Positions 1 to 64,000 of a DNA stretch of 64,000 nucleotides are shown here, one piece after another. The stretch lies in assembly GCF_014203365.1 (NCBI RefSeq), contig NZ_JACHIS010000001.1, forward strand, positions 2,480,001-2,544,000, written 5' to 3'. Positions within the stretch are counted from its first letter, which is position 1. Every line of letters begins with the position of its first letter. The position numbers and the translations under genes were made by a program. The notes beneath the pieces were generated by a model. It was not told the DNA's origin and did no database searches. It saw only the letters and a list, made by a program, of their open reading frames with translations. The stretch comes from Actinoalloteichus hymeniacidonis (GTDB lineage Bacteria; Actinomycetota; Actinomycetes; Mycobacteriales; Pseudonocardiaceae).

Positions 1-3000
1 TCAGCCACGACCTCAGCTTCGACTTCGGTGAGAAGGACGGCGCGCTGCACGGCGCGATCAGCTTCAGCACCGCGCTGTTCGACCGCTCCACGGTGGAGCG
101 GATGCGCGGGCACCTGGTCGCCATCCTGACGGCGATCGCCGCCGACCCCACCGTCCGACCCGCCGAACTGCCGCTGCTCACCGAACCCGAGCGGGCCCAG
201 CTGCTCACCGACTTCAACGGCGCACCGGCCGACTTCCCCACCCCGAGACTGGTGCACGAGACCTTCACCGCGCAGGCGCGGCGAACCCCCGACGCGATCG
301 CGGTGTCGGCGGGGGAGACCGAGCTGACCTTCGCCGAACTGGACGAGCGCGCCGACCTGCTCGCCGGTCGGCTGCGGGCCCTCGGCGTCCGCCCCGGACT
401 GCTGGTCGGCGTCTGCCTGGAACGCGGCCCACAGGCCGTGATCGCCTTGCTGGCCGTGCTCAAGGCAGGCGGCGCCTTCGTCCCGCTCGACCCGGACTAC
501 CCGGCGCGGCTGGTGACCCAGCTGGTGGCCGACGCGGCCGCCCCGGTGGTGCTCACCGAGACGCACCTGGCACACCGGGTGGCCGAGGCGGCGGGAACCG
601 TGCTCTGCCTCGACTCCGACGAGCCCGACCCGGTCCGACCACAGCCCGCCGCCGCCGAACCGGTGACGCCGAACGACCTGGCCTACGTCGTCTACACCTC
701 GGGTTCCACCGGCCGCCCCAAGGGCGTGATGATCGAGCACCGCAACGTGCACCACATCATCAACGCCTGGGACACCGCCTACGGGCTGAGCGGCACGAAC
801 CCGCGCTGTCTGTCGGTGTCGAGCTTCGGCGTCGACCTGTTCTTCGCCGACTTCCTGCTCTCGGCGATGTTCGGCGGCACCATGGTGATCTGCCCGGCCG
901 AGGTGGTCACCGATCCGCCAGCCCTGGTGGATCTGATGGAGCACACCGAAACGCAGGTGATGGTCACCGTCCCCGCGCTGGCCAAGGCACTGAGCACCGA
1001 ACTCGCCTGGCAGCGGCGCAGCCTGCCCGCGCTGCGGGTGCTGGCCGTCGGTTCCGAGGGCTGGCCCGCCACCGACGGCGGCGACCTCGTGGGCACGCTC
1101 GGCCGCGACACCATCGTGGTCAACGCCTACGGGGCCACCGAGACCACCGTGGACTCGACGCTGTTCCGCGTCGACGCCGAACCCATCGGCAGCTCCTCGC
1201 TGGTACCGGTGGGACGGCCGATGGCCAACACGAGCGTCTACGTCGTCGACCCCGACCTACGGCCGGTGCCGATCGGCGTGGCCGGTGAGCTGTACATCGG
1301 CGGCGACGGCATCGCCAGGGGCTACTGGAACCGCGCCGACCTCACCGCGCAACGGTTCCGAGACGACCCCTTCGCGGGCGGGACCGCACGGATGTACCGG
1401 ACCGGGGACATCGCCCGCTGGCGGGTCGACGGCAACCTCGAATTCCTCGGCCGGGTCGACGACCAACTCAAGGTGCGGGGCTACCGCATCGAACCCGCCG
1501 AGGTGGAGGCCGCCTTGGCCGCGCACCCCGACATCGCCGCCGCCTCGGCGACCGGCTGGACCGACGACCTCGGGCGCAGCAGGCTGGTCGGCTACGTGGT
1601 GCCCCACACGGGCCGTCACCCGGATTCGGCCGAGCTGCGCGGTTTCGTGGCCGACCGGCTGCCCGGTTACGCGGTGCCGTCCGCGTTGGTCACCCTCGAC
1701 GCCCTCCCACTGACCCCCAGCGGGACCGTCGACCGTCGCGCGCTACCCCGACCCGCCGACTCCACCACAGCCGACGAACACCTCGCGCCGAGAAACGACC
1801 TCGAACGGCGGCTCGTCGAACTCTGGGCGGAGGTACTCGGCCTGGAACCGGCGCGGGTCGGTGTGCGCGACAACTTCTTCGACCTGGGCGGCGACTCCAT
1901 CCTCAGCATCCAACTCGCCTTCGCCGCCCGGCGCGCCGGGGTGGGCTTCACCTCGAAAGACCTGTTCCTGCACCAGACCATCGAACGACTGGCCCCGGTG
2001 GCAGGCCGGGACTCCGAGGCCGTCGACCGGTCGGTGGTGGGCGGCGAGGTCCCGCTCACCCCGGTGCAACACGAATACCTGTCGGGCGAGCCCACCTCGC
2101 CGCACCACTTCACTCAGTCGGTGCAGGCGGCCATGGCCACCGACCTCGACCCCGCGGCCTTGGACGTCGCGCTCACCGCGTTGGTGCGCCACCACGACGC
2201 GCTACGCATGCGCTTCGAACACGGTCAATCCGGTTGGCGGCAACACCACGCGCCCGCCGACGTCGAATCGACGCTGGTCCGACACGACCTGACCGGCCTC
2301 GACCCGGCGGCCCAACGCGCCGAGATCGACCGGCTCGGCAACGAGGCCACGGCGTCCCTCGACCTGGCGGCCGGGCCCATCCTGCGGACCCTGCTGTTCG
2401 ACCTCGGTGCGGATCGACGTCCGATCCTGTTCCTGGCCATCCACCACCTGGTGGTCGACGCGGTGTCCTGGAGCATCCTGCTCGGCGACCTCGACACCGC
2501 ATACCGGCAGGCCGTCGGCGGAGACCCGGTGGATCTCGGCGCGAAGACCACGTCGTTCCTGGCCTGGGCGCAACGCTTGGCCGGACACGTGCAGGACGGC
2601 GGCCTGGACCACGAACTGCCGCACTGGACCGGTCTTCCACACCCGACACCGCTGCCCGCCGACGCCGCGGTCCAGCAGGCCGCCGCCCGAGAGTCGGTGC
2701 GCGTCGAACTCAGCGCGTCCGAGACCGACACGCTGCTGCGCGGTGCGCCCGCCGTGTTCCGAACCAGGATCAACGACGTCCTGCTCGCCGCGTTGTCCTC
2801 GGCGCTGTGCCGGTGGACCGGACAGGACGGGCTACTGATCGATCTGGAGGGCCACGGCCGCGAAGAGCTGTTCGACGACATCGACCTCTCGCGCACGGTC
2901 GGCTGGTTCACCACCGTGTTCCCGGTGTTGTTGCCCGCGCCCATCCGAGGCGTCGACGCGGAACCCGACGCCACCGACTGGCGGCAGACGGTACGTGCCA

Positions 3001-3446
3001 CCCGCCGCAGCATCCGCGAGATTCCGGGCAAGGGCCTGGGCTATGGCGCCCTCCGATTCCTCGGCGGCCCGGACACTCCGGGCGCGGCCTTGGCCGACCG
3101 GCCGAACCCCGAGGTGCTGTTCAACTACCTCGGCCGGGTCGCCGAACCGTTGCCCACCGACCGACCGATGTCGGGCTCGGCGTCGAACACCGAGGACACC
3201 GCTGGTGGGCTCGTGCACTCGCTGGAGGAATCCGCCGCACTGAACGAGAGCCCCGACGCCACCTCGGATCACGCGCTCTCGATCACCGGCGGCATCCGAG
3301 GCGGTCGGATCGTGTTCGACTGGGCGTACTCGCCGCGAACCCAACGCGCGACGACCATCGAACGCGTCGCCGGGGACTTCCTCGGCGCGCTCCGGCAGAT
3401 CGCCCGCGAGCTCGATTCCCCCGCCGACCCCGCGAATCGGGACTGA
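1..3446 (+). CDS. NRPS, C-terminal part of the last module (C end - A - T - E), 5' partial
   Basis: The frame is open from base 3, so the protein starts upstream; the first residues are the end of a condensation-type domain (SHDLSFDFGEKDG). An adenylation domain follows at about nt 240-1740, with core motifs YTSGSTGRPKGVMIEH, NAYGATE, YRTGDIARW, GRVDDQLKVRGYRIEP and LTPSGTVDRRALP. A carrier domain follows (DNFFDLGGDSILS, phosphopantetheine Ser codon 1896-1898). The last domain, about nt 2050-3400, has HHLVVDAVSW, GLGYGALRFL and FNYLGR, which mark an epimerase rather than a condensation domain. No thioesterase follows before the stop. The module therefore activates one amino acid and leaves it as the D-epimer on the carrier. 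The pocket Asp probably lies in FGVDLFFAD; I do not assign a substrate. Release must occur in trans, and the next gene is the obvious candidate. Confidence 0.95.
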   Translation, partial: SHDLSFDFGEKDGALHGAISFSTALFDRSTVERMRGHLVAILTAIAADPTVRPAELPLLTEPERAQLLTDFNGAPADFPTPRLVHETFTAQARRTPDAIAVSAGETELTFAELDERADLLAGRLRALGVRPGLLVGVCLERGPQAVIALLAVLKAGGAFVPLDPDYPARLVTQLVADAAAPVVLTETHLAHRVAEAAGTVLCLDSDEPDPVRPQPAAAEPVTPNDLAYVVYTSGSTGRPKGVMIEHRNVHHIINAWDTAYGLSGTNPRCLSVSSFGVDLFFADFLLSAMFGGTMVICPAEVVTDPPALVDLMEHTETQVMVTVPALAKALSTELAWQRRSLPALRVLAVGSEGWPATDGGDLVGTLGRDTIVVNAYGATETTVDSTLFRVDAEPIGSSSLVPVGRPMANTSVYVVDPDLRPVPIGVAGELYIGGDGIARGYWNRADLTAQRFRDDPFAGGTARMYRTGDIARWRVDGNLEFLGRVDDQLKVRGYRIEPAEVEAALAAHPDIAAASATGWTDDLGRSRLVGYVVPHTGRHPDSAELRGFVADRLPGYAVPSALVTLDALPLTPSGTVDRRALPRPADSTTADEHLAPRNDLERRLVELWAEVLGLEPARVGVRDNFFDLGGDSILSIQLAFAARRAGVGFTSKDLFLHQTIERLAPVAGRDSEAVDRSVVGGEVPLTPVQHEYLSGEPTSPHHFTQSVQAAMATDLDPAALDVALTALVRHHDALRMRFEHGQSGWRQHHAPADVESTLVRHDLTGLDPAAQRAEIDRLGNEATASLDLAAGPILRTLLFDLGADRRPILFLAIHHLVVDAVSWSILLGDLDTAYRQAVGGDPVDLGAKTTSFLAWAQRLAGHVQDGGLDHELPHWTGLPHPTPLPADAAVQQAAARESVRVELSASETDTLLRGAPAVFRTRINDVLLAALSSALCRWTGQDGLLIDLEGHGREELFDDIDLSRTVGWFTTVFPVLLPAPIRGVDAEPDATDWRQTVRATRRSIREIPGKGLGYGALRFLGGPDTPGAALADRPNPEVLFNYLGRVAEPLPTDRPMSGSASNTEDTAGGLVHSLEESAALNESPDATSDHALSITGGIRGGRIVFDWAYSPRTQRATTIERVAGDFLGALRQIARELDSPADPANRD

Positions 3447-3451
3447 CCCCC

Positions 3452-4765
3452 GTGGACCTGACCCAGTTACCGGCCTTGGTGGCCTACCTGGCCGAACGGC
3501 ATCGGGTGCCGGGCGCGCAGCTCGTCGTGCGACGGGGCGAGGAGCTGCGCACCACGGAGTTCGGTGTCGAGACCGTGGGCAGTCGCCGGGCGGTGGTCGC
3601 CGACTCGGCGTTCCCGCTCGGCTCGCTGACCAAGCCCTTCACCGCGACCCTGGCCATGCTGCTGGTGGCCGATGGCGATATCGACCTCGACGACACCCTG
3701 CCCGGTCTGACGCTGCCCGGCGTGACCCTGCGCCGGGTGCTTGCCCACACCGGGGGACTGGTGTCCTCGGTGACCGTCGACAACGTCGAGTCGGGCTCGC
3801 GCACGCGCTGGCTCGCCGTGGACCGCACGGCGAACGCCCTGGCGAATCCGCCGGGCACCGCCTTCTCCTACTCCAACCTCGGCTATCTCCTCATCGGCCA
3901 CCTCATCGAGGAGCACACCGGAATGCCCTGGTGGGAGGCGGTCACCGACATCCTGTTGCGGCCCGACGGAATCCGACCTGCTTTCGTGGTCGGCCCGGCC
4001 GATCAACGGACGGACCGCAACCCGATCACCGGGCACGCCGTGCGCGCCTCGGGCGGCTCGCCACTGCCGATCGCCGACCAGCCACTGCCACTCGTGGAGG
4101 AACCCGCGGGCGCACTCGCCCTGAGCGCCGCCGACCTCGTGGCCTTCGCCTCGGCACACCTACCCGGGGCTCACTCTCCGATCGGGGAACGGACCGCGCG
4201 TTGGATGCGCGAGGACCAGACCGAGGGCCTGCGTGTCGGGCCCTTCGGCATGGCCGACGGCTGGAGCCTCGGCTGGTCGATCTACTCCCGGGGCGGCCAC
4301 ACCTGGTACGGCCATGACGGTACCGGGGGCGGCACCTCCTGCCACCTGCGCTTCCACCCGGACAGCGCGACGGCGATCGGCTTCACGGCCAACGCCAACA
4401 CCGGACTGGCGATGTGGGAGGAACTGGTCGAGGAACTCCGCAAGGCCGGACTCGACGTCGGCAGCCACTCCTACTCCACCCTGCCCGATCCCGGGGCACC
4501 GGTGCCCGCCCCACCGGAGTGCCTCGGCCGGTATGTCAACGGTGACACGGAGTTCGTGCTCGACACCGCAGCCGACGGCGAGCTGCGGTTATGCGTCGGC
4601 GGCGCACCGTATGCGCGGCTGACCTGCTACGACGGTCTGCTGTTCACCATGCGCGAGATCGACGGCGGCGGCATGGTCCACACCGGACGATTCGTGCCGG
4701 GCGAGGACTCCGAGACCGTGGTGGCGCTCCAGATCTCCGGAAGGTTGGCGCGACGCCATGGTTGA
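3452..4765 (+). CDS. PBP-type (beta-lactamase fold) stand-alone thioesterase / peptide macrocyclase
   Basis: This is a 437-residue serine hydrolase of the class C beta-lactamase/penicillin-binding-protein fold. It has SxxK (S58-L-T-K61), a Tyr motif (Y140-S-N142) and a third motif H288-D-G290 followed by TGGG. A C-terminal domain from about residue 350 looks lipocalin-like. No signal peptide or transmembrane segment is visible, so it is cytosolic and not a cell-wall enzyme. The start is GTG at 3452, 5 bp after the NRPS stop. The family precedent is SurE, and MppK in the mannopeptimycin cluster: trans-acting cyclases that offload peptides with a D-residue at the C terminus from NRPSs lacking a thioesterase. 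The upstream NRPS ends in an epimerase, which is the expected partner. Cyclisation is inferred; hydrolysis or a D-peptidase resistance role are alternatives. Confidence 0.85.
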   Translation: MDLTQLPALVAYLAERHRVPGAQLVVRRGEELRTTEFGVETVGSRRAVVADSAFPLGSLTKPFTATLAMLLVADGDIDLDDTLPGLTLPGVTLRRVLAHTGGLVSSVTVDNVESGSRTRWLAVDRTANALANPPGTAFSYSNLGYLLIGHLIEEHTGMPWWEAVTDILLRPDGIRPAFVVGPADQRTDRNPITGHAVRASGGSPLPIADQPLPLVEEPAGALALSAADLVAFASAHLPGAHSPIGERTARWMREDQTEGLRVGPFGMADGWSLGWSIYSRGGHTWYGHDGTGGGTSCHLRFHPDSATAIGFTANANTGLAMWEELVEELRKAGLDVGSHSYSTLPDPGAPVPAPPECLGRYVNGDTEFVLDTAADGELRLCVGGAPYARLTCYDGLLFTMREIDGGGMVHTGRFVPGEDSETVVALQISGRLARRHG

Positions 4766-6131
4766 ACCGGTTCGCGAGGCGAGTACCGAGGCCGATCCGG
4801 CTGCCACCGCCGAGTCCACCAGTACCGCAGCGGCGACACCGCCGTCCGAGGCGCCGCCGCTGCCGCTGTCCCGGAATCGCAACTACCACATCCTGTGGTC
4901 GAGCCTGTTGCTCTCGGAACTCAGCAGCGCCATCGTCGCGATCGGACTGCCGCTGCTGATCCTGGCCGTGTCCGGATCGGCGTTCCAACTGGGCTTGGTC
5001 TCGTCGGTGTTGGCCACCGCGCGCATGCTGGCCAACGTCCCGGCCGGTGTGATCGCCGACCGCTGGGACCGCAAGAAGGTGATGCTGTGGTGTCAGGGGT
5101 TACGTGCGCTCGCGATGGGCGCACTCGCCGCGACACTGCTCGGCGGTGCCTATTCGCTGCCGTTGGTCCTGGCGGTCGCCGTGATCGAGGGAGTCGTCGG
5201 TTCGGTCTTCGCACCCGCCGAGGACGCCGCACTGCCCCGAGTGGTGCACCGATCGCAGCTCTCCACCGCGATCGCCCGCAACACCGCGCGCCCGCATATC
5301 GCGAACCTGCTGGGTCCGGCCGCCACCGGATTCGTGTTCGGCTTCCACGAGATGCTGCCCTTCGCGCTGACCGTGGTGCTGTTGACCGGTTCCTTCGTGG
5401 CACTGGTCTTCCTCGTCCTGCCGCGATCGAAGCGCACCACACCCGACGCCGGTTCGACTGCGGATTCGCCGCCCGCCGAACCCGACCGGACCGGCGTGCG
5501 GCGGGAGGTCGCCGACGGATTCCGTTGGGCACTGGGCAACCGCGCGGTGTTGACCACGCTGGTGTGGCTGGTGTTCAACCAACTCTGCTTCGGTGCGCTG
5601 GTGATCGTGGTGCTCGCGGCCTCCGGCGAGGGTGACGTGGCACCCGGCGAGGTCGGCCTGATGATGGCCTTCTTCGGCGGCGGCGGAATCCTCGGCGCGA
5701 GCATGGCCTCCCGGGTGCTCCCGCTGTTGCCGTCCTCGGTGATCGTGATCGGCTTCTCCTGGGTGGGCGCCGTGCTGACCGCGGTGATGGCGCTCGTACC
5801 GCCGGGCCTGCCCTTGGGGCTGGTGCTCGGGGCGACCGCGTTCTTCGTTCCGCTGGCGGCCACCACGATCATGACCTACCAGATGCTGGTCACCCCGGAC
5901 GAGCTGCGCGGCCGTCTCAGCGGCATCGTCGGCGTCTGCGTCGGCGGCGCCAACGCCCTCGGCCCGATGCTGGGCGCGATGCTGATCGGCTTCGGCGGCA
6001 ACAGCGCCAACGCGTTGTTGCTGTGTGGCGGTGCGCTCGCGGTGGTCGCGCTGGTCAGCACCTTCAGCCCGGACCTGCGCCGCTTCCCCACGCTGCCCAC
6101 TCTCGACAAGCCGGGGCGAACCGGCGACTGA
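4758..6131 (+). CDS. MFS exporter, peptide cluster associated
   Basis: This 457-residue membrane protein has a Pro/Ala/Thr-rich N-terminal tail of about 40 residues and then about twelve hydrophobic segments. It resembles the EntS-like branch of the major facilitator superfamily. The loop 2-3 signature is present as GVIADRWDRKKVM. The ATG lies inside the end of the thioesterase gene (8-bp overlap), so the two are translationally coupled and share the NRPS transcript. The likely role is export of the finished peptide or self-resistance; the substrate is inferred from position only. A GC-rich hairpin follows the stop codon. Confidence 0.85.
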   Translation: MVEPVREASTEADPAATAESTSTAAATPPSEAPPLPLSRNRNYHILWSSLLLSELSSAIVAIGLPLLILAVSGSAFQLGLVSSVLATARMLANVPAGVIADRWDRKKVMLWCQGLRALAMGALAATLLGGAYSLPLVLAVAVIEGVVGSVFAPAEDAALPRVVHRSQLSTAIARNTARPHIANLLGPAATGFVFGFHEMLPFALTVVLLTGSFVALVFLVLPRSKRTTPDAGSTADSPPAEPDRTGVRREVADGFRWALGNRAVLTTLVWLVFNQLCFGALVIVVLAASGEGDVAPGEVGLMMAFFGGGGILGASMASRVLPLLPSSVIVIGFSWVGAVLTAVMALVPPGLPLGLVLGATAFFVPLAATTIMTYQMLVTPDELRGRLSGIVGVCVGGANALGPMLGAMLIGFGGNSANALLLCGGALAVVALVSTFSPDLRRFPTLPTLDKPGRTGD

Positions 6132-6148
6132 CCACTGGGTTCGCACGC

Positions 6149-6183
6149 GGGCCCGGCCACCGACCGATGCGGTGGCCGGGTCC
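6149..6183. terminator. Hairpin after the NRPS-TE-exporter operon
   Basis: The arms GGGCCCGGCCACCG and CGGTGGCCGGGTCC (14 nt, one mismatch) enclose a 7-nt loop, 17 bp after the MFS stop. No U-tract follows, which is usual in actinomycetes. The rest of 6184-6349 shows no gene. Confidence 0.6.
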
Positions 6184-6349
6184 TTCTGCACGCGGCCTGT
6201 CGTCTGTGCTGTGCTCCGGAGGGGAGCTCTGGGGAGCGCGGCAACTCGGTGGCCGCGGCCGAACCGAGGAGCGCACAGCGGCAGCGCGGTGTGCGCGCCA
6301 TGCTGGCGGCACAGCGGAACCACCCCGGAGCGGCACCGGTACCAACGGC

Positions 6350-6385
6350 TCGGGCGCCGTGCCCCCGCAGGGACACGGCGCCCGA
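6350..6385. terminator. Hairpin at the end of the methyltransferase gene
   Basis: Perfect 12-bp arms TCGGGCGCCGTG and CACGGCGCCCGA lie just beyond the stop of the minus-strand methyltransferase gene. Together with the 6149-6183 hairpin it separates two convergent transcription units. Confidence 0.65.
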
Positions 6386-6393
6386 GGCCCGGA

Positions 6394-7413
6394 TCACTTC
6401 TTCTTGGCGATGAACAACCTGCCGGTCGGGAAGCGGTGCGGCACACACTCCACCTCGGAGAATCCCGCCTGCAGCAGCTTGGCGGTCCACTCCTGCTCGG
6501 TGAGCAGCCTGCGCCGCATGAACTGCTGGTGGTAGTAGGTCACGATGGCGCTGAACCGCCGCTCTCGGACGTTCTGCACGAACGGGACCGCCTCGGTGAT
6601 CGCCATGATCCCGCCGGGCCGCAACGCATCGCGGCAGTTGGCCAACACACCGTCGGCGACGTCCTCCTCCTCCGGCATCATGTCGTGGAAGACGAAACCG
6701 GCGTGCACCACGTCGGCCCCGGCGACCGGGCCTGCGTCCTCGGCCACCGACTGGATCGACCGCTCCACCACGGTCAGTCGGTCGGACATCCCGGCGCGCT
6801 CGGCGGCGGCCTGCGCCTCCTTGCAGGAGGGTCCGTCCAGATCCAAGGCCACCGCGGTGGTCTCCGGAAGCTGCCCCAGGATCTCGATGAGCAACCGAGC
6901 GGTGCCCGCGCCGAGGTCGACGACGTGGGACGGCCGCGCCTTCAGGATGGTCTCCAACGCCACCGGGTAGAACGCCTTGGAACCCATCCACTCCGAGGCG
7001 ACCGCGACCTGCCTGCCGTCCCGGGTGTGCCGCTTGCCCGCCGCACGGGGATCGCGCAGGAACTCGAGTGCGTTGTTGACGAACGGACGGTTGGCGTTGA
7101 GTGCCCAGGAGAGATACCCGGACTCGTACCGGATCTGGTCGAAGTCGTCGGCGACGGTGAACGTGCCGGGCAACTCGGTCGACTCCGACATGATCCCGGC
7201 GGAGGTCATCGCCTCCAGGTATTTCGCCACGCCCTCCGGGGGCACCAGGGTCTCCTCGGCGAGGCCGGCGACGGTCACCGCCTGCCCATTCTCGATATGG
7301 GGCACCAGGCCGAGTCGATCCCCGATCTCCAGCAGTGCAGCGGCGCCCGCCGCATCGGCGACCACCTCTCGGACGTCGGTGTCCAGAACCGTTTCCCTGT
7401 CGCGGATCGTCAT
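6394..7413 (-). CDS. SAM-dependent C-methyltransferase, MppJ/LptI/MrsA-like (alpha-keto acid beta-methylation)
   Basis: This 339-residue protein has an N-terminal winged-helix/dimerisation region (about 1-145) and a class I SAM fold with motif I VVDLGAGTAR. It resembles the O-methyltransferase-like enzymes that C-methylate alpha-keto acids, such as MppJ, which makes beta-methylphenylpyruvate. In a hand alignment from memory, the His of FVFHDMMPEEED and the His of YYHQQF fall where MppJ has its iron ligands. I chose ATG 7413 because AAGGAG lies 8 nt upstream; a GTG nine bases earlier would overlap that site. The gene lies 27 bp downstream of the aminotransferase on the same strand, fitting methylation of a keto acid followed by transamination. 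The substrate (phenylpyruvate, 2-oxoglutarate or keto-arginine) cannot be read from the sequence. Confidence 0.75.
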   Translation of the reverse strand: MTIRDRETVLDTDVREVVADAAGAAALLEIGDRLGLVPHIENGQAVTVAGLAEETLVPPEGVAKYLEAMTSAGIMSESTELPGTFTVADDFDQIRYESGYLSWALNANRPFVNNALEFLRDPRAAGKRHTRDGRQVAVASEWMGSKAFYPVALETILKARPSHVVDLGAGTARLLIEILGQLPETTAVALDLDGPSCKEAQAAAERAGMSDRLTVVERSIQSVAEDAGPVAGADVVHAGFVFHDMMPEEEDVADGVLANCRDALRPGGIMAITEAVPFVQNVRERRFSAIVTYYHQQFMRRRLLTEQEWTAKLLQAGFSEVECVPHRFPTGRLFIAKKK

Positions 7414-7440
7414 CTTGCGCACTCCTTGAATTCCACTCGG

Positions 7441-8589
7441 TTATCGAACGGGGAACACCCATCCGTGGTGGTCGGGGCTGAGCCCGTGTTGGATGTCGAC
7501 CAGCGCGCGACGTAGCCCCAGCGTCACCGGGCCCGATACGCCGCCGCCCACCTGCCACTCGCCCTCGGTGGAGCGCACCGTGCCCACCGGGGCGACCACG
7601 GCGGCGGTGCCGCAGGCGAAGGTCTCCGCCATCGAGCCGTCCTCGGCGGCGCTACGCCACTCGGTGATGCTCAACGGTTGTTCGTCGACCGCGTAGCCCG
7701 AGCCGCGGGCCAACGTGATCAGTGCGTCTCGGGTCACGCCCGGCAGGATCGTGCCGCCCAGTGGCGGCGTGATCAGCCTCGGTGAATCCGGCGGCCCGTA
7801 GACGAAGAACAGGTTCATCCCGCCCAGTTCCTCGATCCACCGCCGTTCCACCGCGTCCAACCACACCACCTGGTCGCAACCACGGGCCTTGGCCTCCTGC
7901 GCGGGCAGCAGACTCCCCGCGTAGTTGCCGGGGGTCTTGGCCTCACCGGTGCCACCGGGCGCGGCACGCACGTAGTCCCCACTGACCCACACGGTCAGCG
8001 GGGAGACCTCGCCGGGGAAGAAGTTGTCCGTCACGAACGCGATCAGCAGGAACAGATACTCCCTGGCAGGCCGCAGACCCAGATCGGACTCCGTCGCCAA
8101 CAGCACCGGCCGCAGGTAGAGGCTGCTGCCCACCGTGGCCGGCACCCAGTCGCGGTCGGCGCCGACGAGTTCGGTGATGGCGGCGAGGAACAACGATTCC
8201 GGCAACTCCGGCATGGCCAGCCTGCGAGCGGAGCGCCGCAGCCGTTCCGAGGCCAGGTCGGGACGGAACACCCCGACACCGCCATCGGGTTGCGAGTACG
8301 CCTTCAGCCCCTCGAAGACGATCTGCCCGTGATGCAGGCCGACCGAAGCCGGGTCCAAGCGGAGGTCCTGGTACGGATCGAGCCGGGCGTCATGCCACCC
8401 CAGGTCCGCCGACCAGCGGATGGTGACCATGTGCTCGGTCAGCACCCGCCCGAAACCGGGCTGCCGCATGCGTTGGCTGCGTTGGGCGGCGGGAATCCGA
8501 TTGGCGGCGGGCACGGTCCTCCGGGTGAATACCGGCGCGTTCTCGGTTGCGCTGTGCCCACGATGGTCGGTCGACCGAGTCTGCGTCAT
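7441..8589 (-). CDS. Branched-chain-type aminotransferase (fold IV PLP), cluster copy
   Basis: This 382-residue fold-type IV aminotransferase resembles BCAT. Landmarks are HHGQIVFEGLKAY, the PLP lysine in GEAKTPGNYAGSL, EELGGMNLFFV, the phosphate loop GGTILPGVTRDALI and SMAETFACGTAAVV. ATG 8589 is preferred because GGGAAGAAGG lies just upstream; a longer in-frame ATG at 8667 lacks a ribosome site. It is the first gene of a two-gene minus-strand operon with the C-methyltransferase and diverges from the P450. The inferred role is interconversion of an amino acid and its keto acid around the beta-methylation step, as housekeeping transaminases do for beta-methylphenylalanine and 3-methylglutamate. 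A general IlvE role is possible but less likely inside the cluster. Confidence 0.85.
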   Translation of the reverse strand: MTQTRSTDHRGHSATENAPVFTRRTVPAANRIPAAQRSQRMRQPGFGRVLTEHMVTIRWSADLGWHDARLDPYQDLRLDPASVGLHHGQIVFEGLKAYSQPDGGVGVFRPDLASERLRRSARRLAMPELPESLFLAAITELVGADRDWVPATVGSSLYLRPVLLATESDLGLRPAREYLFLLIAFVTDNFFPGEVSPLTVWVSGDYVRAAPGGTGEAKTPGNYAGSLLPAQEAKARGCDQVVWLDAVERRWIEELGGMNLFFVYGPPDSPRLITPPLGGTILPGVTRDALITLARGSGYAVDEQPLSITEWRSAAEDGSMAETFACGTAAVVAPVGTVRSTEGEWQVGGGVSGPVTLGLRRALVDIQHGLSPDHHGWVFPVR

Positions 8590-8821
8590 GAGCCTTCTTC
8601 CCCAGTCACCTTCGAGCGCTATCGTCGCGTGAGATCCGAGAATGATCCGCGGGCCCATCCCGCTCAACTCGCTTGAATGGAGCGGAAACCGGGCGGGTCA
8701 GCTTGCCGGTTTCCAACTCGGGAAACCTCGTTGTCCGCGTTGCCGGTTCTTCGGTAGAACAACGAATAAGGGACTTCTGCGGTCCGCAGGCAGTCATTCT
8801 TCGGTGAGGATCGAAACGTAG

Positions 8822-10066
8822 ATGACGAATCACCATGCGGTTCGCGGGGAAACAGCGTCGATGATCGATCTGGCGGACCCCGACACGTTCCTGGCCAACG
8901 ACCTCACCGACTTCTGGCGGCACCTACGCCACGAGCAACCGGTGTATCGGCATCCGGGCACCGCGCAGACAGGCGGGTTCTGGGTGTTGAGCCGACACGC
9001 CGACCTGCTCGCGGTCTACCGCGACACCGAGCACTTCACCTCGGAGCGGGGCAACATGCTCGACACCCTGCTGCATGGCGGCGACTCGGCCTCCGGCCGA
9101 ATGCTGGTGGTGACCGACGGACCACGACACCGCGAGCTTCGACGGGTACTGCTGCGGGCCTTCGCTCCCCGTGCCCTGCGCGTGGTGGTCGAACGCCTGC
9201 AGGCCTCGGTGCGCCGCCTGGTGCTCGACGCCGCGCGAGCGGGCAGCGTCGACTTCGCCGCCGACGTGGCCTCGGCCATTCCGCTGGCGACCATCTGCGA
9301 TCTGCTCGCGGTGCCCGACGTCGACCGCGCCCGCATCCTCGAATGGACCTCGGCCGCCCACGGTTCGGAGAACTGGCTCGCCGTGAACGAGATCCTCACC
9401 TATTTCGCCGGGCTGGCCAGGCAGCGTCGGGACACCCCGCACTCCGACGTCATCAGCCTGCTGGCCACCAGCGAGGTCGACGGGAAACTGCTGGAAGAGG
9501 ACGAGATCATCCTCAACTGCTACAGCCTGATCCTGGGCGGCAACGAGACCACCCGACTGTCGATGATCGGCGGGGTGCTCGCGTTCATCGAGAACCCCGA
9601 GCAGTGGGCGGCGTTGCGCGATGGTCTGGTCGAGGTCGACAGCGCCGTCGAGGAGGTGCTGCGTTGGACCTCCCCGACGATGTACATGGGCCGCAGCGTG
9701 AAGTCCGATGTGGTCCTGCACGACACCGAGATCAAGGCCGGTGACGTGGTGACGCTGTGGAACATCGCCGCCAACCACGACGAAGCGGTATTCGACCAGC
9801 CGGAGCGCTTCGACCTGGCCCGCACCCCGAACAACCACCTGACCTTCGGGCACGGCCAGCACTTCTGCCTCGGGGCCTATCTGACCAGGATCGAGTTGAG
9901 CACCCTGTTCGAGGTGCTGCGCACGGCGGTCGCCGACATCGCGCTGCAGGGCACACCCGTGCGCATCCACTCCACGATGCTCACCGGCTACAGCAGCCTG
10001 CCCGTCTCGCTGCGTCCGAACCCCGAGGGCGCGGCCCGACTGGCCGCGCCCACCACCTCGGACTGA
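8822..10066 (+). CDS. Cytochrome P450, probable carrier-bound amino acid hydroxylase
   Basis: This is a soluble bacterial P450 of 414 residues. The heme-thiolate loop is FGHGQHFCLGAYLTR, the K-helix ExxR lies in VEEVLRW, and the I-helix reads LGGNETTR, with Asn where most bacterial P450s have His, Asp or Glu. GGNETT/AGNETT P450s such as NovI, OxyD and P450sky commonly beta-hydroxylate aminoacyl groups tethered to NRPS carrier domains. ATG 8822 is used; an in-frame Met at residue 14 is a possible shorter start. The gene diverges from the aminotransferase and precedes mppP by about 190 bp. No MppO-type non-heme iron hydroxylase is seen in the window, so this P450 may supply the hydroxyl group. 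That is inference. Confidence 0.85.
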   Translation: MTNHHAVRGETASMIDLADPDTFLANDLTDFWRHLRHEQPVYRHPGTAQTGGFWVLSRHADLLAVYRDTEHFTSERGNMLDTLLHGGDSASGRMLVVTDGPRHRELRRVLLRAFAPRALRVVVERLQASVRRLVLDAARAGSVDFAADVASAIPLATICDLLAVPDVDRARILEWTSAAHGSENWLAVNEILTYFAGLARQRRDTPHSDVISLLATSEVDGKLLEEDEIILNCYSLILGGNETTRLSMIGGVLAFIENPEQWAALRDGLVEVDSAVEEVLRWTSPTMYMGRSVKSDVVLHDTEIKAGDVVTLWNIAANHDEAVFDQPERFDLARTPNNHLTFGHGQHFCLGAYLTRIELSTLFEVLRTAVADIALQGTPVRIHSTMLTGYSSLPVSLRPNPEGAARLAAPTTSD

Positions 10067-10255
10067 GTCGCCCCTTTCCTGCAAATTCAACTCGGTGTCC
10101 TATTCCGTCCATTGTGGATACGCTCTCCAACGTCCCGGCAGCTTTCGAATAAATGCCGGTGAGTGGGCCGTTCGCAGTGGTTCGACAATGATTTCTCGCT
10201 GCGCCCGGTCGCTCCAAGCACGTTCGTCCCACTACTCTCACGTTAGGTGCTTGTG

Positions 10256-11401
10256 ATGACGACGCACGCGACATCGTCTGATCGCAGTCTCGGAAATCTC
10301 ACCCAATTCGAGTATCTGGCATTGAACAATCCGCTCAATCTGGCCGATGGGCACGCCCGCCAGGAACTCACCCCCGGACAGGCCGGGATCATCGACGAAC
10401 TCCCGGCGCTCTGGGCGGATTCGGTGAAACGTCCGGTGGAGGAGGTGGAGGCCGCCGCGCACCGCGCCTACTTCGAACTGCTCGGCCAGCGCGACTACCG
10501 GGCGGCCGACAGCCAGGTGCTCAGCTGCTACTCCTCGTCGGTGGCGATGGAGATCTTCGCCAGATCGCTGGCCACCGTCACCGACTCGATCATGCTGGTC
10601 CACCCGACCTTCGACAACATCCCCGACATCCTGCGCGGTGTCGGCCTGCGATTGGTGCCGCTGGAGGAGGAACCACTGCACGCGGGCACCATCGACCGCG
10701 AACAGCTGCGGTCCGTCGGCTGCGTCTTCGTCACCACCCCGAACAACCCGACCGGCCGAGTGCTGTCCCAACAGCGCCTCGCCGAACTCGCCGCGCTGTG
10801 TGCCGAGCTCGACGTCCTGCTCACCCTGGACACCTCGTTCCGGGGTTTCGACCCGGCCGCGCACTACGACCACTACGCGGTGCTCAACGCCAGTGGCTGC
10901 CGCTGGGTCGTCATCGAGGACACCGGGAAACTGTGGCCCACCCTGGAACTGAAGATCGGTTGGCTGGTGTCCTCCGCGCACGCCGGACTGCCGTTGGCCA
11001 GGATCTACTCCGACATCCTGCTCGGCGTGTCACCGCTGGTGCTGTCCATGGTCCGCCGGTTCTCCGAGGACGCCGCCGGCGGTGGCCTGGCCGATCTGCA
11101 CCGCTTCATCGCGGGAAACCGGGCCCAGTTGCGCGGCGCGCTGGCGGGGCTGCCCGAGGTGCGGATCATCGATCCCGATTCCAAGGCCAGCGTCGAGCGG
11201 ATCGACCTCGGCAAGCGGTCGGCCCTGGACGTGTGGGCGGCGCTGCGCGATCAGAACGTGTTCGCCCTGCCGTGCCAGAAATTCCACTGGGCCCGACCCG
11301 ATGAGGGCGATCACAGCCTGCGGATCGCGCTGGCCAGGCCCACCGCCACGGTCGCCGCGCTGACCAAGGCGCTGCGCTCCGTGCTTCTCGACTCCCGATG
11401 A
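10256..11401 (+). CDS. mppP: L-arginine oxidase/hydroxylase, PLP-dependent (MppP)
   Basis: This 381-residue fold-type I PLP enzyme closely matches MppP as I remember it: LTQFEYLALNNPLNLADGHA, the run DSQVLSCYSSSVAMEI, HPTFDNIPDILRG, TTPNNPTGRVL, LDTSFRGFD and VVIEDTGKLWPTLELK, with the PLP lysine at K225. MppP uses O2, without metal or flavin, to convert L-arginine to 4-hydroxy-2-ketoarginine, the first step to L-enduracididine. I start at ATG 10256 (AGG 8 nt upstream) rather than the GTG codons at 10247 and 10253. The stop overlaps the next ATG as ATGA, so mppP, mppQ and mppR are translationally coupled. Confidence 0.93.
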   Translation: MTTHATSSDRSLGNLTQFEYLALNNPLNLADGHARQELTPGQAGIIDELPALWADSVKRPVEEVEAAAHRAYFELLGQRDYRAADSQVLSCYSSSVAMEIFARSLATVTDSIMLVHPTFDNIPDILRGVGLRLVPLEEEPLHAGTIDREQLRSVGCVFVTTPNNPTGRVLSQQRLAELAALCAELDVLLTLDTSFRGFDPAAHYDHYAVLNASGCRWVVIEDTGKLWPTLELKIGWLVSSAHAGLPLARIYSDILLGVSPLVLSMVRRFSEDAAGGGLADLHRFIAGNRAQLRGALAGLPEVRIIDPDSKASVERIDLGKRSALDVWAALRDQNVFALPCQKFHWARPDEGDHSLRIALARPTATVAALTKALRSVLLDSR

Positions 11402-12660
11402 CCACCGGCCTGCCGATGGGCGCCGACCCGGCGGATGACCGGGCGGCGGCCGCGCCCTCGACCGAGCCGTCCTCCACCGCGGGACCGCTGTCGCACCGCC
11501 GCCGCTGGCAGCTCGGGGTGGTGCAGTCGATGGGGCCGCCCGAGCTGATCGATCTCGTCCCCGGCTATCTGGACCCCGATCTGTTGCCGGTGGACCTGCT
11601 GCGAGGTGCGTACCGCGATGCTCTAGCCGAATTCGGTTCCGCAGCGCTGAGCTACGGAGACAACCAGGGCGCCGTGGAATTCCGAGAGGTCATGGCATCC
11701 CTGGTGAGCCCCGCCTGTGGACCGGAACACGTGCTGTCCACGGCGGGCACCTCACACGCGTTGCACCTGATCGCCACGGGACTCGCCGACCCCGGCGATG
11801 TGGTGTTGGTCGAGCAGACCGGTTACGACCTCGGCCGGGGCATCCTCGCCGACTGCGGGCTCCGGCTGCGCGAGGTACCGACGGATGACGACGGTCTGGA
11901 CCCGGCGGCCTTGCGATCCTCGGTGCTCGAAGCACGCTCCGGTGGGCAGCGGGTCGCCTTCGTACTGGTCACCCCCACCTTCCACAACCCGACCGGGCGA
12001 GTCATGTCACTCGAACGCCGACGAGAACTGATTGCCGTGGCACATCACCTCGGGGTGCTGGTGGTCGAGGACGACGCCTACGCGGATCTAGGCCTGACCG
12101 AGCCGACGTTGCGGCCGCCGACCCTGCTGGAGATGGCGGGTTTCACCGGCGTCATCGCGCTGCGGACCTTCTCGAAGACCCTCGGGCCGGGCCTGCGGCT
12201 GGGCTGCATGGTCGCCGAGCAGTCCCTGGTGCAACGCCTGGTCTCACACGGGTACTTCGTCAGCGGTGGCGCACCCAACCACACCACCTCGCTGGCGATC
12301 ACCCGGCTGATCAGCGACGGCGACTACCACCGACATCTCGAGTGGCTGCGCACCCGACTGCGGACCCGGCGGGACGCACTGCTCGGGGCGCTGCGCGACG
12401 GGCTCGGCACCGATCCCGTCCTGCGGTTCACCACCCCGGCAGGCGGTTATTTCCTCTGGGCGTGGAGCCGAGGCGACCACCGGGAGACCGATCTGCTGGC
12501 CGCCGCCGCCCGCGCGGGGGTGGCCGTCGCCGAGGGATCCCGCTTCGGCACCACGTCCGCGCCGAGCGCCCGACTGGCCTACAGCTTCAATTCGCCGAGC
12601 CGGCTGGCCGACGCAGGCGCCAGGCTGGCCGAGGCCCTGACTCTGGAGCAGAACCGATGA
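11398..12660 (+). CDS. mppQ: PLP aminotransferase of enduracididine synthesis (MppQ)
   Basis: This 420-residue class I/II aminotransferase has the PLP lysine motif RTFSKTLGPGLRLGC, the NPTGR motif in TPTFHNPTGR, and a MocR-like aminotransferase fold without the GntR DNA-binding domain. MppQ is proposed to aminate 2-ketoenduracididine to L-enduracididine. Assignment rests on its exact position between mppP and mppR, since the fold alone would fit many aminotransferases. It starts inside the mppP stop (ATGA) and ends inside the mppR start (ATGA), giving a fixed three-gene unit. Confidence 0.88.
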   Translation: MTTGLPMGADPADDRAAAAPSTEPSSTAGPLSHRRRWQLGVVQSMGPPELIDLVPGYLDPDLLPVDLLRGAYRDALAEFGSAALSYGDNQGAVEFREVMASLVSPACGPEHVLSTAGTSHALHLIATGLADPGDVVLVEQTGYDLGRGILADCGLRLREVPTDDDGLDPAALRSSVLEARSGGQRVAFVLVTPTFHNPTGRVMSLERRRELIAVAHHLGVLVVEDDAYADLGLTEPTLRPPTLLEMAGFTGVIALRTFSKTLGPGLRLGCMVAEQSLVQRLVSHGYFVSGGAPNHTTSLAITRLISDGDYHRHLEWLRTRLRTRRDALLGALRDGLGTDPVLRFTTPAGGYFLWAWSRGDHRETDLLAAAARAGVAVAEGSRFGTTSAPSARLAYSFNSPSRLADAGARLAEALTLEQNR

Positions 12661-13493
12661 GCGACCCGAACCATGGACCCACCGGATACAGTCTGCCGCT
12701 CTCGCCGACGGGAGCCTCCGCGATGCTCACCCCGCCACCGTGGCATTTCGCGGGCGAGGTGGTGATGGTCGACTACCGCGTCGACCCGGACCGGGCGGCC
12801 CGATTCCTGCCGCCCGGCCTGGACCTGGGCCCGGATCCGGGCGCGGCGGCGGCGGTGTTCGCCGACTGGCAGTGGTGTTCGGACGACGGAGCCGAGCTGA
12901 CGGACCCACAGCGTTGCCAGTTCGGCGAATTCCTCATCCTGCTGGGCTGTTCGGCAGGCGATCGGGTGATGGCGCGCTGCCCGTACGCCTGGGTGGACAG
13001 CGCGGTGCCGATGCTGCGCGGCTGGGTGCAGGGCATGCCCAAGCAGTTCGGCGAGATCCACCAGACCCGAACCCGGTCGGTGGGCCGGGCCGGACCCCGG
13101 TTCGCCACCAACGGTCGCTACGACGGCACTCTCTCGGTGCGGGGCAAGCGCATCGTCGAGGCGTCGGTGACGCTGTCCGAACGACTCGACGAACCACCGT
13201 GGCTGCACACCGTGCCACTCGTGCACACCAGGACCTTCCCTGGCTGGGTATCGGATACCCCTCCCGTGGAGGAACTGGTCACCTCGCAGGTGACCGGCGT
13301 GGAGTTCTCCGAGATCCTCGCAGGCGAGGCCACCCTGGACTTCGGGGCGGCGTTGGACGACGACTTCGCCGGTCTCGCCCCGGTGTCCGTCGGAAGGGGA
13401 TACGTCTTCGGCTATGCCGAGACGCTGTGCGGCGGCGCGTTGTTGGCGCCGCCCACCGCGTCGCCGCCCGTCGCGGTCGGGATGACCGGCTGA
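12657..13493 (+). CDS. mppR: Acetoacetate decarboxylase-like cyclase (MppR)
   Basis: This 278-residue member of the acetoacetate decarboxylase-like superfamily has the Schiff-base lysine region RGWVQGMPKQFGE (K129). MppR turns 4-hydroxy-2-ketoarginine into the cyclic guanidine 2-ketoenduracididine by dehydration and cyclisation and does not decarboxylate. With mppP and mppQ this completes the known route from L-arginine to L-enduracididine, so the peptide should contain enduracididine or a hydroxylated form. The start ATG overlaps the mppQ stop. It is the last gene of the plus-strand run; a convergent exporter gene follows after 61 bp. Confidence 0.92.
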   Translation: MSDPNHGPTGYSLPLSPTGASAMLTPPPWHFAGEVVMVDYRVDPDRAARFLPPGLDLGPDPGAAAAVFADWQWCSDDGAELTDPQRCQFGEFLILLGCSAGDRVMARCPYAWVDSAVPMLRGWVQGMPKQFGEIHQTRTRSVGRAGPRFATNGRYDGTLSVRGKRIVEASVTLSERLDEPPWLHTVPLVHTRTFPGWVSDTPPVEELVTSQVTGVEFSEILAGEATLDFGAALDDDFAGLAPVSVGRGYVFGYAETLCGGALLAPPTASPPVAVGMTG

Positions 13494-13554
13494 GCAGTCC
13501 GTGAGCCGTCGGGCCCGGTGTCGATCGCGGACGCCGGGTCCGACGAGCATCGGA

Positions 13555-15075
13555 TCAGTGTCCGTGGACGCTGCCCGCTGTGGCCTTGTCCATCTCGTTG
13601 CCGGTCGGCGATCGACGCAGCAGGAAGGCCGAGAGGACTGCGGCACCGAGCAACGCGACCGCGGAGACGGCCACCACCACGATGTAACCCGTGTCGAAGG
13701 CGCTGTTCGCGGCCGTGAGCAGGGCCGAAGCCTCGCCGTCGGACATCCCGGCGGCCGCGATGCGCGCATCGTCGATGCTGTTCGCCGCGCTCGGGTCCGC
13801 ACCATCGGGCAACGACACCGTGCTGGTGTAGACGAGCCCGAGCACGCTGCCCAGGATCGCGACGCCGGTCAGACTGCCGAACTCGTAGGAGACCTCCTCG
13901 ACGGAGGAGGCCATCCCGGCCCGATGCGCGGGGGCGTTACCGAGGATCGAGGACGATGCCGCGGCCATCGCGGCACCGAGACCTGCACCGGTGACCACCA
14001 GTCCGATCGTCGCGTAGATCGGGTCGGCGGAGACGACCAGCAGCAGGCTGGCGACGCCGATCGCCGAGATCAACATGCCTGCCGAGATCACCAGCTTGGC
14101 GCCCCACCGATGCAACAACGCCCCGGCCACGATGGACGCGGGCAGCGCGCCGACGGCCTCCGCCGCGACGATCAACCCGGCGTGCAGCGGAGTGAGCTCC
14201 AAGACCAGCTGGAAACGCTGGGTCAGGACGAGCTGGACCCCGGCGACGGTGAACATCGACAGGCTCGCCGCGATGACGCCGGTCAGAATCCGCCGGTCCC
14301 GGAACAGCCCGAAATCGATCAGCGGATACGGCTGCTTCCGTTGCCTACGGCCGAAGAACCAGAACCCGATCAACGACACCACCAGTGCGATCACGGTCGC
14401 AGACATCGAGGGGTCGGGCTTGGTGACCTCCTTGATGGCATAGACCAGACCGACCAGGCCGACCATCACCTGCAGCGAGGCGATCAGATCCCACGGGTGC
14501 GCCGGATCGCCCTTGCTGTCGGGCGCCACCAAAATCGTGGCGACGATCGCCACCGCCACCACCGGAACGTTGATCAGAAACGCCGAGCCCCACCAGAAGT
14601 ACTCCAACAGCAGGCCGCCGACGATCGGCCCGAGGGCGACACCGCAGACCGATAGTCCGCCCCAGACGCCGATCGCGACGCCGAACTCGCGGGGATCGGT
14701 GAAGGTGATGCGGATCAGCGCCAGCGTGGCGGGCATCATCGCCGCCGCACCCACCGCCAAAAAGGCCCGCGCCGCGATGAGCACGGCCGCGCTCGGTGCG
14801 AACGCGGCCAGCACCGAGGTCAGCCCGAACAGGACCAGCCCGGCCAGGAACATCCGTTTGTGGCCCACCCGGTCGCCGAGGGCGCCCGCGCCCAGCAGCA
14901 ACCCCGCCATGACCAGCGGATAGGCATTGATGATCCACAGCTTCTCGGAAGCCGTCGCCTGCAGATCATGGGTGAGCGTGGGCAACGCGGTATAGAGCAC
15001 GGTCATGTCGACCGCGATCAACAGCACTCCTGCCGACACCGTCCAGAGGACGAGCCAACGCCTTACCTTTGACAC
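13555..15075 (-). CDS. DHA2-family multidrug exporter (14 TM)
   Basis: This 506-residue EmrB/QacA-type transporter has the motif C region (WGGLSVCGVALGPIVGGLLLEYFWWGSAF) and about fourteen membrane segments. I chose GTG 15075 because AGGTGA lies 4 nt upstream and the protein then begins SKVRRWLVLWTVSAGVLL; the frame is open another 114 codons without a better start. It lies about 150 bp downstream of a tetR gene on the same strand and is probably controlled by the palindrome at 15757-15786. It may export the peptide or confer resistance, or it may lie outside the cluster. Confidence 0.88.
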   Translation of the reverse strand: MSKVRRWLVLWTVSAGVLLIAVDMTVLYTALPTLTHDLQATASEKLWIINAYPLVMAGLLLGAGALGDRVGHKRMFLAGLVLFGLTSVLAAFAPSAAVLIAARAFLAVGAAAMMPATLALIRITFTDPREFGVAIGVWGGLSVCGVALGPIVGGLLLEYFWWGSAFLINVPVVAVAIVATILVAPDSKGDPAHPWDLIASLQVMVGLVGLVYAIKEVTKPDPSMSATVIALVVSLIGFWFFGRRQRKQPYPLIDFGLFRDRRILTGVIAASLSMFTVAGVQLVLTQRFQLVLELTPLHAGLIVAAEAVGALPASIVAGALLHRWGAKLVISAGMLISAIGVASLLLVVSADPIYATIGLVVTGAGLGAAMAAASSSILGNAPAHRAGMASSVEEVSYEFGSLTGVAILGSVLGLVYTSTVSLPDGADPSAANSIDDARIAAAGMSDGEASALLTAANSAFDTGYIVVVAVSAVALLGAAVLSAFLLRRSPTGNEMDKATAGSVHGH

Positions 15076-15227
15076 CGGTTCACCTGTGTTCTCATCGATG
15101 GGTGCGCGATTTCGGGGCGTGCCGTGGAACCCGCTGTCTGCCGTGTGACGGCGTGGGCGGGACCGGGCTGTTCTGCCTGGGGGCTTCGTGGCCGAGCGGT
15201 AGCCGATCTCGTCGTGGTGCTTCGAGA

Positions 15228-15752
15228 TCAACCGTCGGCAGGGGCCGCCAACGCGCTGATGCGCTCGGTCAGTGCCGTTCGCAGTTCGGGGGAGAACGTG
15301 GTGCCCATCGAGACCTCGTACAGCCACAGTCCGTCGGCCGCCAACCAGGCGACGAACAGATCGAGTTCGGTCATGTCGGGTGACCAGCGTTCGATCATGG
15401 TGTTCCACGGCTCGCACAGCTCGGGTTTGCCCACCGATTCGAGGACGAACACCAGATCCGCTCGGCTGGCACCGTCGACCGAGACCTTCGTGTAGGCCGC
15501 CAGACGTTCCTGCTGGGTCGACTCCTCGACGGGCTTACCCAAGGCGGCGAGGAGTTTCTCTTCCCAGCAGTCGGCGATGTGACGCTGGATCGCCAGCATC
15601 AGTGCGTCGCGGGTGCGGAAGTGGTAGAGCAGTCCGCCCTTGGTCAGCCCGGCGGCCTCGGCCACCGAGTCCAGGGTCACGCTCGTGATGCCGTCGTTCT
15701 CGGCCACCCGCATCGCGGCCTCGAGGATCAGGGTTTTGGAGCTGGGGCGCAT
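15228..15752 (-). CDS. TetR/AcrR-family repressor of the adjacent exporter
   Basis: This 174-residue TetR regulator has an N-terminal helix-turn-helix (ITSVTLDSVAEAAGLTKGGLLYHF) and a C-terminal ligand domain. It is at the short end for the family. Its ATG is four bases from a perfect 30-bp palindrome, so it almost certainly represses its own promoter and, by readthrough or coupling, the exporter 150 bp downstream. The ligand is unknown; the cluster peptide is one candidate. Confidence 0.87.
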   Translation of the reverse strand: MRPSSKTLILEAAMRVAENDGITSVTLDSVAEAAGLTKGGLLYHFRTRDALMLAIQRHIADCWEEKLLAALGKPVEESTQQERLAAYTKVSVDGASRADLVFVLESVGKPELCEPWNTMIERWSPDMTELDLFVAWLAADGLWLYEVSMGTTFSPELRTALTERISALAAPADG

Positions 15753-15756
15753 GAGA

Positions 15757-15786
15757 GTAACTGTACCTTCCGGAAGGTACAGTTAC
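15757..15786. promoter_or_regulatory. Perfect 30-bp palindromic operator upstream of tetR
   Basis: Two 15-base half-sites, each reading GTAACTGTACCTTCC on its own strand, meet with no spacer (core TGTACCTTCCGGAAGGTACA). The site begins four bases upstream of the tetR ATG, so bound protein would block initiation of a nearly leaderless message. Confidence 0.8.
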
Positions 15787-15887
15787 GCATTCGCGAACGC
15801 GAAGATCGCCGCTTTTCGCGCAGTTTTCCGTCGGTTGTGCCGGTGGTGTCCTTGTGTCACCAGGGCGAATACCTTTTCGGAATAGTG

Positions 15888-15903
15888 TTTCCATATCGCG
15901 AAA
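15888..15903. promoter_or_regulatory. TTTC-N8-GAAA dyad upstream of malate synthase
   Basis: TTTC CATATCGC GAAA lies about 80 bp before the aceB start in the 195-bp gap after the tetR operator. Its AT-rich surroundings suggest a promoter or operator. An IclR-type protein is encoded just downstream of aceB, but no binding consensus confirms a link. Confidence 0.3.
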
Positions 15904-15981
15904 GATGTGTCACTCTGGCGAGACGCCGGGGAACGGCCGCCTCGGTCGTCCACTCGAAACGACGATGTACGGGAGTCAGCG

Positions 15982-17583
<1,602 letters not shown>

Positions 17584-17656
17584 GTGGGGTCGGGTAGGTC
17601 CGTCGCGGCCTGTTCGGGCGTGGGTGACCAGGCTGATCGAGATATTGCCTCGGGTG

Positions 17657-17929
17657 CTCGGCCGCCCCGCCTGCGTGGGGCTTACTCATCATCACCCATG
17701 ACCAGGAAGAGACCAGGAGGCTCACCCCCGCCTGCGCGGGGCTTACAACGCCCCGGAGTTCCCGCCCGCGCTGGTGTAAGGCCCACCCCCGCCTGCGCGG
17801 GGCTTACGGGACCCACTCGACTTTCCGCCACGACCAGTAGGGCCCACCCCCGCCTGCGCGGGGCTTACTGGGGAATCCGGGGAGCCTGCTTCGTGTGCGG
17901 GGGCCCACCCCCGCCTGCGCGGGGCTTAC
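17657..17929 (-). CRISPR. Five-repeat CRISPR array, type I-E-like repeats, no cas genes in the window
   Basis: Five 29-bp repeats occur at an exact 61-bp period (ends at 17685, 17746, 17807, 17868 and 17929), giving four 32-bp spacers. The shared 3' core on the plus strand is CCCGCCTGCGCGGGGCTTAC; it is partly palindromic and, read on the minus strand (GTAAGCCCCGCGCAGGCGGG...), resembles type I-E repeats. The leftmost copy (17657-17685) is degenerate, as terminal repeats are, so the leader should lie to the right of 17929 with transcription leftward. Spacers are at 17686-17717, 17747-17778, 17808-17839 and 17869-17900. The stretch 17930-18172 has no gene. Confidence 0.95.
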
Positions 17930-18172
17930 CCCTTTTTGACCTGCACCGTCAGCGGGTCGTGATGCGTTCGTGATCTACGTTGTCGATGTGCTGCACGACG
18001 TCTCCGAAGCGTTCGATGATGACGATCTTAGCGACGGCTCGTCGATCGTCGCCGACGAACTCGAAGCCACCGCACCACACCACAGGCACCGAGTCGGAAC
18101 TTCCAGGCACGACACCGATGACCTGGGATAGTGTGGTCGATCTTTTCCGTTTCACCCGAGGGAGGCCCATCG

Positions 18173-18964
18173 ATGGCCGAGGAGACCGGGCCCGGTCCCG
18201 TGCAATCGGTGGTCCGCGCGTTCGCGATCCTGGAATGGCTTGCCGCGCACGGTGGGGAGGCCGGGGTGAGCGAACTCGCGGAGGGCCTCGATCTGGCCCT
18301 GCCCACCACACATCGGCTGATGCGCACGCTGTCGACCATGGGCTACGTGCGGCAACTTCCGTCCCGGCGGTATGCGTTGGGACCCGGCCTGGTGGGTCTA
18401 GGCGATCGGGCCTCGGCGCTGCTGGCCACCTGGGCCCGGCCGACCCTGGTCGAGCTGGAGCAGACCGTCCAGGAGACGGCGAATCTGGCCGTGCTGGACG
18501 GCGACATGGTCGTCTATGTCGCGCAGGTGCCGTCCCGTCATCAGATGCGGATGTTCACCGAGGTCGGACGCCGGGTGTTTCCGCATTCGACCGGCGTGGG
18601 CAAGGCATTGCTGGCCGGGCTGCCCGACGACCGGGTCCGTGCACTCCTCGGTCGTACCGGACTGCCCGCCTACACCCCGAACACCCTGACCACCGAGGCC
18701 GAGGTATTGGCGGAACTCGCCGGAATCCGCGAGCGCGGTTATGCGGTGGACGAGGGCGAACAGGAGATCGGCGTGCGATGTTTCGCGATCGCCGTCCCCG
18801 GCGGCGATACCCCGACAGCGCTCTCGGTGTCCGGGCCGAGCAGCCGGGTGACGGCCGAGGCGGAGTCCTGGATGGTCCCCGCGCTCAAGAAAGCGGCCGC
18901 CGAGCTGGCCGAGGTGTTGACTCCGGGGGAGCCGAGCCGGTTCGTCGAACCCCGGGGTCGGTGA
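18173..18964 (+). CDS. IclR-family transcriptional regulator
   Basis: This 263-residue regulator has an N-terminal winged helix (VVRAFAILEWLAAHGGEAGVSELAEGLDLALPTTHRLMRTL, residues about 10-70) and the C-terminal IclR effector domain (VFPHSTGVGKALLAG, EGEQEIGVRCFAIAVP). ATG 18173 has GAGGGAGG seven bases upstream. IclR proteins sense small acids such as glyoxylate, pyruvate or aromatic acids. Malate synthase upstream and an SDR downstream are the nearest candidate targets; neither is proven. Confidence 0.88.
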   Translation: MAEETGPGPVQSVVRAFAILEWLAAHGGEAGVSELAEGLDLALPTTHRLMRTLSTMGYVRQLPSRRYALGPGLVGLGDRASALLATWARPTLVELEQTVQETANLAVLDGDMVVYVAQVPSRHQMRMFTEVGRRVFPHSTGVGKALLAGLPDDRVRALLGRTGLPAYTPNTLTTEAEVLAELAGIRERGYAVDEGEQEIGVRCFAIAVPGGDTPTALSVSGPSSRVTAEAESWMVPALKKAAAELAEVLTPGEPSRFVEPRGR

Positions 18965-19046
18965 CTTGCGCATCGGCGCGCGCGGGGCCGGGCGCGCCGA
19001 CCTGTGTCGCGATTGGACACGGGTTCGATGCGGCATACGGTGAGGT

Positions 19047-19062
19047 TGTTGCGGCCGCAACA
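19047..19062. promoter_or_regulatory. Perfect 16-bp palindrome upstream of the SDR gene
   Basis: TGTTGCGGCCGCAACA is exactly self-complementary and lies between the iclR stop and the SDR start, about 60 bp before the ATG. It is a likely operator, and the neighbouring IclR protein is the first candidate to bind it. Confidence 0.5.
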
Positions 19063-19122
19063 GAAGTGGTCGGACGCCGAGCGGGCCGGCCGGCCCGCAG
19101 CACAGCGAGGAAAGTGAGCGCA

Positions 19123-19908
19123 ATGGCACGCACATACGTGGTGACCGGGGCGGCCTCCGGAATCGGGGCCACTCTCGCGGAGAAGCTGAGCGCCGAAGGG
19201 CATCGCGTCATCGGCGCGGACCTGCGCGGTAGCGACATCGATGCCGACCTGCAGACCACCGATGGGCGTGCCGCGCTGGTCTCCCGGGCGACCGAGCTGA
19301 CCGGGGGCCGGATCGACGGTGTCGCCGCAGTTGCCGGGCTGTCCGCGCCGATTCCGGCCACCGCCGCCGTCAACTACTTCGGCGCAGTGGCCACTCTGGA
19401 GGGGCTGCGGCCGCTGCTGGCCGAGTCCGAGGCCCCGCGCGCCGCAGTGGTCGCCTCCCTCGCAGCCATCGAGCCGATTGACGAGTCGCTGATGGCGGCC
19501 CTGTCCGCAGGCGACGAGCAGGAAACCCTGGCCATCTCGGAGCGGATCGCCGCCGAGGCGGCCGTCGGCGCGGGCAACCTGATCTACAACTCGTCCAAGC
19601 GCGCCCTGAGCCTGTGGCTGCGCGCCCAGGCACCGACCGCAGCCTGGGCCGGGGCCTCCATCCCGCTCAACGCGGTCGCCCCCGGCGTCATCGAGACCCC
19701 GATGATCGCCGAACTGCTGGCCACCGAGGAGGGCAGGGCGGCACTCTCCGCAGGCGCACCCGCACCGCTGAACGGCCCCGCCGCCCCGCCCGCCGCGCCC
19801 GCGAACCTGCTCGCCTGGCTGCTGAGCCCGGAGAACACCCATGTGACGGGCCAGATCATCTACGTAGACGGCGGAGCAGAAAGCATCCGACGCCCGGATC
19901 TCGTCTGA
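19123..19908 (+). CDS. Short-chain dehydrogenase/reductase (3-alpha-hydroxysteroid dehydrogenase/carbonyl reductase type)
   Basis: This 261-residue classical SDR has the cofactor loop TGAASGIG at the N terminus, the catalytic YNSSK and the C-terminal VTGQIIYVDGG. The short second-strand region (ADLRGSDIDADLQTTDGR) and the long loop before the catalytic Tyr resemble HsdA-type carbonyl reductases. ATG 19123 is used; GTG 19114 is in frame and possible. A perfect palindrome precedes the gene. The substrate is unknown. Confidence 0.85.
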   Translation: MARTYVVTGAASGIGATLAEKLSAEGHRVIGADLRGSDIDADLQTTDGRAALVSRATELTGGRIDGVAAVAGLSAPIPATAAVNYFGAVATLEGLRPLLAESEAPRAAVVASLAAIEPIDESLMAALSAGDEQETLAISERIAAEAAVGAGNLIYNSSKRALSLWLRAQAPTAAWAGASIPLNAVAPGVIETPMIAELLATEEGRAALSAGAPAPLNGPAAPPAAPANLLAWLLSPENTHVTGQIIYVDGGAESIRRPDLV

Positions 19909-19949
19909 GTGCTCATCGGGCGCTCCTGCGCCCGAACAAGGAGACCCGG

Positions 19950-20333
19950 ATGGGCTTGGTGCTGTTTCCCGATGACGGGGACCTGAGCAGTCCCGATATC
20001 TCCTGGTCGCATCACGGTTTTCACCTGTTGCGGCAACGGCTGGCCGAAGCCGAGGGGTTCACGCTGACCGCGATGGCGGGCTTCGGCGGTGATCGGCCGT
20101 GGACCGATGTCGTCACCACGCTGGCACCGTTGCTGGACCACCCGGACGACGACGGTCCCGACCTCACACCCGCTCAGTGTGCGGCGATGCTGCCCCGGTT
20201 GGAAACGATCGTCGAGCGTTGGCAACGCGAGGCCCACGATCCCGTGGTGCGCCATCATCTCGACGACCTACGGCAGCTGGTCGTGGTGCTGCGATTCTGT
20301 CTGGCCGAGGACGTCGATCTCAGCTTCGGCTGA
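19950..20333 (+). CDS. Hypothetical protein, 127 aa, acidic
   Basis: This small protein starts at ATG 19950 with AAGGAG six bases upstream and reads MGLVLFPDDGDLSSPDISWSH. It has no signal peptide or membrane segment and is rich in Asp and Leu, with a helical C-terminal half. I do not recognise a family. It lies 41 bp after the SDR gene on the same strand and is probably cotranscribed. A strong hairpin at 20423-20457 ends the unit. Confidence 0.75.
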   Translation: MGLVLFPDDGDLSSPDISWSHHGFHLLRQRLAEAEGFTLTAMAGFGGDRPWTDVVTTLAPLLDHPDDDGPDLTPAQCAAMLPRLETIVERWQREAHDPVVRHHLDDLRQLVVVLRFCLAEDVDLSFG

Positions 20334-20422
20334 CCAGCGGTTCCAGTCGAGTAGTGCTTGATCGACACACCGGTCACCGAACTCAGCCCCTTCGGCGAGC
20401 CTGCTCCGTAACCACCGACTTC

Positions 20423-20457
20423 GGTGGCGCCCCGGGCACATCGCCCGGGGCGCCACC
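20423..20457. terminator. Bidirectional terminator hairpin
   Basis: Perfect 15-bp arms GGTGGCGCCCCGGGC and GCCCGGGGCGCCACC enclose the loop ACATC. It sits between convergent genes, five bases from the stop of the minus-strand solenoid gene. Confidence 0.8.
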
Positions 20458-20461
20458 CGCA

Positions 20462-23400
20462 CTAACCGGTCAGCCACCGGTCGGCTCGAACCGACCGAGC
20501 AGCCTCGCGGACATCGGGATCCTGGTGCTGAGTCAGGTCGTCGATCAGGTTGATCCATTCGTCGGTGAGCTTGGCCTGTCGCGCGCCGAGCGCGACCACC
20601 CCGACAGCCAACTGCCCGGGTATTGAACCGGCCTGACCCAACAGGTGACGGATGATCACCCGCACCGTGTCGAGATTCGCCGAGACGTAGCCCGCCCACC
20701 TCATGACCTTGCCGGGCCATCGGGCAGGTCGTTCGTCGATCGCCGCGATCAACTCATCCCAGAGGGCCGGATCGGGCGGCCCGCTCAGGGAATCCGCCGC
20801 CAGCCGTGCCGTCAGCGTCGCCACGGAGACCTGCATTCCCACCGCTCGGCAGCCATCGATCAGCGCCTGGACGGTCTGTCGATCGATTGCCTTGCGATCC
20901 CACATCGGGAGGTTGGTCATCTCCTTGAGTCGCTGCCAGGCAGCCGCCGCGACGCCACGATCGGGCGAGCCGATGTCCGCGACCAACCGATCGACGAGCC
21001 CCGTCACGGCGGTTGGTCGCCGAGTCCGCAGGACCAGTTGCCACACCGCCTCCGCAACCTCCCGAGGAGCGTCCGCTCCGACCAGCCGGGATAGCCGATC
21101 CACCGCGCGCGGCTCGGTTCGCCAGCACTGCTCGTAGGCCGACACCACCTCGCAGCACAGCGCGGGATCGTCGGTCGGTGACAGCCCGTCGACCACGGTG
21201 GCGAGCAAACCGGCCCACGATCCTTGCCGATCAGCGGTGAAGGAGTCGGCCCCGCAGGACAGGACGGCCGTCCGCACGGCCGCCGGTCCCCGGATAGCCT
21301 CGATCAGCAGCGCCGAGATCTTCTCCGACGTACCGAGATACCCCACGAGAGCCACCGCCATCGCCGCGCGGAGATCGCGATGTACCCCGGGATCGGCCCA
21401 AGCCTCCACCAGCAGGTCCAACGCACCGACCGGCTGGCGGGCGCCCAGCACTCGGACCGCCTCCTTGGCCGCGCCCAGTGACCCGCTCCGATCCAGCACG
21501 ACCGGCCGCAGCAGGTCGACCGCCAGGTCCCCCGGCAGACCATCCACCGCGGAACCCAGCGCACGCACTGCGGCACGAGGCGCTGGACCGGAGGCCGCAG
21601 CAGCGTGTCGTAAGAGGACCGGCAGCACCTGCTCCGACCGCATTCGCACCGGAACCGACCGGCCCAGTGCCTCCAATGCCGCCGCCGCGATCGGTTGGGG
21701 CGCCGATTCGACGATGGAGAGCAACGCCGCACCCTCGGAGACCAGTTCCACCGCCGCCGCGCGCTCCCGGATTCCGGCGGTCGGATTCTCGATCACCGAC
21801 ATCGCCCGCGTCTGCATCGACGACCGTTGGGCGGCGGTCCACCGGCCATGGCAGCCAGAGGCGACCGGCGGAAGGGACTGGCCCGCCGCCAACATGCGGT
21901 CCAACAGGTCCGTCCGTCTCGTCACCACGACCTCCCAGAGCCGGTCGACCATGCCGAGCGAGGGATCGTGCGAGACCAACTCTCCGACGCGTTGCTCCCG
22001 CAGCCCGTCGACCGTCACCCACCGGTTGGCCGCAGCCGCCCGATCGGCTGAATCGACTGCGGTGCGGGCGATATCGCCGATCAGTCGGTCCAGCTCGGGC
22101 ACCGCCGCCAGCCGTGTCCCGAAGAGACGGGCAACGCGGAGCGCGAGGTCGAATCGGTGGGCTCGGACCCCCGCGATCACCTGTTCTCGTATTGCCGTCC
22201 ACAGCCGAGCGACACTTCCCGCTGGCAGCGGAATCCTCGCCGGGAACTCGACCGAGGTTCGTTCGTCGGCGTACACCCGGGCGAGGAGCTTGCCGAGGTC
22301 TACCACTCGATCGGCCTGCGCGCGGGACGCCGAGCTGGTCAACTCCCTGGTCAACCACCGTGCCAGCAGATCACAGGTTCGCGGAGCCGCATCACGGGCT
22401 CCAACGGTTGCCGTCACCGCCTCCCAGAACACCCGAATGGGAATCTCGGACGACAGCCGGGCAGGTGTCTCGACGAGGACCTGCAACACCGAAGACCGAA
22501 TCCGATCCTGGTCATGCCAGGCGCGGTCCGCCGAACACACCGCCGAGGCGAAGGCCTGCGGATCACGCTCGGCGGCGGCGCATCGCAACAACGCCATCCA
22601 GGCGGCACGCCGTTGCTGATAACGATGGCTGGAGGTCGCCGTCCGCAACAGCGGCTCGGCCCGGTCGTAGGGCAACGCCGAGGTGATGGCGAGCCGATAC
22701 CAACCAAGGTCGCGGACACCGGTGTTCGCCGAGAGAATTCGTTCCGCCAACTCGACCCGGTCGGCGCTCGGGAGCACGCGTAATTCCTCTCCCATGGTCG
22801 AGATGGGGGATTCACCCGCCGGATAGACGAGGTCGAAGCACTTCCGCCGGTCCTGCAACGCAACGGCCGCCAACACGGACGCCCGCGTCGAGCCGTTGAC
22901 GAACAGCCGCAACAACGCCGCGACCTCCGTCGTGGGGAGCTCCGCGATGGCCGTTCGTGCTGCTTTGGACAAGGCCAGTGACCGGGAGTGCACCGGTTCC
23001 CCTTCGCGCAATTCGCGGATCAACAGCGCGGGCCGAGTTAACAGGGCGTCGAGGTAGGAATCGGCATCGACATGGACCAACGCCCGCATGGCGTCCCCGT
23101 AACGAGCGGTGGCCTCGGCCAGCACCGAGGGATATCGGGTGGCGAGAACGGTCAACGCTGCCGAACGGGCTCGCAACCAACAGACCTGCGCATGGCGCTC
23201 CCGCCTCGCGATCTCGAAGGCCAGGAAACGGGCCACCGGTTCCGGTGCAGTGCGGGCCAGCCGTCCGAGTAGACCCGGTGATGGCTCCACCCCGGGCAAC
23301 CAACGGGCCACAACGGATGCCGAACACGCGACCAACAGCTCGGCCAACTCGACGCGGCCGTAGCGCTCCAATACCAGCGGCACCAGCGAATCGGCGAGCG

Positions 23401-23797
23401 CACGCCGCCGCGACAGCCGCAGCACCCCATACGTGGCGATCCGATCGCGTCGGGAGCCCATTGTCACGACGGAGGTCAACGCGAGATCGGACACCGGCAA
23501 TCGGATCGCCGCCGACAGGGCTCGTCGGCGCAGCACCGGATCGGCAAGGGCTCGCTCGACACCGATCAGGTCCCGCCGAACCACGGCCAGCTGTAGTGCG
23601 AGGAAACGTTCGTCTTCGGAGGTTCCGTTGTCCAGTGCCGTGTGCAGCGCGACATAGTCGTCGTGCGACAGAGCACGGGCATGTTCGGTGATGGCCTGCA
23701 TGCGGGCCGGGAAGGACAGCGAATCGAGGCTGTCGATGAAGGAGGTAACGGTTTCTTCGCCGGGCTCGTCGGCTCTCGGCTCTTCTGACGCGCTCAC
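20462..23797 (-). CDS. Large alpha-solenoid (HEAT-like repeat) protein, 1111 aa
   Basis: The protein is almost entirely short amphipathic helix pairs rich in Ala, Leu and Arg, for example VLSCGADSFTADRQGSW, EVVSAYEQCWRTEPRAV and DPDVREAARSVRADRWL, a pattern typical of HEAT or PBS-lyase-like repeats. No ATPase, nuclease, kinase or membrane motif is visible. I use GTG 23797 (SASEEPRADEPGEE); ATG 23851 is in frame, and neither has a strong ribosome site. Such proteins usually act as scaffolds for protein or nucleic-acid binding. The gene stands alone between two convergent or divergent units, so its neighbours do not indicate a role. Confidence 0.7.
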   Translation of the reverse strand: MSASEEPRADEPGEETVTSFIDSLDSLSFPARMQAITEHARALSHDDYVALHTALDNGTSEDERFLALQLAVVRRDLIGVERALADPVLRRRALSAAIRLPVSDLALTSVVTMGSRRDRIATYGVLRLSRRRALADSLVPLVLERYGRVELAELLVACSASVVARWLPGVEPSPGLLGRLARTAPEPVARFLAFEIARRERHAQVCWLRARSAALTVLATRYPSVLAEATARYGDAMRALVHVDADSYLDALLTRPALLIRELREGEPVHSRSLALSKAARTAIAELPTTEVAALLRLFVNGSTRASVLAAVALQDRRKCFDLVYPAGESPISTMGEELRVLPSADRVELAERILSANTGVRDLGWYRLAITSALPYDRAEPLLRTATSSHRYQQRRAAWMALLRCAAAERDPQAFASAVCSADRAWHDQDRIRSSVLQVLVETPARLSSEIPIRVFWEAVTATVGARDAAPRTCDLLARWLTRELTSSASRAQADRVVDLGKLLARVYADERTSVEFPARIPLPAGSVARLWTAIREQVIAGVRAHRFDLALRVARLFGTRLAAVPELDRLIGDIARTAVDSADRAAAANRWVTVDGLREQRVGELVSHDPSLGMVDRLWEVVVTRRTDLLDRMLAAGQSLPPVASGCHGRWTAAQRSSMQTRAMSVIENPTAGIRERAAAVELVSEGAALLSIVESAPQPIAAAALEALGRSVPVRMRSEQVLPVLLRHAAAASGPAPRAAVRALGSAVDGLPGDLAVDLLRPVVLDRSGSLGAAKEAVRVLGARQPVGALDLLVEAWADPGVHRDLRAAMAVALVGYLGTSEKISALLIEAIRGPAAVRTAVLSCGADSFTADRQGSWAGLLATVVDGLSPTDDPALCCEVVSAYEQCWRTEPRAVDRLSRLVGADAPREVAEAVWQLVLRTRRPTAVTGLVDRLVADIGSPDRGVAAAAWQRLKEMTNLPMWDRKAIDRQTVQALIDGCRAVGMQVSVATLTARLAADSLSGPPDPALWDELIAAIDERPARWPGKVMRWAGYVSANLDTVRVIIRHLLGQAGSIPGQLAVGVVALGARQAKLTDEWINLIDDLTQHQDPDVREAARSVRADRWLTG

Positions 23798-24048
23798 CAG
23801 ATGGTGGCGACATCGTCCTTTCGTGTCATCACGGCGATCATGATGCGTCATGGCACGGTCGTTGACAAGGAAAACGCGGACAGTGGACGGACTGCGAGGG
23901 AACAGCAGCCGCCGCAGGCAACTCACGAGTGTCAGGCCGCAATCGGTGCCACAGACCGGCGAACCGATGCCCACACCCATTCGGTACACGCCGGGACAAA
24001 ACCCCCGCTCGACGAGACGAGTACCCCCGGACCTGTGATGATGCGGCC

Positions 24049-25650
24049 ATGATGACGAGGAATCAGCTGCCCAGAGCGGGATTGACGGCCTTGGTCCTGG
24101 TAGCAGCGGTCGCCTGCACACCCGCGTCGGATTCGAACGCAGAGCAACCCGAACCGATCGGCGATCGGACTGTTGTCGAACAGGGCGAATTGGCGGGTCG
24201 AGTCGACGGTGAGGTGATCCGATACGACGGGATCCCCTACGCGGCTCCGCCGGTGGGGGAGGCCCGCCTTGCGCCGCCCGCCGAACCCGAATCTTGGTCG
24301 GGCACCTTCGATGCCACCGCTCCCGGCCCGCGCTGCGTCCAGGCACCAGCCCCGCCGACATTCGAGGCGAGCAGCGAGGAGGACTGTCTCAGCCTCAACA
24401 TCACTGCTCCGTCGGACACCTCGCAATCCAGCGACCATCCGGTGTTGGTGTGGCTGCACGGCGGCGGTTTCAGTGGTGGCGCAGGCAGCGATTACGACCC
24501 GAAGCGGCTTGTCGTGGATGGCTCACTCGTGGTGGTCACCATCAACTACCGTCTCGGTGCGCTCGGATTCCTCGGTCCGGAGGGCACCGACGCCAACTTC
24601 GGCCTCCTCGACCAGCAGGCCGCGCTGCGGTGGGTGCAGAACAACATCGGCGACTTCGGTGGCGACCCGACGAATGTGACGCTGGCAGGTCAATCCGCAG
24701 GCGCCGATTCGGTGTGCGCCCAGCTCGCCTCGTCCTCGGCCGACGGGCTGTATCAGCGCGCGATCCTTCAATCGGGGAGCTGCTCGGAGACCAACGTGAC
24801 CGATGCGATCCTGCCGGGTGCCGGACCGGCCGCAGACACCTGGAAACCCCGTGATCTCGTCGCGTCGCAGAGCGCCGACTTCGCGGAATCGGTCGGCTGT
24901 ACGGCGCCCGAGACGATGGTGGACTGCCTGCGGGAACTGCCCGTCGAGGAGTTCACCTCGGAGGCTGCGGCAGGCTATTGGAGTCCCACCCTGGGCACAC
25001 CGACGCTGCCCGACCACCCCGCCGTCGCGATCGCCGGGGGCCGAACCTCGGACGTGCCGATCTTGATCGGCGTCAATGATGACGAGGGCGGTTACTTCGC
25101 GGGAACCTTCTTCGGCGCGGATCCATTGGAACAAACCGACCTCGACGGGCTCCTGGCGTCGGCAGCGGGGCCGCGCACACCCGAGGCGATCGAGGCCTAT
25201 CCGGTCGAGGGACGGACGCCCAATCGGGTCTGGGGCGACGTGATCTCCGACCGGGGCTATGCCTGTCCGAACCTCACGAGCTGGCGGTCGATGGCCGACC
25301 ACGGCACGGTCTACGTCTATGAGTTCGCCGATGAGACCGCCCCTTCATGGTTCGGTGAGATTCCATCGGACCTCGCAGGTCAGGGCGCCGTGCATGGCGC
25401 GGACATCGGCTACCTGTTCGACCTCCCCGCAGCGGAACTGCAGCTCGACGAGAAGCAGCGGGCACTAGCCGACCGACTACGCGAATCCTGGGCTCGGTTC
25501 GCCACCACCGGCGATCCCGCCCACGGCGAATCAGATCAGCGATCGGACTTCGACACGGACGGCCAGGTGATGGTCTTCACCGCCGACGGGCCCGAACCGG
25601 TCTCCGACACCGATCTCGCCGCGCGCCACCACTGCGAGATCTGGAGCTGA
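24049..25650 (+). CDS. Secreted lipoprotein type B carboxylesterase
   Basis: This 533-residue alpha/beta hydrolase of the carboxylesterase/cholinesterase family has a lipoprotein signal ending LVLVAAVAC, so it should be anchored outside the membrane. The oxyanion loop is WLHGGGFSGGAGS, the nucleophile elbow is LAGQSAGADSV, the acid is in NDDEGGYF and the base is in GAVHGADIGYLF. The family marker EDCLSLN is present. Two ATGs (24049 and 24052) are adjacent. It hydrolyses esters of unknown origin. The stop codon lies inside the terminator hairpin. Confidence 0.92.
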   Translation: MMTRNQLPRAGLTALVLVAAVACTPASDSNAEQPEPIGDRTVVEQGELAGRVDGEVIRYDGIPYAAPPVGEARLAPPAEPESWSGTFDATAPGPRCVQAPAPPTFEASSEEDCLSLNITAPSDTSQSSDHPVLVWLHGGGFSGGAGSDYDPKRLVVDGSLVVVTINYRLGALGFLGPEGTDANFGLLDQQAALRWVQNNIGDFGGDPTNVTLAGQSAGADSVCAQLASSSADGLYQRAILQSGSCSETNVTDAILPGAGPAADTWKPRDLVASQSADFAESVGCTAPETMVDCLRELPVEEFTSEAAAGYWSPTLGTPTLPDHPAVAIAGGRTSDVPILIGVNDDEGGYFAGTFFGADPLEQTDLDGLLASAAGPRTPEAIEAYPVEGRTPNRVWGDVISDRGYACPNLTSWRSMADHGTVYVYEFADETAPSWFGEIPSDLAGQGAVHGADIGYLFDLPAAELQLDEKQRALADRLRESWARFATTGDPAHGESDQRSDFDTDGQVMVFTADGPEPVSDTDLAARHHCEIWS

Positions 25651-25681
25651 CCACGGCCAAGCGCAGTGGGGCCGTGGTCAG
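25647..25681. terminator. Terminator hairpin overlapping the esterase stop
   Basis: Perfect 12-bp arms CTGACCACGGCC and GGCCGTGGTCAG. The left arm contains the esterase TGA, and the right arm ends ten bases before the stop of the convergent gene. Confidence 0.75.
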
Positions 25682-25690
25682 CTGGCATGG

Positions 25691-26158
25691 TCAGGAGGCT
25701 GCGGGATCGGCCTTCCGATTGGCGTGCTTGCGAGCGGCGAATCGATAGGCGGCATCGAGAAGGCCGTGAACCTCGCGGAGACTCGCGTCGGCCGGATTGA
25801 GGGCACAGACCCAGTGCTGGCCGCCGTAGACCGGGTGCGGCATCAGCAGATCGAGTGCCGTGTAATCGAACTCGGTGACGAACATGCCGTTCTCGTCCCG
25901 CTCGGTGGGAGCCTTGCCGAAGCGGGCGGTGTAGTCGGTCTTGCTCAGCCCGATGTTGATCCGATAGGTGTCCGGCCGGTGCAGTCGGGACGCCGTGTCG
26001 TAGTTGTCGTCGGTGACGATCGTGGCGAAGGGGAACCACCGCTGCGCCGGGAGATCACCGTCGGGGTCGTAGGCGAAGAACGAGTCGCCCGCGTTTTCCA
26101 TCATGGCGACCCCCTCGAAGCTCTCGCAGATGTGGTTGCGCAGGGCGGTGGCGTCCAT
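25691..26158 (-). CDS. DUF6194-like protein, 155 aa
   Basis: This small soluble protein begins MDATALRNHICESFEGVAMME and contains FFAYDPDGD, the region from WFPFATIVTDDNYDTAS through RPDTYRINIGLSK, and PVYGGQHWVCALNP. It resembles actinobacterial DUF6194 proteins, which have a YjbR/MmcQ-like look; no function is established. ATG 26158 has GAGGAG eight bases upstream; the frame extends 16 codons further without a better start. It is monocistronic. Confidence 0.75.
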   Translation of the reverse strand: MDATALRNHICESFEGVAMMENAGDSFFAYDPDGDLPAQRWFPFATIVTDDNYDTASRLHRPDTYRINIGLSKTDYTARFGKAPTERDENGMFVTEFDYTALDLLMPHPVYGGQHWVCALNPADASLREVHGLLDAAYRFAARKHANRKADPAAS

Positions 26159-26301
26159 GTTCGGATCTCCTCGTTGTCGCTGGTCAGCTCCCTTCAAGTT
26201 TCTCATTGAACTCCTATGTGAGACTTGCGCGAATAGAACACCCGATCAGCATTCGTGGTCGCTTTAAGAAGTCTCAAATACGGCTTCGATTGCGCCGCGC
26301 T

Positions 26302-26346
26302 GGTGATCCCGCCCCAGGCACGGGCTGCCGAAGGGGCGGGATCACC
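26302..26346. terminator. Terminator hairpin downstream of an MFS gene
   Basis: Perfect 14-bp arms GGTGATCCCGCCCC and GGGGCGGGATCACC have a 17-nt loop, 13 bp beyond the MFS stop. The gap 26159-26358 otherwise holds only the promoter region of the DUF6194-like gene. Confidence 0.65.
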
Positions 26347-26358
26347 GGGCCTGGCGGT

Positions 26359-27828
26359 CTATCCCGCGACCTTCGCCGGGACCGCGACGGATTCCGGTGT
26401 CGACGACGGGCTCGCCGGTCGCCTGCCGGGGATGAAGGTCGCGATCAGCGCCGAGGTCAGTGCCGCGCCCGCGCCGATCGCCATGATGACCCGGAAGCCG
26501 TCCTGCGAGGGCAACGCGGCCCCGCCGAGGGTGATGGTCATCTGTGCCAGGACGACACCCGCCACGGCGCTGGAGGTCGAGGTGCCGATCGAGCGCATCA
26601 GGGTGTTGAAGCTGTTGGCGGCGGCTGTCTCAGACACCGGCACCGCCGACATGATGAGGGCGGGCATCGCACCGTAGGCCAGCCCGATGCCCGCGCCGAT
26701 CACGCTGGAGACCAACACGAGATGCCACAACTCGGCCATCAACATCAGGTTGAGCCCATAACCCATGGCGACCACCAGCGTTCCGACGATCAAGGTCGTC
26801 TTGGGTCCGCCCAACCGCGAGATGCGGGCGGAGATCGGCGCCATCGCCATCATGACCAGGCCGGACGGTGCGAGAACCAATCCGACGACCATCATCGACT
26901 GACCCAGTCCATAACCGGTGGCCACCGGAAGCTGCAGCAGCTGCGGCATGACCAGGGACATCGCGAACATCGAGAAACCGAAGACAGCGGAGGCCAGGTT
27001 CGTCAGCAGAACGGGTCTTCTGCCGGTGGTGCGCAGGTCCACCAGGGGTTGCGTCGTCCGCAGCTCCCACCAGGCCCACGCCGCGAGCACCACCACGGCG
27101 CCACCGGTCAAGCCCAGGGTCAGCCCGTTCGTCCAACCCCAGTCGGCACCCTTGGAGATGACCAGTAAGAGACAGATCAGTGCGGTGGACAGACCCAATG
27201 CCCCGACGAGGTCGAAGCGTCCGCCCGTCTTGACCGGCGACTCCGGCACGATCCTGGTCACCAACACCGCCACGATCGCACCGAGTGCCGCAGCCAGCCA
27301 GAACAGCACATGCCAGTCGAAACGCTCGGCCAGCAGCGCCGCCGCAGGCAGTCCCAGCGCGCCGCCGACGCCGAGGGAGGCGCTCATCATCGCTGTGGCC
27401 GAGGCCAGCCGTTCGGCGGGCAGCGTGTCGCGCATGACGCTGATTCCCAGCGGGATCACACCGGAGGCCATGCCCTGGAGAGCCCGGCCCACGATCATCG
27501 GGGTGAGGCTGTTGCTGAGCGCGCAGACGACCGATCCCGTGATGAGCAGCGCCAGGCTGATCAGCAGCATTCGGCGTTTGCCATACATATCGCCCAATTT
27601 GCCCACGGTGGGGGTGGAGACCGAGGCGGCCAACAGCGTGGCGGTGATCGCCCAGGCCGTATCGGCCGCCGTGGCGTCCAAGAGTCGAGGCAGCTGAGGG
27701 ACCAGCGGGATCACGACCGTCTGCATCAGCGAGACGACGATGCCCGCGAAGGCGAGTACCGCGACGACGGCGTTCGGCGCCGATGCCGGCGCGGCCGAGT
27801 CGGCGGTTCGCAGCCGAGAGCTGCCCAT
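26359..27828 (-). CDS. MFS (DHA2-type) exporter under TetR-type control
   Basis: This 489-residue transporter has about fourteen hydrophobic segments. The loop GKLGDMYGKRRMLLIS matches motif A, and the region from SASLGVGGALGLP through AALLAERFDWHVLFW matches motif C. It diverges from a tetR gene across a 195-bp gap that holds a 20-bp palindrome-like site 52 bp upstream of its ATG. It is probably induced by a compound sensed by that repressor. The substrate is unknown; a product or substrate of the P450 genes at 29-34 kb is plausible because those share the site. Confidence 0.88.
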   Translation of the reverse strand: MGSSRLRTADSAAPASAPNAVVAVLAFAGIVVSLMQTVVIPLVPQLPRLLDATAADTAWAITATLLAASVSTPTVGKLGDMYGKRRMLLISLALLITGSVVCALSNSLTPMIVGRALQGMASGVIPLGISVMRDTLPAERLASATAMMSASLGVGGALGLPAAALLAERFDWHVLFWLAAALGAIVAVLVTRIVPESPVKTGGRFDLVGALGLSTALICLLLVISKGADWGWTNGLTLGLTGGAVVVLAAWAWWELRTTQPLVDLRTTGRRPVLLTNLASAVFGFSMFAMSLVMPQLLQLPVATGYGLGQSMMVVGLVLAPSGLVMMAMAPISARISRLGGPKTTLIVGTLVVAMGYGLNLMLMAELWHLVLVSSVIGAGIGLAYGAMPALIMSAVPVSETAAANSFNTLMRSIGTSTSSAVAGVVLAQMTITLGGAALPSQDGFRVIMAIGAGAALTSALIATFIPGRRPASPSSTPESVAVPAKVAG

Positions 27829-27880
27829 GGCGAAGCCTCCTTGAGGAAGGATGGGTTTGATGCAGCGGGATGGCGAAAAT

Positions 27881-27900
27881 TAAATCAGTCGCCTGACTTA
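27881..27900. promoter_or_regulatory. TetR operator copy 1 (MFS/tetR divergent promoter)
   Basis: TAAATCAGTCGCCTGACTTA forms a 7-bp inverted repeat around six bases (TAAATCA/TGACTTA, one mismatch). It lies between the divergent exporter and tetR genes and matches the site at 29069 in 17 of 20 positions. Confidence 0.7.
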
Positions 27901-28023
27901 CGTTAGACGATCCAATTCAGTACTCCGAGTGCCGTACCCCCACTGTGAACGATCACGGTCGAGGCCCGAAGTGCAACCAGGTCGAGATCTGGTAACCGAA
28001 AACCAGCTGGACAGGCGAGTACG

Positions 28024-28692
28024 GTGTTGCGCGTGCCGACCGATGTCCGTAGAACCCCCAGAGCCGAGCAGGTGGGTGCCACTCGCGAGCAGATCCTCAC
28101 GACCGCCGAGCGTCTCTTCGCCGAGCAGGGCCTGTACGTGGTGTCCAACCGGCAGGTGAGCGCCGCTGCGGGCCAGGGCAACAACGCTGCCGTGGGGTAC
28201 CACTTCGGGACCAAGATCGATCTGGTGCGGGCGATCGTCAGGCGGCACACGGGACACATCGAGACCCTCCGGCTCGAACTGGCCGAAGCGGTCGACGGTT
28301 CGTCGAATGTGCGGGACTGGATCGACTGCCTGGTGCGACCGTACGCCATGCACCTGAAATCACTCGGCGGTCCGACCTGGTTCGCGCGCTTCAGCGCACA
28401 GGTGATGACCGACCCCACCTTCGGTCGGATCATGGCCGAGGAGGCGCTCGCGACGGAATCACTGCGCCGCGTCGTCGTCGAGATCGACCGCTGTCTGCCG
28501 CAGGTGCCCGCCGAGGTCAGCGCCGAGCGCTCGGACATGGTGCGGCACCTGATAGTGCACGTCCTGGCCGAGCGCGAACGGGCGATCGCCGAGCGAGAGG
28601 GCACGCCGAGGGCGACCTGGGATACCGCCGCGACCGGGTTGGTGGATGCCATCACCGGGTTGTGGACGGCGCCGACCTCGCTCGGTTCCTGA
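28024..28692 (+). CDS. TetR-family regulator, paralogue 1
   Basis: This 222-residue TetR protein has a helix-turn-helix at about residues 25-70 (ILTTAERLFAEQGLYVVSNRQ, AAGQGNNAAVGYHFG) and a C-terminal domain with YAMHLKSLGGPTWFARFSAQVMTDP. It is clearly paralogous to the regulator at 30352, which shares AAGQGNN, VGYHFG, RDW.CLVRP, GPTW.ARF.AQVMTDP and the C-terminal ATGL.DAI. The start is GTG 28024; GTG 28033 is also possible. It diverges from the MFS gene over operator copy 1. Confidence 0.85.
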   Translation: MLRVPTDVRRTPRAEQVGATREQILTTAERLFAEQGLYVVSNRQVSAAAGQGNNAAVGYHFGTKIDLVRAIVRRHTGHIETLRLELAEAVDGSSNVRDWIDCLVRPYAMHLKSLGGPTWFARFSAQVMTDPTFGRIMAEEALATESLRRVVVEIDRCLPQVPAEVSAERSDMVRHLIVHVLAERERAIAEREGTPRATWDTAATGLVDAITGLWTAPTSLGS

Positions 28693-29116
28693 ATCCCGCC
28701 CCATGTTCCAGGGCGGTTAGTCGCACGAGTGGCGCGCGTTGTCGCCCCGGCGCTGCCGATCGGCGTAGCGATTACCCCCGAAAGTGCATCTGCGCCTGGT
28801 GCTGACGGCCGAGGTGGCGCTGTCCGATCAAGGCCCGGCGCTCTGGCGGTGTCGAACTCGAGGCGAGATCGATGTCCGATTCGAGCTCTACCTGCGGGAA
28901 CGGGTTGGGCGGCGGCGTCCGGATCGCGGGACGGTCCGGTGATGGCCGCGACCAGTCGCCGGCTAGGCGAACGCCGCATCGAACCGGTGTCGATCGGCTT
29001 TTCAGGCGAGCTGCCGCCACGTAATTGTGATCCCAGTCACTGCGCGTAGATCTCCGCGCCAGGTGAAGTAAGTCAGTCGCTTGACTCAAACTCGTCGAAT
29101 TGTTTAGCTGGCGTCC
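28693..29116. other. 424-bp intergenic region with the P450 promoter
   Basis: No convincing gene is seen. The left 300 bp has GC-rich shadow frames without ribosome sites. The right end carries operator copy 2 at 29069-29088 and the leader of the P450 operon. Confidence 0.6.
29069..29088. promoter_or_regulatory. TetR operator copy 2 (P450 operon promoter)
   Basis: TAAGTCAGTCGCTTGACTCA is the second copy of the site at 27881 (consensus TAARTCAGTCGCYTGACTYA). It lies 28 bp upstream of the P450 ATG, where bound repressor would cover the promoter. Confidence 0.7.
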
Positions 29117-30355
29117 ATGGAGATCAACGTGGATGCGGTCGCAGCAGGACGCGAAGAGGCCCCTGTTCTCGACTACCCGATCCCAGCTTCCTCGGCATTG
29201 GAACCGCCAGCCGAGTGGGACCGGCTGCGGCAGAGCTGTCCGGTTGCCCGCGTGCGTCTGCCCAGCGGGGACGAAGCCTCCCTGCTGACCCGTTACGACG
29301 ACGTCAAACAGGTACTGGCCGACCCGAGGTTCCGTAGGCGACTCGACGCCCCCGAGGCCGCACGGGTCTCGACCAACGAATCCGGCGGCGTGTTCAACGG
29401 GGAAATGGCTGCGGCACTGCCCGAGGAGACCCACCAGCAGTGGCGGCGCATGGTCGGTAAGTGGTTTACCGCCAAGCGGATGACCGCCCTGCGCCCCGCC
29501 ATCGAGGCGATGGCCGATCGACTGATCGACGACATGGTGGCCGCCGGACCCACCGCCGACCTCAAGAGCGCGCTGGGCTTTCCCCTGCCGGTGTGGGTCA
29601 TCTGCGACATGCTCGGCGTGTCGGAGCACGACCGCGAGAAGTTCGCGTACTGGTCGAACACCCTGCTCAGCCTCACCCGCTTCACCCAGGCGGAGATCGA
29701 CGCCGCGCAGGCCGAGTTCGCCGCATACATGTCGAACCACATCGCCGCCACCCGCGAGAACCCCGGCGACGACCTGATCAGCCAGCTGATCGCCGACGCG
29801 GACGCCGAGGGGCAGATCATGCCCGACCTCGCGCTGTTGAGCACGGCACAGGGCCTACTGGTCGCCGGACACGAGACCACCTCCAACATGATCGGCAAGA
29901 TGGTCGCGATGCTGCTGGCGGACCGCTCCCGCTGGGAACAGCTGCTGGCCGACCGCTCGCTGGTGCGGACCGCGGTCGAGGAGACCCTGCGTCTAGACGC
30001 CAACCCCGGCTTCGGCATCCCGCGCTTCATCAGCGAGGACACCGAGATCGGCGGGGTCGCCGTTCCGCAGCACACCACCGTGGTGTGCAGCATGGGCGCC
30101 GCCAACCGCGACGAGAACACCTTCGACAGCGCGGGCGAGATGGACCTGACCCGCACCCCGAACGCCCACCTCGCCTTCGGCGCTGGCTCCCACTCCTGCC
30201 TCGGCCAATCGCTGGCGCGCACCGAACTGCAGGCCGTACTCGACGTACTGCTCCGACGACTGCCGAACCTGGAACTCGCGGTGCCCGTCGAGGAGCTGAA
30301 GCGCGTCGACGGCCTGATCGTCGGCGGTCTGGACGAGCTGCCCGTCCGGTGGTGA
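29117..30355 (+). CDS. Cytochrome P450 (first P450 of the operon)
   Basis: This 412-residue bacterial P450 has the I-helix LLVAGHETTSN, the K-helix motif in VEETLRLD and the heme loop FGAGSHSCLGQSLAR. It is of the class that takes electrons from a small ferredoxin, and a matching ferredoxin and reductase follow. ATG 29117 has only a weak ribosome site. The stop overlaps the tetR start (GTGA). The substrate is unknown; the presence of a repressor and a possible exporter under the same operator suggests xenobiotic or secondary-metabolite oxidation. Confidence 0.92.
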   Translation: MEINVDAVAAGREEAPVLDYPIPASSALEPPAEWDRLRQSCPVARVRLPSGDEASLLTRYDDVKQVLADPRFRRRLDAPEAARVSTNESGGVFNGEMAAALPEETHQQWRRMVGKWFTAKRMTALRPAIEAMADRLIDDMVAAGPTADLKSALGFPLPVWVICDMLGVSEHDREKFAYWSNTLLSLTRFTQAEIDAAQAEFAAYMSNHIAATRENPGDDLISQLIADADAEGQIMPDLALLSTAQGLLVAGHETTSNMIGKMVAMLLADRSRWEQLLADRSLVRTAVEETLRLDANPGFGIPRFISEDTEIGGVAVPQHTTVVCSMGAANRDENTFDSAGEMDLTRTPNAHLAFGAGSHSCLGQSLARTELQAVLDVLLRRLPNLELAVPVEELKRVDGLIVGGLDELPVRW

Positions 30356-31026
30356 ACGTGCCCGACGCAACCGAACGGCCCGCACCGACCAGAGCTGACA
30401 GAGCCGGTGACACCCGCGAACTGATCCTGGCGGCGGCAGAACGGCTCTTCGCCGAACACGGGGTGTTCGCGGTGTCCAACCGGCAGATCGGCGAGGCGGC
30501 CGGACAGGGCAACAACTTCGCCGTCGGTTACCACTTCGGCAGCAAGGCCGAGCTGGTGCGGACTATCACCCGCAGACACGCCGACATCGTCGAACGGGTC
30601 CGGGTACGGATGTTGGCCGAGATCGGCGACAGCACCGACGTCCGCGACTGGGTCGCCTGCCTGGTTCGCCCCTCGACCGAGCACTTGGACTCGTTGGGCA
30701 GCCCCACCTGGTACGCCAGGTTCGGGGCACAGGTGATGACCGACCCCGGACTGCGTCGGATCGTCATCGAGGACTCGTTGGCGACCCAACCGATCCAACA
30801 GGTGCTCGACGGACTGAACCGCTGCCTGCCATCGCTGCCGCTCTCCGTCCATCTGGAGCGCAGCGCCATGGCCCGCAACCTCATGTCCTACACCTTCGCC
30901 GAGCGAGAACGCGCGCTCGCCGAGAACACCACCACACCCAGGGCCAGCTGGGAAGACACCGCCACCGGACTGATCGACGCGATAGTCGGGATGTGGCTGG
31001 CACCGGTCACCACACCCACCGACTGA
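30352..31026 (+). CDS. TetR-family regulator, paralogue 2
   Basis: This 224-residue TetR protein starts at GTG 30352 inside the P450 stop codon, so it is cotranslated with its likely target. The DNA-binding part reads LILAAAERLFAEHGVFAVSNRQIGEAAGQGNNFAVGYHFG. It is a close paralogue of the regulator at 28024, and the recognition helix region is nearly the same, which fits both binding the shared operator sequence. An autorepressed operon induced by the P450 substrate is the simplest model. Confidence 0.86.
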   Translation: MNVPDATERPAPTRADRAGDTRELILAAAERLFAEHGVFAVSNRQIGEAAGQGNNFAVGYHFGSKAELVRTITRRHADIVERVRVRMLAEIGDSTDVRDWVACLVRPSTEHLDSLGSPTWYARFGAQVMTDPGLRRIVIEDSLATQPIQQVLDGLNRCLPSLPLSVHLERSAMARNLMSYTFAERERALAENTTTPRASWEDTATGLIDAIVGMWLAPVTTPTD

Positions 31027-31094
31027 CCCGAACCCACCCAGAGAACCCGAGAGCGGGCGCCACCATCGGCGTCCGAATTGGAGGAAAGCGACAG

Positions 31095-31292
31095 ATGAAG
31101 GTCACTGTGGACGAGGACAAGTGCTGCGGCGCAGGATCCTGCGTGCTGGCGGCGCCCGACGTCTTCGACCAGCGCGACGAGGATGGCGTCGTCGTCCTGC
31201 TCGATGCCGAACCGCCCGCCGAGCTGCATCTGGCAGTGCAGGAGGCCGCCGATGTGTGCCCGGCAGCCGCGATCACGCTGAGCGGAAAGTGA
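31095..31292 (+). CDS. [3Fe-4S] ferredoxin
   Basis: This 65-residue ferredoxin begins MKVTVDEDKCCGAGSCVLAAPDVFD. Cluster ligands are C10, C16 and the Cys of DVCPAAAI; the missing fourth position implies [3Fe-4S], the usual P450 partner in actinomycetes. GAGGAAAG lies six bases before the ATG. The stop overlaps the reductase start. It carries electrons from the reductase to one or both P450s. Confidence 0.95.
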   Translation: MKVTVDEDKCCGAGSCVLAAPDVFDQRDEDGVVVLLDAEPPAELHLAVQEAADVCPAAAITLSGK

Positions 31293-32521
31293 CCAGCAGT
31301 CCTTCCGACGTGCTGATAGTCGGAGCGTCCGCAGCGGGACTGGCCACCGCCGAGGCCTTACGCCGCAAGGGCTACACCGGTTCGCTGACCATGGTCGGCG
31401 CCGAACCGCAGCTGCCCTACGACCGCCCGCCACTGTCCAAACAGGTGTTGGCAGGAACCTGGGAACCCGAGCGGGCCAGATTACGACCCCCCGAGGTCCT
31501 GGAGGAACGGCTGGCGGCCCGGCTGGTCCTCGGCGACCCGGCGATACGGCTGGACGTACCGACCCGCACCGTGTCGACCTCGGCGGGCCTGTCGTTGACC
31601 GCCGACGCGGTCGTACTGGCCACCGGGGTCCGCCCACGACCGCTCCCGAACCAACCCGACCTCGACGGCGTCCACCTACTGCGCACGATCGACGACGCCA
31701 CCAAGCTCCGCACAGGCCTGCAGAACTGCAGCCGGCTGGTCGTGGTCGGTGACGGTGTCCTCGGCGCCGAGGTCGCCGCGACCGCCCGCACCCAGGGCGT
31801 CGACGTCACCATGGTCGGACCCCAACCGGCTCCGCTGGCCGCGCAACTCGGCGGGCTCGTCGCCGGACTGCTCGGCGACCTGCACCGCGAACGGGGCGTC
31901 ACACTGCGGCCCGGCGCCGCCGTGACCGGCTTCGCCAGCACGGAGAACCGGGTGACCGGTGTCCGACTGGCCACCGGCGAGACCATCCCGGCCGATGTCG
32001 TCGTGGTCGCACTCGGCGCCATCCCGAACACCGAATGGCTCGACGGCAGTGGGATCCCGGTCGACAACGGCGTCGTGTGCGACGCGCACTGCCGGGCTGC
32101 CGCAGGCGTGTACGCCGCCGGGGACGTCGCCCGCTGGCACCACGACGACCTCGACACCGCACTGCGGCTGGAGAATCGCACCAACGCCACCGAACAGGCG
32201 ATGGTGGTCGCCGACAACATCCTGGGCAACCCTCGCCGTTACACCCCGGTCCCGTACTTCTGGACCGACCAGTTCGACGCCAAACTGCAGATTCACGGCC
32301 TGCCCGGCACCGGAACCGAGGTGTCCGTGGTCGACGGCGACCCGACGGAGGGCCGTTTCGCCGCCGTGTACCGGCGAGCAGGCGACCCCGTCGGCGTCCT
32401 CGGCTGGAACATGCCCAAACAGGCGCGCGAACTCCGCCGCCGACTCCTCGGCGAACCACGCGCCGCAGGCACCGCCCCGGCCGCCCCGGCCCCCTTGGCG
32501 ACGGCCGACTCCTCGTCCTAG
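31289..32521 (+). CDS. NAD(P)H:ferredoxin reductase (FAD)
   Basis: This 410-residue FAD/NAD(P)H reductase resembles putidaredoxin or rhodocoxin reductase. The FAD fold is at the N terminus (DVLIVGASAAGLATAEALR), PYDRPPLSKQVL follows, the NAD fold is LVVVGDGVLGAEVAAT, and the second FAD contact is GVYAAGDVARW. It starts at GTG 31289, inside the ferredoxin stop, which keeps the two proteins in balance. It completes a full class I P450 electron chain in one operon. Confidence 0.93.
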   Translation: MTSSPSDVLIVGASAAGLATAEALRRKGYTGSLTMVGAEPQLPYDRPPLSKQVLAGTWEPERARLRPPEVLEERLAARLVLGDPAIRLDVPTRTVSTSAGLSLTADAVVLATGVRPRPLPNQPDLDGVHLLRTIDDATKLRTGLQNCSRLVVVGDGVLGAEVAATARTQGVDVTMVGPQPAPLAAQLGGLVAGLLGDLHRERGVTLRPGAAVTGFASTENRVTGVRLATGETIPADVVVVALGAIPNTEWLDGSGIPVDNGVVCDAHCRAAAGVYAAGDVARWHHDDLDTALRLENRTNATEQAMVVADNILGNPRRYTPVPYFWTDQFDAKLQIHGLPGTGTEVSVVDGDPTEGRFAAVYRRAGDPVGVLGWNMPKQARELRRRLLGEPRAAGTAPAAPAPLATADSSS

Positions 32522-32574
32522 GCCGAATGCGGTCGCGGCACCGCAACGCCATCGCATTCATCGGAAGGAAGATC

Positions 32575-33795
32575 ATGACCAGCACCATGGACCCGGCAGC
32601 CCCCGACACGGCCGAGGTTCCCGAATACCCGATGCCCCGAGCGCAGGGGTGTCCCTTCGACCCGCCGCCCGAGCTGAAAGCCCTCCAAGAGCAGGGCCCG
32701 CTGGTCCGGGTCCGGTTGTGGGACGGCAGCACTCCCTGGCTGGTCACCCGCTACGCCGATCAGCGCGCGGTGCTGTCCAACCCGAACGTCAGCGCGGTGA
32801 TGTCGCGACCCGGCTACCCCCGCCAAACCGAGGGCAACGGCACCCTCAGCTTCATCAGCATGGACGACCCGGAACACGCGCGACTGCGCCGCATGGTGGG
32901 CGCCGCCTTCACGGTGAAGAAGGTCGCCGCGATGCGCCCCGCCGTACAGAAGATCGTCGACGACGCGATCGACGAGATGCTCGCCGGGCCGAACCCGACC
33001 GACCTGGTGGAGGCCTTCGCGCTACCGGTGCCTTCCCTGGTCATCTGCGACCTGCTCGACGTGCCCTACTCCGACCACGACTTCTTCCAGCAGAACAGCA
33101 AGACCCTGATCAACCGCAACTCCACGCCGGAGGAACGCGCGGCGGCGATCGGACGACTCGGCGTCTACCTCGACGGACTGATCAGCAAGAAACTCGTCGA
33201 ACCCGGCGACGACCTGCTGTCCAACCTCGCGGGCCGGATCCAGGCAGGCGAGCTGGAACGCCAGGAAGCGGCCTCGATGGCGGTGCTGCTGCTGATCGCC
33301 GGGCACGAGACCACCGCCAACATGATCGCCCTCGGCACCCTCGCGCTGCTGGAGAACCCCGAACAGCTGGCATTGGTGCGAGACTCGGACGACCCCAAGA
33401 TCGTCACCCACGCAGTCGAGGAACTGCTGCGTTACCTCAACATCACCCACGGCGGGCGTCGTCGCGTCGCTTTGGAGGACATCGAGGTCGCAGGCCAGCC
33501 GGTCCGCGCAGGTGAGGGCCTGATCATGCCCAACGAGATCGCCAACCGCGATCCCGAGGCGTTCGCCGAGCCCGACCACATCGACGTCACCCGCGAGGCA
33601 AGGCACCACGTCGCCTTCGGGTTCGGCGTGCACCAGTGCCTCGGCCAGCCCCTGGCCCGGCTGGAACTGGACATCGTCTATCGCACCCTTTACCGGCGGG
33701 TCCCCGAACTGCGGTTGGCGACCGATTTCGAGAAGGTGCCGTTCAAGCACGACGGATTCGTCTACGGGGTTCATGAGCTGCCGGTGAGCTGGTGA
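32575..33795 (+). CDS. Cytochrome P450 (second P450 of the operon)
   Basis: This 406-residue CYP105-like P450 has the I-helix LLIAGHETTANMIALGTLALL, the K-helix motif in VEELLRYL and the heme loop FGFGVHQCLGQPLARLEL. ATG 32575 has GGAAGGA upstream. It lies 53 bp after the reductase gene in the same direction and differs clearly from the P450 at 29117, so the operon may carry out two oxidations or offer two specificities with one electron supply. A 235-bp gap without a gene follows. Confidence 0.92.
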   Translation: MTSTMDPAAPDTAEVPEYPMPRAQGCPFDPPPELKALQEQGPLVRVRLWDGSTPWLVTRYADQRAVLSNPNVSAVMSRPGYPRQTEGNGTLSFISMDDPEHARLRRMVGAAFTVKKVAAMRPAVQKIVDDAIDEMLAGPNPTDLVEAFALPVPSLVICDLLDVPYSDHDFFQQNSKTLINRNSTPEERAAAIGRLGVYLDGLISKKLVEPGDDLLSNLAGRIQAGELERQEAASMAVLLLIAGHETTANMIALGTLALLENPEQLALVRDSDDPKIVTHAVEELLRYLNITHGGRRRVALEDIEVAGQPVRAGEGLIMPNEIANRDPEAFAEPDHIDVTREARHHVAFGFGVHQCLGQPLARLELDIVYRTLYRRVPELRLATDFEKVPFKHDGFVYGVHELPVSW

Positions 33796-34030
33796 TCACG
33801 CTTCGGTGCCGCTGAGCTGTGTAGCGGCGGGGACGATGGCTCGGGCGGTGCCTCGAGATCTGTAGAAGCGCCGGCGCCGTCGTCCCCTCGTCGGGCCGGC
33901 TGTCCATCTGAAGATCATCGCCGGGTTATGGCCGTTGGCGGTCGAGGACCGAGGATATGGGTGAGTCTGGTTTGGGTCAGAGCGCTGTAGCTTCGTGCGC
34001 CCGAATCCACGGCACCATCGGCGGGCCTGC

Positions 34031-36082
34031 CTACGGTTGGTCGACCACAGTCTCGTCCGGATCGTCGTGTGTCAACTCGGCGGGGCGGCGCTTGGGCTTT
34101 GGTTTGAGGACCACATCGGCGCCAGCCGAACTGGCGAAACTCATGCCGCCAGAGATAGTTGCCGCCTGGACGACGTTCCCGACGATATTGCCAGTAGCGT
34201 CGTTGACTATGGTCGACACATGGGGCTGAGTTGCGCCGAGTGCGGGACGGAAGCACGGATGAACACAGAAACTAGACTCGAACGGGCGAATCGAAGTCTC
34301 GATCGTTCCTGCATATACATAATTCTGCCCCCGATGCACGCCGAGGAAGCCAACCGCGTAAAGTAATTCGATAATCGCGTCCGGATCAAAAAATTCAGCG
34401 TACATGTCGTATCTGCTTCGAAAGTAACGCTGAAAAGGCTGGTAGAGTGCGGCGATGGACGTACGGGTCAGTTCGTATCCTGTGTCCCGAAAAACGGTCA
34501 GCAACGAGCTGAGGAACGGAAAGCGAGTACCGTACTCCTTCGCGAGATCGAGTAACTTCCATCGGGAGAACACGAGCGTGGCATCTACCACGTCGGCTGC
34601 CGAGATGTGACGGTGCCCGTTGGCCAGTGCGGTGTCTCGGCACTGGTTGAGGAACTGGATGGCGTCACGCGGGCGCGGTAGCATACGTGTGAACAAGTAG
34701 TCTGCGGTGCGTTCCCCTGCAATCATGGCGGGAAAAATCCCGCCCCACAGGTCTGCGGGCTGCAATCGCTGTCCCAGCGCGATACTAGCCCGAGTGAGAG
34801 CGAGTTGATGCAGCATGCGAACGGTCCAGTCTAGTCGGATCTCGTCGCTGTGAAATTTGTCCGCGTCGCTGAATTCTAGAACATCGTAGATGTCTGAGCG
34901 CAAGAAGAGAACGCAGCGAACCGGGCCCCCGTAAACCAGCGCCGCGTGCTTGCCCGCCAGGAGTAGGCCGATGATGAGCGATTCGCTGTCTGCCTCTCCC
35001 GACCAGATTTGTTCTAACTGATCCACCATCACCAGTAGGGTGCCGTGCTCGTCGGCGCATCCCAGCTCCTCGAATGCCCGCCGTACTCCCGATTCCACCA
35101 CGTCGAGCTGACGGGAAGCCCGAACACCTGCCGGAGTGTTATTGGCGCTGGCTGCCACCTTTACGCCGAATGCCTCCAATGAGAACGATGAGAGTAAACC
35201 GCGGCTCGCGCGAGCGATTCGATGATAGAGACTCTGCTCGGTGATTTCTCCGTTATCCCGCAAGAATCTTTCTAGCGCGCTTACCGAGGCGAGGCGCCGT
35301 CGCCGATGGACCTTGTCGCCAGCGTGTTGCACCACGTGTCTTGCGGCGTGGATGGCGAAGACATACCGCCACAGCAATGCCTTGGCCGATGGCGCAGTCA
35401 ACCCGTCCAGCTCGAATCGGCGGAGTTCCTCGCCGACGGCATCATCTGGCGTGATAAGGCAAGATTTGTTGGGGCCGAGGTTGCTGAGTGCCAGGTGCAT
35501 GCAGATCGCACTTTTACCCGAACCCTTGCGGCCGATGATCAAATTTTTGCGTCCGGTGACGACTTCCGAATAGGCGGTGGTCGGGATGAAACCCTCTCGC
35601 AGCAATCCGTCAGCCATGTCGTGTTCGGCATCGTCGCGACCGAAATACAATCGGTGTACGACCTGTGCTTGGTCGATAGGGGCGGTGCTGCCGTCGCCCG
35701 AAGTCATGCCCAGACCAACCTGCTCGGCGACCCTTGGAGTGCGCGCGCTGTCGGCTGCTGCCCGAAGTGCCGTATTGAGCCGAACGTCGAACCCCGGCAG
35801 ACGGTCGAGCGCTTCCTCGACCGCGAGTTCGGCGCGCAGCCGTGTCCTCGGTGAAACCCGGCCGTCAGTAGCTTCGATAAGTAGCTGCCGAATGGCGGAG
35901 TCCTCGCCCAACGTTGCTGCCACAAGCTCGCCTACCCGTATCGCGGCAGCACTCGGCTCGGTCAGCTGCCGGGCGGCCCACGCCTCCACCAGTTCAACGG
36001 CGTCACGCATGCAGTGCTCCTCCACGATGACCTGACTGGACTCGTTATCGGACTGCTGAACCAGAGTCGAGCTAATAGCCAT
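34031..36082 (-). CDS. P-loop ATPase (Sll1717-like) with C-terminal RHIM-like amyloid motif
   Basis: This 683-residue protein has Walker A NLIIGRKGSGKSAICMHL and Walker B TLLVMVDQLEQIW, and a helical C-terminal half that fits Sll1717-type P-loop ATPases. Near the C terminus (about residues 629-649, nt 34136-34198) it carries GNIVGNVVQAATISGGMSF, which matches the G-x-x-VQA-x-x-I-x-GG pattern of bacterial amyloid signalling (BASS/RHIM-like) motifs. I start at ATG 36082, which has GGAAGAG upstream. Base composition is clearly lower in GC (some lines near 45-55%) than its neighbours, a sign of acquisition by transfer. A role in immunity or programmed death is inferred from the motif and ATPase type. 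Confidence 0.75.
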   Translation of the reverse strand: MAISSTLVQQSDNESSQVIVEEHCMRDAVELVEAWAARQLTEPSAAAIRVGELVAATLGEDSAIRQLLIEATDGRVSPRTRLRAELAVEEALDRLPGFDVRLNTALRAAADSARTPRVAEQVGLGMTSGDGSTAPIDQAQVVHRLYFGRDDAEHDMADGLLREGFIPTTAYSEVVTGRKNLIIGRKGSGKSAICMHLALSNLGPNKSCLITPDDAVGEELRRFELDGLTAPSAKALLWRYVFAIHAARHVVQHAGDKVHRRRRLASVSALERFLRDNGEITEQSLYHRIARASRGLLSSFSLEAFGVKVAASANNTPAGVRASRQLDVVESGVRRAFEELGCADEHGTLLVMVDQLEQIWSGEADSESLIIGLLLAGKHAALVYGGPVRCVLFLRSDIYDVLEFSDADKFHSDEIRLDWTVRMLHQLALTRASIALGQRLQPADLWGGIFPAMIAGERTADYLFTRMLPRPRDAIQFLNQCRDTALANGHRHISAADVVDATLVFSRWKLLDLAKEYGTRFPFLSSLLTVFRDTGYELTRTSIAALYQPFQRYFRSRYDMYAEFFDPDAIIELLYAVGFLGVHRGQNYVYAGTIETSIRPFESSFCVHPCFRPALGATQPHVSTIVNDATGNIVGNVVQAATISGGMSFASSAGADVVLKPKPKRRPAELTHDDPDETVVDQP

Positions 36083-36351
36083 CTGTCTCTTCCGGAAGCT
36101 GGATGTCACTTTACCCGACCGACGGTCTAGGCGGTGGGCGCGGCAGGAAGAAATCCAAGTCGAGGTATTGGGGCGTGCGTGGAATAACGCCGGGCGTGGG
36201 ATGGTGTTTGTTGGCAGTGCAATTTGTTGGTGTAGCGGCGTTTGTTGGTCGTTGTTGTTGATGTGTCCGACTCGTCCACCGTGGGACTCGACACCGAAAC
36301 ACACCGTCGCCGAGCGGTACGCCCGACATCGTCGAGCGTACCGCCGACCGG

Positions 36352-39300
36352 CTACTGCGCCGTGATGCTGAACGGCCTGCGCTGGTGGGTGCGCTGATGG
36401 CCGGGGAACATCGAGATGAAGAACTCCGACCAGCCACCCATCCGAACCCGGAGCAGGTCGTACTTCTCCGGATCGAGGCAGGCCGCGTCGAAGGTCTCCG
36501 GATTCGCGCAGGTCACCGTGAGAAGGTTGGAACCGGCACCGTCGACGAACGCTCGGAGAACCTCTTTGAGCTCATCGAGATCGAAGTCCTCCCGAATGTT
36601 CATGTCTGTGGGTGCGGTGTCCCACAACGCATCCGTACCCGGACCGGACAGGCTCTTCAACACGGTCAGGAGACCAGCCTCTTGGTGATCGACTGCCCGA
36701 TCACCAGGGCTGGGCGCCGCACTCAGATCCGTCGCCAGTGGCTCGCCGGATCGCCTTCCCTCCGCCGACGCGCCTGCCATCGCACCGAACTCCAGGTAAT
36801 TCTCGAAGGTGCCGACTCCCGGCTGCATCTGCACACCGAACGGATGCTCCGCGCTGCCGAATCGGCGGGCGAGTTCGACCATGGTCCGTGCGCTCGGCGC
36901 GGCAGGGTCGGTGAACACCGACAGCACCGTTTCGGAGACCCGTTGCAGGAATTCGTTGCCGAAGGCGTCGATCTCGGCGTTGCCTCGGCCGTACTTCGGG
37001 AGAGCCAGCGCTACCTCGCGAATGTCGCGGAATCGCTCGGCGCGTGCGGCGATCCGCCCTTCACCGGCCAGAACGCTGATGAACGGCTCGACCATGGACT
37101 CGCCCCAGTCGCACATCAACGCCTCGACCAGCTCGGGAAGCGAGGTGACCGCCGTGGTCGGCTCGAATACCAGCTGGCGCACGGCGTACAGCGAATTGAT
37201 GGCGTTCGGCAGCGCCGTGAAACAGGGCGCGAACACGTTGTAGCGGGGGCCGCCCGCGTAGTAGTCCATCCCCTTCTCGACGCAGTCGTCCACGAAGACC
37301 GACAGCAGCGGAGACGGACACACATCGCTGGTCTGCCCGTACAGTCCCAGGGTTCCATCGGCCTGCTTGGCGTACATCCAGAACAGATGCGTGAAGAACA
37401 ACTCCAGCACTTCGTCGAAGGTCGTGATCTCGCTCGGCTTCGGCGAGCTGAACGACACACGCTGGCCTCGGAAGTACATCGGCCCCGCCGTCAGCCACGA
37501 CTTGCCCTGGTTGAGGCTGGCTTCCAGAACCTGAAGCGTGTTGATACCGCCGAGGGTGAACCAGTTCTTTCCGATGAACTGCGGCTCGTAACAGCCGTCG
37601 CAGGCATAGTCACGCGCAACGCTCAATGGAACGTCGCTGCGCCACAACTCGCCTGCCTTCTCCCGCACCGGAGTGAACTCGGTGGGATCTGCGGGACCGT
37701 CGCCGATCTCCTCACCACTACGGATGAGCCCGGGGATGACCTTCTCGTCGTTGATCAGGATCGGATGCGCCCCGCCGCTGATGATCGCCAGGGCTGCTTC
37801 GTCCAGGTATTCCTGGGGCATGTCGGGCCGGACCCGGAGCGACAGACACGGCGCATTGAGCGGGAGCCTGCGGGCGGCGCGTAGACAGAGCATGGTCAAG
37901 CGGTTGTAGGCGGGCTTGCCCGCGCCAGGCTCGTCATCCGCGAGTGTGCCGCCGACGGTGATCTGCTGCACCCATTGATTGTTGGCCGCACCCTGCGGAT
38001 AGGCCCCGCTCGCCCCACCCATCGCCATGTTCCCGGACTGCTGATGGTCGTCGACGAACATGCGGTTCCATAGGACGTTGCCGCCCAGCTTCACCCACAG
38101 GCAGTCGATGACCTCTTGAGCCTGGTCGTCATCGATCAACTCCGCCGCGATATCGCGGTCGTAGAAGGGCTGGAGCAGCTGATCGAGCCTGCCGATCGCG
38201 GTGGGTTCGCCGATGAGGTGCAGGCAGGAATGCAGGGTGAAGATCAGTTGTGCGGCCTCGACGAGGGTGTCCGGCGGTTCGTGGGCGAGCTTGCGCATCC
38301 GTGCTTGAACCTCGGCGAGATTGTGTTGTTCGGCCACCATCGAGTCCGGCAGGTCCGCCGCGTGTTGCTCGGCGAGGTCCGCGAAGGCGAGGCAATGGTC
38401 GCGCACCCCCTCCAACGCCAGCCGGATCGCGAGATAGAACTCGATCTTAGGCTGGTCGCTCGCCACGGACGCCTTGTCGGAGATGTCGGCGAGCAGTCCG
38501 CGCAGGCCCTTGTCCAACAGACGCTGGTAGTCCGGCACGACATGCCCGACGCCGGATGCGGCACTCAGATTCCGGAAATAGTCGCCGAGCTGTTCGTCGG
38601 CTCGCCGGTAGTCGACGACGTATTTGCCCTGGCCGAGACCGAGGGTCGGCATGCCGCCGACGATCAGTTCGAAGGGGTCCAGGTGGTAGGTGTCGGAGCC
38701 GTTGACCCAATTGCCCTGGTCGTCGCGCCTGCGACCCCGGAAGCCGTACTCCTCGGAGGCGAACACCCGACTCAGCCCGAGCTTGACCGACCAACCCATT
38801 CGTTCCATGACCCGGCCGGCCATGATCTCGGCGGCCCGCTGCGCCCCGAGTTCGTGTTCGAGGAGGACCGACAGGTGCGGCGGCTCCGGCTGTACTCGGT
38901 CGAAGTACCAGTTGTCCTGCCAACGGGAGAACGCCTTGGCCAGCAAGCGCAGCACTCGTTTGCTGGGAGGTAGGTAGCGAAGCCGGTCCGCGCCTGCCAT
39001 GGTGCCCATCGTGAACAGGTAATCGCGGTGGTTGTAGTACAGGTACCCGTTCGAGGATCGGCCGGTGAAGTGCCGGTCCAGGCGGTTCCAGTCGACTCCC
39101 GGGAAACGATCCCAGCCGTCTTCGTGCAGCTTGCCGAGCTTCGCCGGTGCCAGTTGCAGGGCGGTCTGGCTCGGGATGAAGTAGAACCCGCCGATATCGG
39201 CGTGCACCGTGTTCAGTAGTCGGTCGGCGACGTAACCGGGTTCCTGACCGAGCTGGCTGGTCATGATCTCCTCGAGCACGCCGACGGCCTTGGCGTAGCC

Positions 39301-40293
39301 AGCGAAGTACACGCCGTGCTCGTCCCGCAGGCTGGCCCCCTTGAGCCGCAGCTCGTTGTTCTTGGTCGCTGTAGAGGTGCCGTAGGGCAGGCCGAGCCGC
39401 AGGATCCGCATCGTGTCGCCCGACTCATCCTGGACCCGGGAACACTTGATGTGGCTGCGGTCGTCCCGGGTGGGCACGATGATGTCCTCGGCGGTCCGAC
39501 CGACGAGATCCTCGATCTGATCCGGTCCCATGTTCAGGATGTGTTCCCAGTTGAACGCGAAACGCTGGGACAGTGCGAAAGACGATCCCGCGTACCAGGG
39601 ATCCTCGTTGCCGACGATCGTGTGACTTTCGATAGTCACGGGGTCGGTCGGGTTGTTGAGATTCTCGGAGAATCGGCAGCCGAGTACCTTGCCACCGAGC
39701 TTGTCGGCACGCACGGATTTCGTCGCGGCCGCCTGGAAGACCGTTCGCGATTCGTCGATACAGTTCTTAGCGGCGAGTAGTCGCGATATCGACTCGTACA
39801 CCGCAGGGCAGTCGTCCTCGCGGTCGGATTTGATGTGGAACCACAGATCGGCCTGCGAATCGGCGAAGGTGCCCTGCGAACGGGCGAACACGTCGGACGT
39901 CGGGTGCGGACCGGTCGACGTGTTCGCCGGGCAGGTGAGTGCCATGCCGCGTGGCAGTTCGAGACCGTCGGTCTCGCAGATCTCCTGCCACAGTCCGAAA
40001 CCGACTCCGAGCACGGCGGTGGTGTTGGCACCCGCGTGATGTTTCTGGATGGCTTCGCCAACCTCGGTGAGTACCTCGGCCAGTACCGACCTGCTGATCT
40101 TCGCGCCCTCCGGTGCGCGCCAGAAGGTAGCGAATAGGGCATACGGGGAGGGGTAGACGAGGCCGGGCTGAACGTGCTGCCAGATCTCGTGGCCTGTCAG
40201 CACATCATCGGGCGGTACCGGGAAGTTGCCGGGCTCCGTTCGCGGTCCGGGTACCTGGCCGGTGGTGGCGATGGTGGTCGAGGAGTCGGTCAC
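36352..40293 (-). CDS. Dyp-type heme peroxidase domain fused to a glycyl-radical enzyme
   Basis: The protein has 1313 residues. Residues about 45-385 match YfeX-type Dyp peroxidases: SQRFAFNWEHI, LVGRTAED, the proximal heme His in RSHIKCSRV (H281), the distal Arg in ILRLGLPYGT (R299), and GGFYFIPS. The catalytic Asp of the GxxDG motif is replaced (GCRFSEN, F208). From about 440 to the end it is a complete glycyl-radical enzyme of the hydratase/lyase class: FELIVGG, GHVVPDYQRLLDKGLRGL, the thiyl Cys in DGCYEPQF (C901, E903), GGPRYN, KYGRGNAEIDAFGNEF, and the radical loop VRMGGWSEFF (G1287) followed by conserved Gln and Arg. It seems monocistronic, with no radical-SAM activase in the window. 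The substrate is unknown. Confidence 0.88.
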   Translation of the reverse strand: MTDSSTTIATTGQVPGPRTEPGNFPVPPDDVLTGHEIWQHVQPGLVYPSPYALFATFWRAPEGAKISRSVLAEVLTEVGEAIQKHHAGANTTAVLGVGFGLWQEICETDGLELPRGMALTCPANTSTGPHPTSDVFARSQGTFADSQADLWFHIKSDREDDCPAVYESISRLLAAKNCIDESRTVFQAAATKSVRADKLGGKVLGCRFSENLNNPTDPVTIESHTIVGNEDPWYAGSSFALSQRFAFNWEHILNMGPDQIEDLVGRTAEDIIVPTRDDRSHIKCSRVQDESGDTMRILRLGLPYGTSTATKNNELRLKGASLRDEHGVYFAGYAKAVGVLEEIMTSQLGQEPGYVADRLLNTVHADIGGFYFIPSQTALQLAPAKLGKLHEDGWDRFPGVDWNRLDRHFTGRSSNGYLYYNHRDYLFTMGTMAGADRLRYLPPSKRVLRLLAKAFSRWQDNWYFDRVQPEPPHLSVLLEHELGAQRAAEIMAGRVMERMGWSVKLGLSRVFASEEYGFRGRRRDDQGNWVNGSDTYHLDPFELIVGGMPTLGLGQGKYVVDYRRADEQLGDYFRNLSAASGVGHVVPDYQRLLDKGLRGLLADISDKASVASDQPKIEFYLAIRLALEGVRDHCLAFADLAEQHAADLPDSMVAEQHNLAEVQARMRKLAHEPPDTLVEAAQLIFTLHSCLHLIGEPTAIGRLDQLLQPFYDRDIAAELIDDDQAQEVIDCLWVKLGGNVLWNRMFVDDHQQSGNMAMGGASGAYPQGAANNQWVQQITVGGTLADDEPGAGKPAYNRLTMLCLRAARRLPLNAPCLSLRVRPDMPQEYLDEAALAIISGGAHPILINDEKVIPGLIRSGEEIGDGPADPTEFTPVREKAGELWRSDVPLSVARDYACDGCYEPQFIGKNWFTLGGINTLQVLEASLNQGKSWLTAGPMYFRGQRVSFSSPKPSEITTFDEVLELFFTHLFWMYAKQADGTLGLYGQTSDVCPSPLLSVFVDDCVEKGMDYYAGGPRYNVFAPCFTALPNAINSLYAVRQLVFEPTTAVTSLPELVEALMCDWGESMVEPFISVLAGEGRIAARAERFRDIREVALALPKYGRGNAEIDAFGNEFLQRVSETVLSVFTDPAAPSARTMVELARRFGSAEHPFGVQMQPGVGTFENYLEFGAMAGASAEGRRSGEPLATDLSAAPSPGDRAVDHQEAGLLTVLKSLSGPGTDALWDTAPTDMNIREDFDLDELKEVLRAFVDGAGSNLLTVTCANPETFDAACLDPEKYDLLRVRMGGWSEFFISMFPGHQRTHQRRPFSITAQ

Positions 40294-41269
40294 TGCGGGC
40301 CTTTCCGTTGTCGCATGACTGTCGACGCCGCGCTTCGGGAACGTCGCGTCGAACCAGGGACGGCCTGGGCCCAGTAAAAAGTGAAGTTTTCACGTATTGT
40401 GGTGAAAGAGTGCGCCATAGCTCGATTCGATGCTGGTGCAGTCCAGCAGGTATCGATTGTCGTCGAAGCGGTATCCGTGCAAGAAGGTGAGAAATGAAAT
40501 ATATTTTTCGATTAGTCGTCTTCACTGATGTGGTTGCCCAGGCGTGAACAAAATAGTGATTGAGCAGCTGTATTTCCATCCCTCGGACGGGTGGGGTTCT
40601 TGAGGAATCCGCCAGCGCGCTGGTATGGGGCGCCGCTGGCCGCCGTGTTCGGCGGGGCCTGGCCACGCGGGCACCCGGGGTGTTCTCGCCAACGGCGTCC
40701 GGCGCGAGCATCGCCCCCGAACCACGGCGACCCGGCCAGTCGCACAGCGGACGGTTCCCCGAGCCTCACTGTCGGTGGCGGCTGCCGAAGAAGATTACCG
40801 AGTCGAGATCTTCGCAGCGGAATACGGGCCGTCCGATCACCGTTGCCAGTCGGTGGATGGGGTTACGCTGGAAGGGCTACTGACATCGTCGTGGAGGTGC
40901 TCGGATACACACATCGACACCTGCATAGTCAGAGACCGTTCTTCCCCGCGCGGTTCGTCCTAGGACGCAGCCGGTGGGGGAGAATTTTTTGCCTTGTGGT
41001 CGGCGTCATCGAGGACGCCATCGCGCCAGCACCCGATCCCCGGTCACCAACCCCGAATGCAACGACGGTGTGCCGTGGATCGGCCGCACGGGGTGGTCGG
41101 CTCCGGCCCATCGGACCGAGCGCCCCGCCGGGCTCAGCCGGCCTCGATCAACCTGCCGGGCCAGCGCCAACGACGGTGAGCAGCCATTCTCGTTCTCACG
41201 CGAGACCTCCCGGTCTCGCCCACATCCTGGGCGCGTGAGCACGACCTACTTTCGTGAGAGGTTCCAGTA
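40294..41269. other. 976-bp region without a convincing gene, upstream of the Dyp-glycyl-radical gene
   Basis: Short frames exist on both strands but none has a ribosome site with protein-like composition. The left part is unusually AT-rich for this genome (GAAATGAAATATATTTTTCG around 40491-40510) and holds a dyad at 40381. It may be the regulatory region of the fusion gene on the left and of the exporter on the right, or the remains of a lost gene. Confidence 0.5.
40381..40393. promoter_or_regulatory. GTGAA-GTT-TTCAC dyad upstream of the fusion gene
   Basis: A perfect 5-bp inverted repeat with a 3-base centre lies 88 bp upstream of the fusion gene ATG; a further half-site GGTGAAA follows at 40401. 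It is a possible operator. Confidence 0.35.
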
Positions 41270-42808
41270 ATGATCGACCCTGCGAGCACTGCGACCGCGG
41301 GATCCGACCGAGTTGTTCCACCGCCGAAAGCCAACGTGCTGATCGCAGTACTGGTCGCCTCGGCGTTCGTCATGATTCTCAACGAGACGATCCTGAGCGT
41401 CGCCCTGCGCGACCTCACCGTCGACCTCGATATCACCACGACGACGGCTCAGTGGCTGACCAGTGGATTCCTGCTGACAATGGCCGTGGTCATCCCGACG
41501 ACCGCATTCCTGTTGGAACGGTTCACACCGCGCCAGATCTTCCTTGCCTCGTTGACGCTGTTCGGGGTCGGCACCCTGCTCAGCGCGTTGGCACCCGGCT
41601 TCGGGATGCTGCTGGTCGGCCGCATCATCCAGGCCTGCGGTACCGCAGTCATGATGCCCCTGCTGATGACCTCGGTCATGCGACTGGTGCCGGTGGCCAA
41701 CCGTGGCGCGACGATGGGCACGATCACCATCGTCATCGCGGTCGCCCCGGCATTGGGCCCGACAATCGGTGGGGCGGTGCTGTCCTCACTGGGTTGGCGC
41801 TGGATCTTCTGGTTGGTTCTTCCGCTAGCGGCTGTCGCGCTGGTCATCGGCGTGGTCTGGATGCGGTTGGAGAGCGAGACACGCAAGGTGCCGTTGGACG
41901 TGCTCTCGGTGCTGCTGTCCGCCTTCGGTTTCGGTGGCCTGCTGTACGGGCTGGCCTCCATCGGTGAGTCCGCGGGGGGCGAGCACCTGGTGCCGCCGTG
42001 GGCGCCGATCGTGGTCGGTGCCGTTGCACTCGCAGCCTTCATCGGCCGCCAGGTCCTGCTGCAACGCCAAGAACGCGCCCTGCTCGACCTGCGGCCCTTC
42101 ACCTACCGCACCTTCCGCGTCGCCCTGGTGCTGACGGCGCTGCTGTTCCTGTGCATGTTGGGCGCGGCGGCGATCCTGCTGCCGCTGTACCTGCAGACCG
42201 TGCTGAACGTGAGCACCTTCGTCAGCGGGCTCGCGGTACTGCCCGGTGGCCTGGTCCTCGGTCTGCTGGGGCGTCCGGTGGGACGACTGTTCGACCGTCT
42301 CGGCGCCCGGCCGCTGGTGGTCCCGGGTGCGGGCGCGATGGCGGTGTCGCTGTGGCTGTTCACGACCTTGGGGCCGGAGTCGTCGGTCGGCATGGTCGTG
42401 GCCATCCACGTGGTGTTCATGGCCGGTCTCGGCTTGATGATGACGCCGTTGATGACCGAGTCGCTCAGCGTGCTGCCCGACAACCTGCACTCGCACGGCA
42501 GCGCGATCCTGGCGACCCTGCAGCAGGTCGCAGGCGCCTTCGGTACCGCGGTGTTCATCACGGTGGCCTCGCTGAGCACCTCCCAGGGGACCGGTGCTCC
42601 CGACGCCGCCGGGCTGCGCACCGCGTTCATCGTCGCCGGGTGCATCGGGGTGGCCGCGTTCATCACCTCGTTGTTCGTCCGCAGCAGCAAGAAGGACACG
42701 CCGGAGTCCGGGGTGCCCGGCGCGGCGGATCCGGCGCTCGCCCTCGACGTCGAGGAGCCCGGTGTCGAGTCGTTACGTGCCCCGAGCCGGGTGGCCTCGG
42801 ACTCCTGA
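41270..42808 (+). CDS. DHA2-family MFS exporter
   Basis: This 512-residue transporter has about fourteen hydrophobic segments and a charged C-terminal tail. It has MILNETILSVALRDL near helix 1, the helix 4 region RIIQACGTAVMMPLLM, and motif C in IVIAVAPALGPTIGGAVLSSLGWRWIFW. ATG 41270 has GAGAGG upstream. No regulator adjoins it. The substrate is unknown. A very strong hairpin ends transcription. Confidence 0.88.
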   Translation: MIDPASTATAGSDRVVPPPKANVLIAVLVASAFVMILNETILSVALRDLTVDLDITTTTAQWLTSGFLLTMAVVIPTTAFLLERFTPRQIFLASLTLFGVGTLLSALAPGFGMLLVGRIIQACGTAVMMPLLMTSVMRLVPVANRGATMGTITIVIAVAPALGPTIGGAVLSSLGWRWIFWLVLPLAAVALVIGVVWMRLESETRKVPLDVLSVLLSAFGFGGLLYGLASIGESAGGEHLVPPWAPIVVGAVALAAFIGRQVLLQRQERALLDLRPFTYRTFRVALVLTALLFLCMLGAAAILLPLYLQTVLNVSTFVSGLAVLPGGLVLGLLGRPVGRLFDRLGARPLVVPGAGAMAVSLWLFTTLGPESSVGMVVAIHVVFMAGLGLMMTPLMTESLSVLPDNLHSHGSAILATLQQVAGAFGTAVFITVASLSTSQGTGAPDAAGLRTAFIVAGCIGVAAFITSLFVRSSKKDTPESGVPGAADPALALDVEEPGVESLRAPSRVASDS

Positions 42809-42824
42809 GCGAGTACCCGCCTGA

Positions 42825-42882
42825 CTGCGGCGGGTGACACGACGAGCATGAACCCGCCGCCCTGCGGTGGGTGACACAACAA
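42825..42882. repeat. Short direct repeat, 21 bp, 37-bp period
   Basis: CTGCGGCGGGTGACACGACGA (42825-42845, written in parts as CTGCGGCGGG and TGACACGACGA) recurs at 42862-42882 with 18 of 21 identities. It lies between the exporter stop and the terminator; the role is unknown. Confidence 0.5.
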
Positions 42883-42883
42883 A

Positions 42884-42922
42884 GCGGCGCGGGACCTGGT
42901 CGTTCACCAGGTCCCGCGCCGC
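42884..42922. terminator. Very strong bidirectional terminator
   Basis: A perfect 17-bp stem (left arm GCGGCGCGGGACCTGGT) with a 5-nt loop CGTTC lies between the convergent exporter and tctA genes. Confidence 0.85.
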
Positions 42923-42954
42923 AGTCGTCTGTTCAGCCGGGGATCGACCCGGTC

Positions 42955-44502
42955 CTACACCCGCTCGTCCTTCCGGTCCTGATCGGTGTCCTGCTCGTCG
43001 GACCCGACCGCCGCCTTGGCGGCCCGACGGCGAGCCAAGACCGACTTGAGAATCGGCATCAGGGCCACCACGACGAAGGCGAGGAGCAGCGTCCCGGAGA
43101 TCGGTCGGGTGACGAACCCGGTCGGGTCGCCGTCGAAGATCAGCAGGGAGCGGCGGAGCGAGTCCTCCAGCAACGAGCCGAGCACGAAGGCCAGCACCAG
43201 CGGTCCGGGGTCGAAACCGCACTTCTTCATCAGGTAGCCCAGCGCGCCGAAGACGATCACCAGGATGATGTCGAAGGGGTCGTTGCGCACCGTGTACACG
43301 CCGATCAGGGTGATCAGCACGGTGATGGGCGCCAGGATGGTCGGCCGCACCCGCAGGATCTTCACGAACAGCCCCACCAGCGGGATGCTCATGATCAGCA
43401 GCAGGATGTTGCCGATGTACATCGAGTTGACCACGCCCCAGAACAGCTCGGGCTCCTCGGTGACCAGCCGGGGGCCGGGGCTCACGCCCTGGATCAACAG
43501 CGCGCCGAAGATGACCGCCATCGTGGCGTTCGCGGGGATACCCAGCGACAGCAACGGGATGAACGACGAGGTGGCGGCGGCATTGTTGGCGGTCTCCGGC
43601 GCCGCGACACCCTCCACCGCGCCCTTGCCGAAGCGCTCCGGCTTCTTGGCCCGCCGCTTCTCCAACGCGTAGGCGGCCAGCGAGGAGAGCGTGGCGCCAC
43701 CGCCTGGCAGGATGCCCAGGATGAAGCCGAGGACCGAACCACGTCCGATCGCACCGGAGGACTGTCGCAGGTCGGCCTTCGACGGCCAGACGTTGGCGAT
43801 CTTCGACGGCGGTTTCGAGGCCCGGTGCCGTTCCTCCAGGTTGTAGAGGATCTCGCCGAGTCCGAACAGGCCCATCGCGATGGGCACGAAGTCCAAGCCG
43901 TCGGCCAACGACAGGTTGCCGAAGGTGAAGCGCTCGACGCCGGTGAAGCCGTCGCGGCCGACGGTGGCCAGCAGCAGGCCGACACAGGCGGCGATGACGG
44001 CCTTGATCCGGTTGCCGCCGCCGACCGTGGAGACGAGCAGAATGCCCAGCAGTGCGAGCGCGGTGTACTCGGGCGGCCCGAAGTCCAGGGCGAAGCCGGT
44101 GACCACGGGCGCGAGCAGCGTCAGGCCGAGGATCGAGACGGTGCCGCCGATGAAGGAGCCGATGGCCGCGATGCCCAGCGCGGTGCCCGCCTTGCCCTGG
44201 CGGGCCAGTGCGTGTCCGTCGAAGACGGTGACCACCGAGGACGCCTCGCCGGGTAGCCGCAGCAGCACCGAGGTGATCGTGCCGCCGTACTGGGCGCCGT
44301 AGAAGATGCCCGCCAGCATGATGATCGAGGTGACGGGTTCGATGCCGAAGGTGACCGGCAGCAGGATCGCGATGGTCGCCGCCGGGCCGAGGCCGGGCAG
44401 GACCCCGACCAGCATTCCGACGACCACCCCGATCAGGCAGTACAAGAGGTTGATGGGCTCCAAGACGACAGCGAAGCCGTCCAAGACCGGTGACAGGTCC
44501 AC
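42955..44502 (-). CDS. tctA: Tripartite tricarboxylate transporter, large membrane subunit
   Basis: This 515-residue TctA has the two family signatures, VGVLPGLGPAATIAILLPVT near the N terminus and GILPGGGATLSSLAAYALEKR in the middle, with about twelve hydrophobic segments. It forms the channel of a secondary transporter that takes up carboxylates delivered by the binding protein TctC. It is the last gene of tctC-tctB-tctA. Divergent aldarate dehydratase genes suggest glucarate or galactarate as the cargo rather than citrate. Confidence 0.95.
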   Translation of the reverse strand: MDLSPVLDGFAVVLEPINLLYCLIGVVVGMLVGVLPGLGPAATIAILLPVTFGIEPVTSIIMLAGIFYGAQYGGTITSVLLRLPGEASSVVTVFDGHALARQGKAGTALGIAAIGSFIGGTVSILGLTLLAPVVTGFALDFGPPEYTALALLGILLVSTVGGGNRIKAVIAACVGLLLATVGRDGFTGVERFTFGNLSLADGLDFVPIAMGLFGLGEILYNLEERHRASKPPSKIANVWPSKADLRQSSGAIGRGSVLGFILGILPGGGATLSSLAAYALEKRRAKKPERFGKGAVEGVAAPETANNAAATSSFIPLLSLGIPANATMAVIFGALLIQGVSPGPRLVTEEPELFWGVVNSMYIGNILLLIMSIPLVGLFVKILRVRPTILAPITVLITLIGVYTVRNDPFDIILVIVFGALGYLMKKCGFDPGPLVLAFVLGSLLEDSLRRSLLIFDGDPTGFVTRPISGTLLLAFVVVALMPILKSVLARRRAAKAAVGSDEQDTDQDRKDERV

Positions 44503-44510
44503 GGAACCTC

Positions 44511-45107
44511 CTAGAACAGGTGTGGAATGGGGACGGAGAAGGCGCCCACGAACAGGGCGTAGAAGGCGGCGGTCACGGCGATGCTGGTGATGATCGACGT
44601 GCGCCAGCTCTCGCGTCCCAGGAACCGGAGCCAGACGAAGGTGAGCACGGCGGCCGGGATCTCGAAGCCGACGAGCTCGATGACCGCGACGAACGCGACC
44701 ATCGTGCCCAGCCCCGCCAACACCAGTAGCGCCCGCGTCGAGAACTGTTCCCCGCCGCTGGCCTTACGCGCGGAGGCCAGTAGTGCGACGGCGAGCACGA
44801 CCAGGACGACGCTGACCAACAGCGGCCAGGTGCCGGAGTCGGGGGCGCTCGCGGTGCCGATGCCCAGTGACCAGGAACCCAGCAGCATGGCCACACCGAG
44901 TACCAGGACGGCGGCGGCGGTGACGACGTTGCCGAGGGTGCCGGTCGGCGCAGGCCGGTCCTCGTGTTCGGCTTCCTCCACCGCGACCAGCGCTTCGGCC
45001 AGGCTTGGCTCGGCGGCGGTGGTGTCGGCGGTGCCGGGGGCCGAATCCTTCGAGCCGGCGGCCGGGGTGGCCGCCGACTCGCGTTCCGCGTCGTCTGCGG
45101 ACGTCAC
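44511..45107 (-). CDS. tctB: Tripartite tricarboxylate transporter, small membrane subunit
   Basis: This 198-residue protein has an Ala/Glu-rich cytoplasmic N terminus of about 65 residues and then four hydrophobic segments, as expected for TctB. GTG 45107 overlaps the tctC stop (GTGA), so translation is coupled. It pairs with TctA eight bases downstream. The extended N terminus is longer than in classical TctB. Confidence 0.88.
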   Translation of the reverse strand: MTSADDAERESAATPAAGSKDSAPGTADTTAAEPSLAEALVAVEEAEHEDRPAPTGTLGNVVTAAAVLVLGVAMLLGSWSLGIGTASAPDSGTWPLLVSVVLVVLAVALLASARKASGGEQFSTRALLVLAGLGTMVAFVAVIELVGFEIPAAVLTFVWLRFLGRESWRTSIITSIAVTAAFYALFVGAFSVPIPHLF

Positions 45108-46114
45108 TGCGCACCGCCCATATCGATGTCGAACTCCTCGACCATGCTGCGGTAGGTGTCGAGGTTGGTCGACCACTGCTCACGCAGCTCTTCGCCGTCG
45201 ACCTCGTTCGGGGTGAGTTGGTTGTCGGTGTTGAAGTTCTGGTAGACCTCGGAGTCGAAGACCGTCTGGAACGACTCGCGAAGGGCGTCGATAACCTCCT
45301 GCGGGGTGTCCTTCGGCGCGAAGACCGCCCGCGACTGCTGAACCTCGACGTCGTAGCCCGCCTCCACGGCGGTGGGGGTGTCGGACAGGTAGGTCGGCCG
45401 TTCCCTCGCGAAGGTGACGATCGGCGTGAGCTCACCTGCCTCGATCTGCGCGGCGGCCTCGCCGAGTTGGATCGAGCCGACGTCGACCTGGCCGCCGAGG
45501 ACGGCGGTCAGCGTGGGCGACCCGCCGTCGAAGGGCACGGCGGTGGATTCGATGTCGGCCTGGGCGAACAACGCGGCCTGGGAGAGCTGGCTGCCCGTGC
45601 CCACGCCGGTGGTGCCGTAGGTGATGGACCGGTCGGCCTCGGCGAGGTCGTCGATGGTCTCGAAGCCGGAGTTGGCGGCGGTCACCAGCACGTAGTCGTC
45701 CTGGGACAGCCCGCTGACGATCTCGAAGTCCTCGATGTCGACCGCCTCGCTCTCCGACACTGCGAGCGGGGTGATGTAGGCGAGGCTGCCGTTGAAGATC
45801 ATCAGCGTGTGACCGTCGGCTCGGTCGCCCTCCAGCTGGCGGGCGGCCAGGGTGCCGTTGGCTCCCGGGATGTTCTCCACGGTGATCGCCACGTCGAGGT
45901 CGGCGGTGGCGCCGTCGGCTAACGCGCGGCCGATGAGGTCGGTGCTGCCGCCCGGGTCCTGGCCGACGTAGATGCTGATGGGGTTGCCGTCGGGGAAGTC
46001 CGCGCCGTCGCTGGACCCGCCCCCGAGGTTTCCGCCGCAGGCCGTCATCGAGAGGGTCAGGGCCAGCCCGAGGCCGGTCGCCGCCCGTCGTCGCGTGCCG
46101 ATGCTGGTGGTCAT
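45104..46114 (-). CDS. tctC: Tripartite tricarboxylate transporter, binding lipoprotein (Bug family)
   Basis: This 336-residue extracytoplasmic binding protein has a lipoprotein signal ending LTLSMTACGG. The Bug-family motif NIPGANGTLAARQL and the C-terminal pattern (AVFAPKDTPQEVIDALRESF) are present. ATG 46114 has GAGGAG seven bases upstream; the frame is open for another 256 codons upstream without support. It should capture an aldarate or related carboxylate for TctAB. It heads the transporter operon and diverges from the glucarate dehydratase gene. Confidence 0.93.
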   Translation of the reverse strand: MTTSIGTRRRAATGLGLALTLSMTACGGNLGGGSSDGADFPDGNPISIYVGQDPGGSTDLIGRALADGATADLDVAITVENIPGANGTLAARQLEGDRADGHTLMIFNGSLAYITPLAVSESEAVDIEDFEIVSGLSQDDYVLVTAANSGFETIDDLAEADRSITYGTTGVGTGSQLSQAALFAQADIESTAVPFDGGSPTLTAVLGGQVDVGSIQLGEAAAQIEAGELTPIVTFARERPTYLSDTPTAVEAGYDVEVQQSRAVFAPKDTPQEVIDALRESFQTVFDSEVYQNFNTDNQLTPNEVDGEELREQWSTNLDTYRSMVEEFDIDMGGAQ

Positions 46115-46694
46115 GTCATTTCTCCTCGTCGAGAAGCCAGTCGTCCGGCAACGGGGCGCTGTGAGTGGCATCACGAGCGTCTGGACGGGCGAAGAGTAGG
46201 AACCTGGCGCGATGCCTGTCCAGGACCCATGCAGTATGAATCGATACCTTCGACGCATGGGGCGCGTTGTGCGCCGATCCGACGAGCGTGGGGGAGTCGG
46301 CGTGCTGCGGAGCGGCCGGCTCGGGGGATGGTCATCGATGTCGGTGCGATCTCGTTTTGGTCGATCGACCGAGACCTGTCGAAGGTGTGTAGCCCGTTCG
46401 CGAAACGGGCGCGGATTGCCGCCTCGTCCCGTCGAATCCATTCGATGCCCTGACGGCATCGGTTGATGCGAAAAAGCACCTAGACAGGCATCGCGCGGGA
46501 TTCTTACGGTTGCCGGGCCCGCCCGTGTCCCTTGCGGTGCGCGGCATCGAACACAGGGGGCGGGACACGCTCGCCGAGGCGGCGGACGAGCCCGCCGCAG
46601 GCGCGGATCGATGACGGGACGGCCCGACCAGCCGGCGGCCTCGGCTCCACCCTCGTCGAGGCCCGCGCATTCTCGATGCGAGAGGACGGACAGC
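46115..46694. promoter_or_regulatory. Divergent control region between the transporter and aldarate genes, with paired inverted 18-bp sites
   Basis: No gene is seen in these 580 bp. GCGCGATGCCTGTCCAGG at 46207-46224 recurs in inverted orientation at 46479-46496 (GCGCGATGCCTGTCTAGG on the minus strand, 17 of 18 identical). Each copy lies upstream of one of the two divergent genes and in the same orientation relative to it. This fits two operators for a shared regulator, possibly with looping. No regulator gene is adjacent. Confidence 0.6.
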
Positions 46695-48029
46695 ATGACC
46701 GGTCTAAGCCCCACCGTGGCACGTATCGAGGTGGTGCCCGTAGCGGGCCACGACAGCATGCTGTTGAACCTGAGCGGCGCCCATGGGCCGTTCTTCACCC
46801 GCAACATCGCGATCGTCACCGACAGCGAGGGCCGGGTCGGGGTCGGCGAGGTACCGGGCGGGGACGCGATCCGGCAGACCATCCAGGATGCGGGCGAGCT
46901 GCTGATCGGCAGACCCGTCGCCCGCTATGGCAGCTTGCTGCGTTCGGTCGCGGATGCCTTCGCGGGCCGCGACGCCGGAGGTCGGGGCCAGCAGACCTTC
47001 GATCTGCGGACCACGGTGCATGCGGTGACCGCCCTGGAGTCGTGCCTGCTGGACCTGTTCGGCCAGTACCTCGGTGTCCCGGTGGCCGAACTGCTCGGCG
47101 ATGGGCAGCAGCGCGACGCGGTCCCGATGCTCGGCTACCTCTTCTACGTGGGCGACCGGCGGGCCGCCGCCGAACTGCCGTATGTCGCCGAGTCGAATCC
47201 GGCCGACGACTGGGAGCGGCTGCGGCGCGAACCCGCCCTGACACCCGAGGCGGTGGTGGCGCTGGCCGAGGCCGCGCAGGCCCGCTACGGCTTCACGGAC
47301 TTCAAGCTCAAGGGCGGTGTGCTGCCCGGCGCGCAGGAGATCGAGGCGGTTCGTGCGTTGGCCGCGCGTTTCCCCGACGCCAGGATCACCCTGGATCCCA
47401 ACGGCGGCTGGCTGCTGGCCGATGCCATCGAACTGTGTCGTGACCTGCACGGGGTACTGGCCTACGCCGAGGACCCGGTCGGCGGCGAGAACGGCTTCTC
47501 CGGCCGCGAGACCATGGCGGAGTTCCGCCGGGCCACCGGCCTGCCCACGGCGACGAACATGATCGCCACCGACTGGCGGCAGCTGGCGCACGCCGTGCGG
47601 GCGGCGGCGGTCGACATCCCGTTGGCCGACCCGCACTTCTGGACGATGCGCGGCTCGGTTCGCGTCGCGCAGCTGTGCGCGGACTTCGGTCTCACCTGGG
47701 GTTCGCACTCCAACAACCACTTCGACATCTCGCTCGCGATGTTTACCCAGGTCGGTGCGGCCGCTCCCGGGACGATCACGGCGCTGGACACGCACTGGAT
47801 CTGGCAGGACGGCCAGGCGTTGACGCGCGAGCCTTTGCAGATCCGCGACGGGCGGATCGCCGTGCCGACGGCCCCGGGGCTCGGAGTGGAGCTCGACCGC
47901 GACGCCCTCGCCGCTGCCCACGAGCTGTATCGGGAACACGGCCTCGGTGCGCGTGACGACGCCGTCGCGATGCAGTACCTCGTGCCCGACTGGCAGTTCG
48001 ACGCCAAGCGTCCCTGCCTGGACCGCTGA
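46695..48029 (+). CDS. gudD: D-glucarate dehydratase
   Basis: This 444-residue enolase-superfamily protein matches glucarate dehydratase in length and in the acid/base residues: FKLKGGV (K-x-K), [31 protein letters not shown] and the His in [23 protein letters not shown]. It removes water from D-glucarate (and L-idarate) to give 5-keto-4-deoxyglucarate. ATG 46695 is used. It is the first gene of a plus-strand operon that diverges from the uptake system. Confidence 0.93.
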
Positions 48030-48078
48030 CCCCGACCGATCCTCGACCGCTGCTCGCCGCCGCTGCCAAAGGAGTCCC

Positions 48079-49221
48079 ATGACCAGCTCCGCCGTTCTCG
48101 ACCGGATCGCCTCGGTGACGCTGTCCTCGGTGACATTGCCGCTGTCCACCGGAATCAGCGACGCCAAGGTCCTCACCGGCAGACAGCGGCCGATGACCGA
48201 GGTCGTCTTCCTGTTCGCCGAGATCACGACCGAGCAGGGCGCCGAGGGCGTCGGCTTCAGCTATTCCAAGCGCGCCGGTGGCCCCGCCCAGTTCGCCCAC
48301 GCCAAGGAGGTCGCGCCCGACCTGATCGGCGAGGACCCCAGCGACATCGGTCGGTTGTGGACGAAGCTGGTGTGGGCGGGTGCCTCGGTCGGCCGCAGCG
48401 GCGCCGCGACCCAGGCCCTGGCCGCGATCGACGTCGCGCTGTGGGACCTGAAGGCAAAGCGGGCCGGGCTGCCGTTGGCGAAACTGCTCGGCGCGCACCG
48501 GGACTCGGTGCGCTGCTACAACACCTCTGGTGGCTTCCTGCACGAGTCGGTCGAGCAGATCAAGGACAACGCCACCCGCACCCTGGAGTCCGGGGTCGGC
48601 GGAATCAAGATCAAGGTCGGGCAGGCCGATTGGGCCGAGGACCTGCGGCGCGTCGCCGCGGTCCGAGAGCACATCGGAGACGTGCCCCTGATGGTCGATG
48701 CCAACCAACAGTGGGACCGGCCCACGGCGATGCGGGTCGGCCGGGCGCTGGAGGAGTTCGGGCTGGTCTGGATCGAGGAGCCCCTGGACGCCTACGACGC
48801 CGAGGGACATGCCAACCTCACCCGGTCGCTGACCACGGCGATCGCCTCCGGGGAGATGCTGACCAGCGTCGCCGAGCACTACGAGCTGATCCGCAACGGT
48901 GCCGTCGACATCCTGCAACCGGATGCCCCCCGCATCGGCGGAATCACCCAGTTCCTCAAGCTCGCCACGCTGGCCGACCACCGCAATCTGCAGATCGCCC
49001 CGCACTTCGCAATGGAGATCCACGTCCACCTCGCTGCGGCCTACCCGCATGAGCCGTGGGTCGAGCACTTCGACTGGCTGTACCCGCTGTTCAACGAGCG
49101 GTTGGCGACCGTGGACGGGCGCATGCAGCTGTCCGACCGTCCCGGTCTGGGGATCACCTTGAGCGAGCAGACCAGGGCGTGGACGGTCGATCGTGTCGTG
49201 ATCGACTCGCCGATTCGCTGA
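48079..49221 (+). CDS. Galactarate/L-talarate-type dehydratase (enolase superfamily)
   Basis: This 380-residue member of the mandelate racemase subgroup has IKIKVGQ (K-x-K), MVDANQQWD, WIEEPLDAYD, ASGEMLTS, QPDAPRIGGI and the catalytic His in APHFAMEIHVHLAAAYP. It resembles L-talarate/galactarate dehydratase. Together with gudD it would let the cell use both main aldaric acids from oxidised sugars and pectin. AAAGGAG lies just upstream of ATG 48079. Exact substrate specificity within this family cannot be read by eye. Confidence 0.85.
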   Translation: MTSSAVLDRIASVTLSSVTLPLSTGISDAKVLTGRQRPMTEVVFLFAEITTEQGAEGVGFSYSKRAGGPAQFAHAKEVAPDLIGEDPSDIGRLWTKLVWAGASVGRSGAATQALAAIDVALWDLKAKRAGLPLAKLLGAHRDSVRCYNTSGGFLHESVEQIKDNATRTLESGVGGIKIKVGQADWAEDLRRVAAVREHIGDVPLMVDANQQWDRPTAMRVGRALEEFGLVWIEEPLDAYDAEGHANLTRSLTTAIASGEMLTSVAEHYELIRNGAVDILQPDAPRIGGITQFLKLATLADHRNLQIAPHFAMEIHVHLAAAYPHEPWVEHFDWLYPLFNERLATVDGRMQLSDRPGLGITLSEQTRAWTVDRVVIDSPIR

Positions 49222-49257
49222 CACACACGCCGTCCGAGGCCCGAAAGAGGAGGAATC

Positions 49258-50742
49258 GTGGTCGACACCGAGATCCACGACATCGTCCTCGTCGGCGCAG
49301 GCATCGTCAGTGCCACCCTCGGCACGCTGATCGCGACACTGCAGCCCGACTGGCGGATCACGGTGTTGGAACGGCTCGGCGAGCCCGGCAACGAGAGCTC
49401 GCACGCCTGGAACAACGCCGGGACGGGCCATGCGGGGCTCTGCGAGTTCAACTACACGCCGCGCGGTTCGGACGGCACCGTCGATGCGACGGGTGCCGTC
49501 CGGATCGGCGAGCAGTACCTCACCTCGCTGTGTTTCTGGGCCGAGTTGGTGGCGCAGGGACAGCTCGGCGACCCCGGCGACTTCATCCGGTCGACGCCGC
49601 ATCTGGGACTCGGGCGTGGAACCGACGGGGTGGCCTACCTTCGGGCCCGCCATGCGGCCTTGCGGGAGCATCCGCTGTTCGCGGACCTGGAGATCAGCGC
49701 GGACCGGAGCCGATTGGAAGCCTGGCTGCCGCTGGTGCTCCGAGGCCGGGACGAGCGAGAACCGATCGCGGTCACCCGATCAAGGCAGGGCACCGACGTC
49801 GATTTCGGGGTGCTGACCCGTCGGCTTCTCGCCGCGCTGCAACGACGGGGCGTCGCCGTCCGGACCCACCACGAGGTCCGGTCCCTGCGGCGCGGGCAGG
49901 GACGGTGGGAGATCGGCGTCCGCGACCGACGGGCCGACCGGGTGGAGACGTTGCGCTCCCGATTCGTGTTCGTCGGTGCGGGCGGAGCGACGCTGCCACT
50001 CCTACAGGGTGCGGGCGTGCCCGAGGTACGCGGCCTGGGCGCATTCCCCATCAGCGGCCGATTCCTGCGCGCCTCCCGACCGGCCCTGGTCGCCGAGCAC
50101 CCGGCGAAGCTCTACGGTCATGCCGCGCCGGGTGCGCCCTCGATCTCCGTTCCACACCTGGATCGGCGAGTCGTCGCAGGCCGGGAGCACCTGTTGTTCG
50201 GGCCCTTCGCCGCGTTCTCCCCGCGCTTCCTCAAACGCGGCCGTCACACCGACCTGGTGCGGTCGATACGACCCGACAACCTGCCGACCCTGCTGGCCAC
50301 GGCCAGGGACAACCCGTCGCTGCTGGCCTATCTGGTGCGGCAGCTGACGCAGTCCTCGGCTGCCCGGCTGGCCGCGCTGCGGGAGTTCGTGCCCACCGCA
50401 CAGGAAGCGGACTGGAAACTGATCACCGCAGGCCAACGAGTCCAGACCCTCAGAACCGTTGCGGGCCGGGGCACGATGGTCGGTTTCGGCGCCGAGCAGT
50501 TGATCACCGAGGACGCCACGCTGGCGGCGTTGTTGGGTGCCTCGCCCGGCGCCTCGGCCTCGGCATCGGCGATGGTGGCCGTCCTGGCCGGGTGTTTCCC
50601 CGATCGAATGCCCGCCTGGGAGTCCAGACTGCGCACCTTGGCGCCGAATGCCTCGGAGCTGTTGGCGACGGGGCAGGCCATCGATCGACTGGCCCACGCC
50701 CGGCGAACCCTGGGCCTGGACCCGCTGATCTCCCGTTCCTGA
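49258..50742 (+). CDS. mqo: Malate:quinone oxidoreductase
   Basis: This 494-residue FAD enzyme has the FAD loop VLVGAGIVSATLGTLI, the Mqo signature SHAWNNAGTGHAGLCEFNYTP and the late FAD motif AGQRVQTLRT. It oxidises malate to oxaloacetate at the membrane and feeds the quinone pool. GTG 49258 has AGAGGAGG upstream. Placement inside an aldarate operon is unusual; it could help burn the extra TCA intermediates made from aldarates or act on another 2-hydroxy acid. Confidence 0.9.
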   Translation: MVDTEIHDIVLVGAGIVSATLGTLIATLQPDWRITVLERLGEPGNESSHAWNNAGTGHAGLCEFNYTPRGSDGTVDATGAVRIGEQYLTSLCFWAELVAQGQLGDPGDFIRSTPHLGLGRGTDGVAYLRARHAALREHPLFADLEISADRSRLEAWLPLVLRGRDEREPIAVTRSRQGTDVDFGVLTRRLLAALQRRGVAVRTHHEVRSLRRGQGRWEIGVRDRRADRVETLRSRFVFVGAGGATLPLLQGAGVPEVRGLGAFPISGRFLRASRPALVAEHPAKLYGHAAPGAPSISVPHLDRRVVAGREHLLFGPFAAFSPRFLKRGRHTDLVRSIRPDNLPTLLATARDNPSLLAYLVRQLTQSSAARLAALREFVPTAQEADWKLITAGQRVQTLRTVAGRGTMVGFGAEQLITEDATLAALLGASPGASASASAMVAVLAGCFPDRMPAWESRLRTLAPNASELLATGQAIDRLAHARRTLGLDPLISRS

Positions 50743-50753
50743 AGGGAATCCCG

Positions 50754-52172
50754 ATGGACCCCGACGTTCTGCGTCGTCTGCACGACATCCTCGGACCGGC
50801 CGGTGTGGTCGCCGATCCCGACCTGCTACGGGGGTATCTGTCCGACTGGCGAGGCGCCTACCAGGGCACGGCTGCGGTGGTGGCCCGGCCCGCCGACACC
50901 GGACAGGTCGCCGAGATCCTCGGGCTCTGCCATCGCCGGGGCGTGGCGGTCGTTCCGCAGGGCGGCAACACCGGGTTATGCGGGGGAGCGGTGCCCGACC
51001 GCTCCGGGACCCAGCTCGTGCTGTCCACGAACCGGTTGCGGCGTATTCGGGGAGTCGACCGTGCCGACCAGACGATCACCGTCGAGGCAGGGGTGGTCCT
51101 GCAGACCGTGCAGGAAGCCGCCGACGCCGCCGGACTGCTGTTCCCGCTCTCGCTGGGCGCGGAGGGCAGCTGCACCATCGGCGGCAACCTCGCGACCAAC
51201 GCGGGCGGCACCGCCGTGGTCCGCTACGGGACGATGCGCGAGCTCACCCTCGGCGTGGAGGTGGTGCTGCCGGACGGTCGGATCTGGAACGGCCTGCGTG
51301 GCCTGCGCAAGGACAACACCGGATACGATCTCAAACAGCTGTTCATCGGCTCGGAGGGCACCCTCGGCGTGATCACCGCCGCCGTGCTGGCCCTTCATCC
51401 GGCGATTCGTAGCCGTGCCACCGCGTGGGTCGCGCTCTCCGACCCGCAGGCGGCGGTGGACCTCATCGAGATCGTGCGCGCCACCGCCGGATCGCGGCTG
51501 TCGGGTTTCGAACTGATGTCCGCGCAGAGCGTGGAATTCGTGTTGCGCCATGTGTCGGGCACCCGTGATCCCTTCGGGTCTGCGCACCCGTGGTTCGCGC
51601 TCCTGGAACTCAGCGATCCGATGGCGGACGCGCCGCTGGCGCAGACCCTGGAGACGGTGTTGGGCGAGGCCTTCGAACGCGAGCTGCTCCGGGACGCCGT
51701 CGTCGCCGACGGTTCCACACAGGTCGCGGCGCTGTGGGCACTGCGCGAGGGAATCTCGGAGGCGCAGAACCACGAGGGACCCAGCCTCAAACACGACATC
51801 ACGGTGCCGATCAGTGTCATTCCGGCCTTCGTCGCCGCCACCGACGACGCGCTGCGGGCGACGATGCCCGGCATTCGCATCGTGACCTACGGCCATGTCG
51901 GCGACGGGAATCTGCACTACAACCTGAGCAAACCACCGGGGACGGACGACGAGGTGTTCCGCAGCAGAGCAGCGGAGCTGGCCCGCGTCGTCTACGACTC
52001 GACGGCCGGGTTCGCGGGCAGCATCAGTGCCGAACACGGGCTGGGCCAGTCGAAACGCGAAGTGATCGCGGACTACAAGCCTGCGGTGGAGCTCGACCTG
52101 ATGCGCGGGATCAAGCAGCTGTTCGACCCGGCGGGACTGATGAATCCGGGCAAGGTACTGCCGGAAGGATGA
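50754..52172 (+). CDS. FAD-linked 2-hydroxyacid oxidase (GlcD/D-2-hydroxyglutarate dehydrogenase family)
   Basis: This 472-residue VAO-type flavoprotein has FAD contacts VPQGGNTGLCGGAVPD, the run EGSCTIGGNLATNAGG and the region GYDLKQLFIGSEGTLGVIT, and catalytic-site motifs YGHVGDGNLHYN and SAEHGLGQSKREVI. The family oxidises D-2-hydroxy acids (lactate, glycolate, 2-hydroxyglutarate). It starts 11 bp after mqo and ends the operon. A role in handling a hydroxy-acid by-product of aldarate breakdown is inferred. A 201-bp gap without a gene follows. Confidence 0.88.
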   Translation: MDPDVLRRLHDILGPAGVVADPDLLRGYLSDWRGAYQGTAAVVARPADTGQVAEILGLCHRRGVAVVPQGGNTGLCGGAVPDRSGTQLVLSTNRLRRIRGVDRADQTITVEAGVVLQTVQEAADAAGLLFPLSLGAEGSCTIGGNLATNAGGTAVVRYGTMRELTLGVEVVLPDGRIWNGLRGLRKDNTGYDLKQLFIGSEGTLGVITAAVLALHPAIRSRATAWVALSDPQAAVDLIEIVRATAGSRLSGFELMSAQSVEFVLRHVSGTRDPFGSAHPWFALLELSDPMADAPLAQTLETVLGEAFERELLRDAVVADGSTQVAALWALREGISEAQNHEGPSLKHDITVPISVIPAFVAATDDALRATMPGIRIVTYGHVGDGNLHYNLSKPPGTDDEVFRSRAAELARVVYDSTAGFAGSISAEHGLGQSKREVIADYKPAVELDLMRGIKQLFDPAGLMNPGKVLPEG

Positions 52173-52373
52173 CCGCGAACTACGCGGTTTCCTCGGTCGC
52201 GGTCGGTCTGCGGGCGCGGTGGGTGTAGCGCGAGCACAACTTGTTTCCGTGTCAATCAGATCGCTGTTGCGTCTCGTTCCCGGGGTTGTGGGAACCCCGG
52301 GACGTCGACTCGGCTCTAATGCGCGCATGGTGGCCGCACCGGGGCGACGTGCCGTTGAACGACTGGGGAGTCC

Positions 52374-52685
52374 ATGGAGAGCAGCTGGCTGATCTGGCCG
52401 ATCGGCCTCGTGGTGTTGATCGCGGCCGGGTTCGTCGCCGCATTGCTGCCAAGGTTGCGGCACCGCGAGACCATGCGCCGAACGGCTTGGTCGACCGCAC
52501 GGTCCGCCATCGACAGCGCATCGGTGAGTCGGGACGCCGCGACCGTGGCGGTGCCGGAGGCCGATCAGCTGTTGCACAAGGCCGAACTACTCGTCGCGGG
52601 CGGCGGCGGTACGGCGGCGGCCACCGAAGCGGCGAGCAGTGCCGGGCGTGCCGATCGACTGTGGCGGGAGGCCGGTCATGACTGA
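52374..52685 (+). CDS. Small single-pass membrane protein, 103 aa
   Basis: The protein begins MESSWLIWPIGLVVLIAAGFVAALLPRLRHRE, a single N-terminal membrane segment followed by a basic stop-transfer stretch, then a helical Ala/Glu-rich cytoplasmic tail. I do not recognise a family. Its last eight bases overlap the next ATG, making it the first gene of a tight three-gene membrane set. Confidence 0.75.
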   Translation: MESSWLIWPIGLVVLIAAGFVAALLPRLRHRETMRRTAWSTARSAIDSASVSRDAATVAVPEADQLLHKAELLVAGGGGTAAATEAASSAGRADRLWREAGHD

Positions 52686-54078
52686 ATCGCGACAACGACG
52701 ACTGCCCTCGGCAGGTGTGCTCCGCTGGGGAGTCCTCCTGCTCGGGCTGGCCGTTCTGGCGGTGTTCCTGTTCGCGCAGGTGCAGAGTGTCGACGTCAGC
52801 TACGGCCAGTCTCCCTCGGAGGAATCGCCCGACTACGAGGAGGGCTCGGCGGGTGAGCTGAGCGGCGCGACCGTGCCCACGGTGTCGGAGATGGAGGACA
52901 TGCTCGCCGACGAGCCCGTCGTCCGGCTGCCGGGTGCGGTGGCGTACTGGGACACCGAGCAGGTCGCGGCCGCCATCGGCGACGACGACGTCCGCATCAT
53001 CGTGGCCCCGCCGGGACTCGACGACAGCGCTCGTGAGGCTGTCCGGCAGGTTAACCGTGATCCCGAACTCGACGACCTGACCGTGCGGATCATCGGCACC
53101 GAGATCACCGGCAGCAGTTGGCAGGCGAGCAACAACAACGCCGAGGACTGGCGGGACCAGTACGTCACCGGTGATGTGACGACCCTGTTGGTCACGATGA
53201 TCAGCAAACTTCGCGATGTCGAGCGCCCGGAGAGCGAATCGGTCTTCGCCTGGCGGGAGCCCACCGACGTCGAGATCTCCGAGGTACTGGCCGAGTTGGA
53301 CGCGACAGGCGCGTATATCGCCGACGACGCCACCCTCGACGAGGTTCCGATCAGGACTGCTGGCCTGGCGTTCCCCGACGCCGAGCCGCTGTACGTCATG
53401 CTGCCGCCCCAGCAGTTCGGCGAGCCGGTTCCCCGGTACGCGCCTGCGGTGGCCGAGTCGTTCCCCGACCGTCCCGTGATCGTCATGTACGGCTCGTGGC
53501 CGGAATACGCGGGCCCCGATGCCGAGGAGTTCGCCGATCTGGCGGTCGGATCGATGTTCGGCCAGCTCGACTATCGGCTCAGCAGGTACGACTACCCACA
53601 GGACAACGTGCTGGGCAGCTACCTGAATCGGATCACCGACATCCGCTACGCAGGCTTGTTCGACCGACCATTGCCCTATCAGCCCCTCGACCCGCTCCGG
53701 GTGGCGCTGCCCGCGCTGCCCTGGGTGTTCGCGGTCTGTGTGCTGGCCTTCCTGGTGTTGTCCATCCGCACCGTGGGCAGCTTCAACCAGGCGCCTCGAC
53801 GGACCGCGGAGCGACGACTCGTCGGGCCACCGGCACGGCTCGCCGGGCTCACCGCGCTGGCCATCGAGATCTCCGGCCTGACCGATGGGGCGAGCAATCC
53901 GGCCTTGACCAGGGCCATCACCCGCATCCAAGCCGCGCAGCGCGGCCTGTCGGGGAAACTGCCCCTTCGATCGGTACATCGAGAATTAGACGTGGCCGAG
54001 ACCGAGTTGGACGAGGCCGCGCGTCTGTTGGGTCGCCCCGAGTACCGGCCGGGCCTCTACCTGCAAGGCGGTCTGTGA
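52678..54078 (+). CDS. Two-pass membrane protein with large outer domain, unknown function
   Basis: This 466-residue protein has a first membrane segment at about 17-35 (LRWGVLLLGLAVLAVFLF). An acidic outer domain to about 350 contains VRIIVAPPGLDDSAREAV and VTTLLVTMISKLRDV. A second membrane segment (LPWVFAVCVLAFLVLSIR) and a cytoplasmic helical tail follow. I see no known catalytic motif. The start overlaps the previous gene by eight bases, and the stop overlaps the next ATG (TGATG). The outer domain faintly recalls TPM-type sensor domains; this is weak. Confidence 0.78.
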   Translation: MTESRQRRLPSAGVLRWGVLLLGLAVLAVFLFAQVQSVDVSYGQSPSEESPDYEEGSAGELSGATVPTVSEMEDMLADEPVVRLPGAVAYWDTEQVAAAIGDDDVRIIVAPPGLDDSAREAVRQVNRDPELDDLTVRIIGTEITGSSWQASNNNAEDWRDQYVTGDVTTLLVTMISKLRDVERPESESVFAWREPTDVEISEVLAELDATGAYIADDATLDEVPIRTAGLAFPDAEPLYVMLPPQQFGEPVPRYAPAVAESFPDRPVIVMYGSWPEYAGPDAEEFADLAVGSMFGQLDYRLSRYDYPQDNVLGSYLNRITDIRYAGLFDRPLPYQPLDPLRVALPALPWVFAVCVLAFLVLSIRTVGSFNQAPRRTAERRLVGPPARLAGLTALAIEISGLTDGASNPALTRAITRIQAAQRGLSGKLPLRSVHRELDVAETELDEAARLLGRPEYRPGLYLQGGL

Positions 54079-55016
54079 TGAGACGACTGCGGCGACTGAT
54101 CACCGCTCCCTTCGCCTTCGCGCTTGCCGGGTGTCTGTTACTCACCGGCTGGGCGCTGTGGTCCGACGGCATTTTCGACGGGCCCATCGCCGGCCAGGTT
54201 CGGGAGTCCTCGGTGTATGCCGACCCCGGCATCGATCTGGACCAGCAGGCTGCCGAACGCGTCATCGGCAACCGCAGACTGGTCGTGGTCATGTTGGAGC
54301 CGGGAGCCGACCTGGCCGAGGCCTGCGACAGCATCGGCACCGTCGCCGACGGCAACGTCGGTTTGATCCTCAGCCCGGAGACCGGACCGGACCCCGTGTT
54401 CGACCGCTACGGGTGCTCGTTGATCCCCGGGTACGACGACGAGAACTTCGGTAAGGCCTTCGCGGCGGACATGACGATCGCCAACGGCGTTGCTGGCTTC
54501 GTCGACCGCCCGATCGACGCGCTCAAGGTGGTCGCGGTCAACTACGACACGCTGGTCAAGGCGGGAACCGTGCCCGACGGACCCCGTAGCTTCAGCCCGT
54601 CCCTGCCGCGTTACCTCGCCGCCGCCGCGGCGATCGCCGCCGTGCTGATCGGAACCACGACGATCTACGTCTTCTCTTACCGGGCCGGGCGGATCGCGGC
54701 GGCGCGTCGGGCCCGCCGGGAGGCCGCGACCGATTCGCGCAGCGTGCTCAGCGCGGGCGCGGCGGGATTGGCGCAGCAGATCATCGAGTTGGACCGTCGG
54801 TACCAGCCCCGGATCTCGCAGAGCGGCGCCTATCAGGGCAGACCCCGGCAGGGCAGCTTCGAGTTCGAGTACCCGCGCCTGGCCGCCGACTACGGGAAAC
54901 TACTGGAGTCGATCCAGAAGGCCGATTCCCTCGGCGGGAGGGAGACCGACGACATCGCCGATCGCATCGGGGCACTGAGCCAGCGCGCCACCAGACTCGC
55001 GGACAAAACGGAGTGA
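54078..55016 (+). CDS. Two-pass membrane protein, related in layout to its upstream neighbour
   Basis: This 312-residue protein begins MRRLRRLITAPFAFALAGCLL, either a signal anchor or a lipoprotein-like signal (ALAGC). The outer domain to about 185 contains RLVVVMLEPGADLAEACDSI and NVGLILSPETGPDPVFDRYGC. A second segment follows (LAAAAAIAAVLIGTTTIYVF), then a basic helical cytoplasmic tail. The layout repeats that of the 466-residue neighbour, so the two probably form one complex with the 103-residue protein. No function can be assigned. Confidence 0.78.
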   Translation: MRRLRRLITAPFAFALAGCLLLTGWALWSDGIFDGPIAGQVRESSVYADPGIDLDQQAAERVIGNRRLVVVMLEPGADLAEACDSIGTVADGNVGLILSPETGPDPVFDRYGCSLIPGYDDENFGKAFAADMTIANGVAGFVDRPIDALKVVAVNYDTLVKAGTVPDGPRSFSPSLPRYLAAAAAIAAVLIGTTTIYVFSYRAGRIAAARRARREAATDSRSVLSAGAAGLAQQIIELDRRYQPRISQSGAYQGRPRQGSFEFEYPRLAADYGKLLESIQKADSLGGRETDDIADRIGALSQRATRLADKTE

Positions 55017-55036
55017 CACAGCTGCGTCTCGGCGCG

Positions 55037-55075
55037 ATCGGGCCGTTCCCGGAACGGGTCAGGGAACGGCCCGAT
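55037..55075. terminator. Bidirectional terminator hairpin
   Basis: Perfect 14-bp arms ATCGGGCCGTTCCC and GGGAACGGCCCGAT have an 11-nt loop, between the convergent membrane-protein operon and the frameshifted gene. Confidence 0.75.
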
Positions 55076-55088
55076 TACTCGTCGCGGT

Positions 55089-55821
55089 CTACGCCAGCTC
55101 CCACACGGTGACCGTGATGTCGGTGAACTGGGAGAGCGCCTCGGGCGGGGACAGGCTCGTCACGGTGAAATAGCCGACCCGGCCGCCCGAGGTGTGGAAA
55201 CACGCCATCGAACCGACCCGGACGGGAACCCACCTCCCACCGAGATGGGTGTTCAGCTGCTCGGCGCACTGCTCGTGGTCGGGCTCGACCTCGGAATCCC
55301 AGGCGACCAGCGCAGTGCCCCGACCTCGTTGGGCGCCCCGAAGTAGAGATCGCCGAGCACCGCGCGGCCGGGCGGCGATTGATCCAGGTACCACCCCCCG
55401 CCGGTGCCGCCGTAACCGCCGAGCTCCAGGGTGCCGCTCCACCACACGCCGACCGACGCCGATTCCTCGTCGGGGGCGGATTGGGTGGTGCCGGGTCGTC
55501 CTCGCTTTCCCCGGGCGGCTGATCCGGGAACTCCTCCGCAGGTGGTGGTGTGGGCACGGGCTCGGAGGTCGTCGGGGGAGCGGGGTTCGGCCCCGTATTC
55601 GAGGCGCGATCCGACGACAATGACACCATCAGAATGCTCGCCAACAACGCCACCACGAGCGACATCGAACCTAAGACGTACCAGACCCAGCCCGGAGTCT
55701 GGTTGAAGTGCACCCCGCCGCTGACTTTTTCCGCCTGCACGGCGTTGCCCTGGTTGCCCGTCACGATATTGCGGGTCTCGGAGTCGCCGTCGTCCCTCGG
55801 CCGTCCTCGACCTGCTGTCAT
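55089..55821 (-). pseudogene. Membrane protein with N-terminal RHIM-like motif, two apparent -1 frameshifts
   Basis: The reading starts MTAGRGRPRDDGDSETRN and carries GNQGNAVQAEKVSGGVHF, a RHIM-like amyloid motif, followed by one membrane segment (WVWYVLGSMSLVVALLASIL) and a Pro-rich linker. Sensible protein continues only if one C is added to the run at 55472-55476 (then DEESASVGVWWSGTLELGG to APNEVG) and one base to the run at 55318-55321 (then GTALVAWDSEVEPDHEQC to ITVTVWELA, stop at 55089). Both breaks lie in homopolymers, so they may be sequence errors; otherwise the gene is dead. The corrected product is about 244 residues, with the outer domain C-terminal and the motif in the cytoplasm. 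Confidence 0.6.
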
Positions 55822-56083
55822 CGTCTGCCTCCGGATCGTGACGCCGCGACAACGACGTTAATGGCTGCAGACGGGTTTCGGGACGGGATTCGCCCGGCGC
55901 ATTCCAGCGCGGCCGAGACACCGGGACGACGAGTGCCACCTCGCCATCGGGCTGCGCGGCGGGCGTCCGCGGAGCTGAGACCACCCTCGTCGGACGTCGG
56001 CCTGCCTTCCACAGACCTTCGTGACACCTCGGCAGACGAAAGTAGCTAGCGGGGGATATCGCAGGTCCGCTGGGGTGGAGCAC
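55822..56083. other. 262-bp intergenic gap, divergent promoters
   Basis: The frameshifted membrane gene and the ABC operon diverge from here. No dyad or coding signal stands out. Confidence 0.4.
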
Positions 56084-56818
56084 ATGATCGAGACACGGGG
56101 ACTGACCAAACGACATCGTGCCTTCACGGTGCTCGACGACCTCGGCTTCACCGCCCCGGCGGGACAGGTCACCGGGTTCGTCGGACCCAACGGCTCGGGC
56201 AAGACCTCCACCCTGCGGATCGTCGTGGGGCTCGACCGCCCCAGCGCGGGCACCGCCACCATCGACGGCCGTCCCCTGCGCGACCACCCCAACCCGCAGC
56301 GCGTCGCGGGCATCCTGCTCAACGCCGGGAACGCCCCGGCGGGGATGACTGCCCGGTCGCATCTGCGGTGGCTCGCCGCCGCCGGACGAATCCCGGACAA
56401 GCGCGCCGACGACCTGCTGGAAGAGGTCGGCCTCTCTTCGGTGGCCTCTCGGCGTATCGGTGCCCTGTCGCTGGGGATGCGCGGTCGTCTGGGGATCGCC
56501 GCCGCCCTGCTGGGCGATCCGGGCACGTTGATCCTGGACGAACCGGTCAACGGGCTCGACCCCGACGGCGTGCGGTGGATCCGACTCCTCATGCGCAGGC
56601 TCGCCGCCGAGGGCCGCTGTGTGCTGGTGTCCAGCCACCTGATGGCCGAGATGCAGCAGACCGCGGACCGCGTGGTGGTGCTCGGCGCGGGTCGACTGCT
56701 CGCCGAGATCGGCCTCGACGAACTCGGCGAGGGCGTCTCGTTGGAGGACGCCTACGTCGCACTCACCGCCGACGCCGCCCAGTACCGCGCGGGCAGCACC
56801 GAGAGGACCTCCGCATGA
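56084..56818 (+). CDS. ABC transporter ATPase
   Basis: This 244-residue ATP-binding subunit has Walker A GFVGPNGSGKTSTL, the signature LSLGMRGRLGIAAALL, Walker B GTLILDEPVNGLDPDG and the His loop VLVSSHLMAEM. It is of the drug/bacteriocin export (CcmA-like) type. ATG 56084 has GTGGAG upstream. The next gene, its permease, overlaps by four bases (ATGA). Confidence 0.94.
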   Translation: MIETRGLTKRHRAFTVLDDLGFTAPAGQVTGFVGPNGSGKTSTLRIVVGLDRPSAGTATIDGRPLRDHPNPQRVAGILLNAGNAPAGMTARSHLRWLAAAGRIPDKRADDLLEEVGLSSVASRRIGALSLGMRGRLGIAAALLGDPGTLILDEPVNGLDPDGVRWIRLLMRRLAAEGRCVLVSSHLMAEMQQTADRVVVLGAGRLLAEIGLDELGEGVSLEDAYVALTADAAQYRAGSTERTSA

Positions 56819-57630
56819 GTGCCCCCACCAGACAGCGCGACATCCCGGCGAGCATCCCGGGCTTCGGCGCCACGCTGCACGCCGAATGGCGCAAGCTGCG
56901 CTTCCTACGATCGACGCCCATCGGCGTCGCACTGATCGTCGCGCTCAGCATGGCCATCGGCTTCGTGATGACCTTGATCAGCGACGGTGACAGCATCGCG
57001 TCGGCACAGCAGGACAGCGAGTACTCCGTCATCTTCTACAGCTCGACGCTGGCCACCTGGGCTTATGCCTACCTCGCCGCCCAGTTCGTCGCCGCCGAAT
57101 TCCAGGGCATGGGGGAATCGACCTTCACCGCCACCCCGCGTCGGTCGCGGGTACTGAGCGCCAAGCTCGTGCTCGTCGGGCTTGGCGGCCTGATCGTCGG
57201 GTTGGTGACCTCGGTGGTCACCGTCGCCGTGACCCAGGGGTCCCTCGCCTCGCGCGGCATCCCGACGTTGGAGCTCGCCGATCCGGGGCTGCTGCGGGCG
57301 ATCACGCTGTTCCTCGGTATGTCGATGGCGGTGCAGGGTCTGCTCGCCGCCTGCGCGGCGGTCCTGATGCGGTCGGCTGCGGGCGGGGTGATCGTGATCG
57401 GCCTGCTCGCCGCGCTGCCGGTCAGCCTAGCCGAGTTCCTCGGCACCGGATTCGCGACCACCGTTCCACGTCGGCTGCCCGGCGCCGCGATCGAGAGCAT
57501 CGCGGGCCTGTCCGCCCCCGGTTCACATGGCTATCTCCCGCCGCTGCACGCGGGCGCCTGGGTACTGGGCTGGCTGTTGGTGTTCGCCACCGTGGCCTTC
57601 CTGCGGCTGCGTCGCACCGATCTGCGCTGA
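56815..57630 (+). CDS. ABC-2-type permease
   Basis: This 271-residue membrane protein has six hydrophobic segments and the N-terminal ATLHAEWRKLRFLRSTP pattern typical of ABC-2 permeases that pair with CcmA-like ATPases. It forms an exporter, possibly for a lipid or peptide, with the upstream ATPase. No cargo is indicated by the neighbours. Confidence 0.9.
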   Translation: MSAPTRQRDIPASIPGFGATLHAEWRKLRFLRSTPIGVALIVALSMAIGFVMTLISDGDSIASAQQDSEYSVIFYSSTLATWAYAYLAAQFVAAEFQGMGESTFTATPRRSRVLSAKLVLVGLGGLIVGLVTSVVTVAVTQGSLASRGIPTLELADPGLLRAITLFLGMSMAVQGLLAACAAVLMRSAAGGVIVIGLLAALPVSLAEFLGTGFATTVPRRLPGAAIESIAGLSAPGSHGYLPPLHAGAWVLGWLLVFATVAFLRLRRTDLR

Positions 57631-57663
57631 CAACGAGCCCCGGCAAGGGAGGAGACAACAGTC

Positions 57664-58005
57664 ATGACCCGCATCGACTTCGACCCGAGGCTCTCCGTCG
57701 AGACCGTGCTGACCACCGTCCGGACGACCTTCGACAGCCGCGACTACCACTGGGAACAGCACGACGGGCTGTCGACGGTGGCCTCCGAGGGCGGCAGGCC
57801 GGTCGCCAACGTCGCCGTCTCACAACGCCTGCGCGTGAGCATCCGCATCGACGTAGCACGTCATCGCGTGGTGCTGAGCCAGGAGACACTGGGCGCCGCC
57901 TACACGGCGAACGGCAGTCCGTTGTTCATGCTGAAGCTCGGTCGGCGCTTGAGCAAGATCGGCAGGGCCGTCCAACAAGACCTCGCCGCCGCCGCGCTGC
58001 GATGA
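57664..58005 (+). CDS. Hypothetical protein, 113 aa
   Basis: This soluble protein begins MTRIDFDPRLSVETVLTTVRTTFDS and has alternating beta-strand-like stretches (VSIRIDVARHRVVLSQETLG). GGGAGGAG lies upstream of the ATG. It follows the permease by 33 bp and is probably cotranscribed. No family is recognised. Confidence 0.75.
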   Translation: MTRIDFDPRLSVETVLTTVRTTFDSRDYHWEQHDGLSTVASEGGRPVANVAVSQRLRVSIRIDVARHRVVLSQETLGAAYTANGSPLFMLKLGRRLSKIGRAVQQDLAAAALR

Positions 58006-58081
58006 GGACACGACGCCCGAGACCGTGGGCGTCCGGAACACACCGTGCCCGGGGCACCGGGACGAACCGAGGTAGGAGAAC

Positions 58082-59167
58082 GTGGCAGACGACGGCACCT
58101 CGGAGCATCGATCCGACAAGCTCCCCACCGAGGCCACCGGGCCGATTGCCGAGAGCGGACCGGACCACCCGGCGAAGGCCGGACTGGCCTCGCTGGTGGA
58201 GGGCGAGGGCGGCTGGCCGCTGATCGGGCTCGCCACCGCGACCCTGCTCGGAGCGGTCATCGGTGTCATCGCGATTCCGTCGTCGCTGCTCGCGATCGTC
58301 GTGATGGCGGTCGTTCAACTCGGTGTCACCGCGCTCGGCCTGATCGCCGTCCGCAGGCCCGTGCTGTGGGCGGTGGCGATCGGCATCGTGTCGATCGGTT
58401 CGGCCGCAGCGGAACCGGGGCTGGCCGAGCTGGCCTACAGCGGGGCCACGCCGTGGATCGCGTGTGCGACGGCGGCGGGCACGCTCAACCTGTTCTGGCA
58501 TGCCTCCGACCGCCGGGTCCTGGCGGCGGGCGCGGCGGCGTTGCTGGTGGGGTCGACCGGGTTGATCGCGGTGACCATTCGCTTCGGGGTGCCGCCTGCA
58601 CAGGCGATCCTGACGTCGAGCGTGCCGTTTCTGATCGGTGCGCTCTTCGCCGCGGTGCTGCACCTGCGGGACGCCAGGCAGGACCGGGTTCGACGTCCCG
58701 AGCTGCTCCTGGGCGAGGCCGACCGGCCGGATTCGGGTGCGGGGGCGGGCAGTGGCGACGCCGCGCTGCGGGCGTTGGCGATCGTCGCCCTGCGCAGCGA
58801 CGAACTGGCGTCGACCAGCGCCGACGCCACCGCCCGCCGGGCCGCCATCGATCTGCGTGAGGTGGCCCGACGGGCATTGACCGGCGACGCCGCCACGGCG
58901 GACTCGGTGGCGCGGATCGAATTGTTGCCCGCCAGGCAATCCAACGCGCCACAGCAGGCCGCCGGTCCGATGCCGGAGCTGCCGGACCGGGAACGGGAGA
59001 TCCTGCGGTTGGTCGCCACCGGGGCCTCCAACGCGGCCATCGGAAGGAGCCTGTATCTGAGCGAGGCCACGGTCAAGCAGTACGTCTCGCGGTTGATGCG
59101 TCGTTTCGATCGCGACAACCGCACCCGATTGGCGCTCTTGGCCGCCCGATGGTTCGACGAGCCCTAG
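58082..59167 (+). CDS. Membrane-bound LuxR-type transcriptional regulator
   Basis: This 361-residue protein has an N-terminal half with several hydrophobic segments (residues about 45-190) and a C-terminal LuxR/NarL helix-turn-helix: LPDREREILRLVATGASNAAIGRSLYLSEATVKQYVSRLMRRF. There is no receiver or kinase domain, so it looks like a one-component regulator that senses a membrane or outside signal. GTG 58082 has GTAGGAG upstream. It is the last gene of the run starting with the ABC exporter, which is its likely target. Confidence 0.85.
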   Translation: MADDGTSEHRSDKLPTEATGPIAESGPDHPAKAGLASLVEGEGGWPLIGLATATLLGAVIGVIAIPSSLLAIVVMAVVQLGVTALGLIAVRRPVLWAVAIGIVSIGSAAAEPGLAELAYSGATPWIACATAAGTLNLFWHASDRRVLAAGAAALLVGSTGLIAVTIRFGVPPAQAILTSSVPFLIGALFAAVLHLRDARQDRVRRPELLLGEADRPDSGAGAGSGDAALRALAIVALRSDELASTSADATARRAAIDLREVARRALTGDAATADSVARIELLPARQSNAPQQAAGPMPELPDREREILRLVATGASNAAIGRSLYLSEATVKQYVSRLMRRFDRDNRTRLALLAARWFDEP

Positions 59168-59199
59168 CCGCGATATCGCACGCTAGGTGTTCGCGGGGT

Positions 59200-60042
59200 T
59201 CAGCGGTTCGCGAACTCGTCGAGGACCACCGACAGCGCCGTCTCACGGTGCGAATCGTGTTCCGCGAGTCGAGAGCTCAACGAGGTGCGGATAGCTTCGT
59301 AGGCGTCCGGGCCGAGGGGTAACCGAAGCGGAACCGCTTCGCTCTCCACCAGGGTCACCAGGGCCGCCGCGATCTTCTCGGGATCGTTGAGCAGCGGGAA
59401 GGAGCCGTCGGCGATCGCCCTTCTGGTGTCCCCGGCGGGGCCTGCGTCGTATTCGGGCATGATCGGTGCGGTGTCGAGCGCCGCCCCGAATCCGGTCGGC
59501 GCGGCCCCCGGCTCGACGATGGTCAAACCGATGCCGAATGGGGCGATCTCCCGCGCCGCGGTCTCACAGAAACCCTCGATGCCCCATTTGGCGGCGTGGT
59601 AGAAGCCGAAGTTCGGGAAGGCGGCCTGACCACCCGCGGTGGAGATCTGCAGAATCCGGCCGTGTCCCTGCGGGCGTAGGTGCTTCAACGCGGCCCTGAT
59701 GACGGAGATCGAGCCGATCAGGTTGGTGTCGACCACCTTGCGGATCTGCTCGTCGGAGGCTTCCTCCACGGCGGTGAACACCGCGTATCCGGCGTTGTTG
59801 ACGATCACGTCGATGGTGCCGAGTTCGGCGAATGCCGCGTCGATCACCTCTCGGACCGAATCGGGTTCGGTCACGTCGAGACGTCGCACCCAGAGTTGAT
59901 CGCCGTACTCGGCGCGCAGGTCGTCGAGTACCTCGGGTCGACGCAGGGTCGCGGCCACCCGGTCACCGGCCGCGAGCAGCCTGCGGGTCAGCAGCAGGCC
60001 GAAGCCCGAGCTGGTGCCGGTGATGAACCATGTCTTGGTCAT
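59200..60042 (-). CDS. Short-chain dehydrogenase/reductase
   Basis: This 280-residue classical SDR has TGTSSGFG, VNNAGYA, a Ser in ISTAGGQ and YHAAK as catalytic motifs. It belongs to the group often called oxidoreductases regulated by MerR proteins. It diverges from a merR gene over a promoter with a 19-bp spacer. The substrate is unknown; carbonyl detoxification is likely. Confidence 0.88.
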   Translation of the reverse strand: MTKTWFITGTSSGFGLLLTRRLLAAGDRVAATLRRPEVLDDLRAEYGDQLWVRRLDVTEPDSVREVIDAAFAELGTIDVIVNNAGYAVFTAVEEASDEQIRKVVDTNLIGSISVIRAALKHLRPQGHGRILQISTAGGQAAFPNFGFYHAAKWGIEGFCETAAREIAPFGIGLTIVEPGAAPTGFGAALDTAPIMPEYDAGPAGDTRRAIADGSFPLLNDPEKIAAALVTLVESEAVPLRLPLGPDAYEAIRTSLSSRLAEHDSHRETALSVVLDEFANR

Positions 60043-60073
60043 GCGAGGTCTCCTTCGTCATTGCGGTGCGGCG

Positions 60074-60104
60074 ACGCTATGAGTTAGAGACGACTCGAAG
60101 TCAA
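60074..60104 (-). promoter_or_regulatory. MerR-type promoter of the SDR gene (19-bp spacer)
   Basis: On the minus strand TTGACT (plus 60099-60104) and TAGCGT (plus 60074-60079) are 19 bp apart, longer than the usual 17, and the spacer holds the dyad GAGT-N8-ACTC. This is the classical layout for activation by MerR proteins. The start codon is 31 bp downstream. Confidence 0.65.
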
Positions 60105-60123
60105 CAGCTCCTACAGTGGAGGG

Positions 60124-60585
60124 ATGACCGCGATCTTCTCTGCGACCTTGAGCATCGGCGAAGTCAGTGCGTTGACGGGTTTATCGACGCACGCGCTGCG
60201 CTTCTATGAGCAGGAGGGCCTGTTCGTCGAGCCGGTACGGCGCAATTCGGCGGGACGGCGAGTGTTCACCGAGCAGGAGGTCGGCTGGTTGAAGACCTGT
60301 ACCAAGCTCCGAGCCTCGGGGATGCCGCTGCCCGATATCCGGCGTTACGCCGAATTGGTTCGCGAGGGCGCGGGTACCGAGGCGGCCAGGTTGGAACTGC
60401 TGCGCGCTCATGAGACGGCGGTGGCCCGACAGCTCGCCGAACTGCAGGAGTCCTTGGACCTCATTCGTTTCAAGGTCGGGTTGTACGAGCAGCACCTGGC
60501 CGCCGGATCGGCGGACGGGCTCTGGCGCAATGGCCCGGAGTGCACGGCGCCGCCGACGGCAGGCGCTCAGATCACCGAGCAGTGA
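60124..60585 (+). CDS. MerR-family regulator
   Basis: This 153-residue MerR protein has an N-terminal winged helix (LSIGEVSALTGLSTHALRFYEQEGLF, RNSAGRRVFTEQEV) and a coiled-coil dimer helix at about 90-130 (ELLRAHETAVARQLAELQESLDLIRFKV). It has no Cys cluster for metals, so it is probably a drug or carbonyl sensor. It diverges from the SDR gene, its likely target. Confidence 0.9.
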   Translation: MTAIFSATLSIGEVSALTGLSTHALRFYEQEGLFVEPVRRNSAGRRVFTEQEVGWLKTCTKLRASGMPLPDIRRYAELVREGAGTEAARLELLRAHETAVARQLAELQESLDLIRFKVGLYEQHLAAGSADGLWRNGPECTAPPTAGAQITEQ

Positions 60586-60613
60586 TCCCGCTCGACGCGA
60601 GGAATCGTCCCAG

Positions 60614-61210
60614 CTAGCCGGGCTGCCCGGATTCCTCGTCGTCCTCGGGCTGGCGCCAGGCGCCGATGCCCAGCAGCACCCGCCACAGCCAGTCGGCGGC
60701 CACCGAGGGCAGCGGCAGCGGGTCGCGGGCGATCCAGGCGGTGATGACACCCAGCGCGCTGCCCGCGATCCCGGCGGCGACGACGTCGACCGGGAGATCG
60801 GTGCGCGCCGCCGAGCCTGCGGCCCCCACCGTCTCCCGCACGATCGTCTCGACCCGCTGGCGCAGCCGTGCCGCGATGAGCGTCGAACCGTGTTCGCCCA
60901 GGACGCGTCGATAGACGGCGGCATTGGCCGCGATGTGATCCAGATAGGTAATGAGTTCGATCGGCATGCTCAGCGTGCCGGTCAGCGCCGGTGCCTCCGG
61001 CAGCTGGGTGGACACGTCGTGCAGCGCGTCCTCCAGTGCCTCGGCCAGCAACGTCTCCTTGTCCACGTAGTGCTGGTAGAAGCTGCTGCGATTCACCCCG
61101 GCCCGGCTCGCGATATCGCCCACTGTGACGTCGTCGAGCGGTCGCTCCCTGGCGAGGTCGAGCAGCGCCTTCTGCAGGCTCGCCCGGGTGCGGGCGACGC
61201 GGGGGTCCAT
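60614..61210 (-). CDS. TetR-family repressor of the MMPL gene
   Basis: This 198-residue TetR protein has the helix-turn-helix DVTVGDIASRAGVNRSSFYQHYVDKETLL. The C-terminal domain is of the TetR_C-33-like size. It diverges from the MMPL gene, and a palindrome plus an extra half-site (61249-61288) lies between them. It probably represses both genes. Confidence 0.88.
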   Translation of the reverse strand: MDPRVARTRASLQKALLDLARERPLDDVTVGDIASRAGVNRSSFYQHYVDKETLLAEALEDALHDVSTQLPEAPALTGTLSMPIELITYLDHIAANAAVYRRVLGEHGSTLIAARLRQRVETIVRETVGAAGSAARTDLPVDVVAAGIAGSALGVITAWIARDPLPLPSVAADWLWRVLLGIGAWRQPEDDEESGQPG

Positions 61211-61248
61211 AACGCGATCCTCTCACGTGGCCAGGGACACCCCCATAT

Positions 61249-61288
61249 TTATCCAACACGCGTCGGATAAGCAACATTCGTCGGATAT
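61249..61288. promoter_or_regulatory. TetR operator between the divergent tetR and MMPL genes
   Basis: TTATCCAACACGCGTCGGATAA (61249-61270) is an inverted repeat with 6-bp arms, followed by a direct copy of the right half, CGTCGGATAT, at 61279-61288. The extra half-site allows a second dimer. Confidence 0.7.
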
Positions 61289-61331
61289 GGTGGCGACCGC
61301 AGAGACTATTTCCCACTTCAACGAAAGGCTC

Positions 61332-63818
61332 ATGGTGGCCAACCTCCTGTACCGACTCGGGCGGTGGTCCGCGCGCCGAGCGTGGGCCGTCATCGCCGCG
61401 TGGATAGTCGTGCTCGCGGCGGCGGGTGGTGCATTCCTGACACTGGGAGGCTCCCTGGCCTCCAACTTCTCCATTCCGGGAACCGAGACCGAACGGGTCA
61501 ACGACCGGCTCACCGAGCAGTTCCCCGAACTCACCGGCGCCACCGCTCAGGTGGTCTTCGCCACCGAGGACGCCGAATTCGGTGCCTCGGAACGCGACCA
61601 GATCGCGGAACTCCTCGCCGAGGTCGGCGAGGTCGACGGGGTCACTGCAGTGACCGATCCGTTCGTCACGGAGGCCGAGCGGGCAGCTGCCGAAGAGCAG
61701 GTCGCGGGCGGCGAGCAGCTCATCGCCGACGCCCGCGCCGAGCTCGAGGCAGGCGTCGAGGAGCTCGACGCAGGCCAGACTCAGCTCGACGCCGCCATCG
61801 AGCAGGCCCAGGCCGCAGGCGTCTACGAACAGGCCGCAGCGCAATTCGATCAGCAGCAGGCCCAACTCGACGCGGGCCGGGAGCAGCTCGACGCGGGCGC
61901 GCAGGAGATCGACGCGCAGGAAGCCGAGTTGGAGCACGGTAACGCGCTCGTCGAGTACGCGTCCTCGATCAACATGGTGTCCGAGGACGGCCAGACCGCG
62001 ATCGCCACGATCGCCTTCGAGGACACCCTCTTCGAACTTCCGGACAGCGTCAAGGCCGCCGTCGCCGAGGTCCTCGAAGCCGCTGACATCGCGGGCGTCG
62101 ACATCGACTGGTCCTCGACCATCACCGCCTCCGTCGAGGGCATCATGGGCCCCGGCGAGGTCGTCGGCGTCGTCATCGCCGCCCTGGTCCTGCTGATCAT
62201 GATGCGTGCGTTGCTGCCCGCAGCCACCCCGTTGATCAGCTCCCTGGTCGGCGTCGGCGTGGGCGTCGCCGGTTCACTGGCCTTCTCCGACCTGGTCCCG
62301 ATGGCCTCCATCACCCCGGTGCTCGGCGTGATGCTGGGCTTGGCCGTCGGTATCGACTACTCGCTGTTCATCCTCAACCGGCACCGCAAGCAACTGCTCG
62401 CGGGCATGGATGTGGACGAGTCCATCGGCCTGGCCAACGGCACCGCGGGCAACGCCGTCGTCTTCGCAGGCAGCACCGTCATCGTGGCCCTGGTCGCCCT
62501 CGGCGTGACCGGCATCCCGTTCCTCACCACGATGGGCGTCGTCGGCGCGGTGTGCGTCCTGGTTGCCGTGCTCGTCTCGGTCAGCCTCACCCCGGCGCTA
62601 CTCGGCCTGCTCGGCACCCGAGCACTGGGGCGCAAGGCCAGGGCCACCATCGGGCACGCCCAGCACACCGAGACCGAGGTCAAGCCGCTGCGCACCCCGC
62701 GTGCCATCGGCGCCGCCGTGCTGGCCACCGTCGGCCTGCTCGTATTGGCCATCCCGGTGCTCTCGATGCGCCTCGGACTGCCGGAGGGCTCCTCCGAATC
62801 GCCGGACACCACGCAGTACCAGGCGTTCAAGGCCGTTGAATCCGAATTCGGCGCAGGCATGAACGGCCCGCTGTTGGTGGTCGCCGAACTGCCGGACGCC
62901 GTCGAGGAGACCGAGGTGACCGCCACCCAGGCGGGCATCGCGGGCGAGCTGATGGAGAACGAGGACGTCTCCGCCGTGGCGCCCATCGTCGCGTCCGAGG
63001 AGCGGGACGTGTTCCTGTTCCAGGTGGTTCCGCAGGATGGTCCCTCCAGCGCCTCCACCGAGGACCTCGTCCGCGAACTCCGTGCGCTGACTCCGATGTC
63101 GGGCGAGGTCACCCTGGGCGTCGCCGGGCAGGCGTCGGGCAACATCGACGTCTCCGAGATGCTCGCCGAAGCCCTGCCGGTCTACCTGGTGGTGGTCGTC
63201 GGTCTCTCGCTGCTGATCATGGTGTTGGTCTTCCGCTCGATCCTGGTGCCGTTGATCGCGACGCTGGGCTACGTCCTGTCGCTGTTCGCGGCGCTGGGCG
63301 CGGTCACCGCCATCTACCAGTGGGGTTGGCTCGGCGACATCTTCGGCGTGCACGATCCCGGGCCGGTGCTGAGCTTCGGGCCGATCATCATCATGGGCGT
63401 GTTGTTCGGGCTCGCGATGGACTACCAGCTCTTCCTGGTGTCCGGCATGCGCGAGGCACACGTCCACGGGATGCCCGCCCGCGAGGCGGTCGTGCAGGGG
63501 CTGCGGCAGGGCCGGGTCGTGGTCACGGCAGCGGCGATCATCATGATCTCGGTCTTCGGCGGCTTCGTCTTCAGCCACCTCGGCATGGTCCGACCGCTGG
63601 GCTTCGGCCTGGCGATCGGTGTGCTCTTCGACGCCTTCGTGGTCCGAATGGTGCTGGTGCCCGCACTGATGCACCTGCTGGGCGAGAAGGCCTGGTGGCT
63701 GCCGAAGTGGCTGGACAAGGTCATGCCCGATGTCGACGTCGAGGGCGCCTCGCTGGAGCGGGCGCACACCCCGGCTGAGCGGGTGGACGCGTTGGCCGAA
63801 AGCGGGTCGAAGTCCTGA
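61332..63818 (+). CDS. MMPL/RND-family transporter
   Basis: This 828-residue transporter has two repeats of one-plus-five membrane segments. The functional Asp-Tyr pairs are in GIDYSLFILNRHR and AMDYQLFLVSG. The first outer loop holds a long coiled-coil stretch of about 80 residues with repeats such as QLDAGREQLDAG. I start at ATG 61332 because AAAGG lies just before it and the alternative ATG 61287 lies inside the operator. The family exports lipids, siderophores or drugs. Control by the divergent TetR suggests an inducible efflux role. Confidence 0.9.
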   Translation: MVANLLYRLGRWSARRAWAVIAAWIVVLAAAGGAFLTLGGSLASNFSIPGTETERVNDRLTEQFPELTGATAQVVFATEDAEFGASERDQIAELLAEVGEVDGVTAVTDPFVTEAERAAAEEQVAGGEQLIADARAELEAGVEELDAGQTQLDAAIEQAQAAGVYEQAAAQFDQQQAQLDAGREQLDAGAQEIDAQEAELEHGNALVEYASSINMVSEDGQTAIATIAFEDTLFELPDSVKAAVAEVLEAADIAGVDIDWSSTITASVEGIMGPGEVVGVVIAALVLLIMMRALLPAATPLISSLVGVGVGVAGSLAFSDLVPMASITPVLGVMLGLAVGIDYSLFILNRHRKQLLAGMDVDESIGLANGTAGNAVVFAGSTVIVALVALGVTGIPFLTTMGVVGAVCVLVAVLVSVSLTPALLGLLGTRALGRKARATIGHAQHTETEVKPLRTPRAIGAAVLATVGLLVLAIPVLSMRLGLPEGSSESPDTTQYQAFKAVESEFGAGMNGPLLVVAELPDAVEETEVTATQAGIAGELMENEDVSAVAPIVASEERDVFLFQVVPQDGPSSASTEDLVRELRALTPMSGEVTLGVAGQASGNIDVSEMLAEALPVYLVVVVGLSLLIMVLVFRSILVPLIATLGYVLSLFAALGAVTAIYQWGWLGDIFGVHDPGPVLSFGPIIIMGVLFGLAMDYQLFLVSGMREAHVHGMPAREAVVQGLRQGRVVVTAAAIIMISVFGGFVFSHLGMVRPLGFGLAIGVLFDAFVVRMVLVPALMHLLGEKAWWLPKWLDKVMPDVDVEGASLERAHTPAERVDALAESGSKS

Positions 63819-63832
63819 CCCGAGTCTCGTCT

Positions 63833-63870
63833 GCGGTGCCCGTCGGGAGGCGACTCCCGGCGGGCACCGC
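63833..63870. terminator. Terminator hairpin after the MMPL gene
   Basis: A 17-bp stem (left arm GCGGTGCCCGTCGGGAG, one T-G wobble) with loop GCGA starts 14 bp after the stop. Confidence 0.8.
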
Positions 63871-63908
63871 CGTCTCCGAGGGTGTCGGTGCGGCGCCTCG
63901 GACGCTGT

Positions 63909-64000
63909 GTGGACCATGGCACGGTGCAGGACTACTGGAACCACAACACCGCGTATCACCGTTGGATCCTGGATATCGCGGCCGAGCACGGTGAGCCCGA
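63909..64000 (+). CDS. N-terminal fragment of a class I methyltransferase (3' partial)
   Basis: From GTG 63909 the frame reads VDHGTVQDYWNHNTAYHRWI and then LDIAAEHGEP up to the window end. This matches the N terminus of SAM methyltransferases in which the glycine-rich motif I follows immediately. GTG 63882 or 63888 are possible earlier starts. It is cut by the window, so nothing more can be said. Confidence 0.5.
   Translation, partial: MDHGTVQDYWNHNTAYHRWILDIAAEHGEP

Follow-up and report, generated by a model that had tools for sequence, protein, structure and literature searches.

A gene in the window (the whole stretch of 64,000 nucleotides of Actinoalloteichus hymeniacidonis DNA that was analysed) encodes a DyP-type heme peroxidase joined to a glycyl-radical enzyme (GRE) in one chain. 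Textbooks present GREs as anaerobic enzymes paired with radical-SAM activases. Because most carriers of the fusion are without such an activase, the peroxidase may be a replacement starter. Our preferred and tentative reading, held at a little under an even chance, is that the fused DyP has replaced the radical-SAM activase and uses peroxide to start the radical, giving an aerobic GRE. Somewhat more reservedly, we propose that, within one GRE clade, heme peroxidases took over from the radical-SAM activase on at least two occasions, through a B-type DyP and through another DyP type, yielding peroxide-activated GREs that would work in air.

Architecture and conservation of the fusion

A sequence-only reading of this DNA had placed a Dyp-peroxidase and a glycyl-radical enzyme in one 1313-residue frame, which is borne out by the open frame, by domain profiles and by full-length relatives. 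The frame (36352-40293, minus strand) is intact and runs through 1313 codons without an internal stop. An A/G-rich box similar to GGAAAGG also stands 5′ of the start in four aligned relatives; a scan for sigma-70 promoters upstream of the fusion gene found none. The gene and its parts lie as follows:

36352..40293, minus strand: DyP-GRE fusion gene, one open frame of 1313 aa with a GTG start and full-length relatives
40300..40306, minus strand: GGAAAGG, a ribosome-binding-like box by sequence, ending 6 bases before the GTG start
39157..40167, minus strand: DyP-type heme peroxidase domain, residues 43-379 (TIGR01413, PF20628, AlphaFold model)
39664..39666, minus strand: E210, at the Asp of FVDGTENP in a phmmer alignment with DypB (FSENLNNP here), 28/28
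39451..39453, minus strand: H281, aligned with the DypB His, invariant 28/28
39397..39399, minus strand: R299, aligned with the DypB Arg, invariant 28/28
38578..39138, minus strand: conserved joining region, residues 386-572, with invariant Trp/Tyr/His (alignment)
36925..38577, minus strand: PFL-like/glycyl-radical-enzyme core, residues 573-1123 (PF02901; model of 385-1313)
37585..37593, minus strand: C901-Y902-E903, Cys-x-Glu loop, catalytic by alignment with Cys-Val-Glu of glycerol dehydratase, 28/28
36433..36435, minus strand: G1287 in RVRMGGWSEFF, candidate site of the glycyl radical (RMGGWS pairs with RVAGYS in the alignment to glycerol dehydratase), 28/28

The NCBIfam profile Dyp_perox_fam (TIGR01413) covers residues 43-379 at 120.3 bits against a cut-off of 100.5, and the Pfam profiles Dyp_perox_C (PF20628, residues 213-376) and PFL-like (PF02901, residues 573-1123) both score over cut-off. 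The pairing of PF04261 with PF02901 and PF01228 suggested by the earlier reading is found in part. PF02901 is present and PF01228 (Gly_radical) exceeds its cut-off on the C-terminus of the fusion in 8 of the 33 host genomes searched, but a search of the window fusion at E≤0.01 gives no PF04261 (DyP N-terminal), and PF01228 does not reach E≤0.001 in the window's own genome; the RMGGWS loop aligns with RVAGYS of glycerol dehydratase.

Fold prediction recovers both a DyP and a GRE fold. The AlphaFold model of the DyP domain matches DtpB, DypB and TyrA (Foldseek 7zmj, E 1.8e-18, TM 0.75 on target), and the model of residues 385-1313 matches the diol dehydratase 5i2g (E 6.6e-34, TM 0.74 on target) as well as CutC and GDH. 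The GRE barrel is present by model and the Cys-x-Glu loop by alignment; pLDDT falls below 50 in the modelled Gly loop of the GRE part and in stretches round the heme-site residues. H281, R299, C901, E903 and G1287 are found at the positions first claimed for them and, together with H584, Y902, G1286 and W1288, are invariant in all 28 aligned sequences. The DypB residues aligned with H281 and R299 are the proximal heme ligand and the distal Arg. The GxxDG motif with its distal Asp is replaced by SENLNNP, in which Glu210-Asn211 is invariant in the 28; the divergent member G719 keeps an Asp at this motif (RFRDAMINP). As profiled, modelled and aligned, the domain is DyP-like by its fold and its His/Arg pair despite the change in GxxDG.

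The region that joins the domains is itself conserved. Residues W394, W402, H408, Y420, H422, W458, W462, W501, Y558 and Y562 are invariant in it, and among the 28 sequences invariant positions make up 26% of the joint (386-470), 15% of the DyP part (43-385) and 23% of the PFL core. Alignment A2 omits L057 (frame break) and L049, L056, L059 and L061 (close relatives of rows that were kept), L004 being the same gene as L035; the structure alignments additionally omit L045 and L021.

The layout is found at 33 loci in five phyla, one of them with a frame break. They comprise 29 from a pattern scan (L035 being genome G025), the window, G001, G002 and an Asticcacaulis plasmid; the 33 host genomes are 32 distinct ones. 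Since the scan rested on two peptide patterns, its yield is a lower bound of at least 29 loci. Two genomes of the genus have full-length relatives at 77 and 79% identity, and one genome of the family has such a relative at 72%. All 29 pattern-scan loci span the junction and 28 are open across the match, the frame break being that of Saccharopolyspora (L057). The frameshift or assembly join that might have undone the sequence-only reading is thereby ruled out at the fusion joint. The notion of an artefact or a decayed protein can draw on the frame-broken Saccharopolyspora copy and on Hymenobacter, where GRE and DyP are both frame-split. Against 28 intact loci of 29 and active-site columns invariant across five phyla it is vanishingly improbable, and for the family as a whole it is refuted.

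Genera carrying copies include Pedobacter, Actinoalloteichus and Acinetobacter, and we take the fusion-bearing bacteria to be mostly aerobic. Distribution searches covered 345 Bacteroidota, 398 Pseudomonadota, 346 Actinomycetota, 194 Cyanobacteria, 246 of one Bacteroidota order and 251 Chloroflexota, with strict E-value limits (1e-10 to 1e-40) in all sets except the 345 Bacteroidota. The only new DyP-linked members were G405 and G719; in the samples searched the fusion is thus spread widely but thinly. C-terminal-only matches in eight relatives were rejected as stand-alone cousins; they end in RVSGYAVNF or RVSGYAVHF and are ordinary PflB.

No conserved operon was seen round the fusion, the largest neighbour clusters reaching at most 6 of 34 loci, frames overlapping the fusion aside. 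Phosphoesterase-type neighbours recur weakly: a 5′-nucleotidase in Marinomonas, Hahella and Anabaena, an S1/P1 nuclease in Marinomonas and Hahella and a PLD-like protein in a Chloroflexi MAG and Hymenobacter. Four HAD-like neighbours show no resemblance to one another when compared, and no substrate is inferred from neighbours for that reason. An FGE-like gene lies directly upstream of the Asticcacaulis fusion and one gene upstream of the G405 fusion.

Activases and the GGW clade

The radical-SAM GRE activase profile TIGR02494 scores over cut-off in 3 of the 33 host genomes (32 distinct), and each of these activases directly adjoins that genome's own canonical GRE (G103 C17, G108 C32, G121 C157). 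Of the 33, 27 lack both a TIGR02494 match over cut-off and any PF13353 match scoring more than 50 bits. The other six (G102, G103, G104, G108, G120, G121) each contain a GRE activase or else a high-scoring NrdG-like protein; in G102, G104 and G120 no PF01228 partner for the activase-like protein was found. The early remark that the window holds no activase extends to the whole genome, where searches with TIGR02494, PF13353 and radical-SAM profiles gave no GRE activase over cut-off. The three matches obtained there comprise MoaA and an AmmeMemoRadiSam enzyme, each above its own cut-off, plus a SPASM-like protein that does not reach the cut-offs of the 25 families shown. In Shewanella abyssi there is a second activase-like protein, below threshold at 130.7 bits. 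An activase-like match in Trinickia (73.6 bits) was set aside as a remnant because no frame of the 2.5 kb upstream contains a CxxxCxxC.

The GRE tree places the fusions in a clade, here termed GGW, with support 100/100. Four of its seven stand-alone rows have an adjacent activase over the TIGR02494 cut-off, two in Bacteroidota (G249, G366) and two in Chloroflexota (G1732, G1804). Neither of the two G1780 genes has an activase within the 11-12 kb examined, nor does the G1739 gene in its short flanks. The DyP-carrying members are the window type, two further fusions, G719 and G405 (the latter to another DyP type), and Hymenobacter (a separate DyP gene behind the GRE). No activase exceeds the cut-off in the G405 and G719 genomes (26 and 37 bits), and none is annotated in the 26-kb stretch round the Hymenobacter genes. 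On this tree the DyP character requires two changes, forced by well-supported branches. The DyP tree, in which the fusion DyPs form a clade separate from B-type DyPs, has long branches; its starred branches demand no more than one, which leaves room for a single origin of all GRE-linked DyPs. In both trees Hymenobacter is represented by the N-terminal piece of its GRE or DyP. The GGW motif was rejected as a mark of DyP activation because the activase-linked sisters share it.

It is also conceivable, though unlikely, that the radical is made otherwise, by an unrecognised or shared radical-SAM enzyme or in low-oxygen spells, and that DyP only clears peroxide or oxidants near the radical. Classical GREs are destroyed by O2 and DyPs consume H2O2, both in keeping with such a role, and radical-SAM enzymes of other families, such as the AmmeMemoRadiSam enzyme, are at hand in the window genome. 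The activase that Zamocky et al. (PMC5041501) postulate for a fungal fusion points the same way, and the peroxide induction fits defence. Yet 30 of the 33 hosts are without a GRE activase over cut-off and the three present adjoin other GREs, and protection leaves unexplained why the activase is absent where DyP is present. The activase-linked sisters have no DyP domain in the same protein, and O2 is not removed by a peroxidase.

The same data bear on a bifunctional pathway enzyme, whose domains would act in turn on one metabolite with no radical exchange. Both domains have intact active sites by alignment, and the separate neighbouring genes of Hymenobacter are an arrangement common for pathway partners. 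DyP, however, is a broad one-electron oxidant and not a committed metabolic step, and the pairing of two DyP types with one GRE clade and the missing free activase are both left unexplained. We think this reading very unlikely.

A proposed start of the radical by peroxide

For the preferred reading, in which the peroxidase is the starter, the following sequence is proposed. Peroxide would oxidise the DyP heme to compound I, and the oxidising equivalent would pass through invariant Trp/Tyr residues to Cys901 by proton-coupled electron transfer, in a relay resembling that of class I ribonucleotide reductase. The thiyl radical would be stored on Gly1287 and recovered at each turnover, while the barrel would act on a small substrate in the usual manner of GREs, by dehydration or by C-X or C-C cleavage. 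Plain glycerol-type dehydratase activity is unlikely. The pocket of B12-independent glycerol dehydratase, which we take to be formed by H164, H281, S282 and D447, is not reproduced: H164 is kept as H584, but H281/S282 correspond to E696/P697 and D447 to T913, a position occupied by Ser or Thr in all but two of the 28 sequences, those two having Ala or His.

A variant without a stored glycyl radical would have compound I oxidise Cys901 or the substrate in each cycle, making the protein a peroxide-dependent oxidase or lyase with a GRE fold. The conserved DyP His/Arg and the pocket residues that differ from glycerol dehydratase are consistent with it, as is the residue after the Cys: Tyr marks precisely the branch uniting window type, G719 and Hymenobacter, and Trp stands in all seven stand-alone GGW rows. 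G405, however, is also fused to a DyP and retains Trp. Moreover, G1286, G1287 and W1288 are as strictly invariant (28/28) as the Cys, where a dispensable store should drift. We regard this variant as quite unlikely.

For the suggestion of a radical-starting heme domain, phylogeny offers support in the activase-linked sisters and the DyP-linked members without a free activase; the missing activase in most hosts supports it further. The invariant heme-site and GRE residues, the replacement of Cys-Trp-Glu by Cys-Tyr-Glu in the branch named above and, from outside, the peroxide-induced rise of the Chaetomium fusion transcript (PMC5041501) also speak for it. Starting and protecting, both raised at the outset, cannot be told apart by sequence. 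Several observations count against a starter: six hosts have some GRE or NrdG-like activase, three of them without a PF01228 partner for it; just four of seven stand-alone clade rows adjoin an activase; Shewanella abyssi has its second activase-like protein; and the DyP tree permits one origin of the GRE-linked DyPs. The altered GxxDG-type motif, the GGW common to activase-linked sisters and the poorly modelled Gly loop and heme-site stretches also tell against it, as does the separate fungal activase proposed in PMC5041501, the hosts searched here being bacterial only.

A GRE clade mostly without a genomic activase and yet joined to a heme peroxidase makes a heme/peroxide start of a glycyl or thiyl radical testable. 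If true, it would add a start route beside radical SAM and, in related reductases, O2/metal and B12, and it could bring GRE chemistry, with its hard C-O, C-N, C-S and C-C cleavages, into air.

Comparison with known systems

The layout had been thought undescribed, but a DyP-PFL fusion is already reported in Chaetomium, and in other prokaryotes and eukaryotes, with function unknown, by Zamocky et al. 2016 (PMC5041501). There its transcript is induced 3-fold by H2O2 and 18.5-fold by peroxyacetic acid, and the fungal genes are traced to transfer from bacteria. Compared by that description, it shares an N-terminal type-B DyP and a C-terminal PFL/glycyl-radical domain in one chain; it differs in that a separate radical-SAM activase is proposed for it, whereas in 30 of the 33 bacterial hosts here no activase passes its cut-off. 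The layout is thus already known, and the activation pattern is what appears new. Among the open-licence papers listed, no characterised enzyme of this layout was seen and PMC5041501 alone was seen to deal with the fusion; PMC4420034 contains neither 'formate' nor 'glycyl'.

Glycerol/1,2-propanediol dehydratase-type GREs (1r8w, 5i2g, CutC, YbiW, PflD) share the modelled fold (TM up to 0.74-0.75 on target), the Cys-x-Glu and the Gly loop at about 20% identity in fold alignments. The window fusion differs from them in its DyP, in a genome with no activase, in GGW rather than GY and in its pocket (E696/P697, mostly Ser/Thr at 913). The stand-alone GGW GREs G249, G366, G1732 and G1804 are closer, sharing the clade (100/100) and the R-x-G-G-W Gly loop, but have an adjoining activase and Cys-Trp-Glu, and their proteins lack a DyP. 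B-type DyPs (DypB of R. jostii, DtpB of S. lividans, YfeX) have the same fold and heme-site His and Arg, whereas the fusion has Glu for the Asp of the FVDG motif, an attached GRE and its own clade in the DyP tree.

In class I ribonucleotide reductase an O2-derived oxidant makes a radical, which aromatic residues relay to a Cys inside a barrel of ten strands. As an analogy it differs in having a di-metal/Tyr centre instead of heme and no stored glycyl radical. If the starter reading is true, the fusion would mirror the way ribonucleotide reductases divide into anaerobic and aerobic kinds.

Peroxidase and radical enzyme in a single frame

The sequence-only reading described a DyP heme peroxidase joined to a glycyl-radical enzyme (GRE) in one 1313-residue frame, which is confirmed by a stop-free minus-strand frame and by profiles for both domains.

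36352-40293, minus strand: DyP-GRE fusion gene, GTG start, 1313 residues, uninterrupted frame

A ribosome-binding-like box lies 6 bases 5′ of the GTG. The DyP-type peroxidase occupies residues 43-379 (TIGR01413 above its cut-off; also PF20628) and the PFL-like core residues 573-1123 (PF02901, E 1.5e-105). Fold prediction, proposed earlier as a check, recovers both folds. AlphaFold, given the window sequence and 25 relatives, reached pTM 0.79 and mean pLDDT 71 for residues 1-392, and pTM 0.84 and mean pLDDT 77 for residues 385-1313. Foldseek matched the former to DtpB, TyrA and DypB (best E 1.8e-18, TM on target 0.75) and the latter to 1,2-propanediol dehydratase, glycerol dehydratase and CutC (best E 6.6e-34, TM 0.74). 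The pLDDT falls below 50 at residues 193-216, 257-287 and the Gly loop, so no geometry is inferred for those stretches.

Distribution, conservation and neighbourhoods

Full-length copies occur in two genomes of the same genus (77 and 79% identity) and one of the same family (G025, 72%); any match was found in 30 of 100 genomes searched (own counted), mostly to DyP alone or PflB. A pattern scan of one genome per species across 84,980 species yielded 29 loci in Actinomycetota, Cyanobacteria, a Chloroflexota MAG, Pseudomonadota and Bacteroidota. All 29 span both domains and 28 are open through the match, which answers the doubt about a frameshift or assembly join. The Saccharopolyspora spinosa copy (L057:10001-13826) has a frame break, with 4 stops in the match frame. 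Another copy, at 42% identity, is carried by an Asticcacaulis plasmid. The hosts are presumably mostly strict aerobes, Shewanella and Chromobacterium being facultative. Invariant in 28 aligned fusions are H281, R299, E210, H584, E696, C901, Y902, E903, G1286, G1287 and W1288; of the window protein's residues, 11 of 22 Trp, 9 of 38 Tyr and 49 of 115 Gly are invariant, and several of these tryptophans fall in the region joining the domains.

A 757-aa ORF (34031-36304, minus strand) starts 47 bases downstream of the fusion; its nSTAND1 (STAND NTPase) match is sub-threshold (22.2 bits vs a cut-off of 27.1), and BLAST against the other 33 loci matched none of them. Near the fusion are also genes matching TctA, TctB and TctC of the tripartite tricarboxylate transporters (42955-46882, minus strand). 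Residues 403-551 of the plus-strand ORF at 32035-33795 match cytochrome P450. FGE/SUMF1-like genes stand 5′ of two different fusions, L021:13855-14859 (Asticcacaulis) and L092:2799-3758 (G405, a Bacteroidota fusion), adjoined by a DUF2278 or XendoU endoribonuclease gene. A 5′-nucleotidase is next to the fusion in three genera (L052, L054, L036), with an S1/P1 nuclease on the fusion's other side in Marinomonas and Hahella. Three Acinetobacter genomes (L044, L045, L059) carry the fusion at the same site, just before clpB, the ClpB profile being above cut-off in L044. The neighbouring phosphoesterases, nucleases and FGE-like proteins give weak hints. A two-step metabolism, in which both domains act in turn on one metabolite, is unlikely.

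Activases in fusion hosts and sister enzymes

The search with TIGR02494, the GRE-activase subfamily profile, took in 33 host genomes (32 distinct, because G025 and G101 are one), with positive controls including E. coli. It scored above cut-off in three hosts, Shewanella abyssi, Chromobacterium alticapitis and Actinophytocola oryzae, and each of these activases lies right beside a canonical GRE (located with PF01228). PF13353 is unspecific, matching in 33/33 genomes; it exceeds 50 bits in six, with proteins of the NrdG kind or the same activases. Neither signal was found in 27 of 33 hosts, and in G102, G104 and G120 a PF01228 search found no partner for the strong PF13353 match. The absence of a nearby activase, remarked on earlier, extends to the whole genome, in which these models detect no GRE activase: its three radical-SAM matches belong to an AmmeMemoRadiSam enzyme (293 bits vs a cut-off of 220), MoaA (373 vs 284) and a SPASM-like protein under the cut-off of the best 25 of 37 families. 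Against reading the hosts as lacking activases, Shewanella encodes a further activase-like protein, which at 130.7 bits stays below cut-off, and Trinickia, a fusion host, retains an activase remnant. The remnant (L066/L152; G107 C7 near 51778-52228) is PflA-like and lacks the CxxxCxxC part.

The GRE half, queried against 345 Bacteroidota genomes, found three notable divergent relatives. In two of these genomes, G249 and G366, the GRE stands alone (GCWEP with RVGGW or RIGGW) and adjoins an activase that passes the cut-off of TIGR02494 (184 and 185 bits). In G405 the GRE is instead fused, in a 1304-aa protein, to another type of DyP (PF21105 DyP_N above cut-off; GFRDGISNP, AHIRK), and the genome has no activase above cut-off (best match 26 bits, RlmN). 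The more divergent fusion G719, among 398 Pseudomonadota, retains the DyP-motif Asp; its genome likewise has no activase above cut-off (best match 37 bits, an AmmeMemoRadiSam enzyme). Four Chloroflexota stand-alone GREs share RVRMGGW: those of G1732 and G1804 adjoin activases (323 and 305 bits), and around both G1780 enzymes (L130, L138) none was found in 11-12 kb. None occurs in the short flanks of the seventh stand-alone row, G1739 (RVSGW). A six-frame motif read around G249, G366, G1732 and G1804 gave no DyP motif except one EGPENP string. Cys-Trp-Glu is present in all seven stand-alone rows and G405, Cys-Tyr-Glu in the window type, G719 and Hymenobacter. The Cys loop of the G1732 and G1804 enzymes (L131, L132) reads NSNCWE, not DGCWE. 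A Hymenobacter plasmid encodes a GRE with a separate DyP gene behind it; each of the two is broken across frames (L022:11590-15420), by sequencing error or decay.

In a midpoint-rooted GRE tree of 33 rows, the clade with the GGW Gly-loop motif comprises 20 rows (100/100), and a 15-row set (100/99) leaves the Chloroflexota stand-alone rows outside. Within this set G405 joins the activase-linked G249 and G366 (100/100), and Hymenobacter, G719 and all window-type rows share one branch (100/100). Well-supported branches force two changes each of the DyP and activase labels (10 rows unlabelled). In the DyP tree, window-type and G719 domains form one clade (100/99), and those of G405 and Hymenobacter lie near EfeB, a position made unsure by long branches; on their own, its starred branches are compatible with a single origin of GRE-linked DyPs. 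The pattern in the clade is a DyP without a free activase or, in four of seven stand-alone rows, an activase alongside. The two were swapped at least once, probably twice.

A proposed start for the radical

In heme peroxidases, compound I is able to give rise to Tyr and Trp radicals, and in GREs Cys thiyl and Gly radicals exchange. The simplest account, given somewhat less than an even chance, is that the DyP replaced the activase and peroxide starts the radical, giving an aerobic GRE. Compound I would oxidise Cys901 via aromatic residues and, since the two radicals exchange, Gly1287 would thereby be charged without radical SAM. That the DyP domain instead performs an oxidation at every turnover is quite doubtful.

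The earlier heme-domain interpretation stands in part: activase-linked sisters set against DyP-linked members without free activase support it, and its claim that no enzyme of this layout had been described does not hold. For Chaetomium cochliodes, a 'Dyp_B peroxidase (fusion w. PFL)' is listed by Zamocky et al. 2016 (PMC5041501), who cite Strittmatter 2014 for the fusion in further prokaryotes and eukaryotes, term its significance elusive and indicate a putative PFL activase in fungi. The layout was therefore already in print, and no characterised enzyme with it turned up in searches of open-licence papers. The same authors give induction of the Chaetomium fusion as 3-fold by H2O2 and 18.5-fold by peroxyacetic acid. 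Protection of the GRE radical from peroxide by the DyP domain is unlikely, if the least so of the alternatives to a peroxide-started radical. Searches of open-licence PMC papers turned up neither the activase lack in bacterial hosts nor the sisters linked to an activase nor the second type of DyP.

The fusion makes a strong case, open to test, for a GRE that works in air and is started by peroxide. Its pocket differs from that of glycerol dehydratase, where H281 and S282 align with E696 and P697 of the fusion and D447 with Ser or Thr in 26 of 28 aligned fusions.
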